Source: Candidatus Saccharimonadota bacterium (GTDB lineage Bacteria; Patescibacteriota; Saccharimonadia; Saccharimonadales; Saccharimonadaceae). From it: a stretch of 45,367 nucleotides of DNA. Every line of letters starts with the position of its first letter. Positions within the stretch are counted from its first letter, which is position 1. The stretch is taken from NCBI GenBank assembly GCA_030529095.1, contig JAUMXN010000003.1:1-45367 (forward strand), given 5' to 3'. Below the pieces are notes generated by a model. That model was not told where the DNA came from and ran no database searches. It saw only the letters and a program-made list of their open reading frames with translations. The position numbers and the translations under genes were made by a program. This document shows positions 1 to 45,367 of this stretch, piece by piece.

Positions 1-776
1 AAAGTGAAGAGCCGGGCAAGAGTGAAGAACCAGAAGTTCCTGGTACGGGCGACGGTGATAAAAAAATCTCCTACGTGCCAAATGGTTCATTCCTTGGTAT
101 GCGCGCCTGGTATGATGGTCTCGTAACTAGCGATGGTCAATTCCGTACAGTAACAGATACTGGCGAAGGTGGCTCGATGAAATTGAGTGCGTTTATTTGG
201 ACTATCGCTGCCAACGTAGCGATTGACCTAGCCGTGATTGCGGCCTTTGGCGCAATTGGTTTCGTGCTTTATGGTGGTTATCTGTACATGTTCTCCGGTG
301 GAGATACTGGCAAGGTTGCTGGTGGTAAGAAAACCATTATGAATGCCATCATTGGTTTGATAATCGCTATGCTTGCGAATGTGATTTTCACCACTATGAA
401 GACTGTTCTTATGCAGGGCGGCGATGGAAAGCTGGTGCAAATTGGCGATGGAAGCTACGCGTTGGTTGAAGCCGACCCTGGCCTAGTAGCAACTGATTTA
501 ATCTCTTGGGTTGTAGGCGTGGCCGGCGTAGTTTGTGTAGTATTCTTGGTTTATGGCGCGGTTTCTTATGTGACGTCCTCTGGTGATTCCGCTAAGACCG
601 TAAGGGCCAAAAATGCAATTCTCTATTCGTTAATCGGTCTCGCTATCGTTGGTTTGGCGCAGGTCATCACTGCTACTGTTGCGAACACGATTCGCGATGC
701 AAAGAACAAGACTTCTAGTATTGAAACAACTCAATTAATCCTAGCAAAGGAGGAAAATGAAAAACAAATTAACTAA
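1..776 (+). CDS. T4SS pilin-like protein with two tandem pilin domains (5' end outside window)
   Basis: The frame is open from base 3, so the gene begins before the window; the GTG at 75 is only the first possible internal start. A Pro/Gly/Glu/Ser-rich linker precedes two copies of the same unit: a pair of hydrophobic helices joined by a short loop. Copy 1 has YGGYLYMFSGGDTGK followed by NAIIGLIIAMLAN; copy 2 has YGAVSYVTSSGDSAK followed by YSLIGLAIVGLAQ. This GG/Y/S-GD-K...IGL pattern is that of the T4SS_pilin (TrbC/VirB2-like) family, abundant in CPR bacteria. Most members have one unit, so a duplication or fusion is likely. It overlaps the next pilin gene by 20 bases, suggesting translational coupling. 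The role as an inner-membrane pilin or scaffold of a type IV secretion or pilus machine is inferred from the family. Confidence 0.8.
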   Translation, partial: SEEPGKSEEPEVPGTGDGDKKISYVPNGSFLGMRAWYDGLVTSDGQFRTVTDTGEGGSMKLSAFIWTIAANVAIDLAVIAAFGAIGFVLYGGYLYMFSGGDTGKVAGGKKTIMNAIIGLIIAMLANVIFTTMKTVLMQGGDGKLVQIGDGSYALVEADPGLVATDLISWVVGVAGVVCVVFLVYGAVSYVTSSGDSAKTVRAKNAILYSLIGLAIVGLAQVITATVANTIRDAKNKTSSIETTQLILAKEENEKQIN

Positions 777-1203
777 AATTATCGTCGCCGTTTTGACGCT
801 GGCTTTTGCTGGTAGCCTGGTCGCTGCGCCAGCTTTTGCTGATGACCCTTTCTGCAAAGATGGAATGGGCAATGCCGCACAGGAAGCTATGGGTTGTAAA
901 AAAGACCAACGCCCTATGGAGGCTATTGTAATTGATATCATTAAGGTTATTATTGGTGCGCTAGGTATTGTAGCGGTCATTTTCATTATCATTGGCGGTG
1001 TTAGATATATGACTTCGTCTGGCGACGTTGGTAAGATCAAAACCGCAAAAGACACTATTCTCTATGCTGTGATTGGCCTAGCGATTTGTGCGCTATCGTT
1101 TGCTATCGTTAACTTCGCAGCAAGCATCATTAATGGCGACAAAAAGCCAGAGGAGACCAACAAAAACACTAGTAACACTGTGTATACCGATCATATCGAT
1201 TAA
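757..1203 (+). CDS. T4SS pilin-like protein with signal peptide
   Basis: 148 residues. Residues 1-28 form a Sec signal peptide (KNKLTK basic start, hydrophobic core, AFA before the likely cleavage). A short Cys-containing segment follows, then two hydrophobic helices flanking the loop GGVRYMTSSGDVGKIKTAK, the T4SS_pilin signature, and a polar C-terminal tail. The start is supported by AAGGAGG at about 747-753. It overlaps the upstream double-domain pilin by 20 bases and is probably co-transcribed with it. The product is expected to be an exported, membrane-held pilin subunit; the machine it belongs to is not encoded in this window. Confidence 0.82.
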   Translation: MKNKLTKIIVAVLTLAFAGSLVAAPAFADDPFCKDGMGNAAQEAMGCKKDQRPMEAIVIDIIKVIIGALGIVAVIFIIIGGVRYMTSSGDVGKIKTAKDTILYAVIGLAICALSFAIVNFAASIINGDKKPEETNKNTSNTVYTDHID

Positions 1204-1216
1204 CGCTAGAAATTTA

Positions 1217-1245
1217 TTGCAAACAAAAAAAGAATATGCTACAAT
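1217..1245 (+). promoter_or_regulatory. sigma-70 type promoter before the 1269 pilin gene
   Basis: TTGCAA (1217-1222), 17-base spacer, TACAAT (1240-1245), with TGC directly upstream of the -10 (extended -10). It gives the third pilin gene its own transcription start about 18 bases before the ATG. Confidence 0.7.
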
Positions 1246-1268
1246 TTTAAAAAATAAGGAAAATAATC

Positions 1269-1577
1269 ATGATTAAAGATACTCTTACCGCATTAGCGGC
1301 CACCCACATCAACCCAGTTGGTGATGCAAATGAGACCCTCGATCCAGGCGCAACCAATAGCCAACTCATCAACATTCTCAACACGATCGTTGGTAGCCTT
1401 GGTATCGTCGCTGTTATCGTTGTCATCATCGGTGGTGTGCTTTACATGACTTCTTCTGGCGAGCCGGGCAAAGTCAAAAAAGCAAAAGACACCATTCTCT
1501 ATGGTATCATCGGTCTTATCATTTGTGCTTTGGCCTTTGCTATCGTCAACTTTGTCATTTCTCAAATTGGCGCTTAA
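1269..1577 (+). CDS. T4SS pilin-like protein without cleavable signal peptide
   Basis: 102 residues. After about 35 polar residues come two hydrophobic helices separated by the family loop GGVLYMTSSGEPGKVKKAK, then YGIIGLIICALAFAIVNFVI. The N-terminus has no clear signal peptide, unlike the paralogues at 757 and 2942, so it may insert through its own helices. The start is supported by AAGGA at 1256-1260. It has its own promoter and a strong terminator directly after the stop, so it may be expressed independently and perhaps at a high level, as a major pilin would be; that role is inference. Confidence 0.8.
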   Translation: MIKDTLTALAATHINPVGDANETLDPGATNSQLINILNTIVGSLGIVAVIVVIIGGVLYMTSSGEPGKVKKAKDTILYGIIGLIICALAFAIVNFVISQIGA

Positions 1578-1587
1578 TAAGAGTTTT

Positions 1588-1613
1588 AAAACCTCCCTTC
1601 GGGGAGGTTTTTT
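1588..1613 (+). terminator. intrinsic terminator after pilin cluster
   Basis: Perfect 10-bp stem (AAAACCTCCC / GGGAGGTTTT) closed by a TTCG tetraloop and followed by a T run. Confidence 0.92.
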
Positions 1614-1646
1614 GTTGGTGTTTAGCGGCACGACAACGGCGACGCA

Positions 1647-1673
1647 CAAAAAATCGCCCCGCGGCGGGGGCGA
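1647..1673 (-). terminator. intrinsic terminator of hsp20
   Basis: TCGCCCC (1654-1660) pairs with GGGGCGA (1667-1673); read on the minus strand the hairpin is followed by six T. It lies just beyond the stop of the small heat-shock gene. Confidence 0.85.
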
Positions 1674-1688
1674 CTTTTAAGTCCAGAA

Positions 1689-2219
1689 TTATTGAATTTG
1701 GATTTTCTTTGGGGATTCGACTTTTTCTTTGTCGAAGGTGATGGTAAGGACACCATCTTTGAGCTCGGCTTTGACGCTGTCTTCATCCTCGCGAACTGGA
1801 ACTGGGAGAGCAATAGTGCGGGAGAACTCACCCCAGTAGCACTCTTGGATGTGCCAACGAGTGGTGGTTTCGTCCTCGCCACCAGAAAGAACCCCAGAAA
1901 TCGTCAAGATGTTATCGGAAATGCTAACATCGAGATCGGATTTTGAAATTCCGGCCGTGCGGGCTTTAACTACTAATTTGTCAGCTGTCTCATAGACATC
2001 TACTGCGAGCTGTCCAGGAAAATCTTCAGCTGGTGTTTCCCACTCATCATCTGGTTCGCCGTACTCCTCTGGCTCTTCTTCGGCTTGAACAGGAGCTTCC
2101 TCTTCCTCGGCAGGAGCTTCTTCTTCAACCTTTGGAGCTGGTGCAGCCTCTTCTTCGCCAAAGAAAGCAGAAGCGAGGTCGTCTTCCATCAGTAAGTCAT
2201 CATTATTCATACGACTCAT
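1689..2219 (-). CDS. small heat-shock protein, Hsp20/alpha-crystallin family
   Basis: 176 residues. Residues 1-70 are an unusually acidic, Glu/Ala/Pro-rich extension. The alpha-crystallin domain follows: GQLAVDVYETADKLVVKA, then the LDVSISDNILTISG strands, YWGEFSRTIALPVPV, and AELKDGVLTITFDK. The C-terminus ends in the oligomer-bridging I-x-I motif (KIQIQ). It should act as an ATP-independent holdase for unfolded proteins in the cytoplasm. GTGTGGAGGAAAC before the ATG gives a good ribosome site. No CIRCE element is seen here, in contrast to groES, so control differs. The gene stands alone between its own promoter and terminator. Confidence 0.92.
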   Translation of the reverse strand: MSRMNNDDLLMEDDLASAFFGEEEAAPAPKVEEEAPAEEEEAPVQAEEEPEEYGEPDDEWETPAEDFPGQLAVDVYETADKLVVKARTAGISKSDLDVSISDNILTISGVLSGGEDETTTRWHIQECYWGEFSRTIALPVPVREDEDSVKAELKDGVLTITFDKEKVESPKKIQIQ

Positions 2220-2248
2220 GTTTCCTCCACACTTATTAATTATGCTTT

Positions 2249-2277
2249 ATTATAAAGTACTTTCATAGTAAAATCAA
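2249..2277 (-). promoter_or_regulatory. sigma-70 promoter of hsp20
   Basis: On the minus strand TTGATT (2277-2272), 17-base spacer, TATAAT (2254-2249), about 30 bases before the ATG. Confidence 0.8.
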
Positions 2278-2284
2278 GAGAATT

Positions 2285-2968
2285 ATGGGTTTTATTGTAA
2301 AAAATACAACAATTAAAAATCCGTTGGACCTAATTTGCCCGCATACCTGTATTGGTTGCGGGGCGGTTGGCGAAGTCTTGTGCGAATGTTGTAAAAATAA
2401 CATTTTGGTCGAACATTTGAATTATTGTCCAAACTGCAAACGTTTAACCTCTGGCGGCGATTGCAAATACTGTGCCCTGCCGCCGTGTTTTATGGTTGGA
2501 TGGCGCGACGAATTAGTGTTTAAGTTGGCTGAGGAATTTAAATATCATTCGGTGCGAGCACTTGGCGATGTGCTCGCGGAACTGCTGGACGTCATCTTGC
2601 CGGAAGTAGACGGAAAAGTTGTAATAGTTCCCTTGCCGACGATTAAAAAACATGTGCGAGAGCGCGGATTTGATCATATGCTAAAAATTGCGCAAAAACT
2701 TGGTAAAAGGCGCAAGTGGAAAGTTGAGCAAATTTTGCAGCGCCGCAAAAACACTGTGCAGGTGGGTGCAAACCGCGAGGCGCGTTTAGTACAGGCGGCG
2801 GAAGCCTACGGGCTGGCCGGCAGGGTGGATCCGGGCACGACTTATGTTCTAGTTGATGACGTCTGGACTACTGGTGCCAGTATGAAAATTGCCACCAAAA
2901 AGCTCCAGCGAGCTGGAGCTTCGAAAGTCTTGTTAGCAGTTTTAGCGGTTAATCGCGGCGCAGCTTGA
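2285..2968 (+). CDS. ComF family phosphoribosyltransferase-like protein
   Basis: 227 residues, normal for ComF. The N-terminal third carries Cys pairs typical of the ComF double zinc finger (CPHTCIGCG, CECC, CPNCK, CKYC). The C-terminal part is a type I phosphoribosyltransferase fold with the PRPP loop TYVLVDDVWTTGAS. ComF proteins act in DNA uptake in competent bacteria. Together with the nearby pilins a role in natural transformation is possible, but ComF homologues also exist in non-competent cells. A TAAAAT box at 2269-2274 ends 10 bases before the ATG and no good Shine-Dalgarno is visible. The 3' end overlaps the convergent pilin gene by 27 bases. Confidence 0.85.
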   Translation: MGFIVKNTTIKNPLDLICPHTCIGCGAVGEVLCECCKNNILVEHLNYCPNCKRLTSGGDCKYCALPPCFMVGWRDELVFKLAEEFKYHSVRALGDVLAELLDVILPEVDGKVVIVPLPTIKKHVRERGFDHMLKIAQKLGKRRKWKVEQILQRRKNTVQVGANREARLVQAAEAYGLAGRVDPGTTYVLVDDVWTTGASMKIATKKLQRAGASKVLLAVLAVNRGAA

Positions 2969-3388
2969 GTCAATCAAGGCAGCGGCAGTCTTTTCTGGTT
3001 GATCACCACCGGTTTTGTCTGATGGTAAAGCGTTGATCACGAAGTTGACGATAGCAAAAGCGAGGAAAGCGACGATAAGACCGATGATAGCGTAAAGCAC
3101 GGTGTTTTTAGCGTCGGTGACTTTTTTGGCATCACCACCGGAGACGACATAGCGGATACCACCCCAAATAAGCATAATGACAGCAATGATACCTACGATG
3201 TAAAGAATAGTACTAGTGATTTGGCGGAAAATACCGGTTTCGCCAAACAGGTTGGCTGGACAGCCCTCACAACGGGCAGACTCGGCACCCTCTTTCAAAG
3301 TCAAAGCAGAAACGCTCGATGTGACACCGAGAGTAACTATGACAGCTGCTAATATGATTGGTAGGATAATCTTTGCTAACTTTTTCAT
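2942..3388 (-). CDS. T4SS pilin-like protein with signal peptide and CxxC
   Basis: 148 residues. Signal peptide at residues 1-28 (MKKLAK start, cleavage probably after SVSA). A short segment contains a CEGC pair that could form a disulfide. The two-helix T4SS_pilin unit with the loop GGIRYVVSGGDAKKVTDAK follows, then YAIIGLIVAFLAFAIVNFVI and a Cys-containing tail. It is the fourth pilin paralogue in the window and the only one on the minus strand. It has no Shine-Dalgarno: TATAAT ends 6 bases before the ATG, predicting a leaderless message. Confidence 0.82.
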   Translation of the reverse strand: MKKLAKIILPIILAAVIVTLGVTSSVSALTLKEGAESARCEGCPANLFGETGIFRQITSTILYIVGIIAVIMLIWGGIRYVVSGGDAKKVTDAKNTVLYAIIGLIVAFLAFAIVNFVINALPSDKTGGDQPEKTAAALIDSSCAAINR

Positions 3389-3394
3389 GTCTTT

Positions 3395-3403
3395 ATTATA
3401 ACA
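3395..3403 (-). promoter_or_regulatory. extended -10 promoter, leaderless start of 2942-3388 pilin
   Basis: Minus strand TGT-TATAAT; the TATAAT occupies 3400-3395 and is followed by only 6 bases before the ATG at 3388. Confidence 0.7.
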
Positions 3404-3407
3404 TATT

Positions 3408-3437
3408 TTGCGAAAAAGTGCGCAACTATGTTAAAAT
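3408..3437 (+). promoter_or_regulatory. promoter of tRNA-Ser(GCT)
   Basis: TTGCGA (3408-3413), 18-base spacer, TAAAAT (3432-3437) preceded by TGT (extended -10), placing the start a few bases before the tRNA. Confidence 0.6.
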
Positions 3438-3446
3438 GGTCTTGCT

Positions 3447-3539
3447 GGAGGGTTACCCAAGTGGCTGAAGGGGACGGTTTGCTAAATCGTTAGTCTGGAG
3501 TGATCTGGAGCGGGAGTTCGAATCTCCCACCCTCCGCCA
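3447..3539 (+). tRNA. tRNA-Ser(GCT)
   Basis: Acceptor GGAGGGT pairs with ACCCTCC (3529-3535), then G73 and encoded CCA. Anticodon stem ACGGT/ATCGT closes the loop TTGCTAA with anticodon GCT, reading AGC/AGT. A long variable arm and GTTCGAATC T-loop fit a class II serine tRNA. Confidence 0.95.
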
Positions 3540-3546
3540 TTTTTTG

Positions 3547-3575
3547 TTGGTGAAAAATTCTGAGCGTGATATAAT
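3547..3575 (+). promoter_or_regulatory. promoter with leaderless start for the 3582 gene
   Basis: TTGGTG (3547-3552), 17-base spacer, TATAAT (3570-3575), then only 6 bases to the ATG at 3582. Confidence 0.75.
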
Positions 3576-3581
3576 TGGCTT

Positions 3582-4049
3582 ATGGTAAAGCAACTAGAGC
3601 GTGTGGACTGGGAGGCCGAAGAATATGTCGTGCGCGACAGAAATTTTGGCTGGTATCTTGGTCTATTTATCGTGGCAGCGGGGCTAATTGCGCTGTCTGC
3701 CTGGCAAGGCTGGTGGACCTTCTTGGTGCTCGTGGCCCTTTGCGTAGTGGTAATTTTGACCAGTAATCTTCGCCCGCCACGCAAAATCAAATACAAACTC
3801 GATACCAAGGGTTTGACCGAGGGCGATAAGCTCCATAAATACGAAGAATACCGTGCGTTCGGTATTTTAAAGGAAGGTGCGCATTATTCAATTATCTTGA
3901 TCCCAAAAAAGCGTTTCGGCGTGCAGACTAAAGTTTATTTCCCTGAGTCTAATGGCGAGGCGATTGTGGATGCGCTCGGTATGCGTTTGCCGATGGAAGA
4001 AATCAAGCTTGATATTGTGGATAAGTTAGTGAATTTCTTGCGAATTTAG
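3582..4049 (+). CDS. conserved hypothetical two-helix membrane protein
   Basis: 155 residues. An N-terminal cytoplasmic segment (residues 1-21) rich in charged residues is followed by two close transmembrane helices (about 22-40 and 43-62) with a short WQGWW turn. A soluble domain of about 90 residues ending in FLRI follows. The layout (two helices, then a small beta-rich domain) resembles bacterial PH-like membrane proteins such as YcxB, but the likeness is not strong enough to name it. I do not recognise the family. The gene has its own promoter with TATAAT 6 bases before the ATG and no Shine-Dalgarno. Confidence 0.7.
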   Translation: MVKQLERVDWEAEEYVVRDRNFGWYLGLFIVAAGLIALSAWQGWWTFLVLVALCVVVILTSNLRPPRKIKYKLDTKGLTEGDKLHKYEEYRAFGILKEGAHYSIILIPKKRFGVQTKVYFPESNGEAIVDALGMRLPMEEIKLDIVDKLVNFLRI

Positions 4050-4066
4050 CCTTGGCATGATATATT
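4038..4066 (+). promoter_or_regulatory. promoter of the 4096 gene
   Basis: TTGCGA (4038-4043), 17-base spacer, TATATT (4061-4066); it lies over the end of the previous gene. The start at about 4073 gives a short leader containing the ribosome site AGAAGGTGGG. Confidence 0.6.
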
Positions 4067-4095
4067 AAACATAAGTAAAAAGAAGGTGGGCAAAA

Positions 4096-4746
4096 ATGGA
4101 CCAAAACAACAACCCTGTAGACGACGAGCTACAAAAAGCAATTGACGAGATTACTAACCAAACAGCTGCTCCGGAGCAGCCAGCGGTTTTTGCTGATTCT
4201 GTGGCAGAGCCAGCTAATTTGTCAGCTAGCTTTGATACGCCAGCTCCAGCGCCAGATTTTAGCGCTGCGCCAACTTTTGATACGGCTTCGTTTGATACCC
4301 CTTCGCTGGACGCCCCAGTAATGACTGACCCAATCGAGCCAATCGGTCCATTTGACGCAACTTCGTTTGATACTCCAGCTGAAGAGCCTGCTAATGATCC
4401 AATCCCAACTGGCGATTTTGTGAGCTCTGCAATTGGCAGCGATGATGGTGGTGTTCGGGGTAATTTTGACGCTTCTGGCGTAACTGCCAAAGATGACATG
4501 ACTGGTGCCGAAGCTACCCTTTCGAATGATTTGAAAGATATTAAAGACGCCGCCCTCAAGGATTTGATCCCAGTGCTCGATGAACTTACCGAGATTGACG
4601 CTTCGGAAAAATACAAGCTCTGCATCGATGCATACGAAAAAGAACGTGATCCAGCAATTCTAAAGACTGCGCTTTCTAGTGCTAAACAAATTTCTGATCA
4701 GAAGGAACGTGCAACTGCCTTGTTCAACATCGTAAAGGCAAATTAA
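4096..4746 (+). CDS. Ala/Pro/Asp-rich protein with FDTP repeats, unknown function
   Basis: 216 residues. Residues 1-130 are low-complexity and acidic, with recurring FDTP or FDT motifs (SFDTPAPAPDF, TFDTASFDTPSLD, TSFDTPAEEP), and are probably disordered. The last 75 residues look helical and folded (LKDIKDAALKDLIPVLDELT, then YKLCIDAYEKERDPAILKTA). No signal peptide or membrane helix is present, so it is probably cytoplasmic. I do not recognise a family. It has its own promoter, a Shine-Dalgarno and a shared bidirectional terminator. A disordered scaffold or partner-binding protein is possible, but nothing here shows it. Confidence 0.7.
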   Translation: MDQNNNPVDDELQKAIDEITNQTAAPEQPAVFADSVAEPANLSASFDTPAPAPDFSAAPTFDTASFDTPSLDAPVMTDPIEPIGPFDATSFDTPAEEPANDPIPTGDFVSSAIGSDDGGVRGNFDASGVTAKDDMTGAEATLSNDLKDIKDAALKDLIPVLDELTEIDASEKYKLCIDAYEKERDPAILKTALSSAKQISDQKERATALFNIVKAN

Positions 4747-4765
4747 TTAGCAAACCTCCTTCAGT

Positions 4766-4798
4766 AAAAAATAACCCCCTTGGTCCGGGGGTTATTTT
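4766..4798. terminator. bidirectional terminator between the 4096 gene and groEL
   Basis: AAAATAACCCCC pairs with GGGGGTTATTTT around a 7-base loop; A and T runs on both sides serve both convergent genes. Confidence 0.9.
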
Positions 4799-4808
4799 GT
4801 GGTGGCTT

Positions 4809-6416
4809 TTAGTATCCCATTTCTGGGTTTGGCGCTTCTGGTTTTGGAATATCGACAATGAGTGCGCCCATAGTGATAGCTGTGGCGGCAATCGAAACGG
4901 CGTTTTTGACTGCTTCTTTGGTGACTTTGGCTGGATCGATAATGCCAGATTTTTTGAGATCGATAAGACCAGCCTCTGGTTTCATGACGTTAATGCCGAA
5001 GCCCGGAGTAGCCTTTTCGACTTCGGAAAGCAGAGCCTGGGCATTGAGGCCAGCATTTTCCATGATGTGAACAAATGGAGTTTCGAGCGCATTTTTAACA
5101 ATGCGGGTGCCGTCGTCGTTGCCCTTGAGTGAGTTCGCGAGATTTACGAGTGTAACGCCGCCGCCGGCCACGATCCCCTCGGCGAGTGCAGCTTTGGTTG
5201 CAGCCACAGCATCGTCGACACGGAATTTCTTCTCGTCGATTTCGGTTTCGGTGGCGCCACCGACTTTAATGAGCGCAACTTTGCCAGAAAGCGCGGCAGC
5301 ACGTTTTTCGAATTCTTCACGTTCATAATCGGATTTGGCGAGGCTGGCCAGATTTTTGATGACTTCGATGCGGTTTTTGACGGCTTTTTCGGCGCCAGCG
5401 CCTTTGACGATAGTAGTGCCGTCTTTTTCGGCAATAACTTTAGCGGCCGAGCCAAGCACTTCTAGACCAACTTCCTCAATTTTGAGGCCTTTGTCTGGAG
5501 AAACGACCGTAGCGTCAGTAAGAATAGCGATATCTTCCATGATTTCCTTGCGGCGATCACCAAAGGACGGAGCTTTAAGAACGAGCGAGTTAAACACGCC
5601 TTTGAGTTTGTTCAAAACGAGGAGCGACAAGGCTTCGCCTTCAACTTCTTCGGCAATAATTACGAGATCTTTTTTGCCGGCGGCAGCGCATTTTTCAAGT
5701 AGTGGCAAAATGTCGCCCGAGGCAGAAAGTTTTTGAGTCGTAATGAGAATGAGTGGTTTATCAAAAACAGCTTCTTGGCGATTGACGTCGGTAATAAAGA
5801 AAGCGGATGAATAACCTTTGTCGTAGGTGAAACCTTCGACAATTTCCTGTTCCATCTCGAGGCCTTGGCCAGCTTCGACGGTAACTACGCCGTCTTTGCC
5901 GATTTTGGAGATAACTTCAGCGATAAGTGAACCAATTTTTTCATCGCCAGCGGAGATGGTGGCAACTTCGGCAACTTTTTTGTCGTCGCCGGCAATTTTT
6001 TCAGAAATCTTGTCGATACCTTTGATAATTTCGGCACCGGCTTTTTCAATGCCTTTTCTAAGTTCCATTGGATTAACGCCAGCAGCGATGAGTTTGTTGG
6101 CTTCGTTCAAAATATTATAGGTGAGAACCGTGACAGTAGTGGTGCCGTCGCCAGCGACTTTGTTGAGTTTTTGGGCAGCGGTTTTGATGAGTTTGGCACC
6201 GATGGCTTCACCGAGCTTATCGTCGGTATTTTCGAGCTCAACGGCTTCGGCTACGGTTACGCCATCATGGGTGATGACTGGTGCGCCATATTCTTTTTCG
6301 ATAATAACGTTCTTACCTTTTGGGCCAAAGGTGACTTTAACCGCGTCGTAAAGTTGTTTGGCGCCGGCGAGCACTTTTTCGCGAGCTTCTGATTCGTAAT
6401 AAATTTTCTTTGCCAT
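4809..6416 (-). CDS. groEL: chaperonin GroEL (Hsp60)
   Basis: 535 residues, close to the usual length of about 540. It begins [20 protein letters not shown] and shows the ATPase motifs [19 protein letters not shown] and [10 protein letters not shown], as well as [13 protein letters not shown]. It forms the double-ring folding chamber in the cytoplasm. The C-terminus ends in [10 protein letters not shown] and lacks the Gly-Gly-Met repeat tail of the E. coli protein. It starts 3 bases after the groES stop and is translated from the same CIRCE-controlled message. Confidence 0.98.
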
Positions 6417-6419
6417 ATT

Positions 6420-6674
6420 CTATAATGTCGCTAGGACATCCTCCTCTTTTACTAAGATATAATCCGTGCCGTCGACTTTGACTTCGGTGGTTTGGAATTC
6501 TTTAAAGATGATTTTATCGCCTTTTTTCAAGCCTTTTACATCTGGACCGGTCGATTCGATCACGGCATAAGCTTGCTTTTCTTTGGCGGTCCCAAGTAAG
6601 ATGCCGGATTCGGTCTTTTCAAGTGGTTTTTCGATTTTGGCGACAACGTAGTCTTTCAAAGGTTTTAACGCCAT
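6420..6674 (-). CDS. groES: co-chaperonin GroES (Hsp10)
   Basis: 84 residues, slightly shorter than the usual 95. It contains LKPLKDYVVAKIEKPLEKT, the mobile loop region ESGILLGTAKEK, and the typical ending YILVKEEDVLATL. The start at 6674 is chosen because AAAGGAGATATTGTT precedes it; the longer open frame back to 6725 would run through the promoter and operator. It caps GroEL rings and is the first gene of the groES-groEL operon. Confidence 0.97.
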   Translation of the reverse strand: MALKPLKDYVVAKIEKPLEKTESGILLGTAKEKQAYAVIESTGPDVKGLKKGDKIIFKEFQTTEVKVDGTDYILVKEEDVLATL

Positions 6675-6698
6675 AACAATATCTCCTTTTCTAATTTC

Positions 6699-6725
6699 AT
6701 TATAGCACAAATCTAGCACTGTCAA
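6699..6725 (-). promoter_or_regulatory. groESL promoter
   Basis: Minus strand TTGACA (6725-6720), 15-base spacer, TATAAT (6704-6699) with TGC directly before the -10. The short spacer is probably offset by the extended -10. Confidence 0.75.
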
Positions 6726-6739
6726 GCCATGAGTGCTAA
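6713..6739. promoter_or_regulatory. CIRCE operator (HrcA binding site)
   Basis: CTAGCACTG, 9-base spacer, GAGTGCTAA; this matches the CIRCE consensus (TTAGCACTC-N9-GAGTGCTAA) except at the outermost base and the last base of the left arm. It overlaps the -35 of groES, so HrcA should repress groESL. hrcA itself is not in the window. Confidence 0.93.
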
Positions 6740-6762
6740 CTCACGGCATTTTCTCTCTAATG

Positions 6763-6771
6763 TGATATAAT
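6763..6771 (+). promoter_or_regulatory. extended -10 promoter of acetate kinase
   Basis: TGA-TATAAT with no good -35. It lies 24 bases beyond the CIRCE element; transcripts should start near 6778, at the ribosome site AAAGGAG. Confidence 0.6.
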
Positions 6772-6790
6772 GGGCGCAAAGGAGAAATCA

Positions 6791-7990
6791 ATGAATAACA
6801 TCACAAAAATTTTTCTAGTACTTAATTCTGGCTCATCCAGTGAGAAGTTTTCACTTTATGAAGGCGAGGACGAAGTCTGTTCCCTCTATTTTGAAGGTAT
6901 TGAAGAAAACGGCAAAAAGAAATTTATCTGTACTATCACCCGTGCTGACGGTTCCGAAGAAAAAGTTAACAAAACTTGGGATACGCTCGACGTCGCCTTT
7001 GCTGAAGCTAAAGCAATCTTTGAAAAAGAAGGTTTCATCAACGAAGCGCATCCACTTGACGGTATCTTGGTTCGCGTCGTGGCAGCCGGTAAGTACTTCT
7101 CTGATCACCACGTCGTTGATGATGAAACTTTGAAAGAACTCGAAAAAGTTCAGGTAACCAACCCACTCCACGTGCCAGGCACCATGCGTGGCATCAAGAA
7201 TGCTCGCGAAACTTTTGCTGGCGTACCAGTGCTTGTGATGTCTGACTCCGAAGCTCTTGTAAAAGATTCCCGCAAAGATATGAACTACGCTTTACCAAAA
7301 GAATTGATTGAAGAATTCAACCTTGGTCGTTGGGGTGCTCATGGCGCATCTTACGGTTTTATGATGGATCGCATTAAATCTCTTGATATCCTTGAGAAAA
7401 AGATGGTAATTTGCCACCTTGGTTCTGGCTGTTCAATTACCGCGCTCGAAAATGGAGCTCCAGCCTACACTTCGATGGGTGAAACTCCACTCGAGGGTTT
7501 GATGTCTTCGACTCGTACCGGTTCAATTGATCCAACCATCGGCGCTTTGCTTGGCGACAAGCTCGGTGCTGCTGAAGCTATTAAAGTTATGAACAAACAA
7601 TCTGGTCTTCAAGCCCTTGCCGGTTCAAACGACATGCGCGAAATTATTGCTGGCGCTGAAGAAGGTGTGCCAGAAGCCGTGGAAGCCTACAATATGTTTG
7701 TTGATGGCGTAGCTGGTAAAATTGGTGAGTTTGCCGCTAAGATGGGTGGCCTCGATGCTATCGTCTTTACCGCAACAATTGGCGAGCGTTCAATTCCAAT
7801 TCGTGGCTCTGTAATTTCTAAGCTTGAGTTTATGGGCTTCAAGATCGATGACCAAATCAAGGTCGACCGCTCTGCTGGTTACACCAACATCGCCGCTGAA
7901 GGTTCTAAGCCAATTTACGTGATTGCCACTAACGAGGCCGCTTACATGATTAAGAAGGCTGGTGAGCTCGTTGATAAAATCGCTAAATAA
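6791..7990 (+). CDS. ackA: acetate kinase
   Basis: 399 residues, the normal family length. It shows the ASKHA-fold motifs of acetate kinase: VLNSGSSSEKF near the start, HVPGTMRGIKNA, MSDSEALVKD, GRWGAHGASY, then ICHLGSGCSI, TSMGETPLEGLMSSTRTGSI and FTATIGERS. It interconverts acetyl phosphate plus ADP with acetate plus ATP, a substrate-level ATP source in fermenting cells. The ATG at 6791 has AAAGGAG at 6778-6784; the in-frame ATG at 6770 lies inside the -10 box and cannot be the start. It is divergent from groES. No phosphotransacetylase gene is adjacent. Confidence 0.96.
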   Translation: MNNITKIFLVLNSGSSSEKFSLYEGEDEVCSLYFEGIEENGKKKFICTITRADGSEEKVNKTWDTLDVAFAEAKAIFEKEGFINEAHPLDGILVRVVAAGKYFSDHHVVDDETLKELEKVQVTNPLHVPGTMRGIKNARETFAGVPVLVMSDSEALVKDSRKDMNYALPKELIEEFNLGRWGAHGASYGFMMDRIKSLDILEKKMVICHLGSGCSITALENGAPAYTSMGETPLEGLMSSTRTGSIDPTIGALLGDKLGAAEAIKVMNKQSGLQALAGSNDMREIIAGAEEGVPEAVEAYNMFVDGVAGKIGEFAAKMGGLDAIVFTATIGERSIPIRGSVISKLEFMGFKIDDQIKVDRSAGYTNIAAEGSKPIYVIATNEAAYMIKKAGELVDKIAK

Positions 7991-7991
7991 T

Positions 7992-8558
7992 ATGAAACAA
8001 GTCGCTGACGTTGAAACCAGTGAAATCTTAAAAATCGCCCGGGGCGCATTAAGTGTTCCGGGGGATTTTGTTGAGCTTGGTTGTTATGAAGGCGATACTT
8101 CACTTCTGCTTGCAGAAGTTTTGAAGGGTGCAGATAAAAAATTGTGGTTATATGATTCTTTTGAAGGTTTGCCGGCGAAAACTTTAGAAGATGAATCTGC
8201 AGCAGGAGAAAATTTCCAGGAAGGCGTACTAGCCGTTACCAAGCGCGAAGTAAAACTAAGGTTTCTAAGGGCGAATTTACCGGTGCCGATTATCAAGAAA
8301 GCTTGGTTCTCTGATTTGACCGCGGATGATTTGCCAGAAAAAATTGCTTTCGCGTTTTTAGATGGCGATTTGTATCAATCAATTAAAGAATCCTTGGCCT
8401 TAGTTTGGGACAAGATGGCGGACGGCGGCGTAATAATCGTGCACGATTATGATAATCCAGAACTACCAGGTGTAACTAAGGCAGTGGATGAGTGGCTCAG
8501 TACACGCGGCAACATAAAAACCACCAAAAAACAGACGCTTTTAATTATTAATTTATAA
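7992..8558 (+). CDS. TylF/MycF-like class I methyltransferase
   Basis: 188 residues. The SAM-binding start FVELGCYEGDTSLLLAEVL is followed by LYDSFEGLP, a hallmark of the TylF/macrocin O-methyltransferase family, then FLDGDLYQSIKESL (metal and substrate region) and GGVIIVHDYDNPELPGVTKA. It probably methylates a sugar or other hydroxyl group; the substrate is unknown. It begins one base after the acetate kinase stop without a clear Shine-Dalgarno, so it is probably coupled. A GTG at 7962 in the same frame is an alternative start. Its end overlaps convergent uvrA by 6 bases with no visible terminator. Confidence 0.85.
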   Translation: MKQVADVETSEILKIARGALSVPGDFVELGCYEGDTSLLLAEVLKGADKKLWLYDSFEGLPAKTLEDESAAGENFQEGVLAVTKREVKLRFLRANLPVPIIKKAWFSDLTADDLPEKIAFAFLDGDLYQSIKESLALVWDKMADGGVIIVHDYDNPELPGVTKAVDEWLSTRGNIKTTKKQTLLIINL

Positions 8559-11453
8559 AACTTGTTTAAGGTATTCGCCGGTTGGAGTTTTGGCGGATTT
8601 AGCGAGTTGTTCTGGCGTGCCTTCGGCAATGATTTGACCGCCTTTAATGCCGCCTTCTGGACCCATGTCGATAATCCAGTCGGCAGATTTAATAACGTGA
8701 AGATTGTGCTCGATAATAATCATTGAGTTGCCGCCGTCGACGAGTTTGTTCAAAATCTTGAGCAGGCGTTTGACGTCGTCGGTATGAAGGCCAGTGGTTG
8801 GCTCATCGAGAATATAGAGAGTTTTACCAGTGCTGCGACGAGCGAGCTCGGTAGCGAGTTTAATGCGTTGTGCTTCCCCGCCCGAAAAAGTGGTAGCTGG
8901 CTGACCAAGACGGATGTAGCCGAGACCAACTTCTTGGATGGTCTTAAGTTTTGGCGCGATAGTTGGAATGTTTTTGAAGAATTCGACAGCTTCGTCGATA
9001 GTCATGTTGAGGACTTCGGAAATATCTTTGCCCTTGTATTTGATTTCGAGAGCTTCGTGGTTGTAGCGCTTGCCGTGGCAGGCTGGACAAGTAACGTAAA
9101 CGTCTGGCAAGAAATGCATTTCGATTTTGTTGACACCGTCACCCTGACAGTTTTCACAGCGACCACCTTTAACGTTGAACGAGAAACGACCGGCTTTATA
9201 ACCGCGGATTTCGGCTTCTGGTTGAGAAGCGAAAAGTTCGCGGATGTAATTGAATACGCCGGTGTAAGTAGCTGGGTTAGAACGTGGAGTACGGCCGATC
9301 GGTGACTGATCAATAATGATGGCTTTGTTGATTTTGTCGATACCCTCGATGTTGTCGTGGGCGCCAGAAACGGTTTGGGCGCGGTGGAGACGAGCGAGCA
9401 ATTCGTTAGCCAAAATACTATTAACAAGCGTGGATTTGCCCGAGCCAGAAACACCAGAAACTACAGTCATTACTCCGAGTGGGAAGTGGGCGTCGATGTT
9501 TTTAAGGTTGTTTTCGCGCGCGTTACGAACGACTAGTTCGTGGCCCGGTTTAATTTTGCGACGCTTTTTTGGCGTTTCGATTTTGAGTTCGCCGCTTAAG
9601 TATTTACCAGTAAGAGAGTCTGGGTTTTTCATGATTTCTTCCGGCGTGCCGGCGGCAACAAGTTTACCACCATGAGTGCCAGCGCCTGGGCCGATGTCGA
9701 TAATGTAATCGGACGATAGCATGGTGTCTTCGTCGTGCTCGACAACCAGAACGGTGTTGCGTAAATCGCGAAGATGCTTCAGAGTAGCGATAAGTTTATC
9801 GTTGTCGCGCTGGTGGAGACCGATAGATGGCTCATCCAGAACATATAGTACACCTTGAAGGCCGGAGCCAATTTGAGTAGCCAGGCGAATACGCTGAGCT
9901 TCGCCGCCGGAAAGAGTGTTAGCGGCGCGGCCGAGCTCAAGGTAGCCAAGCCCAACATCTTTCATAAATTTAATGCGTTCGCGGATTTCTTTTAAGATTG
10001 GCTCGGCGATAAGTTTTTCGGAATCGGAAAAGCCGAGATCCTGACCGAGCACTTCGTAAGTAGCATCGACATCCATTTGGCACATGTCGACAATATTGAG
10101 GCCGTGGACGGTGACGGCAAGTACGGCTGGTTTCAATCTGGCACCGTGACAAGTTTGACATTCGTGTACACGCATAAAGCGTTCGATGTCATGCTTAGTA
10201 AAATCGGAAACTTTTGGATCGTTATAGCGACGCTCGAGCATCGGAATAACGCCTTCATAAGTGGCTTCGTAGATGGTGCCGTCGGCGAAGCGGCCGGAGC
10301 CCATGATTTTCATCTTATATTTTTCGTCGCCAGTACCATAAAGAATGAGGTGTTTAGTTTCTTCGGAAAGTTCACCGATTGGCACATGAACAGAAAAATT
10401 GTGTTTAGCGCCGACGCACATTAAGCGTTTGAGCCACCAAGAATCTTGGTTGACGCGGTTGAACGGGCGGATACCGCCTTCGGCGATGGTGAGATTGTTG
10501 TTAAAAACAAGTTCTGGATCAATTTCCATGCGAGTGCCGAGACCAGTACAAGTAGGACAGGCACCTTCCGGAGCGTTGAACGAGAAGAGGCGTGGGCTGA
10601 GTTCTGGAATAAGTTCGTCTGGGTGGTCTTCACAAGCGTAACGCTGAGAATAAGTGAGGACTTCGGTGTTGTCGGCGTTGATATTTTTCTCACCTACGGC
10701 GGTAGAAGTGTCATTGATTTTGAGGAGTTTGATAATTCCCTGGCCGAGGTCGAGCGCCTGCTCGATGGAACCAGAAATGCGGGAATAAAGATCTGGGCTG
10801 AGGATGAAACGGTCTACGACGAGTTCGATGTCGTGACGTTCGTTTTTGTTGAGTTCCGGGAATTCATCTAGGGCGTAAACAATGCCATCCACGCGAACGC
10901 GGGCAAAACCTTTGGAGCCGTATTGCTCGCTAATGTGGGCGAACTCACCTTTCTTCTGAGAAACAATTGGGGCGAGAAGCATCAGCTTAGAGCCGAGCGG
11001 AAGCTTCATCACTTCGTTGACAATGTCTTCGACAGAGCGGCGGGAGACTTCTTTTTTACAAACTGGACAGTGCGGCACGCCGACGCGGGCAAACAAAAGA
11101 CGGAGGTAATCATAGATTTCGGTGACGGTAGCGACGGTAGAACGTGGGTTGCGGCTGGTGGATTTTTGATCAATAGAAATGGCCGGGCTAAGGCCAGTAA
11201 TGGAGTCGACGTCTGGTTTGTCCATCACGCCGAGGAACATACGGGCGTAAGAACTGAGCGATTCGACGTAACGGCGTTGGCCTTCGGCGTAGATAGTATC
11301 AAAAGCGAGGCTGGATTTACCCGAGCCAGAAAGTCCGGTGACAACCACCAGCTTGTCACGCGGGATGTCAACGTCGAGATCCTTGAGATTGTTCTCGCGC
11401 GCACCGCGTACCTTAATAAAACCACCGTCGTTGAAGACGTCTTCTTTCGTCAT
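8553..11453 (-). CDS. uvrA: UvrABC system protein A
   Basis: 966 residues, a little longer than E. coli UvrA (940). Two ABC ATPase halves are present: Walker [10 protein letters not shown] at residues 40-48 and VSGSGKSTL in the second half, with signature [12 protein letters not shown] and [12 protein letters not shown]. Zinc-finger Cys pairs are CPVCKK, CPTCTG, CQTCHG and CENCQG/CPACHG. It recognises bulky DNA lesions and loads UvrB in nucleotide excision repair. GGAG at about 12 bases before the ATG serves as the ribosome site. The promoter is embedded in a perfect palindrome. Confidence 0.98.
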
Positions 11454-11470
11454 ACTTACTCCGAGTTAAA

Positions 11471-11487
11471 CGTGTATATTATACACG
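11471..11487. promoter_or_regulatory. palindromic operator over the uvrA -10
   Basis: CGTGTATATTATACACG is an inverted repeat with perfect 8-base arms around a single central base. It fully covers the uvrA -10 box, as a repressor site would. It matches neither the E. coli nor the Bacillus LexA box. Confidence 0.55.
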
Positions 11488-11506
11488 AGATTCGGGGATT
11501 TTTCAA
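11478..11506 (-). promoter_or_regulatory. sigma-70 promoter of uvrA
   Basis: Minus strand TTGAAA (11506-11501), 17-base spacer, TATAAT (11483-11478). Confidence 0.85.
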
Positions 11507-11517
11507 GGGGTAAGAGG

Positions 11518-12168
11518 CTACTTTTTGCCAGTCCCACCGCGGATGCCGAGTTCATGACAGAGATTTTTTAGTGCATTTTTATAACCGTCCACTATGGCGA
11601 CAGTAGGGCCATAAAAATCTCTCAAAATCGGTTTGACGTCTGCGAGGTGGGAATCGCCGAGAATAATGACGCCGGGTTTCCATTTTTTAAACTGGGCAAG
11701 GTCACGAGCGACGGTTTCTTCCATATATTCGCCGGCGTTAATAAGATCGATCCATTTGTCACAATCAAATTCTTGCGAGCGAAGTTTGAGGTGGTAGACG
11801 AATTTATGATACGCGAGGGTTTTTCGCATCGCTTTAGTAGTAAGAATAAGCGCGTGCTTGGCGTTGGTTTTTGGCACTTGGCCAAAAGAAAAGCCAGAAA
11901 ACTTCTGGCTGGGGTATTTTTTACGAAAATATTCAAGGCTAGTGGTTGAGACTAGCTGATTGGTGATGATAATAGCTTCAGAATGGTTGATGTATGGGCG
12001 AAGCTTTTCTAAGGTTCTAGCTCTTGCGGTTTTTGGGTTTTGATAATTTTGCTGCGACTGTTGCCAGTCGATAACTCGAACTGTTTCGAGGATAGGTACT
12101 TCCTTTTCGACGTAGTCGGCGAAGAGTTCGCCGCCGAAACCACTATCGAAAACGACAATGTTTTTCAT
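11518..12168 (-). CDS. glutamate racemase homologue lacking both catalytic cysteines
   Basis: 216 residues versus about 265 in MurI. The start IVVFDSGFGGELFADYV matches the MurI opening (VFDSGxGG). The two catalytic regions align but are changed: IIITNQLVSTTS (residues 66-77) stands where MurI has ACNTAS, with Thr69 in place of Cys, and LGDSH (170-174) stands where MurI has LGCTH, with Asp172 in place of Cys. The DTARVPYG-like segment is also replaced. So it is probably not a racemase; it may be a different Asp/Glu-racemase-superfamily enzyme or a regulatory relative. The start at 12168 follows GGAGGGG. It lies upstream of uvrA on the same strand but uvrA has its own promoter. Confidence 0.75.
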   Translation of the reverse strand: MKNIVVFDSGFGGELFADYVEKEVPILETVRVIDWQQSQQNYQNPKTARARTLEKLRPYINHSEAIIITNQLVSTTSLEYFRKKYPSQKFSGFSFGQVPKTNAKHALILTTKAMRKTLAYHKFVYHLKLRSQEFDCDKWIDLINAGEYMEETVARDLAQFKKWKPGVIILGDSHLADVKPILRDFYGPTVAIVDGYKNALKNLCHELGIRGGTGKK

Positions 12169-12193
12169 TTCGTCTTTCCCCTCCACCGCAAAG

Positions 12194-12222
12194 AGGATAA
12201 CAAAAATTTTTGGCGTTTGCAA
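12194..12222 (-). promoter_or_regulatory. possible promoter of the racemase-like gene
   Basis: Minus strand TTGCAA (12222-12217), 17-base spacer, TATCCT (12199-12194). The -10 is weak. The rest of the 166-base gap holds only the divergent GtrA promoter. Confidence 0.4.
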
Positions 12223-12318
12223 CGACGATTTTCGAGAAATGAAACACTTTGTTCCATTTCGGCCAAAAAAGTCCAATTTTGGGCAAAAAATTGGCAAAAA
12301 TGCGCATGAAGGCGGTCA

Positions 12319-12327
12319 TGGTATAAT
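12319..12327 (+). promoter_or_regulatory. extended -10 promoter, leaderless start of gtrA-like gene
   Basis: TGG-TATAAT; the TATAAT (12322-12327) ends 7 bases before the ATG at 12335. Confidence 0.7.
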
Positions 12328-12334
12328 AAAAAGC

Positions 12335-12838
12335 ATGGAAAAAGAAGCAGCGCAAAAAGAATCAAGAAAAGAAACTAAAACAACCGTAAGGGTTGGGAAG
12401 TTTGCAATTATCGGTGCGATTTTGGCGCTGTTTAACTTTGTGGTTTACACGTCACTCGCAAGGCTGTTCTTTAAAGACAATAGTTGGCTATGGCTGGATT
12501 CGGCGATTTCATATGCTATTGCAGCAATTTTGGCATATATTTTGCACTCGAAAATTACCTGGAAAGAGCGCCCGGTAACCAAGCGCGGCATAGTAATGTT
12601 CTTCGTTTGGAACGGCGTGATGGTATTTGTTTCCCTTGGGCTAACTTGGCTATTTGGTAAAATTACACCGCTTTATGAGTTCGCGTACAATATTTCGTCC
12701 GCAATTCATTTACCGTTTGATTACGCGTTCGTAGAAAGCACGGGAATTTTTGGGCTAACCACAGCGGTAGCGATGGTGTTGAATTATATTTTCTATGACA
12801 AGTTAGTATTTGGTGACAAAAACAAAGCTAAGAAATAG
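12335..12838 (+). CDS. GtrA family membrane protein
   Basis: 167 residues with four predicted transmembrane helices. It has the GtrA pattern: a charged N-terminus, VGKFAIIGAILALFNFVVYT as helix 1, SYAIAAILAYILHSKITW as helix 2 with its N/H-K-x-T-W/F-like end, and a final helix MVLNYIFYDKLVFGDK. GtrA proteins are thought to move or flip lipid-linked sugars (undecaprenyl-phosphate-glucose type) in surface polysaccharide modification. The start is set by the promoter; the longer upstream open frame would cross it. It converges on the glycosyltransferase cluster and overlaps its last gene by 11 bases. Confidence 0.85.
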   Translation: MEKEAAQKESRKETKTTVRVGKFAIIGAILALFNFVVYTSLARLFFKDNSWLWLDSAISYAIAAILAYILHSKITWKERPVTKRGIVMFFVWNGVMVFVSLGLTWLFGKITPLYEFAYNISSAIHLPFDYAFVESTGIFGLTTAVAMVLNYIFYDKLVFGDKNKAKK

Positions 12839-13820
12839 CACCGTAGATTTTCCAGGCGGCAGAGAAAATTGGTTTTCCAAGCTTGAGAGTAAATAGAGCA
12901 AGCTTGTCACGTTTAGTAGCTTCCTTATTGGCTTTAATCCAGGATCTATGCTCCATGATGTAATCTTTTTGTTCATGCCAAATCTTAAGTTCTTTGGTAG
13001 TGAGTTTGCCCTTGGCGGCGAGCATGCGGAGAATTGAAAAACGAGCGTGTAGGCGCCTGAGGTTCGTGGTGTCTTTGAGCTTGCCGAATGTGGCGTCGAT
13101 TTCGTCACACATCTTGTCGGTGAGAGTAATGAGGTCAAGTTTTTGCTCAGTGAATTTTTTGTGACTGATCGATTCTTCTTTCATGCGGTAATAGTATTTT
13201 GGTTTGGACCCGTAGGTGATGCGACCGCCTTTTTTGTAAGCACTTAAGAACAGTTTGTATGTGGTGCCGACGTCTTCGTGGAGTTTACCCTCTGGGAATT
13301 TAACATTATCGAAAAGATCTTTTTTGAATAATTTAACTGTGGATTGTAGGTTAAAGCCTTTTTCGTTTAGCATACTATCTAGGCCGTCTTCAATGCTCAT
13401 GACGCGAGTTTTATAGACGCCGTCATTGAAGTCTTTTTGATGTTTTTCATCTTTATACTCGATGTGCGAACAGGCTGATATGAGGATATCTCGGTCTTTT
13501 TTGATGAGGCCGTAGAGATACTCAATGGCGTCATCAGCTAAGAAATCATCACCGTCTAGAAATGCAATATATTTGCCGGTGGCTTTTTTGATACCGATGT
13601 TGCGAGCGGCGGAAAGACCTTGGTTTTTTTGATCAATAATAACCGCTCTTGGATCTGATGAGGTGAGTTCTTTAAGTAGCGATAATGAATTGTCGGTAGA
13701 ACCATCATTAATAAAAATTAATTCTAGGTTTGAAAAAGTTTGCTTTTTGAGGGAGTCATAGCAGTCTCGCAAAAGCTCGCCGGTATTATAGACAGGAATA
13801 ATGATTGAAATTTTATCCAT
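12828..13820 (-). CDS. glycosyltransferase family 2
   Basis: 330 residues. GT-A fold: ISIIIPVYNTGELLRDC at the start, nucleotide-binding INDGSTDNS (residues 37-45), NQGLSAARNIGIKKATG, and the metal-binding LDGDD at 88-92. The C-terminal 130 residues are basic and helical. It should transfer a sugar from a nucleotide-sugar to a growing surface glycan at the inner membrane face; donor and acceptor are unknown. Its start lies within the end of the upstream glycosyltransferase (8-base overlap), so translation is coupled. Confidence 0.9.
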   Translation of the reverse strand: MDKISIIIPVYNTGELLRDCYDSLKKQTFSNLELIFINDGSTDNSLSLLKELTSSDPRAVIIDQKNQGLSAARNIGIKKATGKYIAFLDGDDFLADDAIEYLYGLIKKDRDILISACSHIEYKDEKHQKDFNDGVYKTRVMSIEDGLDSMLNEKGFNLQSTVKLFKKDLFDNVKFPEGKLHEDVGTTYKLFLSAYKKGGRITYGSKPKYYYRMKEESISHKKFTEQKLDLITLTDKMCDEIDATFGKLKDTTNLRRLHARFSILRMLAAKGKLTTKELKIWHEQKDYIMEHRSWIKANKEATKRDKLALFTLKLGKPIFSAAWKIYGAIS

Positions 13821-14625
13821 ACTTAATTTTGATCCAGGAGAGTCTCCATTTTAAATAAATCTTGCGAAGCAGACGTTTTTCGGTGGCAGTTGGTTGGCCA
13901 ACCCAAGCTTTGAGATTTTTAAATGCTCTTTGCCAGTTAGCCCAGACGCCTTCAAGCTTTTTGACCGAACTAGTCTCCGTACCATAATTATAGATATAGA
14001 GCGGTTCCAAAACAAATTTAATTTCGCCGCTAGCCGCGCTAAGGTAATCTAGGACGAATTTAGTGTCTTCGGCGAATTTGAGGGTTTCGTCAAAATGAAT
14101 ATCATTCTTTCTGACGATGTCACTTCTAAACATCTTGTTAAACACTGGGTACATGCGGCCATCATGAATGAGGCTACGGAGAACATAGGTGGTGAGTTTT
14201 TCATTTGGTTTTTTATTAAACTCATCAAGATAAACATTACGAACAAGGCCAGTTGAAAGTTTCTTGTGACAAATACCAGTGGCGGCAAGCGCAATTTCTG
14301 GTTTGTTTATGGCGGAGACAAGTTTTTCGATAAAGGTTTTAGTGATACTATCGTCCGAATCAATGAAAGAAATTAATTCCCCGCTAGCTTTTTTGATACC
14401 ATAGTTCCTGGCGGACGAAGCGCCGCTGTTTGGCTTGCTGAATATTTTGACTTTTTTACTGTTGATTTTTTGCAAAATCTTTAAAGAATCATCCTGGGAG
14501 CCATCATCAACAACAACAATCTCTAGGTCTTGATAAGTTCCAGCCAAAAGTTCATCAACGACACGAACCGCCTCGCTGCCGGTGTTATAAACTGGGATAA
14601 TGACTGAGACCAGTGGACTGGACAT
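13813..14625 (-). CDS. glycosyltransferase family 2
   Basis: 270 residues. VSVIIPVYNTGSEAVRVVDE, VVDDGSQDDS (39-48), NSGASSARNYGIKKASG and FIDSDDS at 87-93 define a GT2 catalytic domain; the DSDD motif replaces the commoner DGDD. A basic C-terminal region ends KWRLSWIKIKYG. It has TATAAT ending 6 bases before the ATG and no Shine-Dalgarno, so it starts a new, probably leaderless, two-gene transcript within the cluster. Confidence 0.9.
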   Translation of the reverse strand: MSSPLVSVIIPVYNTGSEAVRVVDELLAGTYQDLEIVVVDDGSQDDSLKILQKINSKKVKIFSKPNSGASSARNYGIKKASGELISFIDSDDSITKTFIEKLVSAINKPEIALAATGICHKKLSTGLVRNVYLDEFNKKPNEKLTTYVLRSLIHDGRMYPVFNKMFRSDIVRKNDIHFDETLKFAEDTKFVLDYLSAASGEIKFVLEPLYIYNYGTETSSVKKLEGVWANWQRAFKNLKAWVGQPTATEKRLLRKIYLKWRLSWIKIKYG

Positions 14626-14631
14626 AGTTAT

Positions 14632-14637
14632 ATTATA
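14632..14637 (-). promoter_or_regulatory. -10 box, leaderless start of 13813-14625 GT2
   Basis: Minus strand TATAAT followed by 6 bases and the ATG; it sits in the 14-base gap between two glycosyltransferase genes. Confidence 0.6.
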
Positions 14638-14639
14638 GT

Positions 14640-15578
14640 TTAATGCTTGATTTTACGAAAGACGCGGTAAAAAGCGCCGCCGCCTTTCGTAGCAAGATTG
14701 ATATAGGTCTTGAGTTTCGTGGTGATAAATTGGTTTTTGAATAATCGTTGCTTGTTTTCGGTGAGCCAATCGGTATATTTTACGGTGTCGCCAGACATTT
14801 TGCCGGAAATAATGTTGTTTAAGAAGGCAAAAACGGTGAGAAGCTCGGCAATTTCGGCGGCGGCAAAAAGTTTCGGATCAGAAGCAAAATGCTCTTTGGC
14901 CTCGAGGGAAGCTTCCATTTTAATGTCTAGATGTTCAGAAACGGAGATAGTTTGCATGATGCTGTTTTGGCGCTGGACATAGTAGTAGAGTGGGTCACTA
15001 ATACGAGCAACTTTTTTTGCCTTGGCTAAAACTTTATAAGTCGTAAGGTTATCTTCGTGTTTTTTGCCAAGTGGAAACTCAATATCATTAAATAGTTCTC
15101 TCTTGTATAACTTATTCCAAGATACGACCATATAGTCTTCTTGGTTGGTAAGTAGATCAATCGTGGCGTCTTCACCGGAATAGATTTTTGGTTCCGGGAG
15201 AATGTTTTTGCTGCCTGGGAAAATCTGATAGCCGCAAATGACGATATCAGCATCCGCAAGATTGTCGTAAAGCTTCTCAACCATGTTTGGTTTGATAAAA
15301 TCATCACCATCAACAAACGCAACAAAATCACCGGTGGCGGTCTTAAGCCCAACGTTGCGAGCGGCAGAAAGGCCAGCGTTGGTTTGATGAATTACTTTGA
15401 CACGTTTGTCGGATTTTTTGTAGTGATCGCAAATAGCGCCGGTGGCATCAGTGGAACCGTCATCAACAATAACGACCTCTAGATTTTGATAGGTCTGGCC
15501 AATAATGGACTTTAAACATTGGTCCAGGTATTCGGCGACGTTGTATGCCGCGACTAAAATAGAAATCTTAGGCTTCAT
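14640..15578 (-). CDS. glycosyltransferase family 2
   Basis: 312 residues. ISILVAAYNVAEYLDQCL, VDDGSTDAT (39-47), NAGLSAARNVGLKTATG and VDGDD at 89-93 form the GT2 catalytic core. The middle part (WNKLYKRELF, GKKHEDNLTTYKVLAKAKKV, YYYVQRQNSIM) is typical of polysaccharide GT2 enzymes and similar to the 12828 paralogue. It overlaps the end of galE by 11 bases and is translated in the same operon. Confidence 0.9.
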   Translation of the reverse strand: MKPKISILVAAYNVAEYLDQCLKSIIGQTYQNLEVVIVDDGSTDATGAICDHYKKSDKRVKVIHQTNAGLSAARNVGLKTATGDFVAFVDGDDFIKPNMVEKLYDNLADADIVICGYQIFPGSKNILPEPKIYSGEDATIDLLTNQEDYMVVSWNKLYKRELFNDIEFPLGKKHEDNLTTYKVLAKAKKVARISDPLYYYVQRQNSIMQTISVSEHLDIKMEASLEAKEHFASDPKLFAAAEIAELLTVFAFLNNIISGKMSGDTVKYTDWLTENKQRLFKNQFITTKLKTYINLATKGGGAFYRVFRKIKH

Positions 15579-16572
15579 GGCTACTTAAAAACTTTAATGT
15601 ATCGCGCATCGCGTCATCGATGGTAAGTTCGGTTTTCCAGTTTAGCTCTCGCTCAGCTTTGCTTGGATCGGCATAAACTTCGGCAATATCGCCAGGGCGG
15701 CGAGGAGCTTCTACACATGGCAAAGCTTTGCCGCTGGCTTTTTCGAAGGCAGTAACCATTTCGCGAACCGAAGTTCCCCTACCGGTACCAAGATTGTAAA
15801 TCGAAGCGCCTGGTTTCATGTGTTCAGCGGCAGCAATGTGGCCTTTGGCAAGGTCCACTACGTGAATGTAGTCACGAATACCGGTGCCATCTGGAGTCGG
15901 ATAATCGGTCCCGCAGATTTGAAGTTGTGGAATTTTTCCCTTTGCAACTTTCATAATGATTGGCATAAGATTTAGTGGAATACCATTTGGATCTTCGCCA
16001 ATGATACCAGATTCGTGGTTACCGATAGGATTGAAGTAGCGCAAAATAGTACAGCTAAACTCCGGGTCTGAATCGGCAACGTCTTTTAAGATCTCCTCAA
16101 TCATATATTTGGTTTCGCCGTAAGGGTTGGTGATACCCTGGCCGGTAACCATAGTTTCGTCAAGTTTGGACTTTTCCTGAGTGCCATAAACCGTAGCCGA
16201 AGAAGAGAAAATAATTTTGTGTACACCGTGTTCTTTCATGCATTCGAGCAAATTAATGGTGCCGCTAATATTGTTTTCATAATATTCGAGCGGTTTTTCG
16301 ATTGATTCTGGGACAGCTTTGAGACCGGCAAAGTGGATAACTAAACCGTATCGGCGTTCACTGAATATTTTTTCGAGAGCCTCTTTGTCTCTAATATCAA
16401 CTTTAAACAGTTCTGGTTTTTTGCCAGTAATTTTTTCAACGCCGTCTAGAATCTCGGCTTTAGAATTGCAGAGATTGTCGACAACATCGACTTCGTAACC
16501 TTTGTTATGTAATTCAACGATTGTGTGGGAACCAATAAAACCGGTACCGCCTGTAACTAAAACTCTTTCCAT
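15568..16572 (-). CDS. galE: UDP-glucose 4-epimerase
   Basis: 334 residues, normal length. The NAD-binding TGGTGFIGSH (7-16), SSSATVYG (123-130) and active-site YGETK (Tyr151, Lys155) are intact, as are the substrate region RYFNPIGNHESG and RDYIHVVDLAKGH. It converts UDP-glucose to UDP-galactose, the substrate of the nearby mutase-like protein and possible donor for the glycosyltransferases. TATAAT ends 6 bases before the ATG with no Shine-Dalgarno. It leads the galE-GT2 transcript and is divergent from the ABC exporter genes. Confidence 0.96.
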   Translation of the reverse strand: MERVLVTGGTGFIGSHTIVELHNKGYEVDVVDNLCNSKAEILDGVEKITGKKPELFKVDIRDKEALEKIFSERRYGLVIHFAGLKAVPESIEKPLEYYENNISGTINLLECMKEHGVHKIIFSSSATVYGTQEKSKLDETMVTGQGITNPYGETKYMIEEILKDVADSDPEFSCTILRYFNPIGNHESGIIGEDPNGIPLNLMPIIMKVAKGKIPQLQICGTDYPTPDGTGIRDYIHVVDLAKGHIAAAEHMKPGASIYNLGTGRGTSVREMVTAFEKASGKALPCVEAPRRPGDIAEVYADPSKAERELNWKTELTIDDAMRDTLKFLSSHEA

Positions 16573-16578
16573 AGATTA

Positions 16579-16587
16579 ATTATAGCA
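16579..16587 (-). promoter_or_regulatory. extended -10 promoter, leaderless start of galE
   Basis: Minus strand TGC-TATAAT; the box (16584-16579) ends 6 bases before the ATG. Confidence 0.7.
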
Positions 16588-16614
16588 AAATTAGACGTTA
16601 GGGGCTGTAGTTTG

Positions 16615-16623
16615 TGGTAGAAT
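16615..16623 (+). promoter_or_regulatory. extended -10 promoter of the exporter operon
   Basis: TGG-TAGAAT with no clear -35; transcription should begin near 16630. Confidence 0.5.
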
Positions 16624-16646
16624 ATATAAATATAGAAGCCAATAAA

Positions 16647-16679
16647 ACTCGACGCCGACAAAAAAATAGTCGGACGAGT
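16647..16679 (+). other. hairpin in the 5' leader of the exporter operon
   Basis: ACTCG (16647-16651) pairs with CGAGT (16675-16679), and CCGAC (16655-16659) with GTCGG (16669-16673), around an A-rich loop. No T run follows, so it is not a terminator. It ends 20 bases before the ATG. Confidence 0.55.
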
Positions 16680-16699
16680 AGAAATTAAGAAGAAATAAG

Positions 16700-17512
16700 A
16701 TGAGTATACCGCGTATATTTATTAAGAAAAACAGGGTTCTCTTGAGAGAACTAACAAAAACTGATTTCAAACTACGCTACCAGGGGTCTGTATTAGGGTA
16801 TTTATGGGCACTATTGAAACCCTTACTAATGTTCGCTATTCTTTATGTAGTATTTGTAAAATTCTTTAAGTGGGGTGGTGACATCCCCCACTACGCCGTC
16901 TATCTTTTGACCGGAACAGTGATGTGGAATTTCTTTATGGAGTCTACTAACCAAGGCATCCATGCAATAGTGATGCGCGGTGATCTTTTGCGCAAAATCA
17001 GTTTTCCCAAATATATTGTAGTGGTATCAGCGACTTTGACCGCCGTGATCAACGTCTTGATTAACTTGGTCGTTATAATAATTTTCGCATTGATTAATGG
17101 CGTAACACCATCTTTGTCATGGTTACTAGTACCGCTCTCTATATTGGAGCTCTATGTTTTATCATTGGGTATCGCCTTCCTTCTTGGAGCGATCAACGTT
17201 AAATACCGCGATATTTCTTCGATTTGGGAGGTTTTTACGCAAGCGTTGTTCTATGCCGTACCAATCATTTATCCAATTTCAATGGTTGCGGCTACGAGCC
17301 AAAAAGCAGCTAAAATACTGCTTCTTAATCCAATCGCTCAGTCCATCCAAGACATTAGGTACAATCTCGTAACTGACCAAACCATTACTGCTTGGAATTA
17401 TATTCACCGCGAGTGGATTTGCATAATACCAATCATCTTGGTAGTCGTTGTAACATTCCTGGCTGCATTATATTTTAGAAAAAAATCTAAGTTCTTTGCG
17501 GAGGAGGTCTAA
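16700..17512 (+). CDS. ABC-2 type polysaccharide exporter permease (Wzm/TagG-like)
   Basis: 270 residues with six hydrophobic helices. The start RELTKTDFKLRYQGSVLGYLWALLKPL is the diagnostic N-terminal segment of the Wzm/TagG/RfbA family, and VKYRDISSIWEVFTQALFYAVPIIYP lies in the second half. With the ATPase encoded next it should carry lipid-linked polysaccharide across the membrane. The start lacks a strong ribosome site (AAGAAG about 10 bases upstream). The two-gene operon runs opposite to the surrounding glycosyltransferases. Confidence 0.93.
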   Translation: MSIPRIFIKKNRVLLRELTKTDFKLRYQGSVLGYLWALLKPLLMFAILYVVFVKFFKWGGDIPHYAVYLLTGTVMWNFFMESTNQGIHAIVMRGDLLRKISFPKYIVVVSATLTAVINVLINLVVIIIFALINGVTPSLSWLLVPLSILELYVLSLGIAFLLGAINVKYRDISSIWEVFTQALFYAVPIIYPISMVAATSQKAAKILLLNPIAQSIQDIRYNLVTDQTITAWNYIHREWICIIPIILVVVVTFLAALYFRKKSKFFAEEV

Positions 17513-17513
17513 A

Positions 17514-18290
17514 ATGAAGCGTCCGTTTATCGATCGTGAATTAATCAATGACGAAAACAATGAAAATGCTATCGTCGTTAAAAATCTTTACAAGAGTTTT
17601 ATGCTCCCAACGGAAAAATCTTGGGGTTTGAAACAAGCTATTTTTAATCGCCTACGCGGCATAAAGGGCTATCATAACCAAGAAGTTTTAAAAGATATTT
17701 CTTTTGCGGTTAAGCGTGGGGAGTTTGTTGGTATCGTAGGCCGTAACGGTTCTGGCAAATCGACGTTGCTAAAGACTTTGGCCGGCATTTATTGCCCGGA
17801 AAAAGGAGCCATTACTATAAACGGCAATCTTGTCCCCTTTATTGAGCTCGGTGTAGGCTTTAACCCGGAATTAACTGGTAGGGAGAATGTTTATCTGAAT
17901 GGCGCTATGCTTGGTTTTTCTAACGCCGAGATGGATCAAATGTATGATGAAATTTGGGAGTTTGCAGAATTGAGGGATTTTCAAGATCAAAAACTCAAAA
18001 ATTATTCTTCTGGCATGCAGGTGCGTTTGGCCTTTTCGATTGCGATCCGCGCAAAGGGCGACATCTTGTTACTTGATGAAGTGTTAGCCGTTGGCGATGC
18101 GGCGTTCCAACAAAAGTGCAATGACTTTTTTGCTTCATTACACGGCAAACAGACAGTGATTTTGGTTACCCATTCGATGGCTGCTGTTGAAAAGTTTTGC
18201 GATAGAGCCATTTTAATCGACGGTGGTAAAATAGCTCTCGATGGTAGTCCAAAGAAAGTAGCGAAAGCCTACAATAAACTCTGGGGTTAA
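17514..18290 (+). CDS. polysaccharide exporter ATPase (Wzt/TagH-like)
   Basis: 258 residues. Walker A GRNGSGKST (76-84), signature SSGMQ (165-169) and Walker B ILLLDEV followed by LAVGD (184-194), all with the sequence style of the Wzt/TagH family (SGMQVRLAFSIA). It ends soon after the ATPase domain, so it lacks the C-terminal carbohydrate-binding domain used by some Wzt proteins to check the chain end. GGAGG precedes the ATG; one base separates it from the permease stop. It overlaps the convergent GT4 gene by 4 bases. Confidence 0.93.
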   Translation: MKRPFIDRELINDENNENAIVVKNLYKSFMLPTEKSWGLKQAIFNRLRGIKGYHNQEVLKDISFAVKRGEFVGIVGRNGSGKSTLLKTLAGIYCPEKGAITINGNLVPFIELGVGFNPELTGRENVYLNGAMLGFSNAEMDQMYDEIWEFAELRDFQDQKLKNYSSGMQVRLAFSIAIRAKGDILLLDEVLAVGDAAFQQKCNDFFASLHGKQTVILVTHSMAAVEKFCDRAILIDGGKIALDGSPKKVAKAYNKLWG

Positions 18291-19405
18291 TCATCCAGGA
18301 GTGGCAAAAATTGATCCTTGATGATTTTTTTCAAATCAAATTTTTCTTGATATATTTGGCGCGCTGCCGTTCCATACTCTTTACATAGTTTTTGATTGGT
18401 CACTAATTTTAGAATCGCCTGCTCAAGCTCGTCAACATTCTTCGGTCGAATCAGAATACCGTTTTTGCCGTTTTTAATCACCTCCGGAGTACCACCAACC
18501 CCTGTAGCAATTATTGCCTTCCCCATCATGGAAGCTTCCAGCATAGATAAACTAAGCCCTTCCATATATGACGGTAGGACAAAAATATCATAGTCTGATA
18601 CGGCATTGATATTGTCGTCAACTTGTCCATGAAAAGTCACTCCGTCAATTTTGGTGGGTTGTCTGAATTTACTGTCGTCGCCATATAGATCGAGTGTAAT
18701 ATTTTTAAAACGTTTTTTAACCCTAACAAATGCCTCTAATAGCTCGTTAATCCCCTTGCTAGCTTCGATACGGCCAATATAATATAGTTTTTGCTTCGCA
18801 GCTGGCATTTTCTTGAAAGCATCTTTTACGCCATTATACAAAACTGTTGTATTTTCAATATGTTTAGTGCTTTTTAATGATCTAAAATAACTATAGTCAT
18901 AGTTGCTGACAAAAATTATTTTATACGCATATTTTGCACACTTTAGAACCTTTTTGGCAATAAAATTTTTATACCATATGTCAACGTTGTTTAAGACCCA
19001 GTTACGAAAATCTGCATGATCGGTCCAAATAACTTTTAGCTGTAGCCGCTTTGCAGCAACAGTGGCAGCGATCCAGTCGTCACGAGATTGGACATCGATT
19101 GTCGCCCCTGTGTGTTCCAGAAACAGTTGCTTATACCATTTACGTAAGCGTCTTTGCCATCGCCAGTAAAGTGGCATCAGAATAATCTTTTTTCCACTCC
19201 AGTTTTGCCTCTTATTATATGGGGCTTCTATGGCTGAAACGTTGTGTTTTTTTGCTTCTACCAACAACTTCTTTGACGACGTGACAATGATGGGGGATAT
19301 ATTGTATTCTTTTAATTCTTTTGCGAGCTGCAACTGGTATACTTCCCCACCACCATACGCATCTGGGTCGACATTTCTGATTAGAAGTATTTCTTTACGC
19401 TTCAT
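18287..19405 (-). CDS. glycosyltransferase family 4 (GT-B fold)
   Basis: 372 residues. The N-terminal YGGGEVYQLQLAKELKEY is the acceptor-side loop of GT4 enzymes. The C-terminal half has VLYNGVKDAF, YYIGRIEASKGINELLEAF and the E-x7-E region SYMEGLSLSMLEASMMGK, followed by GGTPEVIKNGKNGIL. It transfers a sugar with retention of configuration from a nucleotide-sugar. It overlaps the upstream flavoprotein gene by 11 bases, so it belongs to that operon. It lies in the A+T-rich part of the locus. Confidence 0.92.
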   Translation of the reverse strand: MKRKEILLIRNVDPDAYGGGEVYQLQLAKELKEYNISPIIVTSSKKLLVEAKKHNVSAIEAPYNKRQNWSGKKIILMPLYWRWQRRLRKWYKQLFLEHTGATIDVQSRDDWIAATVAAKRLQLKVIWTDHADFRNWVLNNVDIWYKNFIAKKVLKCAKYAYKIIFVSNYDYSYFRSLKSTKHIENTTVLYNGVKDAFKKMPAAKQKLYYIGRIEASKGINELLEAFVRVKKRFKNITLDLYGDDSKFRQPTKIDGVTFHGQVDDNINAVSDYDIFVLPSYMEGLSLSMLEASMMGKAIIATGVGGTPEVIKNGKNGILIRPKNVDELEQAILKLVTNQKLCKEYGTAARQIYQEKFDLKKIIKDQFLPLLDD

Positions 19406-20675
19406 CTTTTATCGTTTTAGTTATATTTTCCGCCATTGTCATACAATCTTCCATTGAATTGTACGTCCAGCTTCCATAGCGCCCAGTATTAAAAATGCGC
19501 TTTTTTCTAAGCTCTTGTAAGATGTTTTCAACTGTAGCTTTTTCGGTATTCGAAATATGGACATAAGCTGGGTCCATGACGAGAGTGCATGAATCCATAA
19601 GCTTCATGTCATCATCAATAATCCCCACCTTTTTCATGCCCTCAAGAGTCTCTTTTAGCTCCTTCTCGATATCAATTTGGTCGTTTTTGGAGAAGCCTAT
19701 TTCGACATAAACGCTTAGTTTGTCTTGGTTTAGGATGTTGTCATAAAAACCAATGCGATAAAAGTTGAGCTTTTTGTCTGGGAAATATATCCAATGTTCT
19801 TTTTTGAAATTTGGTGATTTCTTATCGAAACCGAGATTGAACACCAACACTTTGTTGTAGGAGAGTTTTTTAGACAACTCCTGATACTCTATATTGTTTG
19901 AAAGCCTAAGAAATAGATTAAATGGAATTGAGCTAATGAGGTTATCGAATCCATACACTTCGCCGTCTTCGGTTGTGACTGTTTTGTTCTCTATATCAAT
20001 AGTTTTGACCGTAGTATTGTAGAGTATTTTGTCTTGAGGAATTTTTTCGACAAGCTTATCGATGAAATACCCCGTGCCTTTTTTAAGATATAAGAACTCG
20101 TCATTATAGGTTGAAGCGCGATTACCTTTCATATTTCTGATAATCGCATCGAAGTCTGCATATGGGAAGAATCTGCCCATAGCATCTTTGTCGAGTAACT
20201 GGAGATCGGTAGCGTAAAGCTTCTCGTTGTATGGCTTAAGAAATTTTTCGGTCGTAGCACGCCCAAATTTTCCATATAACATATCAAGAAAACTACTATA
20301 TTCGTCTTTACTTTCTTTAGTATATAAATCATACAAGCATTCAATAAAGTCTTCTTTTGGCAACTGATGAATATTCATCTGAAATGGATATTCGATAAGT
20401 GTCCCATTGTATAAAATTTTCGTATTCTTCTTACTATAAACAATCTCTTCCGGCTCAACCATTGAGGCAAACAGCTTCTGATATTTTTCTGTCTGAAAAT
20501 GGTAGAAGTGTCCAGCATAGTCCCATACATACACTGGATTAGCAATAGTGCGGCAATAGCCACCGGCAGTATTATCTTTTTCCAAAATTAAATAGTCTGC
20601 ATTTTCACCTAAGAATAGTGCAGCGGACAGCCCAGAAAGGCCGCCACCTAAAATAAGGGTTTTGACTCTTTTCAT
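19395..20675 (-). CDS. FAD-dependent UDP-galactopyranose mutase-like protein
   Basis: 426 residues. It has the FAD-binding LILGGGLSGLSAALFL (residues 7-22) and EKDNTAGGYCRTI. YVWDYAGHFYHFQTEKYQKL corresponds to the HKYGPHIFHT region of UDP-galactopyranose mutases. FLKPYNEKLYATDLQLLD and LKKGTGYFIDKL follow the pattern of the broader amine-oxidase/protoporphyrinogen-oxidase group. With galE nearby, conversion of UDP-galactopyranose to the furanose form is a sensible guess, but a different sugar-nucleotide oxidoreductase is possible. TAAAAT ends 7 bases before the ATG; no Shine-Dalgarno. Confidence 0.72.
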   Translation of the reverse strand: MKRVKTLILGGGLSGLSAALFLGENADYLILEKDNTAGGYCRTIANPVYVWDYAGHFYHFQTEKYQKLFASMVEPEEIVYSKKNTKILYNGTLIEYPFQMNIHQLPKEDFIECLYDLYTKESKDEYSSFLDMLYGKFGRATTEKFLKPYNEKLYATDLQLLDKDAMGRFFPYADFDAIIRNMKGNRASTYNDEFLYLKKGTGYFIDKLVEKIPQDKILYNTTVKTIDIENKTVTTEDGEVYGFDNLISSIPFNLFLRLSNNIEYQELSKKLSYNKVLVFNLGFDKKSPNFKKEHWIYFPDKKLNFYRIGFYDNILNQDKLSVYVEIGFSKNDQIDIEKELKETLEGMKKVGIIDDDMKLMDSCTLVMDPAYVHISNTEKATVENILQELRKKRIFNTGRYGSWTYNSMEDCMTMAENITKTIKDEA

Positions 20676-20682
20676 ATCTTAT

Positions 20683-20691
20683 ATTTTACCA
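20683..20691 (-). promoter_or_regulatory. extended -10 promoter, leaderless start of mutase-like gene
   Basis: Minus strand TGG-TAAAAT ending 7 bases before the ATG, in the 19-base gap after the 20695 gene. Confidence 0.55.
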
Positions 20692-20694
20692 CTT

Positions 20695-21630
20695 TTATTT
20701 GATTAATGCACCTTTGGTGAGACGATGGATAATGATTCTTCTACCTGCGATGTTTTTATTTTTGTAAAAGCTCGGGTATTTTTTTAATGCAGAGTCGAAG
20801 GCGCAAAAGTCTTGACGACTTTTTTTGTTCCAAATGGCCGTTCGATATTGCAAATAGCAGAGGCCGACTATGCGTTTTTCAACAATCTTCGATCGGATAT
20901 TACCCAATTGACCTTTATGTTTTTCATAAAAACCTAGTAGATTTAAACAAATTTTTTCATGGTCTTTGATATGTTTAGCCATACTAGCATGGGAAATTGA
21001 CTGGTCACTAGAGCCAACGTTATAAATATAGATTGGTGCACTAATATAGGAAGCTGTCGCAGCATACAATGTACACCAAAAATCATATTCTTGATCGTCG
21101 TAGTATACTTTTTCAGTAAGTTTTATTTTTTTAATAAGGTCTGTCTTGACGGTAATGAATGGCAGCATAATTCCCTCTGTACCGTTTAGCGCATCGTCTA
21201 TAGCAATGTTTTTGAACTCTGCCTTGTCGCTCCAAGAGACGGTTTTAGTTTGCTTATTTTTTTCAAAATAGTTTGAGAAGATTATGTCGCTATTTTCGTT
21301 TTCTAGCTCTTTGATAAGCAAATCGAGGTTTTTACCGTTCATAGCATCATCGCCATCTAATACCCTAAAATATTTTCCGTGGGCCCTGCTAATTCCAGAA
21401 TTAACTGCACCGCCATGGCCACGATTGTCCTGGTTGATGACAACTATGTTTGTCACCCCTTTGGCGATTTTTTCGATGACGGCTTGACTATTGTCGGTTG
21501 AACCGTCGTTCACGATAATCACTTCTATTTTGCCAAAACATTCAGTATGTTTAATAGAATCAACAGCGGCTTTTATAGTTTTGGCCGAATTATATGCCGT
21601 GATAACTATCGTGAGAATATATTTGCCCAT
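20695..21630 (-). CDS. glycosyltransferase family 2
   Basis: 311 residues. LTIVITAYNSAKTIKAAVDS, IIVNDGSTDNS (38-48), NRGHGGAVNSGISRAHGK and LDGDD at 91-95 form the catalytic domain. The C-terminal half (GSSDQSISHASM, ALKKYPSFYKNKNIAGRR) closely parallels the C-terminal GT2 domain of the neighbouring 855-residue protein, so the two look like duplicates. It starts 3 bases after that gene and is co-transcribed. A and T dominate its codon third positions, as in the rest of this stretch. Confidence 0.9.
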   Translation of the reverse strand: MGKYILTIVITAYNSAKTIKAAVDSIKHTECFGKIEVIIVNDGSTDNSQAVIEKIAKGVTNIVVINQDNRGHGGAVNSGISRAHGKYFRVLDGDDAMNGKNLDLLIKELENENSDIIFSNYFEKNKQTKTVSWSDKAEFKNIAIDDALNGTEGIMLPFITVKTDLIKKIKLTEKVYYDDQEYDFWCTLYAATASYISAPIYIYNVGSSDQSISHASMAKHIKDHEKICLNLLGFYEKHKGQLGNIRSKIVEKRIVGLCYLQYRTAIWNKKSRQDFCAFDSALKKYPSFYKNKNIAGRRIIIHRLTKGALIK

Positions 21631-21633
21631 ACT

Positions 21634-24201
21634 TTAAAACTTCACTATCTTTTTCACCGTTTTTGCGCGGGTCCTAAGAGTAATATATGTTTTGCGGATA
21701 ATGAAATAAAGTATTTTATAGCGACGGAGACGTTTGACCGCACGAGGGGTTAGGTAGTCGTTTTTATAGTAGCGTGGATATTTTTTGAGCACTTTTTCAA
21801 TGTCGCGGAATTTTGAATATTTATTAAACATATCCAATGCAATATGGTATTGATGAGAAATGGTTTCATGAAGTTGTACACGCACAAAATGCTCATATTT
21901 TGCATCAGAAAGTTTTCCCTGTTCAAGAAGCTTAATAACTTCTTCGAGGACGCGAAGATGTTGATAGAAATTACGTTTATAACTTGCGTCAGATAAAGAT
22001 TGCCCGCTATCTCCAAGTGCATAATAGTAGAGTTCGACCGGATCAAGCATCGCCGTTTTGGCGGCCTCTGTCATGTAATAATTATATTCGATATCGACAT
22101 AGAAGCATTTTTCAGTTAACTCACAGTTGGCATTGCGCAAGTTTTCCGTCTTCGTAGAGGTGGTAGATAATACTGCACCATACCCAGGAAAGCCATACTT
22201 GTCGATACAAAGTTCGTCAAAATCGTAGATTACGCCAGGGGTCATAAAAGGATATTTATGGTCTGGGCGTAAAGTAGAATCGGTCATCCAGTCTTGAACC
22301 GTGTTTGTAAATACGATGTCCGCGTCAGTCTTGAGCAGCTTTTCAATATGCTGTTCCAGACTTTTACTGTCTAGGCGGTCGTCAGCATCCATAATGCGGA
22401 AATACTTTCCTGTAGCTGCGGCCAGCCCAGCGTTTACGGTTGACCCGTGTCCACCATTTTTCTTGTCGATAAACTTAATGGCATCACGCAGAGTGTTGCA
22501 AGAGTTTTTGATAAGCTTTTTAACGACCTCACTCGTATTGTCGGTTGAACCGTCGTTTACAATTATGATTTCTGTATGGTTGAGATGTTTTTGGTTTGCC
22601 AACGACTTTACTGCGTTGATAATATGTTCGCCAGCGTTATAGGTTGGAATTACAATCGACAGAATAGGCGATTGGCGTTTTTTGTTTCCTTCCGCCTTGA
22701 GCCTGTCGTTGCTTTTTGTTACAGATTTGATGAGTTCGATTTCTTTAGCGATGGCCGATTCCGAAGCATTCTTTTTTACACTATCGTGACATTCCTTGCA
22801 TTTTTTAGCAAAATATTTTTCATCTTCTACGAGTTTTTTAATAATTTCGACAGCCTCTTCGACATTGTCGTTGTCGAAAAAGGTGCCAATTTTTTCTGGT
22901 AATATGTCGGAGAGTCCGGTACCACGAGAAGCGACAACGGTCATACCAGACATAGCCGCTTCGCTTGCGGTTACACCCTGTGTATCGTAGCGTGATGGAG
23001 CAAGTAAAATGCCGTTTTCACCGAACACCCTGTCCATATCATCATTTTGGAAAAATGCGTTAATAATTTTTACGTTTTGAAATTTTTTGAGTGGAAAAAC
23101 CAACGCGTCTTGATAGTCGCCAGTGCCGGCTATCGTAATGTTTAATTTATTAAAAAACGGCTGCTTCGATAGCGCAAGAACAGTACGAACAGCAATATCC
23201 ACGGCGTATTGACGAAGGTTATCCATTTTTTTAAGAATTAGGATGTTGTATCTTTTTTCAGCGTCACGTTCTTGAAAGCTAAATAGTTGGTCGTCTATAA
23301 AACATGGAATAATGCTGTAGTTTGAAAAATTGATTCCGGTGGCTTTCTTTGCGTTTTCGTAGTTCCACTTCGTATTAAAAACCCAATGCACATTTGGCAT
23401 TTCATTGTATATACGTAGCGTTTTTAGGCGGTCTTGTTTCTCTTCATATTCTTCCGGTGAAAAAACCCTATCCTCGGAGAAATACTGACCAAAAATGTTT
23501 TGGTTGTACAGATCCACGTCTGCCCCATGACAGTAAATTATTACTTCGGTATCATCTAGATCGCAAGCCCGCACAGCGTTACCAATTTCTGAATCAAGAA
23601 AGTGGATAATAATTTTTTTGTAGTGATGTTTTCTAAGGATACTTCGAAGCTCGGCAAAAGAAACCTTATTGATGACATCGCCTCGAAAATCGTATCGATA
23701 GCTACGCTCATCATACTTGGAAACCACAACCACATCGGTAGAGATACCGTGCTGCTGATATTCTTTGTTTTTTGAATAAACAAAGGTCGCGGCGTAAGGA
23801 TTTGTAGCCGATGGATACATCGGGGTGATTATCAAAACGTCGTTCTTATATTCCTCATAATCTACGAAATCGTTGGTGCTTTGAGGCTTAATACTAAGTT
23901 CACCAATCTCGATTTTGGTTTTTGGGGGTATATAAATTGCCGCAAAATATCTTTTTGCGCTACCTCTTTCTCCCGGATTCGGGATTAAGCAAGAAGAGTT
24001 TATCGGTGCAATATTGGAAAAATCCTTTGTGATGTTGAATATTTTCACATAGACGTCTGGGTTTCCGGAAATAACTTTACCGTTAAAAACAATTTTAACG
24101 TATGGATCTAAAAGTTTAAAACTCTTCTTCAAAATAACTTTTTTAATACTATTTGAATTATTTTGCAGAACTCTTTTTTTCTTGATCAACTTATTTTTCA
24201 T
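21634..24201 (-). CDS. bifunctional glycosyltransferase, GT4 fused to GT2
   Basis: 855 residues in three parts. Residues 1-115 are a basic start plus a beta-rich segment of unknown role. Residues about 118-490 are a GT-B domain: VLIITPMYPSATNPYAATFV, ILLAPSRYDTQGVTASEAAMSG (the GT4 E-x7-E-like region) and SRGTGLSDILPEKIGTFF. From about 511 a GT2 domain follows: LSIVIPTYNAGEHI, IIIVNDGSTDNTS, NGGHGSTVNAGLAAATGK, and metal motif MDADD near 604. The fusion could add two sugars in sequence, for example a repeat unit. It overlaps the upstream pyruvyl transferase gene by 4 bases (ATGA). Confidence 0.9.
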   Translation of the reverse strand: MKNKLIKKKRVLQNNSNSIKKVILKKSFKLLDPYVKIVFNGKVISGNPDVYVKIFNITKDFSNIAPINSSCLIPNPGERGSAKRYFAAIYIPPKTKIEIGELSIKPQSTNDFVDYEEYKNDVLIITPMYPSATNPYAATFVYSKNKEYQQHGISTDVVVVSKYDERSYRYDFRGDVINKVSFAELRSILRKHHYKKIIIHFLDSEIGNAVRACDLDDTEVIIYCHGADVDLYNQNIFGQYFSEDRVFSPEEYEEKQDRLKTLRIYNEMPNVHWVFNTKWNYENAKKATGINFSNYSIIPCFIDDQLFSFQERDAEKRYNILILKKMDNLRQYAVDIAVRTVLALSKQPFFNKLNITIAGTGDYQDALVFPLKKFQNVKIINAFFQNDDMDRVFGENGILLAPSRYDTQGVTASEAAMSGMTVVASRGTGLSDILPEKIGTFFDNDNVEEAVEIIKKLVEDEKYFAKKCKECHDSVKKNASESAIAKEIELIKSVTKSNDRLKAEGNKKRQSPILSIVIPTYNAGEHIINAVKSLANQKHLNHTEIIIVNDGSTDNTSEVVKKLIKNSCNTLRDAIKFIDKKNGGHGSTVNAGLAAATGKYFRIMDADDRLDSKSLEQHIEKLLKTDADIVFTNTVQDWMTDSTLRPDHKYPFMTPGVIYDFDELCIDKYGFPGYGAVLSTTSTKTENLRNANCELTEKCFYVDIEYNYYMTEAAKTAMLDPVELYYYALGDSGQSLSDASYKRNFYQHLRVLEEVIKLLEQGKLSDAKYEHFVRVQLHETISHQYHIALDMFNKYSKFRDIEKVLKKYPRYYKNDYLTPRAVKRLRRYKILYFIIRKTYITLRTRAKTVKKIVKF

Positions 24202-25424
24202 TTTGTCAACACTTTCGTTTTCTTTATGATGGAATTGGTTTTTTTCTGAATTTTTTGCAATCTGCGCTTAGAAAATGGTCTATTTTTTTTCTTTAGCGCT
24301 CTCCTGAATGACCCTAAATAGTCGTGTCCTGCAGCTATTCGGTCAAAGTCTACTAGCTCTAGCTTGCGATTATATTTTTGTTTGATATAGTGTATTTTAT
24401 TCGGATAATGCCTGTGTTTTTTGCTATAATCTATCGCTAGAATTTTACACCCCAATACCGTTGCGATTAATATTGCATGGTAACGAGCTGAAATAATAAT
24501 ATCACATTCAGAGTAAATCTGGCAGAGTTGTCTTGCGCTGTTTGGGGCAGAAAGGACTATGGTGGGAGCATCCAAATGCTTTGCTAATCTTGCACAATAT
24601 TTTTGGTCATGGTTTTTGTATGTATAAAACGGGATTAATGACACTTCTATTTTTTTGCCAGTTAATCGTCCAGCTTCTTTCACGATGTCTGCGGAAAATT
24701 TTTGTATATCCGTAAATGAGTCTTCAGTATAAATATGTGCAAAGCCAATCCTAAAAACGTTTTTTCTCTCCTTCGGTTTCCAATTCTCAAAATTACAAGC
24801 TAGCGAAAGGTCGTCGATGATTTTAATTGGCCTAGTGTTAATGCCGGCCAATATAAGCGTGTATAAACTGTTTTCGTCCCTAAGAGAGAAATGTGTAGCG
24901 TTATCTATAATGTATTGCAGGTCACAAATAAATGCTTTGTTACTAATCTCCTGATTTGCGCTAACCCCTATCACTGAGGCACGACGTCCTTTTTCTATGA
25001 ATGTCTTTACGGTGTTCAAAAGAACGTATGCCATGGTGCTTTTTTCTCTTAGAAAAACATAGTCCGTATCGTCTATCATGGCGCCCCCACACAACATGAC
25101 GTTGCCAAATAGTTCTGCGAGCACAAGATAATCGCCTTTTTCTATCGGAAAATGAACGGTGGGATACGGGGCATAGTCGTTTGCTGGGGACTCATAGTTG
25201 TTAGAAAGCATAATGGTTGCTTTTTGTTTTTCTGATAGTTGTCTTATTACAGCTTCGAACATTAGTTCGTCGCCAACGTTTTTGGCTCCCAAAAAACCAC
25301 AGATAAGAACAGCCTCGCTATCTGGTTTTATCGAAGACAATAAGCGAAAATATTCGTCGGAAATTTTTTCTCCTCGGAACGTATGCTTGCGTGCCGTACT
25401 TTTTTTTGCTTTGACTACCTTCAT
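24198..25424 (-). CDS. polysaccharide pyruvyl transferase family protein
   Basis: 408 residues. ICGFLGAKNVGDELMFEAVI is the start motif of this family (GxxNxGDE), and IISARYHAILIATVLGCKILAIDYSKK is the conserved C-terminal core with the R-x-H motif. The family (CsaB/WcaK group) attaches pyruvate ketals to surface sugars; some members act in other sugar transfers. In CsaB-type systems pyruvylated wall polymer binds SLH proteins, but no SLH domain is seen here. The tail is rich in Lys. It is the first gene of the A+T-rich minus-strand operon with its own promoter. Confidence 0.85.
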   Translation of the reverse strand: MKVVKAKKSTARKHTFRGEKISDEYFRLLSSIKPDSEAVLICGFLGAKNVGDELMFEAVIRQLSEKQKATIMLSNNYESPANDYAPYPTVHFPIEKGDYLVLAELFGNVMLCGGAMIDDTDYVFLREKSTMAYVLLNTVKTFIEKGRRASVIGVSANQEISNKAFICDLQYIIDNATHFSLRDENSLYTLILAGINTRPIKIIDDLSLACNFENWKPKERKNVFRIGFAHIYTEDSFTDIQKFSADIVKEAGRLTGKKIEVSLIPFYTYKNHDQKYCARLAKHLDAPTIVLSAPNSARQLCQIYSECDIIISARYHAILIATVLGCKILAIDYSKKHRHYPNKIHYIKQKYNRKLELVDFDRIAAGHDYLGSFRRALKKKNRPFSKRRLQKIQKKTNSIIKKTKVLTK

Positions 25425-25436
25425 TTGTATCTGTTT

Positions 25437-25465
25437 ATTGTATACTTTTTTCTTTAAGTAGTCAA
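25437..25465 (-). promoter_or_regulatory. sigma-70 promoter of the pyruvyl transferase-glycosyltransferase operon
   Basis: Minus strand TTGACT (25465-25460), 17-base spacer, TACAAT (25442-25437); 12 bases remain to the ATG and there is no Shine-Dalgarno. Confidence 0.8.
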
Positions 25466-25466
25466 T

Positions 25467-27155
25467 TTAGGTTTCGTCTAATTCATAATCAATTACGCAT
25501 TTATTAGTGTTTCTCTCATAGTCGTATTCTGTTTTCAAACACCACGAACCGTCATCCATTTGGCTTTTTTGAACATATTTCCTTATCATACTCTCCGGAA
25601 GAATTAAACTCTCGTCCGTGTCGCCAGTAATAATATCTCGCTTATATGTTTGAACGTTCGTCTTGAGTTCCCGTGGATATTGCATCGGTTGCCAAACCTC
25701 TTCCAAACTACTGAGCGTTGCGCACTTGGCATTGTCAACGACCAAGCACCATTCACCCGTTGGCAACAACACTTTCTCTTTGAAGTATTTTTTGCCGTTA
25801 ATCATTTGTGCCGCATCGATTGATCCAGTTGTTTTTGAGTAATTAACGTATTTGGCGTTGTTAGCACGCATATATCTTGGAGTTTCTAGGCCGTATTTTA
25901 TAAACTCAACAGGCTTTATGTATTTTTCTGGGACGCATTGTTCGTGCCCAACCATAAAACACTTGTTTTGGCTTGGCAACACAATGAATTTGTCGATTAA
26001 GATTTCTTCGTCTTGGCCTGCAAATTCACTCCCACTATACCGGTTAACTTTAAGCGCTCCTCGTTCGACTCTGTAGTACAAAGCTTCGCTATATCGTTCA
26101 ACCCAATCAGTCTCTAATAAGTCGCTAATCAACACGCATCTATTTTTATTGGCTCTTTGATCAGCCTGGGTACGCAAACACCACTGATTATTTACTATTA
26201 TTTTGGAAGTATAAAAATCAACTTCTTTAGGTTGCTCATTAACAATCTCTTGCGTGTTGCCATTATACATAAATATTCCGTTTTTTGACTGAAATATTCT
26301 TTGCGTTTCCATACCGTACCAACCGGCGTCAGTAATCCCCCCGAACCAATCCTCAAAATATAGATAGAAGTTGCGGTTGCCGTAGGCGCCGCAGTAGGCG
26401 GTGCCGTAGCCGGCGGCGATGGCACCAGCGTTTGGCTGGTATGGAGTGTAGCGGTAAAGCGCTGAGGTGGCGAGGTTGCGAATGTTCACAATCGAGCCGC
26501 CACAGCCGGCGTTCGGATTGTACTGCACGTAGTTTTCACCAAGTGGGTAGTTAGTCCAGCCACCATCCAAGACTTCGCGGAAAAGCCAAGCGGCCTTTCT
26601 GATCTGGTTTTTAAATCCATAATATTTAGCGTCGCATGGAGCCGTGTCCGGGCAACCAAAGCCGGTCATGGCGCGATAATCATAATTATTCGGAATCGGA
26701 TCGGTGATGAGGCCGGATTCTTTTTGAATCAAAACTAGCAAAACTTGTGGGTTAATTCTGTATTCCTGGGCGGTTTCATAAATAATGCGAGCGGCGGTTT
26801 TGCCTTCGCCAATCGTGGTGCCTTCGCCAAATAATTCTTCGGAAATACAGACAAAGTGGTCGTCTTTCCAGTGCCAATAGACGCCCGGGTTGTTGGCTGT
26901 AAGCGATAGATAATAATCGTAGCTACGTTCGTTGCAAGGGTTTTTTCTGGTGAGGAAGGCCTGGATTTCGGCTTCGGACATCGAATTATAGTTGCTCATA
27001 GTATAGTCACTGATAATAAAGCCTGGGTCGAATTTAGAGAGGTCGGCAGCGTCGGCACTGTTAGAGCCGAGATGGCCAAGTAAAAACGACAAAGAAACTG
27101 CGGCGACAAAAACGCCGAGTGCGATAAATCTTATGCGGCGGTCGCGGCGCCTCAT
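25467..27155 (-). CDS. secreted lysozyme-like protein with Cys/Trp repeat tail
   Basis: 562 residues. Residues 1-36 are a signal peptide or signal anchor. Residues 44-70 (GFIISDYTMSNYNSMSEAEIQAFL) and 123-150, with AQEYRINPQVLLVLIQKESG and likely catalytic Glu146, match a lysozyme/transglycosylase-like module that I know from secreted actinobacterial proteins. From about residue 280 the tail holds repeated W/K-C-L/F...C units (NNQWCLRTQ, NKCFMVGHEQCVP, GEWCLVVDNAKCA, GSWCLKTEYD), probably disulfide-bonded. The tail is far richer in A+T than the first half. A role in cutting or binding a host wall is inference. It overlaps the upstream gene by ATGA. Confidence 0.75.
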   Translation of the reverse strand: MRRRDRRIRFIALGVFVAAVSLSFLLGHLGSNSADAADLSKFDPGFIISDYTMSNYNSMSEAEIQAFLTRKNPCNERSYDYYLSLTANNPGVYWHWKDDHFVCISEELFGEGTTIGEGKTAARIIYETAQEYRINPQVLLVLIQKESGLITDPIPNNYDYRAMTGFGCPDTAPCDAKYYGFKNQIRKAAWLFREVLDGGWTNYPLGENYVQYNPNAGCGGSIVNIRNLATSALYRYTPYQPNAGAIAAGYGTAYCGAYGNRNFYLYFEDWFGGITDAGWYGMETQRIFQSKNGIFMYNGNTQEIVNEQPKEVDFYTSKIIVNNQWCLRTQADQRANKNRCVLISDLLETDWVERYSEALYYRVERGALKVNRYSGSEFAGQDEEILIDKFIVLPSQNKCFMVGHEQCVPEKYIKPVEFIKYGLETPRYMRANNAKYVNYSKTTGSIDAAQMINGKKYFKEKVLLPTGEWCLVVDNAKCATLSSLEEVWQPMQYPRELKTNVQTYKRDIITGDTDESLILPESMIRKYVQKSQMDDGSWCLKTEYDYERNTNKCVIDYELDET

Positions 27156-27706
27156 AGGCTTAATTCCCCGCTAATTACTCCTGTTTTACCCTCGGATGAA
27201 AGTTCGATCGAGATTGCGAAATCGCCTGAGCCAACCACTGAGCGAGACAAATTAAATCCACTACAAGTGGAGGTTGAGACGTCGGCAATGAGGTCGGCCG
27301 AAACCGCATAGGCAACAGAGCCACCCTGCAGTAAATTAAGTTTGCAAGTGCCACCATCAACATATTGGTCGATATTGACGCGAATAATAATGCTGCTGTC
27401 CGTGGCGCCAGCGTATGTTACGACGCCGGTAAGATCGCCGCTGTCGTTCGGGTTGTTGCCATCATATTGGACGACCGGTTCTTTTTCGAGCGGTTGTTCG
27501 GCAACCTCGCCGCGGCCCTGATCTTGATTTTGGCCGGCTGATTTTTTGGCTGGATCTTGGGCCACAACGGACGAGGACGGAGTTGGTTCATCAACTTCTT
27601 TTGGCTGTGAAAAATATAGATATGCCAAAACTGCCATTACGCCAAGCGCAACAACAATTAGAATTCCAAAGATGATTTTTCCGCTTTTTCGTTTTTTTCT
27701 TCGCAT
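27152..27706 (-). CDS. hypothetical membrane-anchored protein with extracellular domain
   Basis: 184 residues. A basic start (MRRKKRKSGK) and one hydrophobic helix (about 11-32, ending AVLAYLYFSQ) leave the rest outside the membrane. Residues 35-85 are a Pro/Gln/Glu linker. The remaining 100 residues look like a beta-sandwich with two cysteines (GGTCKLNLLQGG and STCSGFNLS) that could form a disulfide. I do not recognise the family. GGAGG about 10 bases before the ATG sets the start. It shares an operon, with ATGA overlap, with the secreted lysozyme-like protein, so the two may work together at the surface. Confidence 0.7.
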   Translation of the reverse strand: MRRKKRKSGKIIFGILIVVALGVMAVLAYLYFSQPKEVDEPTPSSSVVAQDPAKKSAGQNQDQGRGEVAEQPLEKEPVVQYDGNNPNDSGDLTGVVTYAGATDSSIIIRVNIDQYVDGGTCKLNLLQGGSVAYAVSADLIADVSTSTCSGFNLSRSVVGSGDFAISIELSSEGKTGVISGELSL

Positions 27707-27718
27707 TGAGGTGGTCCT

Positions 27719-27738
27719 CCTGTTATAAGCATAACAGG
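27719..27738. promoter_or_regulatory. palindromic operator candidate upstream of the 27706 gene
   Basis: CCTGTTAT-AAGC-ATAACAGG, perfect 8-base arms around 4 bases. It covers the -10 box of the downstream operon and lies next to the end of the LexA-like regulator gene. In RNA it could also form a hairpin. Confidence 0.5.
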
Positions 27739-27756
27739 TTTGACCGGTAACGTCAA
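27728..27756 (-). promoter_or_regulatory. promoter of the 27706-25467 operon
   Basis: Minus strand TTGACG (27756-27751), 17-base spacer, TATGCT (27733-27728). Confidence 0.6.
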
Positions 27757-28091
27757 CAGATTTCGTCGTCCAAATCAAGTTCAAGTAGCTCGGCGGCCTT
27801 TTTTAAGAGTTGGCGCTCTTCTTCGGTGGCAGTATCGAGCTTGGCCTTGAACAAATCTACGGTTTCTTGATGACGAAAATCTAAAATTTCTAGAGAACGC
27901 GCGGCACCTGGGACTTTTTTGATTACCCCTTTTTCAACCAAGTTATCGATATGCTCCGCAACAGCAGAAACCGACGAAAGATTAAGCCCAGCCTGAATTT
28001 CGCGATAGGTAGGCGAAATACCATTCTCCTCTGTAAAATCTTGCAAAAAGTTCAAAAGAGCAAGTTGTTTTTTCGTAAGCTTAACCTTCAT
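27753..28091 (-). CDS. LexA-like winged-helix regulator without peptidase domain
   Basis: 112 residues. Residues 3-68 match the LexA DNA-binding domain: LTKKQLALLNFLQDFTEENG, SPTYREIQAGLNLSS, SAVAEHIDNLVEKGVIKK, and ARSLEIL. In LexA this is followed by an S24 self-cleaving domain with a Ser/Lys dyad; here only a 40-residue acidic helical tail (TATEEERQLLKKAAELLELD) follows, so RecA-triggered self-cleavage is impossible. It may be a constitutive repressor or respond through a partner. Its start lies 17 bases from the divergent LCP gene, with overlapping -10 boxes; TATAAT ends 8 bases before the ATG. Confidence 0.85.
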   Translation of the reverse strand: MKVKLTKKQLALLNFLQDFTEENGISPTYREIQAGLNLSSVSAVAEHIDNLVEKGVIKKVPGAARSLEILDFRHQETVDLFKAKLDTATEEERQLLKKAAELLELDLDDEIC

Positions 28092-28092
28092 A

Positions 28093-28105
28093 TGCTATAA
28101 TTATA
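28093..28105. promoter_or_regulatory. overlapping divergent -10 boxes for LexA-like and LCP genes
   Basis: TATAATTATA (28096-28105) contains TATAAT on the plus strand (28096-28101, preceded by TGC) and TATAAT on the minus strand (28105-28100). They end 7 and 8 bases before the two ATGs. Confidence 0.65.
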
Positions 28106-28108
28106 ACA

Positions 28109-30058
28109 ATGGAAAAAAATAAATCAATTGATGGGCTGGCGTTTCGTCGCGATAAAAAAGTTGTGAAAAAAGCAAGTATTGATGGGATTGCGGCACCAAA
28201 GAAAACTATTAAACAAACTTCTGGTCGCACTGTGCCGATTAAGCCTGCTGCTTCAAAAACTGCAAGTAAGTCTGCCAAACCTAAGACAACTAAACCAGTT
28301 CGTACCGTAAAAGTATCTACCCCTAAGCCTGTTGTTGAGCCAGAACCAATCCGTGAAGAAATTTTTGAATCTGATAACGAGCCTACCGAATTGGTAGACG
28401 AAAGAGTTCTCGAAAAAGAGCGCCGCGCGGCCGAAAAATCTCGCAAAGCCGAAGAAAAAGCCGATAAAAAACTAGCGAAAAAGGCCGCCAAAAAGCAAAA
28501 GGCCTCGGTTGATGATTTCCTGGCTCCGGTTGAAATGTTTAATTTTGACTCCGACAAGAATTCCCTGGTAGAATCCGAAGACGAGACCTTTAAAAAGGGT
28601 TCCGATGAAGACGAAGACGATATGGACGAAAAAGTGGACAAAAAAGCTTTGAAAAAGGCTCGCAAGGCCGAGAAAAAGGCGGCTAAAAAAGAAAAGAAAG
28701 AAGGTAAGAAAAAATCCAAGCTCAAGACTATTATTATTACGGTTGTTCTTTCTATTATTGTTTTGATTCTCGGTGCTGGCTGCGCGCTTTGTATCTGGGG
28801 TAACGACATTATCATGAAGATCACTGGTGGCCGGGGTAACATTTTTGATGCGATTGGCACCATGATGAGCGATAAGTATGATCCGCTCGATACCGACGAA
28901 AACGGCCGCACTAATATCTTGGCTTTCGGTACTTCTGGCTATAACATGGAAGGCGACGAAGGCGATGGCACCCATGATGGCGCACAGCTTACCGACTCTA
29001 TCATGGCAATTTCGATTGATCAAAAAACTGGCGACATCGCGATGATTAGCCTCCCGCGCGATCTGAAAGTAACCGATCGCTGCACTGGCACGGGCAAAAT
29101 TAATGAGATTTATTGGTGTCACAATCTCAATAATGACAATGAAGAGGCTGGCGCTAATGCCCTGATTGACAATGTGAGTAATATACTTGGTATCGATTTC
29201 CAATACTATGCGCACGTAAACTGGGGTTCGCTCATCCAGATTGTAAACTCTATTGGCGGCATTACTATTACACTTGACGAAACCATTGAATACGACTACA
29301 ACGACGCGGACGACGTGAACCACTACGCCATAATTTATGCCGGCGAACCAACCACGCTCGATGGTTACCAAGCGCTTGGTGTAGCTCGCGCTCGTCATCA
29401 AACCAAGATGGGCGACTTCTCTCGTGGCAATAGCCAACAAAAGATTTTGATTGGTATTAAAGATCAAATCTATAGCCAAAACCTCGGTTTTGATACTCTG
29501 CTCAGCCTATTCGGTGCCCTTGGCGACAACTTGCGCACCAACTTCTCGATGAGCAATATTAAGACCGCTATCAAATTAACTTACGATTTCGACCTTAATG
29601 AAACTCGCCAAATTCCACTAGTAGACTATGATACTGGCGTATATTATTTCTCTACTACTATGATTAATAATATTTCCTATGTGGTTCCGGCTGCCGGTGT
29701 TGGTAATTATTCCGCAATCCGTGCCCGCGTACGCGAACAACTCTCCAGCAACCCGATCACGCGTGAAGCGGCCAACGTAATGATTCTAAACGGTACCGAT
29801 ACGCCAGGCTTGGCTGGTAAAGCCCAGGAAGCGCTCGAAGAAGAAGGTTATAATATTGTTTCGATCGACAACGCTCCAGATGGCGATTATAGCGGCGTAA
29901 TGATTTATTCGCTCAGTGAGCGTACCACCAGCACCGTGCAGGCTTTAAAAAAATACTACGGCGTACAAAAAGAAGAGTTTGACGCCCCAGCTGGTGTTAA
30001 TACCGACGGCATCGACATTATTGTGATTCTTGGTAAAGGCACCGAAGAAGACTACTAA
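28109..30058 (+). CDS. LytR-CpsA-Psr (LCP) family phosphotransferase with LytR_C domain
   Basis: 649 residues, long for the family. A highly charged cytoplasmic region (1-205; Lys/Glu/Ala-rich, with SIDGLA and SIDGIA repeated near the start) precedes one transmembrane helix (about 207-232). The LCP catalytic domain starts near residue 268 (NILAFGTSG) with DSIMAISIDQKTGDIAMISL-PRD, and ARARHQTKMGDFSRGNSQQ near 425-445, the Arg cluster that binds lipid pyrophosphate. A LytR_C domain begins near 553 (ANVMILNGT). LCP enzymes move undecaprenyl-linked polymers onto peptidoglycan, fitting the neighbouring polysaccharide locus. Leaderless start, TATAAT 7 bases before the ATG. Confidence 0.95.
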   Translation: MEKNKSIDGLAFRRDKKVVKKASIDGIAAPKKTIKQTSGRTVPIKPAASKTASKSAKPKTTKPVRTVKVSTPKPVVEPEPIREEIFESDNEPTELVDERVLEKERRAAEKSRKAEEKADKKLAKKAAKKQKASVDDFLAPVEMFNFDSDKNSLVESEDETFKKGSDEDEDDMDEKVDKKALKKARKAEKKAAKKEKKEGKKKSKLKTIIITVVLSIIVLILGAGCALCIWGNDIIMKITGGRGNIFDAIGTMMSDKYDPLDTDENGRTNILAFGTSGYNMEGDEGDGTHDGAQLTDSIMAISIDQKTGDIAMISLPRDLKVTDRCTGTGKINEIYWCHNLNNDNEEAGANALIDNVSNILGIDFQYYAHVNWGSLIQIVNSIGGITITLDETIEYDYNDADDVNHYAIIYAGEPTTLDGYQALGVARARHQTKMGDFSRGNSQQKILIGIKDQIYSQNLGFDTLLSLFGALGDNLRTNFSMSNIKTAIKLTYDFDLNETRQIPLVDYDTGVYYFSTTMINNISYVVPAAGVGNYSAIRARVREQLSSNPITREAANVMILNGTDTPGLAGKAQEALEEEGYNIVSIDNAPDGDYSGVMIYSLSERTTSTVQALKKYYGVQKEEFDAPAGVNTDGIDIIVILGKGTEEDY

Positions 30059-30086
30059 AAAATAGGCTATTAATAGCCTATTTTTT
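30057..30086. terminator. bidirectional terminator between LCP gene and khpB
   Basis: AAAAAATAGGCTA and TAGCCTATTTTTT form a 13-bp stem around TTAA, serving both convergent genes. Confidence 0.9.
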
Positions 30087-30555
30087 ATTCTTCGGTAATT
30101 TTGATTTTTTCAATAATTAATTGACGTTCTCTGCCTTCACCCTCAGAGTGAGTGGTGATGTCTGAGTAATCTTCGGCGAGTTTGTGGACGACACGGCGGT
30201 CTGCAGCGTTGAGATCGATGCGCATTGGTTCGCCGGTTTCGCGTACGCGCTTAATCCAACCTTCAGCTTTATCCGAAATGCGGTCTGCGCGTTGACGTTT
30301 GTAGTCGGCTACATCGACATTGACACGGGTAACTTCGCCACCACGAGCAATCAGCGCGGCTTGTACGATATGTTGCAAGGCGCGGAGGTTGTCGGCATTC
30401 TTACCGATGAGTAGTGAGTTTAGTGAGGTGGATGGAACAGATAATTGGATTACTTCGTCGTCGATGGTTGAGTAAACGGCTACATTAATGCCAAAGAAAC
30501 TCAGCAAATCCTCGAGGTATTTCGCAGCGAAGCGAATCGATTCATCTTTGTTCAT
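30085..30555 (-). CDS. KhpB/Jag-like RNA-binding protein (KH plus R3H)
   Basis: 156 residues. A KH domain with IGKN loop (50-53, LIGKNADNLRALQ) is followed by an R3H domain containing R-x3-H (RRVVH, 120-124) and HSEGEGRERQLII. The Jag_N domain of longer homologues is missing. KhpB pairs with KhpA to bind RNAs and affects cell elongation and division in Gram-positives. Its place directly after yidC is the conserved order rpmH-rnpA-yidC-jag. AAAGGAG lies 9 bases before the ATG; 5 bases separate it from the yidC stop. Confidence 0.9.
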   Translation of the reverse strand: MNKDESIRFAAKYLEDLLSFFGINVAVYSTIDDEVIQLSVPSTSLNSLLIGKNADNLRALQHIVQAALIARGGEVTRVNVDVADYKRQRADRISDKAEGWIKRVRETGEPMRIDLNAADRRVVHKLAEDYSDITTHSEGEGRERQLIIEKIKITEE

Positions 30556-30560
30556 ACTTG

Positions 30561-31658
30561 TTATCTCCTTTTCTTTTTAATATCTTTAGCGGAGATACGA
30601 GTAATTTTTGTTCCTGTTTTTTTGTTTACAATTTCAGCTTCCTGAATTTTGTTAAGTTCTTTAAGAATGGTTTTATCAGTCATGTCGTCGAGCTCGTCGC
30701 GAGTCTTGGCGAGAATGAACTTTTGCTGAGCAAGGGTGAGTAGGTTACTAAGGAAGTAGTAGAAGGCGAGAGCACCATGCAGATTAAACATGATAAAGAA
30801 CATCATGAGCGGCATCAAAGCGGACATTTGCTTGGCGGAATAAGCGTTGATATCGTTTTGATCGACATCTTTGCCAGCTCTAGCGTCTTTCAAAATGGCA
30901 CGGAAACCCTTATTCTTTTCGGCTTTGCCGGATGGGGTCTGCTGACGAGTAATCAAGTATTGAACAATTGCAGCACCGATTGCACAGAACAGGATAAAGA
31001 GTGCGCTCTTACTAAATTCTCTCAGAGCGTCGCTAGCTTTAACGTCGAGATTAACCTTACCAAAGAGTTGCGGGTGAAAGTCGTACTGAGCTTTTTCCTC
31101 GGCTGGAATTTCTTCGTTCGAGAGATCGGTGAGATAGGCGGTTTGCTTGTCTTTGAGATCTTTCATAATTGAGCCGTCATAGGCGACGATATCATAAATA
31201 CGGTTATTAATATTGTCTGATGGCATTGGCATAGCGATCACGCGGATGGCGCCGAAGATAGCAATAAAGATTGGGAGCTGGATAAGAAGTGTAAGGATGG
31301 AGCCAGCTGGTTTTACATTGTAGCGTTTATAAAGCTCCATTGTTTGGAGAGATTCGAGCTGTTTGTTTCCCTTGCAGTTTTTGCGGATTTGAGCCAATTC
31401 TGGCTGAATCTTTTTCATAATGCGGGTCTGGCGCAATTGTTTTTTGGCCAGCGGGAACATCGCAAGCTTAACTAAAACAGTGAAGATAATAATTGCAAGA
31501 CCAAAGTCGCCGACTAGGTTATAGGTGAGGAAAAGAATATTAACGATTGGACGGACAACCAGGAAGTCGATAAGACCAAATGGGCCGCCGAGGAAGATCA
31601 TGCCGACGATAGCAGCAACTAAAATAGACAAATAAATAACCTTCTTTTTTGTACTCAT
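30561..31658 (-). CDS. yidC: membrane protein insertase YidC
   Basis: 365 residues. Five or so transmembrane helices, with the 60KD_IMP core: FGLAIIIFTVLVKLAMFPLAKKQLRQT containing the groove Lys/Arg, LYKRYNVKPAGSILTLLIQLPIFIAIF, and the C-terminal LMPLMMFFIMFNLHGALAFYYFLSNL. The lack of a large periplasmic domain before the core is the Gram-positive type. A region of about 100 residues between helices is longer than usual. It inserts proteins into the membrane, alone or with Sec. I chose MSTKKK at 31658 because TATAAT ends 7 bases before it; the longer frame starts inside rnpA. Confidence 0.94.
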   Translation of the reverse strand: MSTKKKVIYLSILVAAIVGMIFLGGPFGLIDFLVVRPIVNILFLTYNLVGDFGLAIIIFTVLVKLAMFPLAKKQLRQTRIMKKIQPELAQIRKNCKGNKQLESLQTMELYKRYNVKPAGSILTLLIQLPIFIAIFGAIRVIAMPMPSDNINNRIYDIVAYDGSIMKDLKDKQTAYLTDLSNEEIPAEEKAQYDFHPQLFGKVNLDVKASDALREFSKSALFILFCAIGAAIVQYLITRQQTPSGKAEKNKGFRAILKDARAGKDVDQNDINAYSAKQMSALMPLMMFFIMFNLHGALAFYYFLSNLLTLAQQKFILAKTRDELDDMTDKTILKELNKIQEAEIVNKKTGTKITRISAKDIKKKRR

Positions 31659-31665
31659 TGGGGTA

Positions 31666-31674
31666 ATTATATCA
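31666..31674 (-). promoter_or_regulatory. extended -10 promoter, leaderless start of yidC
   Basis: Minus strand TGA-TATAAT; the box straddles the rnpA stop codon and ends 7 bases before the yidC ATG. Confidence 0.65.
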
Positions 31675-32013
31675 AGAAATGCGCGATTCCGCAACTAAGT
31701 CGCCAAGGATTTTTTCTAGGTCTTTATAAGGCATATCTTTAATGTCTTTTGAGAAGACGGTAAAGATATAGTCGTGCTTCTCTGGAAGATCCTCGAAGTT
31801 GCGGCGAACCGCTTCATAAATACGGCGGCGAATACGATTGCGGCCCACGGCGGTTTTTAATACTTTTTTTGAAACAACAACAGCAACACGTGTAAAACCA
31901 CGCTCATTATCCAGCGTTGTGAGCGATATTTTTGGTGAGCGGACGGTTTTTCCCTTCTGAAAAACGTAGCGAACGCCACCACGGGAATGAAAACGATATT
32001 TCTTGTTTAACAT
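31672..32013 (-). CDS. rnpA: ribonuclease P protein component
   Basis: 113 residues, normal. It starts MLNKKYRFHSRGGVRYVFQKG and carries the RNR signature VGRNRIRRRIYEAVRR. It assists the RNase P RNA in trimming tRNA 5' ends. It sits between rpmH and yidC as in most bacteria, yet is separated from rpmH by a terminator and has its own promoter with TATAAT ending 7 bases before the ATG. Confidence 0.96.
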   Translation of the reverse strand: MLNKKYRFHSRGGVRYVFQKGKTVRSPKISLTTLDNERGFTRVAVVVSKKVLKTAVGRNRIRRRIYEAVRRNFEDLPEKHDYIFTVFSKDIKDMPYKDLEKILGDLVAESRIS

Positions 32014-32020
32014 TGTTATT

Positions 32021-32029
32021 ATTATACCA
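32021..32029 (-). promoter_or_regulatory. extended -10 promoter, leaderless start of rnpA
   Basis: Minus strand TGG-TATAAT (box 32026-32021), directly after the T run of the rpmH terminator. Confidence 0.7.
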
Positions 32030-32058
32030 AAAAATATCCCTGTTTAAGGGATATTTTT
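32030..32058 (-). terminator. intrinsic terminator of rpmH
   Basis: AAAAATATCCC and GGGATATTTTT form an 11-bp stem around a 7-base loop, with the T run on the minus strand side; it starts at the rpmH stop. Confidence 0.88.
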
Positions 32059-32195
32059 TAGGCGGTTAAACGAGCGCGGCCTTTGAGGCGGCGGCGAGCC
32101 AAGACTTTTTTGCCGTTCTTGGTTGCATTACGCTTCATGAAACCATGTTCCACAGCGCGTTGGCGCTTGTGTGGTTGGTATGTGCGTTTTGGCAT
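32058..32195 (-). CDS. rpmH: 50S ribosomal protein L34
   Basis: 45 residues, [20 protein letters not shown] then [20 protein letters not shown], the canonical L34 sequence. AAGGAA is 7-8 bases before the ATG; the longer open frame to 32276 would cross the promoter. L34 is part of the large ribosomal subunit and is a classic origin-proximal marker. Confidence 0.98.
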
Positions 32196-32235
32196 ATTAT
32201 TCCTTAAATTTTTAATATTTTCAAAATCTTGTCTT

Positions 32236-32264
32236 AGTATAGCGCATTTTTCCACATTTTTCAA
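32236..32264 (-). promoter_or_regulatory. sigma-70 promoter of rpmH
   Basis: Minus strand TTGAAA (32264-32259), 17-base spacer, TATACT (32241-32236). A DnaA box-like sequence (32248-32256) lies in the spacer. Confidence 0.75.
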
Positions 32265-32375
32265 GAAGTTTTCCACACTTGGAATAGAGATGGGGTTTTA
32301 ATTGTGGAAAAATCTCCCCTATAAAACTTTTTATTATTAGACCATAAAAAATTATAGATAAAAACCTGTGGAAAA
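32248..32375. other. DnaA box cluster upstream of dnaA (part of candidate oriC)
   Basis: Four exact copies of TTTTCCACA: plus strand at 32248-32256 and 32269-32277, minus strand (TGTGGAAAA) at 32303-32311 and 32367-32375. The region between rpmH and dnaA is 221 bases and A+T-rich. The arrangement is two boxes facing two others. Confidence 0.75.
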
Positions 32376-32395
32376 GTCCACAAGTCGTGTATAAT
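32367..32395 (+). promoter_or_regulatory. dnaA promoter with DnaA box over the -35
   Basis: TATAAT (32390-32395) with its -35 position (TGTGGA, 32367-32372) inside a DnaA box, suggesting autoregulation by DnaA. Confidence 0.6.
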
Positions 32396-32416
32396 AAAGC
32401 TCTGAAGGAGGCCAAA

Positions 32417-33778
32417 ATGTACGATGTATGGAAAAACGTGCTAGCAGAAATTGAGCAAAAAATTAGCTCCGAAAATTTTGCTACCTGGTTTTCTGGTACT
32501 TCGTTAATTTCTGCCGAAGGAGGCGAGATTAAGGTTGGCGTAAGAAATTCTTTCTTCGTCAAACAACTCCGCAACCGCTATTTTAAAGACATTAAATCCG
32601 CACTCGAAAACAATGGTATAGAAGTTAAAACTATTGATTTTGAGGTGGCGATGACCAATAAACCAAAAGTTAAGCCACGCGAGGTTACTTTTGCCGACAC
32701 CGCTTTTCAGGAGACTCTTAAAAAGAAGCGCGAGCAAATCAAGGAGGTTTCGGGTCATGATAATGGCTTAAATAATAAATATACTCTGTCTAATTTTGTG
32801 GTTGGGTCTAATAATGACCTGGCGGTTTCCGCTGCGCGTAATATTATTAGTGCTCCCGGCACCAGTTATAATCCATTTTTCCTTTATGGTGGTCCTGGTC
32901 TTGGTAAAACCCACCTGATTCAAGCAATCGGTAATGAAATTCTTAAAAATAACCCAAAAGCCAAAGTATTATATATTCCAATTTCACATTTCTATTCCGA
33001 TTTTGTTGATGCTGTCCAGAGCGGTAAAGGTAAAGAGTTCCATAAAAAATTTCAAAAACTTGATGTTTTAATTGTGGATGATATCCAGTTAATTGTTGGT
33101 AAGGAAAAAAGCCAGGAAGAATTCTTCACGATTTTTAACGATTTATATCAGCTTAATAAGCAAATTATTATTGCTTCAGATCGTCTACCAAACCAGATTA
33201 AAACTATGGATGAGCGCCTCGCTTCAAGGTTAACTTGGGGTGGTGCGTTTGATTTGCAGCTTCCTAAATTTGAGGATAAGTGCGCAATTCTTAAATCTAA
33301 AGCTGAGTTTGATGGAATCGATATTGAAGATGAGGCTATTGAATATATTGCAGAAAATATCAACACAAACATTCGTGATCTTGAAAGTGAGCTTGCAAAA
33401 ATCCATCTCACCGCTGATGTGCGTGGGGTAACCCCACTTGAATTAATTAAGAGTGGTGCTGTAAGTGTTCAAAAAACCTCCAAGATGCATACTATTTCGG
33501 CGCGCAATATCGTGGATAAAGTTGCCAAATATTATCAATTATCCGTAAAAGAAATGTGTGGAAAGAGTCGTGTATCTAATATTAAGACCGCCAGGCAAGT
33601 TGCAATGTTTTTACTTTCAAAAGAACTTGGGATGTCTACCACTAAAATCGCTGATGAAGTCGGTGTAAAAGACCATACTACCGTAATGCATGGTGTTAAA
33701 AAAATCGATTCTGATCTTAAATTCAACTTCGTATTACGTGATCAAATCGAAGAGATTAAGGAGCGAGTTTATGGCTAA
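32417..33778 (+). CDS. dnaA: chromosomal replication initiator protein DnaA
   Basis: 453 residues, normal. Domain I at 1-70 (VWKNVLAEIEQKISSENFAT), a short linker, then the AAA+ domain with Walker A GGPGLGKT (158-165) and Walker B LIVDDIQLI (near 219-226), and the C-terminal helix-turn-helix with signature VGVKDHTTVMHGVKKI near 415-430. It binds DnaA boxes and melts oriC. GAAGGAGG 5-6 bases before the ATG at 32417 fixes the start. Confidence 0.98.
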   Translation: MYDVWKNVLAEIEQKISSENFATWFSGTSLISAEGGEIKVGVRNSFFVKQLRNRYFKDIKSALENNGIEVKTIDFEVAMTNKPKVKPREVTFADTAFQETLKKKREQIKEVSGHDNGLNNKYTLSNFVVGSNNDLAVSAARNIISAPGTSYNPFFLYGGPGLGKTHLIQAIGNEILKNNPKAKVLYIPISHFYSDFVDAVQSGKGKEFHKKFQKLDVLIVDDIQLIVGKEKSQEEFFTIFNDLYQLNKQIIIASDRLPNQIKTMDERLASRLTWGGAFDLQLPKFEDKCAILKSKAEFDGIDIEDEAIEYIAENINTNIRDLESELAKIHLTADVRGVTPLELIKSGAVSVQKTSKMHTISARNIVDKVAKYYQLSVKEMCGKSRVSNIKTARQVAMFLLSKELGMSTTKIADEVGVKDHTTVMHGVKKIDSDLKFNFVLRDQIEEIKERVYG

Positions 33779-34001
33779 AATGTGGAAAAACCCGTGTAAA
33801 AATCTGTCTAAAAGTATGTTAAAAATTTGTGTAAGAAAAAGTGGAAAAGTTAATATAGTGAGTTTTCCGCAGGGTTTTTACAAAGTTTTGAAGATAGTTT
33901 TCAACAAAAAATTCTATCTATTAAATAGGGAGGTTTTACACAATTTCCACAGAGCCTATTACTACAATTAATAATTATTTAATAAAAGGAAGGTTAGTTA
34001 A
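33779..34001. other. candidate oriC, dnaA-dnaN intergenic region
   Basis: 223 bases without a gene. TGTGGAAAA at 33781-33789 matches the box exactly; near matches are AGTGGAAAA (33840-33848), TTTTACACA (33934-33942) and ATTTCCACA (33943-33951). The right end (about 33958-33985) is almost pure A+T and could be the unwinding element. A ribosome site AAAGGAAGG precedes dnaN. Confidence 0.75.
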
Positions 34002-35102
34002 ATGAAAATCGAAGTAACACAAGAAAAACTTTCAAAAGCATTAAATATTGTGAGTCGTATAGCTAATGGTCGTGTGACTTTGCCTGTACTTAACAATGTA
34101 TTAATGCGGGTTGATAATAAAAAAGTAACCCTTACCACTACTAACCTAGATATGGCAGTAGTAGATTATCTTCCAGTTTCTAAATCTGAAGATGGCGTAG
34201 TGACTGTACCAGCTAGACTTCTTGCAGAGTTTGTTTCTAATCTTCCAAAAGGTGAGAATATTGAAATCTCAGCCAAAGATACCAGGGTTACAATTAAAGC
34301 TGGTAAATATTCTTCCGTAATTAATGGTACTTTAGCAGATGATTTTCCTGAACTTCCTGAGATTGATGAGAAAAAAGCCGTAGTATTTAAGATTGGTGTG
34401 GACGAATTTAAAACCAGTGTTAATCAAGTAATTATCGCTAGTTCTAATGATTTGACTCGTCCAGCTTTAACTGGTGTGTATTTTAATACAATCAATAAAG
34501 AACTCGCGGTAGCCGCAACCGATGGTTATAGATTGGCTGAAAAAATTTTAGTCGATAAAGTTGAGAGCGAAGTAGCTGCAATTGTGCCAACCAATTCTTT
34601 GCAAGAAGTGATGCGCTCTTTAAGTGATGATATTGATGAAATTGAAATGTCATTTAGTGAAGATTTGGTGCGCTTTAGGATGGGTGAGGTTGAGATTATT
34701 TCTAAATTGATCGACGGATCTTTCCCGGAATATCGCAAACTATTCCCTACTGATAACGATATTGAGGTTACTCTACCAAAAGATGAGTTGATGCGTGTTA
34801 CTAAACTTGCAGCACTTTTTGCACGTGAGGTTGGTGGATCTATTGCTTGTGAGAGCAAGAAGCCAAATAGTTTCTCGGTAAAATCGGTGGCTAATGAGTT
34901 TGGTGAGAATGATTCTGAGATTGAGACCGAAGTAAAGGTTGAAGGTAAAGTTAATCTTAATTCCCGCTTCCTAATCGATGCCTTAAATGCTATGGATGAA
35001 GATAAAATTGTGTTTACTTTTGCTTCGAAGATTTCACCAGTGTTAATTAAGAATGTTAAGAGTAAAAAATATACGCATATTATTATGCCGCTAAATTCAT
35101 GA
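34002..35102 (+). CDS. dnaN: DNA polymerase III beta subunit (sliding clamp)
   Basis: 366 residues, normal length. Three repeated clamp domains: KIEVTQEKLSKALNIVSRIA at the start, FKTSVNQVIIASSNDLTRPALTGV in the second, and the end FTFASKISPVLIKNVKSKKY-THIIMPLNS in the third, close to the family pattern (P-x-R/I...IMP). It holds the polymerase on DNA. AAGGAAGG precedes the ATG. Its TGA overlaps the recF ATG, so the two genes are translationally coupled. Confidence 0.98.
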   Translation: MKIEVTQEKLSKALNIVSRIANGRVTLPVLNNVLMRVDNKKVTLTTTNLDMAVVDYLPVSKSEDGVVTVPARLLAEFVSNLPKGENIEISAKDTRVTIKAGKYSSVINGTLADDFPELPEIDEKKAVVFKIGVDEFKTSVNQVIIASSNDLTRPALTGVYFNTINKELAVAATDGYRLAEKILVDKVESEVAAIVPTNSLQEVMRSLSDDIDEIEMSFSEDLVRFRMGEVEIISKLIDGSFPEYRKLFPTDNDIEVTLPKDELMRVTKLAALFAREVGGSIACESKKPNSFSVKSVANEFGENDSEIETEVKVEGKVNLNSRFLIDALNAMDEDKIVFTFASKISPVLIKNVKSKKYTHIIMPLNS

Positions 35103-36097
35103 TTATAAAATCGATTAAATTAGTGAATTTTCGTAATCACTCTGAATATTTATTAGAGTGTAAGGATTCGGTTTCTTTAATTTTGGGGCAAAATGGATGT
35201 GGTAAAACATCAGTACTTGAGGCGATTTATATTTTAACCAGAGGTAAAAGTTTCCGCGCGGTGGACGCAGAGATTTTGAAAAGAGGTGAAGGTTTTTATC
35301 GAATCGAGATGGAATATGAAAATGGTGAGAAAAATGTTGCGACTTATGATGGAAAAGATAAAACTTTTACAATCGTTGATAAAAAATCTAAGAGATTACC
35401 GAAGAAAAACAAATATCCAGTAGTGTTGTTTTTACCATCTGACCTTAATTTAATTTCTACTTCCCCAGTAAAGCGTCGTGATTATTTTGATCGAATTTTT
35501 AGTCAATTTGACGAGAAGTATAATGATTCGCTTTTGCGCTACGAGAAGGCTTTGAAGCAGCGAAACGAGCTTTTAAAGCGGGATTTTGTGAGCCGAGACA
35601 TGATGTTTTCGTGGAATATATTACTTGCTAAGTATGGCGCAGAAATTGCGAAATTTAGAAGGCAATTTATTGATGAGATAAATGAAAAATTCACCAAAAT
35701 GTATCGCTCGATCGCGGATAATCAAGATGAGGTTGAAATTAAAATTGAGAGTTTGGCGAGCGAAAATAGCGACGAATACTTGAAATTGTTGGAGGCGGGG
35801 TTTGAAAAAGACTTAGCGTTGGGGCATACGAGTTTTGGGGTACATAGAGACGATTTTGTATTTATGTTTAATGGAAAAATTGCCGATGGCTCAGCTTCTA
35901 GAGGTGAGACACGCTCGATGATTTTGGCGCTTAAATTTATCGAAGCAGAGATGATTTTGAGTAAATTAGGCAAGCGTCCAATTGTTTTGCTTGATGATGT
36001 ATTCTCTGAGCTCGACGAGACGAGGCGCAAGTGTTTGGTTGAGAACTTCCGTGACAACCAAGTTATTATTACGAGTGTTGAGGGGTTTAGTAGTTAA
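35099..36097 (+). CDS. recF: DNA replication and repair protein RecF
   Basis: 332 residues, a little shorter than the usual 360. MIIKSIKLVNFRNH start, Walker A GQNGCGKT (30-37), the SxG motif SRGETRSMILALKF and Walker B PIVLLDDVFSELDETRR near the end. It helps load RecA at gaps through RecO and RecR. The stop is TAA at 36095-36097. The last 132 bases are also covered, antisense, by the 3' end of the large minus-strand gene. Confidence 0.96.
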   Translation: MIIKSIKLVNFRNHSEYLLECKDSVSLILGQNGCGKTSVLEAIYILTRGKSFRAVDAEILKRGEGFYRIEMEYENGEKNVATYDGKDKTFTIVDKKSKRLPKKNKYPVVLFLPSDLNLISTSPVKRRDYFDRIFSQFDEKYNDSLLRYEKALKQRNELLKRDFVSRDMMFSWNILLAKYGAEIAKFRRQFIDEINEKFTKMYRSIADNQDEVEIKIESLASENSDEYLKLLEAGFEKDLALGHTSFGVHRDDFVFMFNGKIADGSASRGETRSMILALKFIEAEMILSKLGKRPIVLLDDVFSELDETRRKCLVENFRDNQVIITSVEGFSS

Positions 36098-38380
36098 TTC
36101 TTCTTGAGATTTTTGAGGAGCTAAGGCTTCTTTTTTATCTATAGTAGCAAGGCTGGTGTAGGTGGTTTTTGGGTGTTCTTTATAATATTCTTTGGTGAAA
36201 GCCACGACCGAATTAATAGTTCCCTCGCAGCCCGGAAGGCTTTGATAGGCGGTTTGATCGGTTGAGTAAGCTTTAAGAATAGAGACGGCGCGGTTGATAG
36301 AAACATAGCGTTGGGCGTATTTATAATTATTCCAATATGGGTTGGAAGATGAATTAACAAAGGCTGCGCCGGTGGCGATAGCTTTGTCTTCTTCGGAAGA
36401 TTCATTAAATAATGAAATAAGGGTGGATGGATCGCTAAGAGCGCGCAAAACATCTGAACCACTCTTAATACCAGAGAGAACTCCACCATCGATGGTGCCG
36501 AATGGTGAGACGCGATTGTTGTTATAGATGATAAAATCTGCGAGGTAGGAATCTTTTTTAATCTGGCGATTGCCGGACTCATCTAGATAAGTATTTTGTT
36601 CGACGAAGTTGAGATAATCACTATTATTATATGGATCGTGTTGGGTAGAAGTATCAAAGGAAGCGATTAATGAACAGTGTGCGGTGCCAACGGCGCCAAT
36701 TGTGGCATAAGTCTCACAATCACCGAAGCTGGTAAGAAGACTATTGGCGTTGTCTTCTGCGTAGGTGTTTGGAGTGAGACTGGCGATAGCATCAGTGACT
36801 AAACTAGTAAGAGAGCTAGCTTTGGTGATTACCGGGATGAGTTGGTAAGCGATCGAACCAAAGAAAGTGTTTTTATTGGTAATATCGAATGGGCCAAGAT
36901 CTAAACTTTCTGCCGCGCTATTTAAAGTGGCGATTTGGTGAACCTGATTATAATAACTGATCGCTGCGCCATCGTCACTGGCGGTGGCACCACTACCATT
37001 CATGGCGAGTTTACGGCCGACATTTACAGCCCCTTCAACCAACATCTCTCCAGCAGTAATACCATAGATAGAAACTTGGTTTTTGATGAGGGAACTTGAG
37101 ATTGTTGGGATAATTGGCGCGAGTACTGATAGTTCGACGGTTTGTAAGCCGCTAGATAAGAAGCGGGCGACCACGCCGGTGGAGTTTGAAAATGAAGACA
37201 CGGTTGATTCAATCGCTTGAGCGATTGGGTTTTGGACCGTTTGAATTGTGGCGGTGTTTAAATTAAGTTGATTTTCGACGGTTTTTAAGATGCGGTCTGA
37301 AGAGTAATTTTTAGAATCGGCAACTTTGATTGGTTTACCTGAGAGCACGGCGTTAAGAGCTGGTGAATCCATTGGTGAGCCGTTTTTGGTAACGACTTCG
37401 CCGGTTTCTGTATTAACTACCTCGGAAGAATGCGAAGTAGTAAGGAAGCTCATTACGTCGTGGATATAAGAATCGTTGCCTTCGCCAGCTTTCATTTTGT
37501 CTATATTTTCCATGAAATAAACAAAGAGGCGGCTGGAGCGTTGTTCTTTGGTCATAGTGTCGGCAACTTTGAGCGCATCAGCGGTATTGAGCGCGGCTTC
37601 GGTGGTGGTAGCGGCGGCGTTTTTATTGCGGACGGAGTCGACGAGCTCTTCGGCGGAAGCGTCTTTGGTGGTGGCGCTGTCACCAGTGGCTTCGTAAACT
37701 ACGACGGTTTTGGTTTGACCGTTTTCATCAGTAACTTGCTTGGTGGTTTTGGAAACACTGTTAAAATTAATGTCGCTAGTTCCCTCAACTGTTTTATCGA
37801 GGGTGTCTTTAAAACCGCCTTCAACATAAGAACTATTACGATTCACGCCGAGATCTTTAAAAGTTTGGTTGGCGGCGTCATCGTAATAGAAGGCAGTACA
37901 AGAATAAGTGGCTTCATTGAACGCTTTATAGAGTTTGGTGTCGCTCTGAAAAGCGTCAAAAAGTTTGTCACCACTCAAGAATTTGTCGCCGCTTTTTAAG
38001 AGGGTGCCGTGTGGATCTTCGGTAAACTCATTGTTTTCGTTAAGATAACCAATCTGGTATCCGGAATTTTTTAGATTAGCGACAGTGTCGGATGGGGCGG
38101 AACCTTGTCTTAAGGTTTCGATGAAAGCCCATTCTTTATCAATGGTGCCGTTAGCGCATTGAATATCAGTGACTTCGACAAGGTTGGTTTTAATAAGGTC
38201 AGGGACAAATTCGCCAGCGCTAAAGAAGAAAACGATGATGCCGACGGCTAGAAAAAGAAAAGCCCCCAGAGCTGCGCCACCCTTTTTTAGCAGACCTTTT
38301 TTCTTTTTTGACTTAGGGCCTGGTGCACTTGCGTTATAAAAAGAAGGATTGTGCTCGAGCGCCCGGATTTCGTCGACCAT
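35966..38380 (-). CDS. large membrane-anchored extracellular protein, unknown function
   Basis: 804 residues from the chosen start. A Lys-rich cytoplasmic stretch (KSKKKKGLLKKGG) and one hydrophobic helix (about 35-57) place the remaining 740 residues outside. That part is Ser/Thr/Asn/Asp-rich with few Cys, no repeats I can see, and helices around ADTMTKEQRSSRLFVYFMEN and VARFLSSGLQTVELSVLAPI. I do not recognise a family. TATAAT at 38395-38390 ends 9 bases before the ATG at 38380; the ATG at 38389 touches the box and is unlikely. The last 43 or so residues are encoded antisense to recF. A surface or secretion-linked role is possible. Confidence 0.75.
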   Translation of the reverse strand: MVDEIRALEHNPSFYNASAPGPKSKKKKGLLKKGGAALGAFLFLAVGIIVFFFSAGEFVPDLIKTNLVEVTDIQCANGTIDKEWAFIETLRQGSAPSDTVANLKNSGYQIGYLNENNEFTEDPHGTLLKSGDKFLSGDKLFDAFQSDTKLYKAFNEATYSCTAFYYDDAANQTFKDLGVNRNSSYVEGGFKDTLDKTVEGTSDINFNSVSKTTKQVTDENGQTKTVVVYEATGDSATTKDASAEELVDSVRNKNAAATTTEAALNTADALKVADTMTKEQRSSRLFVYFMENIDKMKAGEGNDSYIHDVMSFLTTSHSSEVVNTETGEVVTKNGSPMDSPALNAVLSGKPIKVADSKNYSSDRILKTVENQLNLNTATIQTVQNPIAQAIESTVSSFSNSTGVVARFLSSGLQTVELSVLAPIIPTISSSLIKNQVSIYGITAGEMLVEGAVNVGRKLAMNGSGATASDDGAAISYYNQVHQIATLNSAAESLDLGPFDITNKNTFFGSIAYQLIPVITKASSLTSLVTDAIASLTPNTYAEDNANSLLTSFGDCETYATIGAVGTAHCSLIASFDTSTQHDPYNNSDYLNFVEQNTYLDESGNRQIKKDSYLADFIIYNNNRVSPFGTIDGGVLSGIKSGSDVLRALSDPSTLISLFNESSEEDKAIATGAAFVNSSSNPYWNNYKYAQRYVSINRAVSILKAYSTDQTAYQSLPGCEGTINSVVAFTKEYYKEHPKTTYTSLATIDKKEALAPQKSQEELTTKPLNTRNNNLVVTEVLNQTLAPRLVELREYIIKQNNWTLA

Positions 38381-38389
38381 AATACTCAT

Positions 38390-38395
38390 ATTATA
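38390..38395 (-). promoter_or_regulatory. -10 box of the 35966-38380 gene
   Basis: Minus strand TATAAT; it decides the start at 38380 instead of 38389. Confidence 0.55.
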
Positions 38396-38427
38396 ACCAA
38401 AAACAACATAAAAGTAAAGGGGTGGTG

Positions 38428-38436
38428 TGGTATAAT
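38428..38436 (+). promoter_or_regulatory. extended -10 promoter, leaderless start of the rRNA methyltransferase gene
   Basis: TGG-TATAAT (box 38431-38436) ending 8 bases before the ATG at 38445. Confidence 0.65.
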
Positions 38437-38444
38437 TAATAGCA

Positions 38445-39593
38445 ATGGAAGCTGTTTTAGTTGAGAAAATTATCCCTGGTGGACAGGCGCTTGGAACGCT
38501 CGCGGATGGGCGAAAGATTTTTTTCTGGAATGCTTTGCCGGGCGAAACTGTGACTGAGTATGAAATTACTAAGAAAAAGTCGCATTATTTTGAAGCGATT
38601 GCGACTAAAATTGAGAATCCTTCCCCGCGCCGCATAGAGCCTAAAGATGAGTGTTTTTTGGCGACTTCGCCGTGGCAGATAATTAATTTTGATTATGAAC
38701 AGCAGTTGAAAGGTGAGCTAGTGCAAGAGGTGTTTAGGCAGAACCAGATTGAGATCGAGGTACCAGAAGTGGTAAGCGATGGGAAAGAATATGGCTATCG
38801 TAACAAGATGGAATATGCTCTTTATTATGATTTTGATGATGAAAAAATTCATCTGGCCTTTCATCAGCGCGGCTCACACCGCAAGATGTCTATTAAACAA
38901 TCATCGATTGAACGACCAGAAATTTTTGCGCATGCACAGAGTGTAGTAGATGATTTGAATGCGCGTGGCGAAGAGGCGCGCAAGTATCAGTCTTTGCTTC
39001 TGCGCTGTAATCAGGCTGGTGAGGTAAGCGGTGGTTTGTTTGAAAATCATCAACCACACCCAGTGTTTGAAAAATTGAAAGACACGATTTTAGGACATGA
39101 ATATTCTTATTCCCCGAATGGCTTTTTCCAGATTAATTTGCCGGTTTACGAGATGGCTCTAGCAGAGATTAGAAAATATGTGGAGCCAGGTAGGGTGCTT
39201 GATCTTTATTCTGGCGTGGGGACGATTGGACTCTCGGTGGCAGAAGATGCAATTTTGGTGGAAAGCAATAAAGCGGCTTACTTAGAAGCGGTTGAAAATG
39301 CCAAAAGGACAGGGGCGAAGGCGGTGTTAGCAAAGTCGGAGGAAGTGTTGGATTATATTGAGCCAGATATGACGGTAATTGTGGACCCACCAAGGGCTGG
39401 GTGTGATAAAAAATTGATTGAAAAGTTGCTCGAGGTGCATCCGAAAAAGATTATTTATCTCTCTTGTAATCCGGCGACTCAGGCGCGTGATGTGAAGATG
39501 TTACTTGATGGTTACAATATTGAGGCGATGAAGACTTTTAATTTCTTCCCGCGCACACCACATATTGAAAACTTAGTAATATTATCAAAATAA
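38445..39593 (+). CDS. TrmA/RlmD family RNA (uracil-5-)-methyltransferase
   Basis: 382 residues. An N-terminal TRAM-like domain (1-60) precedes the methyltransferase core: FFQINLPVYEMAL, RVLDLYSGVGTIGLSVA (SAM loop), VDPPRAGCDKKL, LSCNPATQARD with the catalytic Cys, and the closing FFPRTPHIENLVIL with the catalytic Glu. It methylates C5 of a uridine in rRNA or tRNA. The C-x5-C-x2-C iron-sulfur ligands of RlmD are absent (only Cys70 remains in the region EPKDECFLATSPW), so no cluster is expected. Followed 8 bases later by the HD gene. Confidence 0.92.
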   Translation: MEAVLVEKIIPGGQALGTLADGRKIFFWNALPGETVTEYEITKKKSHYFEAIATKIENPSPRRIEPKDECFLATSPWQIINFDYEQQLKGELVQEVFRQNQIEIEVPEVVSDGKEYGYRNKMEYALYYDFDDEKIHLAFHQRGSHRKMSIKQSSIERPEIFAHAQSVVDDLNARGEEARKYQSLLLRCNQAGEVSGGLFENHQPHPVFEKLKDTILGHEYSYSPNGFFQINLPVYEMALAEIRKYVEPGRVLDLYSGVGTIGLSVAEDAILVESNKAAYLEAVENAKRTGAKAVLAKSEEVLDYIEPDMTVIVDPPRAGCDKKLIEKLLEVHPKKIIYLSCNPATQARDVKMLLDGYNIEAMKTFNFFPRTPHIENLVILSK

Positions 39594-39601
39594 GGAGGCA
39601 A

Positions 39602-40192
39602 ATGTTCCCTGATAGGCAAGAAGCTGAAAGATTATTAAAAGAGGCTGAAACAATGAACTCGGGCCCATGGGGAAATCATAGCCGGGTGGTGGCTTACTCC
39701 GCAGAAAGAATCGCGAGCTTATCTGGTCTTGATGTGGATAAGGCTTATGTGTTGGGGCTTCTACATGATATTGGCAGGAGATACGGTAGGAGTCATTTGA
39801 AACATGTTAGTGACGGATATAATTTTATGATGTCGCTTGGCTACGATGCGGTGGCAAAGGTTTGTTTAACGCATTCTTTTGATGAGCATCCAGAGGTGAA
39901 AAGATTCATTGGTAATGCCGATATTACGGATGATGAAAAAGCAAAGCTAGATAAAGCCCTAAAAGAAGTGCAGATTGATGATTATGATCGATTAATTCAG
40001 CTTTGCGATGCGATTGCTGGGACCGATAGAATAGTAGATGTTGTAGAGAGAATGAGCGACGTGAAGGTGCGTTATGGCTCATACGATCAGCAAAAATGGG
40101 ATACGAATTTGGCGCTGAAAGCTTATTTTGAACAAAAAATGGGCCGTGATTTATACGAAGCTTTAGAAAAGGATTCTTTTGTTCTAAATTAA
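39602..40192 (+). CDS. HD-domain phosphohydrolase
   Basis: 196 residues. HD-domain metal ligands are visible: WGNHSRVVAYSA (His26), LLHDIGRRYG (His55, Asp56), CLTHSFDEHP and a later Asp in LCDAIAGTDR. Such proteins hydrolyse phosphate esters such as nucleotides; the substrate is unknown. A GGAGG site 4-8 bases before the ATG and the 8-base gap after the methyltransferase gene indicate an operon. Confidence 0.88.
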   Translation: MFPDRQEAERLLKEAETMNSGPWGNHSRVVAYSAERIASLSGLDVDKAYVLGLLHDIGRRYGRSHLKHVSDGYNFMMSLGYDAVAKVCLTHSFDEHPEVKRFIGNADITDDEKAKLDKALKEVQIDDYDRLIQLCDAIAGTDRIVDVVERMSDVKVRYGSYDQQKWDTNLALKAYFEQKMGRDLYEALEKDSFVLN

Positions 40193-40201
40193 CCAACTTT
40201 A

Positions 40202-40210
40202 TGGTATAAT
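40202..40210 (+). promoter_or_regulatory. extended -10 promoter of tRNA-Ser(GGA)
   Basis: TGG-TATAAT (box 40205-40210), 10 bases before the tRNA; no clear -35. Confidence 0.6.
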
Positions 40211-40220
40211 TTTCCCAGAT

Positions 40221-40310
40221 GGAAGTGTGTCCGAGTGGTTTAAGGAGCACGCTTGGAAAGCGTGTGTGCGGGCAACCGTACCGGAGGTTCGAATCCTCTC
40301 GCTTCCGCCA
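40221..40310 (+). tRNA. tRNA-Ser(GGA)
   Basis: Acceptor GGAAGTG pairs with CGCTTCC (40300-40306, one G-T), then G73 and encoded CCA. Anticodon stem CACGC/GCGTG closes TTGGAAA with anticodon GGA, reading TCC/TCT. Long variable arm; GTTCGAATC T-loop. Confidence 0.95.
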
Positions 40311-40333
40311 AAATTTTTTATTTAGAGGAAAAT

Positions 40334-41110
40334 ATGGGAGCAAATAACACAGTAATAGAGTTAAAGGGCATCACAAAAAGGTATGGCTATGGCGATACTG
40401 AATCTTTTGCCCTCAAAGATGTTGATTTGACCGTGAAACGCGGCGAATTCATTATGATTATGGGGCCATCTGGCTGCGGCAAGACTACTCTTTTGAACAC
40501 GATTGGTCTTCTTGATCGCGCTACGGATGGTTCTTATATTTTGAACGGGGAGGATGTAGCGGGTATTTCTTCACGCAGGCAAGCTAAGCTTCGCGCTAAG
40601 AAGATCGGTTTTATTTTCCAGGATTTTAACCTGATTCCAGATCTCCCAATTATCGAAAATGTGGCTTTGCCACTAGTTTATACTGGTCATTCCAAGACCG
40701 CTCAGCTCAAGCAAGCTTCCTCTACGCTTAGCCGTTTTCATTTACAAGAACGTGAATATTATTTCCCATATCAATTGTCTGGCGGCCAACAGCAGCGCGT
40801 ATCGATTGCGCGTGCAATTGTCTCTGATCCAGAGATTATTCTTGCTGATGAGCCAACTGGTAACCTCGATTCGCGTAGTTCTCATATTGTGATGGAAGAG
40901 CTCAAGGCTATTCATGAAGAAGGCAACACGATTATTATGGTCACTCACAACCCTTCCCTTACGACCTATGCTACTCGTGTAATTAATATGCTCGATGGCC
41001 AAATCGATACCGACATTAAGACTGTGGCGGATCAGAATTTGCCAAAGCCGGTTGAAGAAAGAAAAACAACGCGTCGTCGTTCACGCGGGAAAGGTGGGAG
41101 GAAAAAATAA
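40334..41110 (+). CDS. MacB/LolD-like ABC transporter ATPase
   Basis: 258 residues. Walker A GPSGCGKT (44-51), Q-loop [12 protein letters not shown], signature LSGGQQQR (148-155), and Walker B IILADEP (168-174) followed by TGNLD. This matches the MacB/LolD family, with a basic Arg/Lys tail ([12 protein letters not shown]) as an unusual extension. It pairs with the permease that follows. The start at 40334 has GAGGAAAAT directly upstream; the longer frame crosses the tRNA. TAATG overlap with the permease indicates coupling. Confidence 0.93.
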
Positions 41111-42342
41111 TGTCGTTAGCACTTCTTAAAACACATCTTGGCTTAGCTAAGACTGCAATCAAAGAAAATCGCACCCGCTCATTTTTGACCTGCCTTGGCA
41201 TTGCGATTGGTGTGGCCTGTATTATCTTGATTTTGTCTCTAATGGGCAGCATCTCGCGCTTGGTCTCTGATCAAGTTAAGGGTATTGGCGCAGACTTGAT
41301 TGTGGTGCGTCCGAATGTTGAAAAAGATACGGTCAGCTCTGTGGTGGCTGAGCTTACTTCTTCGAATGCTTATCAAAAGAGCAATTTGTCGCTTGCTGAT
41401 GTTGATACGATTAAGAAGATCGAGAATGTCACCGCAGTGGCGCCGATTGCGATCGCTACTAGCACAGTAAAAACCGAGAAGAACACCGTAAACTCTGTAT
41501 CTTTGCTTGGCACGACCCCAAGTTTTGTCGATATTCAGCCACTTTCTCTTAAAGACGGCTCGTTTATTAATGATACTTTTGAAAGTAACACCGCAGTGGT
41601 TGGTCACACGATGTCGCTACTTCTCTTTAATACTAATAATCCGGTTGGTAAAACTTTGACCGTTCAGGGCGAGAGGTTTGTGGTGGTTGGCGTATTGCGT
41701 GAAGTTGAGGAATCGATCAATTTCAATAATGTAGATTTTGATAATTCGGTGATTTTGAATGCTAGTTCCCTGGCTAAGGCCGTAGGCGGCTTGCAAGTGC
41801 AACAGATTAACGTGAAAGCTTCGAACACTGATAGTTTGGGTGAAGTTTCGGACAAGATTAAGAATGCTCTCGTTGAAAGCAAAGCGGGAGAAACTAATTT
41901 TGGCGTATATTATGGCGATGCGATTACGCATCCGGCCAGCTCACTCTTTACTGTGGTCTCTGGTATGTTGACGATGGTCGCCGCGGTGGCTCTCGTGGTT
42001 GGCGGCATTGGTGTGATGAATATTATGTTGGTGTCTGTGGGTGAACGTACGCACGAGATTGGTATTCGCAAATCTGTGGGTGCTTCGAGCCGCAATATCT
42101 TGGCGCAGTTTATGTTTGAGGCTTTGATTCTTTCCCTGCTTGGTGGGATCTTTGGCTTGGTACTAGGTTATGTTTTGGCATTCTTTGTGTCTATTGCTAC
42201 ACCGTTTGCGCCATACATTAGTTGGCAAATCTTGGTAGTGACCTTTATAACGTCGCTAGCTGTTGGTTTGATCTTTGGTATTTATCCAGCTCTTAAAGCT
42301 GCTTCGAAGAACCCAATTGAATCGCTCAAACATTATCGTTAA
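41110..42342 (+). CDS. MacB-like ABC transporter permease (FtsX domain)
   Basis: 410 residues. One helix at about 26-48 (FLTCLGIAIGVACIILILSL), a large external domain (about 50-270, MacB_PCD: GADLIVVRPN, GVLREVEES), then three helices with the FtsX motifs GGIGVMNIMLVSVGERTHEIGIRKSVGA and LKAASKNPIESLKHYR. The MacB family moves peptides, lipids or drugs by a piston-like mechanism without passing them through the membrane. Substrate unknown; no TolC or HlyD partner is in this window, which fits a monoderm cell. Confidence 0.93.
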   Translation: MSLALLKTHLGLAKTAIKENRTRSFLTCLGIAIGVACIILILSLMGSISRLVSDQVKGIGADLIVVRPNVEKDTVSSVVAELTSSNAYQKSNLSLADVDTIKKIENVTAVAPIAIATSTVKTEKNTVNSVSLLGTTPSFVDIQPLSLKDGSFINDTFESNTAVVGHTMSLLLFNTNNPVGKTLTVQGERFVVVGVLREVEESINFNNVDFDNSVILNASSLAKAVGGLQVQQINVKASNTDSLGEVSDKIKNALVESKAGETNFGVYYGDAITHPASSLFTVVSGMLTMVAAVALVVGGIGVMNIMLVSVGERTHEIGIRKSVGASSRNILAQFMFEALILSLLGGIFGLVLGYVLAFFVSIATPFAPYISWQILVVTFITSLAVGLIFGIYPALKAASKNPIESLKHYR

Positions 42343-42352
42343 AGGACCTTGA

Positions 42353-43633
42353 ATGCACAAAATTAAGAAATTAATTGAAAAACTACCTTTCTATGACTGT
42401 ATTGTTTTGCCTTATCATTGGCTAAAATCGTTTTTTGCCGCAGTGCGTTATTGCTTCCCTGGTCGAAAATTGCACGTGATTGGTGTGACTGGCACTAACG
42501 GTAAGACGACTACTTGTTTTATGATTTGGAAAATGCTGAACGAAGCTGGCTACAAGACTGGTTTAATGACGACGGTGGCTTGGGGTGGCGTGAGTGGCCG
42601 CGAGAAAGATTTGCATGAGCAGGTCGAGCATATGACTACGGTGAGCCCGAAGATGCTCAACCATAGGATCAAGACGATTCGCAAAGCTGGCGCTAAGTAT
42701 TTGGTACTCGAGGTAACTTCGCATGCTTTGGCACAGTATCGTATTCTTGGCGTGCCGATTGAAATTGCCGTGATGACGAACGTGACTCATGAGCATTTGG
42801 ATTATCATAAAACTTTTGAACGTTATCGCGATGCGAAGAGAAAGCTCTTTAAGAAGGGCAAGTTTGGCGTGATTAATGCCGATGATAAATCTTGCGAATT
42901 TTTCAAAAAAGATATTGGGAAATATGCGACGTATGGTATTAAAAATGGTGAAAATCGCGCAAAAGACGTAAAAATGGGTATTTCTAAAACAAAATATTCG
43001 TGTGGTGATATAAAAATGGAGATAAAAATGCCGGGAGTTTTCAATATTTATAATTCCCTCGCGGCGATTTGTGTAGGCAAAAGGCTCGGTTTGACTGACG
43101 AACAAATTAAGGACGGTATTTCTGCTCTCGAGGGAGTAGAAGGTCGTACGACGAGCTTTGATGAAGGCCAGAACTTTGATGTGATGATTGATTATGCTCA
43201 CACACCAGATGCTTTTGAAAAACTTTTGCCAGATATTAAGAAAGCTACTAAGGGTAGGCTGATTGTAATGTTTGGTTCGGCTGGTGGTCGTCGTGATCCA
43301 TCCAAGCGCGAACCACAGGGCGAAATCGCTGGTAAGTATGCAGACGTTGTGGTTTTGACCGAAGAGGACGACCGTGATACGCCAGGCATGGAGATTATTG
43401 AACAGATTGCCGTGGGTGCACGCAGATCTGGTAAAAAAGACGGCAAAGATTTGTTCTTTGAATTGAACCGTCCAAAAGCAATCGCGCTGTCTCTTAAGAT
43501 GGCTAAGAAGGGCGATACGGTGCTGTTTTTGGGTAAGGGTCACGAGAAGACGATCGAGCGCGCTAATGGCGAAGAGCCGTATTACGAACCATACGAGATT
43601 AAAAAGGCTTTGAAGAGATTAGTCGATAAATAA
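42353..43633 (+). CDS. MurE-like Mur ligase
   Basis: 426 residues. ATP loop VTGTNGKTTT (45-54), TTV-SPKML, EVTSHALAQYRILG, TNVTHEHLDYHKTFERYRDAKRKLF (the carbamylated Lys region), YAHTPDAFEKLL and LFLGKGHEKTIERANGE, all MurE-type. It should add an amino acid to a UDP-MurNAc-peptide. The usual 90-100 residue N-terminal UDP-binding domain is reduced to 40 residues. The diagnostic DNPR/DNPA specificity motif is replaced by EEDDRDTPG, so the amino acid cannot be named. It follows the permease by 10 bases and ends at a terminator. Confidence 0.85.
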   Translation: MHKIKKLIEKLPFYDCIVLPYHWLKSFFAAVRYCFPGRKLHVIGVTGTNGKTTTCFMIWKMLNEAGYKTGLMTTVAWGGVSGREKDLHEQVEHMTTVSPKMLNHRIKTIRKAGAKYLVLEVTSHALAQYRILGVPIEIAVMTNVTHEHLDYHKTFERYRDAKRKLFKKGKFGVINADDKSCEFFKKDIGKYATYGIKNGENRAKDVKMGISKTKYSCGDIKMEIKMPGVFNIYNSLAAICVGKRLGLTDEQIKDGISALEGVEGRTTSFDEGQNFDVMIDYAHTPDAFEKLLPDIKKATKGRLIVMFGSAGGRRDPSKREPQGEIAGKYADVVVLTEEDDRDTPGMEIIEQIAVGARRSGKKDGKDLFFELNRPKAIALSLKMAKKGDTVLFLGKGHEKTIERANGEEPYYEPYEIKKALKRLVDK

Positions 43634-43661
43634 AAAGGGCCCCTTAAAGGGGCTCTTTTTT
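43632..43661. terminator. bidirectional terminator between the MurE-like and DDAH-like genes
   Basis: AAAAAGGGCCCC and GGGGCTCTTTTT form a stem (one G-T pair) around TTAAA, followed by a T run; it overlaps the ends of both convergent genes. Confidence 0.88.
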
Positions 43662-44508
43662 AACTTAGCCAAAGACTAACACAGCGGATGTAACCTCCGC
43701 CTTCTTTGAGTTCACTGACGTCTGGAGTGAGGCAGATTAAGCCACGGCTCTCGAGTTCTTTTTGGAATTTTGGTGCTTTGTTAGACATGATAACGTGTTT
43801 GCCGGTACTAACCATATTGCAAGCAAAACCTTTGGTGCACTCATCGTAATCGACGATGATTTTATCAAGGGGTAGAGCTTCGATTTTGGCGTTAGATTCA
43901 GTATCGAGAGCCTCTTTACAATAAGCAATAGTGTGCTCGTCGATAACGGCAACGGCCAGGTCGAGATCATACCAAAAACTGTCGGCGTGCTCGGTGTATG
44001 GGTTGATGTGTGGGGTGCCGTCTGGGTTGAGCTGAGGGTTAGCATGAAGTTGGACGAGCTCCAGGCCGAGAGTTTCGGCAGCAAATTTTTGCGCGGCCGG
44101 ATCGGAACGGTAGCCGCTACCGGCGAGAAGATAATTCCCTGCGATCAAAGAATCGCCTTGGCCGGAAAACATCAAGCCATCTGGGACTTCAACACATTTA
44201 AAACCAAGAGATTCGAGTGTTTGCTTGGCGTAAGGCTCCTCGGCTTTACGGGCTTTTGGCAAGCGAGACATCACGGCGATGCCGTTTCTAACTAATGCCC
44301 AGTTGGCGGTGTAAACGCCGTCTTGGCAGTTTGCTGGCGGAGTAACCTGGGTTACTTCGATACCGGCTTCTTTAAAACAATTAACAATAGCCTTATGCTC
44401 GGCTTTGGCTTTTTGAATATTGATGTCGGAATCGTTGTAGTATGGGTTGATTTTGAATTCGTCTGCAAAATAGTCTGCGTCAGAAACTAAGAGGTGTTGG
44501 TTTATCAT
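43660..44508 (-). CDS. DDAH/arginine-deiminase superfamily amidino-hydrolase
   Basis: 282 residues, the size of dimethylarginine dimethylaminohydrolase, not of the 400-residue arginine deiminase. Superfamily motifs: QDGVYTANWALV (Asp63, Asn69), MFSGQGDSLIAG (115-124), the His in YTEHADSFWYDLD (His174), and the catalytic Cys in GGGYIRCVSLW (Cys276). It should act on a guanidino group, releasing an amine or ammonia and leaving citrulline or a related urea; the substrate is not clear from sequence. It lies 8 bases after the truncated Mur ligase gene, with AAGGAAAAAG as ribosome site. Confidence 0.85.
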   Translation of the reverse strand: MINQHLLVSDADYFADEFKINPYYNDSDINIQKAKAEHKAIVNCFKEAGIEVTQVTPPANCQDGVYTANWALVRNGIAVMSRLPKARKAEEPYAKQTLESLGFKCVEVPDGLMFSGQGDSLIAGNYLLAGSGYRSDPAAQKFAAETLGLELVQLHANPQLNPDGTPHINPYTEHADSFWYDLDLAVAVIDEHTIAYCKEALDTESNAKIEALPLDKIIVDYDECTKGFACNMVSTGKHVIMSNKAPKFQKELESRGLICLTPDVSELKEGGGYIRCVSLWLS

Positions 44509-44516
44509 CTTTTTCC

Positions 44517-45266
44517 TTATTTATCGTATTCGTAATTAGCAATGCCTTCGGCGATGGTGTCGGTTTTTAGATCAAGTAGTTCGGAGATGGCGACGGCACA
44601 AGCCATGTAGGAAGCGGCGGTCTCGCCCGGAACAAAGGTAGCAAAGGTGCGGATTTCGCCGCGGACAGAAATGGTGGCCTCGGTTCCCTTTTTGTAAAGT
44701 TTTGAGCTTAAAACCTTAACATCCGAAGAGGCGTGGCCATAGGTGATGGTGCGCTTTTTGCCTTTGAATTCTTTGAAGGTGCCGTAGTTGAGATCGTCAT
44801 AATTCAGGGCGATGTTTTCTGGCTCCATGTCGAAGAGAGTTTTTTCATCTTCTAAGAATTCTTCTGGGGTCATGTCCTTAAGAGAGGAAGTGACGAAATT
44901 AGTCATCGCGGCGACGTGAACTGGGAGACCATAGAAGACGTTGTTTTTAAGAGTTTCGGTAGGAGTGGTAACGACAACGTAATTAGCACCAGCTTTCCAG
45001 GCGTCGTTTAAAAATTTATGTAAAGCAGAAACCTTGAAAGGTTGATCTGAGGCAAAGACGGCGACTTGTTCCCCGGCGGCATTTAAGATTTCGTGCATGT
45101 AGTGTGCAACGATAGTTTTGCCGGTAGAGCCAGTGATGGCAATGAGCTTCATGTCTTCGATTGGCTTGCCGTAATAAGTATTAAGAAGTTGAGCGCGAAG
45201 GCGCTGAGTTTTAGCTTTGAGACCACCTTTTTTGTTTTTCGCTTGAGGGGTTTTGCTAGATTTCAT
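44517..45266 (-). CDS. Mur ligase-like protein lacking the C-terminal domain
   Basis: 249 residues. The central Mur ligase domain is recognisable: ITGSTGKTIVAHYMHEIL (44-61, ATP loop), VVVTTPTETLKNN, AAMTNFVTSSLKDMTPEEFL followed by EDEKTLFD, and an end at IAEGIANYEYDK, where the third domain of Mur ligases would begin. So it lacks the C-terminal domain that carries part of the ATP and amino-acid sites. The Asn of GTNGKT is Ser. It may be a pseudo-enzyme, a subunit, or act on another substrate. No frameshift is visible; the stop is followed directly by the DDAH-like gene. TATAAT ends 6 bases before the ATG. Confidence 0.75.
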   Translation of the reverse strand: MKSSKTPQAKNKKGGLKAKTQRLRAQLLNTYYGKPIEDMKLIAITGSTGKTIVAHYMHEILNAAGEQVAVFASDQPFKVSALHKFLNDAWKAGANYVVVTTPTETLKNNVFYGLPVHVAAMTNFVTSSLKDMTPEEFLEDEKTLFDMEPENIALNYDDLNYGTFKEFKGKKRTITYGHASSDVKVLSSKLYKKGTEATISVRGEIRTFATFVPGETAASYMACAVAISELLDLKTDTIAEGIANYEYDK

Positions 45267-45272
45267 AGTTTC

Positions 45273-45278
45273 ATTATA
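45273..45278 (-). promoter_or_regulatory. -10 box, leaderless start of the truncated Mur ligase gene
   Basis: Minus strand TATAAT ending 6 bases before the ATG at 45266; it excludes the longer frame to 45323. Confidence 0.65.
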
Positions 45279-45315
45279 CAACAAAAAATCGACCTTTAGG
45301 GACGACTTTCTGATA

Positions 45316-45367
45316 TGGTACACCCGACAGGATTCGAACCTACGACCTTTTGCTCCGCAAGCAAACG
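45316..45367 (-). tRNA. tRNA-Arg(GCG), 3' part; 5' part beyond the window
   Basis: Minus strand: anticodon stem TTTGC/GCAAA closes loop TTGCGGA with anticodon GCG; then variable loop AGGTC, T-arm GTAGG-TTCGAAT-CCTGT, acceptor strand CGGGTGT, A73 and encoded CCA. T33 and purine 37 fit. The D-arm and 5' acceptor strand are outside. Confidence 0.85.

Follow-up and report, generated by a model that had tools for sequence, protein, structure and literature searches.

A Predicted Secreted Wall Enzyme of Saccharibacteria with Exchangeable Tails at the Edge of a Putative Surface-Glycan Cassette

Introduction

Cassette switching is known from capsule loci as well as S-layer loci. In Clostridioides difficile, the S-layer cassette with slpA is switched, up to the glycosylation cluster, as summarized in PMC8809339 (citing Dingle et al. 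2013). SLH domains are retained on a pyruvylated secondary cell wall polymer that is made with CsaB (PMC6030368). The locus described here resembles both systems. Like the C. difficile S-layer cassettes, to the extent that the summary describes them, it comprises a hypervariable cassette between conserved flanks, presumably changed by recombination, in which a surface protein and its neighbours change together. Like the SLH/CsaB system, it encodes a putative retention repeat domain together with a polysaccharide pyruvyl transferase (PF04230). A literature search returned no report of an in-gene junction or of a pairing of tail and glycan enzyme, and nothing on this head-tail locus in Saccharibacteria.

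The Saccharibacteria that have been brought into culture live on other bacteria, which raises the question of what determines their surface identity and their choice of partner. The window analysed here, the whole stretch of 45,367 nucleotides from a Candidatus Saccharimonadota bacterium, carries a gene for a predicted secreted protein whose head is constant and whose tail can be exchanged.

Results and Discussion

Organization and Composition of the Head-Tail Gene

The gene, its parts and its upstream neighbour are the following:

25467..27155, minus strand: head-tail gene, an open reading frame of 562 aa, secreted (predicted)
26331..27155, minus strand: constant head, codons 1-275 (homology border, AlphaFold2 model, fold match)
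25470..26330, minus strand: exchangeable tail, codons 276-562 (sequence and model; replaced in relatives)
26718..26720, minus strand: codon of Glu146, the candidate catalytic residue (Glu in all aligned heads)
27152..27703, minus strand: upstream partner gene, with a membrane helix and a beta-sandwich domain (model)

The original prediction, a chimeric secreted protein at 25467-27155, holds: the reading frame lies exactly there and joins a lysozyme-like head to a Cys/Trp tail. A search of the own genome gave one match, i.e., a single copy. Both hand counts of G+C in that prediction were exact, 75 of 120 at bases 26401-26520 in the head and 43 of 120 at 26101-26160 plus 26221-26280 in the tail. 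Over its full length, the head has a GC of 0.504 and a GC3 of 0.578, against 0.395 and 0.415 in the tail; the glycan genes adjoining the tail have a GC3 of 0.38-0.41. The shift was rejected as a peculiarity of this gene, as 79 of 103 members of the genus likewise have a higher GC3 in the head than in the tail; among the 103, the drop of the window gene ranks 7th.

The closest relative found, L152, shares 87% identity with the head over the match. In blastn, its similarity to the window (78% identity) extends across the upstream gene and the head and stops at 26331, codon 275; the tail that follows is of the LGFP kind, unrelated to that of the window. The border in composition is thus also the border in homology, and the shift had correctly been placed near 26330, at the domain border.

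The partner gene overlaps the start of the head gene by ATGA. It lies immediately upstream of 177 of 192 heads, most commonly with a 4-base overlap, and was found by profile search upstream of 19 of 84 actinobacterial heads. Because it is common to both lineages, the unit of partner and head is either older than their split or was transferred together.

A Constant Head with a Predicted Lysozyme-Like Fold

The head is present in 156 of 199 genomes of the family and in 151 of 174 of the genus, and in 108 of the 110 genus genomes of at least 90% completeness and at most 5% contamination. Glu146, whose conservation had been put forward as a check, is invariant in 192/192 Saccharibacteria-type and 84/84 actinobacterial heads (276/276). 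Cysteines 103, 168, 174, 218 and 255 hardly vary in either group, and neither do several motifs.

No useful match of the window protein was obtained in Pfam, NCBIfam, PHROG or PDB sequences, and a head profile matched no solved structure among the PDB sequences. The AlphaFold2 model of the protein has a pLDDT of 89.5, with the head mostly above 90. The modelled head matches LytB (Z 9.6, rmsd 3.1, 141 aligned residues), AtlE (Z 7.9), goose lysozyme (5.3-5.9) and lytic transglycosylases (about 5-6), so that a lysozyme-superfamily fold is predicted. The head is GH73-like by fold yet is not classed in the curated GH73 family, because the window protein has no Pfam or NCBIfam match. The alignment with MltE starts at residue 120 of the head and 38 of MltE, and that with MltC at 121 and 192. 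Judged from these start positions, Glu146 would fall on the catalytic glutamate, which we take to be Glu64 in MltE and Glu217 in MltC, if the first 25 aligned residues contain no gap. The enzyme probably cleaves the glycan strands of the wall.

A hydrophobic helix spans residues 6-29, with a likely signal peptidase site near residue 36, and an A-x-A motif is present in 184 of 192 heads. The N-terminal signal peptide is likely cleaved, in which case the tail is the visible means of retention; the helix might also remain uncleaved in the membrane. No relative turned up among viral contigs, plasmids or phages, the viral scan consisting of exact peptide patterns of one sequence, which reach close relatives only; hence, there was no sign of a phage endolysin as the source.

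When named genomes were scanned with a probe sequence together with relatives of the window, at least 591 confirmed head stretches were obtained, of which the best 80 are all from Actinomycetota, mostly Microbacteriaceae. Together with the fold matches, these homologues bear out the claim that the lysozyme-like module is common to secreted actinobacterial proteins. Within the Microbacteriaceae (L071-L150) the head family is widespread, with two neighbouring copies in L073, L080, L139 and L145. Actinobacterial heads carry many kinds of tail, and LGFP, KP repeats and DUF5648 are common to them and the Saccharibacteria-type heads; no SH3-like, ricin or ChW tail occurs among the 82 actinobacterial tails examined.

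The Tail and Its Many Kinds

The tail of the window protein contains eight cysteines in four Cys/Trp repeats, at about residues 278-350, 351-417, 418-487 and 488-561 (limits set by eye), and is beta-rich throughout in the AlphaFold2 model. Residues 493-560, in the last repeat, match the teichoic-acid-binding domain of SlpA (Z 9.3, rmsd 2.2) and the SH3b domain of lysostaphin (Z 7.1-7.4), and the earlier repeats match those of internalin B and autolysin. The model thus points to an SH3-like fold. No Pfam match above the cut-off was found in the tails of the window, L070, L263, L042 and L053, and the window tail gave no match to the SLH domain of Pfam.

Among the 192 heads of the family, the tails form 13 sequence clusters by single linkage of phmmer matches, or 14 kinds with dockerin split off. 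The kinds named by Pfam are ricin-type lectin, LGFP, ChW, SLH, dockerin, DUF5648, FG-GAP, and B_lectin plus an Ig-like domain.

In five genomes (L237, L238, L239, L240 and L241), two head-tail genes stand close together; those of L239 carry different kinds of tail, ChW and ricin. Tails could be exchanged by way of such tandem copies. In 28 of the 192 head genes, the contig or locus ends on the tail side (e.g., L031, L033, L038, L041 and L044); assembly breaks in or next to the tail are expected at repeats or strain-variable DNA.

Exchange of Tails between Close Relatives

The 107 heads on the tree of the genus bear six unrelated kinds of tail, with 43 changes of kind, compared to 56 when the labels are shuffled, a figure that counts related genomes, and a least possible number of 5. 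In close pairs with differing kinds of tail, similarity runs through the upstream genes and the head and is lost within ~12 nt of the head end. In close pairs with the same kind, it mostly carries on across the tail and further. The window and L307, both with SH3-like tails, nevertheless part at the head end, which indicates that subtypes of the SH3-like kind are exchanged as well. By these comparisons, tails have been exchanged repeatedly between close relatives. Comparing the two halves separately across relatives, as had been proposed, revealed a constant head with replaced tails, and no co-variation with uniform composition. The suggestion that a tail had been joined to an older enzyme stands as far as the different origin of the tail and the joint near 26330 are concerned; its one-time attachment gives way to repeated exchange. 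Site-specific recombination at the border was set aside as not needed, since homology merely stops there.

Many of the genomes searched are probably metagenome assemblies, and mixed-strain assemblies could break or misjoin at the head/tail border. The 28 head genes cut on the tail side indicate that assemblies often stop here. However, both conserved flanks and the unrelated middle lie on one contig in G181, G318, G303, G340 and others, the reading frame is continuous across the border, and the pattern recurs in many genomes, including named actinobacterial isolates. An assembly artefact is therefore very improbable.

A Cassette That Begins inside the Gene

The features of the window on the tail side of the gene are the following:

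24198..25424, minus strand: polysaccharide pyruvyl transferase (PF04230), directly behind the tail (Pfam, E 2.9e-20)
13813..25424, no strand assigned: surface-glycan genes of the presumed cassette, i.e., glycosyltransferases, a flavin-dependent oxidoreductase, an ABC-2 exporter pair and an epimerase (Pfam)
8553..13820, no strand assigned: conserved right flank with uvrA, gtrA and GT2 (similarity returns at the matching block in G181/G318; gtrA and GT2 annotation)

The extent of the exchange is best seen between G181 and G318. Their flanks are about 96% identical and enclose replaced middles of 12.6 and 14.7 kb. The difference begins at about codon 271 of the head, and close similarity returns at the GT2-gtrA-uvrA block. 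Besides the tail, the middle contains glycosyltransferases, galE and an ABC exporter for polysaccharide; between the two genomes, galE and the exporter are only about 72% identical and are arranged in a different order. Further pairs of close relatives likewise have conserved flanks around an unrelated replaced block. Since G181 and G318 differ from the head end through the glycan genes, the tail and the surface-polysaccharide genes swap as one cassette. What has been exchanged here is a surface-glycan cassette whose left border falls within a gene. In the window, the corresponding block would extend over about 13813-26330, its right border being taken from G181/G318.

The left homologous arm would be the shared head-coding sequence with the upstream genes, and the right arm the GT2-gtrA-uvrA block. 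Recombination between strains would then exchange tail and glycan genes in one step and thereby keep the enzyme fitted to the new coat.

Within the genus, the exchangeable locus lies near a block with lexA, LCP, jag, yidC, rnpA and dnaA (window 25467-33778), and this places the fast-changing surface cassette near the likely replication origin. Elsewhere in the window, a GGxxYMTSSGDxxKxxxAKxTILYxxIGL-type pattern recurs in four small proteins encoded at 75-1577 and 2942-3388; read by eye, these proteins resemble pilin-like type IV secretion subunits, and 35966-38389 may belong to the same type IV secretion-like system.

Pairing of SH3-Like Tails with Pyruvyl Transferases

PF04230 was searched in genomes sorted by kind of tail. 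A gene of this family lies at most 3 kb downstream of 24 of 37 SH3-like tails and of 3 of 127 others (Fisher p 2e-16, a plain figure that is inflated because tail and next gene are neighbours). Within 600 bp, the counts are 21 of 37 and 0 of 127. Of the remaining SH3-like tails, eight of the 37 are in genomes without a PF04230 gene, and in five the gene is farther away or upstream only; some SH3-like subtypes are without such a gene. Observed at first within the genus, the pairing recurred in other genera. The safer figure comes from independent pairs on well-supported branches, because the Fisher and shuffle numbers count related genomes: ~10.5 of 15 pairs agree and 0 oppose (median p 0.002).

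The tail may also be a mere passenger of a glycan locus under diversifying selection, for example by phages, with no match between tail and glycan needed. Crossovers anywhere in the conserved left arm would give the same apparent junction, as homology stops at the head border, and the first gene behind most kinds of tail other than the SH3-like one is highly varied. This passive carriage is nevertheless improbable, as the SH3-like kind keeps its pyruvyl transferase while the other cassette genes shuffle, and the independent-pair test agrees with the pairing. Moreover, the 20 adjacent PF04230 enzymes form seven groups unlinked at 30% identity and stand in both orientations; the pairing is thus not one linked block that has spread.

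A LicD gene was found within about 3 kb of ChW tails in three of 15 genomes, compared to 0 of 72 with other tails. These genes lie ~0.6 to 2.6 kb behind the ChW-tailed heads of G259, G201 and G271 (L271, L275 and L279), and the other tails examined have no LicD-family gene within 5 kb. LicD and ChW are a possible, weak second pair of tail and decoration. The remaining pairings of tail and gene within 3 kb are weak.

In five SLH-tailed genomes of the genus that were examined, PF04230 is absent. The classical SLH ligand would therefore not come from a PF04230 enzyme there, and a direct equivalence with SLH/CsaB was rejected.

What the Tail May Hold

The tail would be the cell-surface-retention module of a secreted enzyme. 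Its coding sequence lies at one border of the exchangeable cassette for surface polysaccharide; the tail most likely binds the glycan that this cassette makes, and the ligand of the SH3-like kind is probably a pyruvylated surface glycan. This ligand is proposed because the pyruvylated polymer made by CsaB is the SLH ligand (PMC6030368). We consider the chances about evenly balanced that the tail keeps the wall enzyme on the glycan that the cell itself makes with this cassette, pyruvylated for the kind found in the window, and is swapped by recombination. More tentatively, and with somewhat less confidence, the cassette may bring its own reader domain, fused in frame to the constant enzyme, so that targeting and coat chemistry swap together. 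If so, the SH3-like tails would constitute a new class of pyruvylated-glycan binders, and other kinds of tail would read other decorations.

Alternatively, the tail could be a host-recognition module, with which the enzyme acts on the wall of an actinobacterial host, the kinds of tail following the host like the binding domains of phage endolysins. The joint swap would then arise because surface glycan and enzyme must both fit the partner. The wide choice of lectin-like and wall-binding tails and their very fast change are consistent with this, as are SLH tails without PF04230 in the same genome. In addition, essential dockerin, VCBS and FN3 proteins of Southlakia have been proposed to act on host glycans (PMC10633639). 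However, the tail swaps along with glycan genes of the producer and, after the probable signal cleavage, would be what retains the enzyme; the SH3-like kind is paired with the producer's own pyruvyl transferase gene, and the same head with changing tails occurs in Microbacteriaceae and other Actinobacteria, where 56 of 80 head loci contain glycan-related genes. Actinobacteria are mostly free-living, and we know of no bacterial host for those that carry the head. Recognition of a host is therefore rather unlikely, and on the sequence comparisons a role of the tail on the own surface appears to fit better than a target in the host wall.

The head-tail locus, nearly universal and close to dnaA, is a surface module that switches fast. 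It points to a large hydrolase-like family that is shared with Actinobacteria and unnamed in the family libraries searched. The predicted pairing of tail and glycan can be tested in an existing genetic system (PMC10633639).

Comparison with Known Systems

A constant N-terminus with an exchanged C-terminus and downstream genes is also the layout of polymorphic toxins. This class was rejected, since the swapped parts are putative binding repeats and glycan enzymes instead of toxin tips and immunity proteins. The combination of a glycan-cleaving fold with wall-binding repeats, here predicted from models, is shared with LytB, AtlE, lysostaphin and SlpA (repeats of the SH3b, GW and SLAP types). Unlike these modular hydrolases and endolysins, neither head nor tail of the window protein is matched by a sequence family, and orthologues at a single locus have had their tails exchanged. 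True homologues of the head are found in actinobacterial secreted proteins, which share several kinds of tail and, in part, the same upstream partner gene.

In contrast to the SLH/CsaB system, the repeats in the window are SH3-like, the enzyme gene follows the tail immediately and swaps along with it, and the ligand is putative. The C. difficile cassettes differ in other respects: the cassette of the window has its left border within the gene of a predicted, constant wall enzyme, in which unrelated kinds of domain take the place of the tail, and the partner genes are those for a surface polysaccharide.
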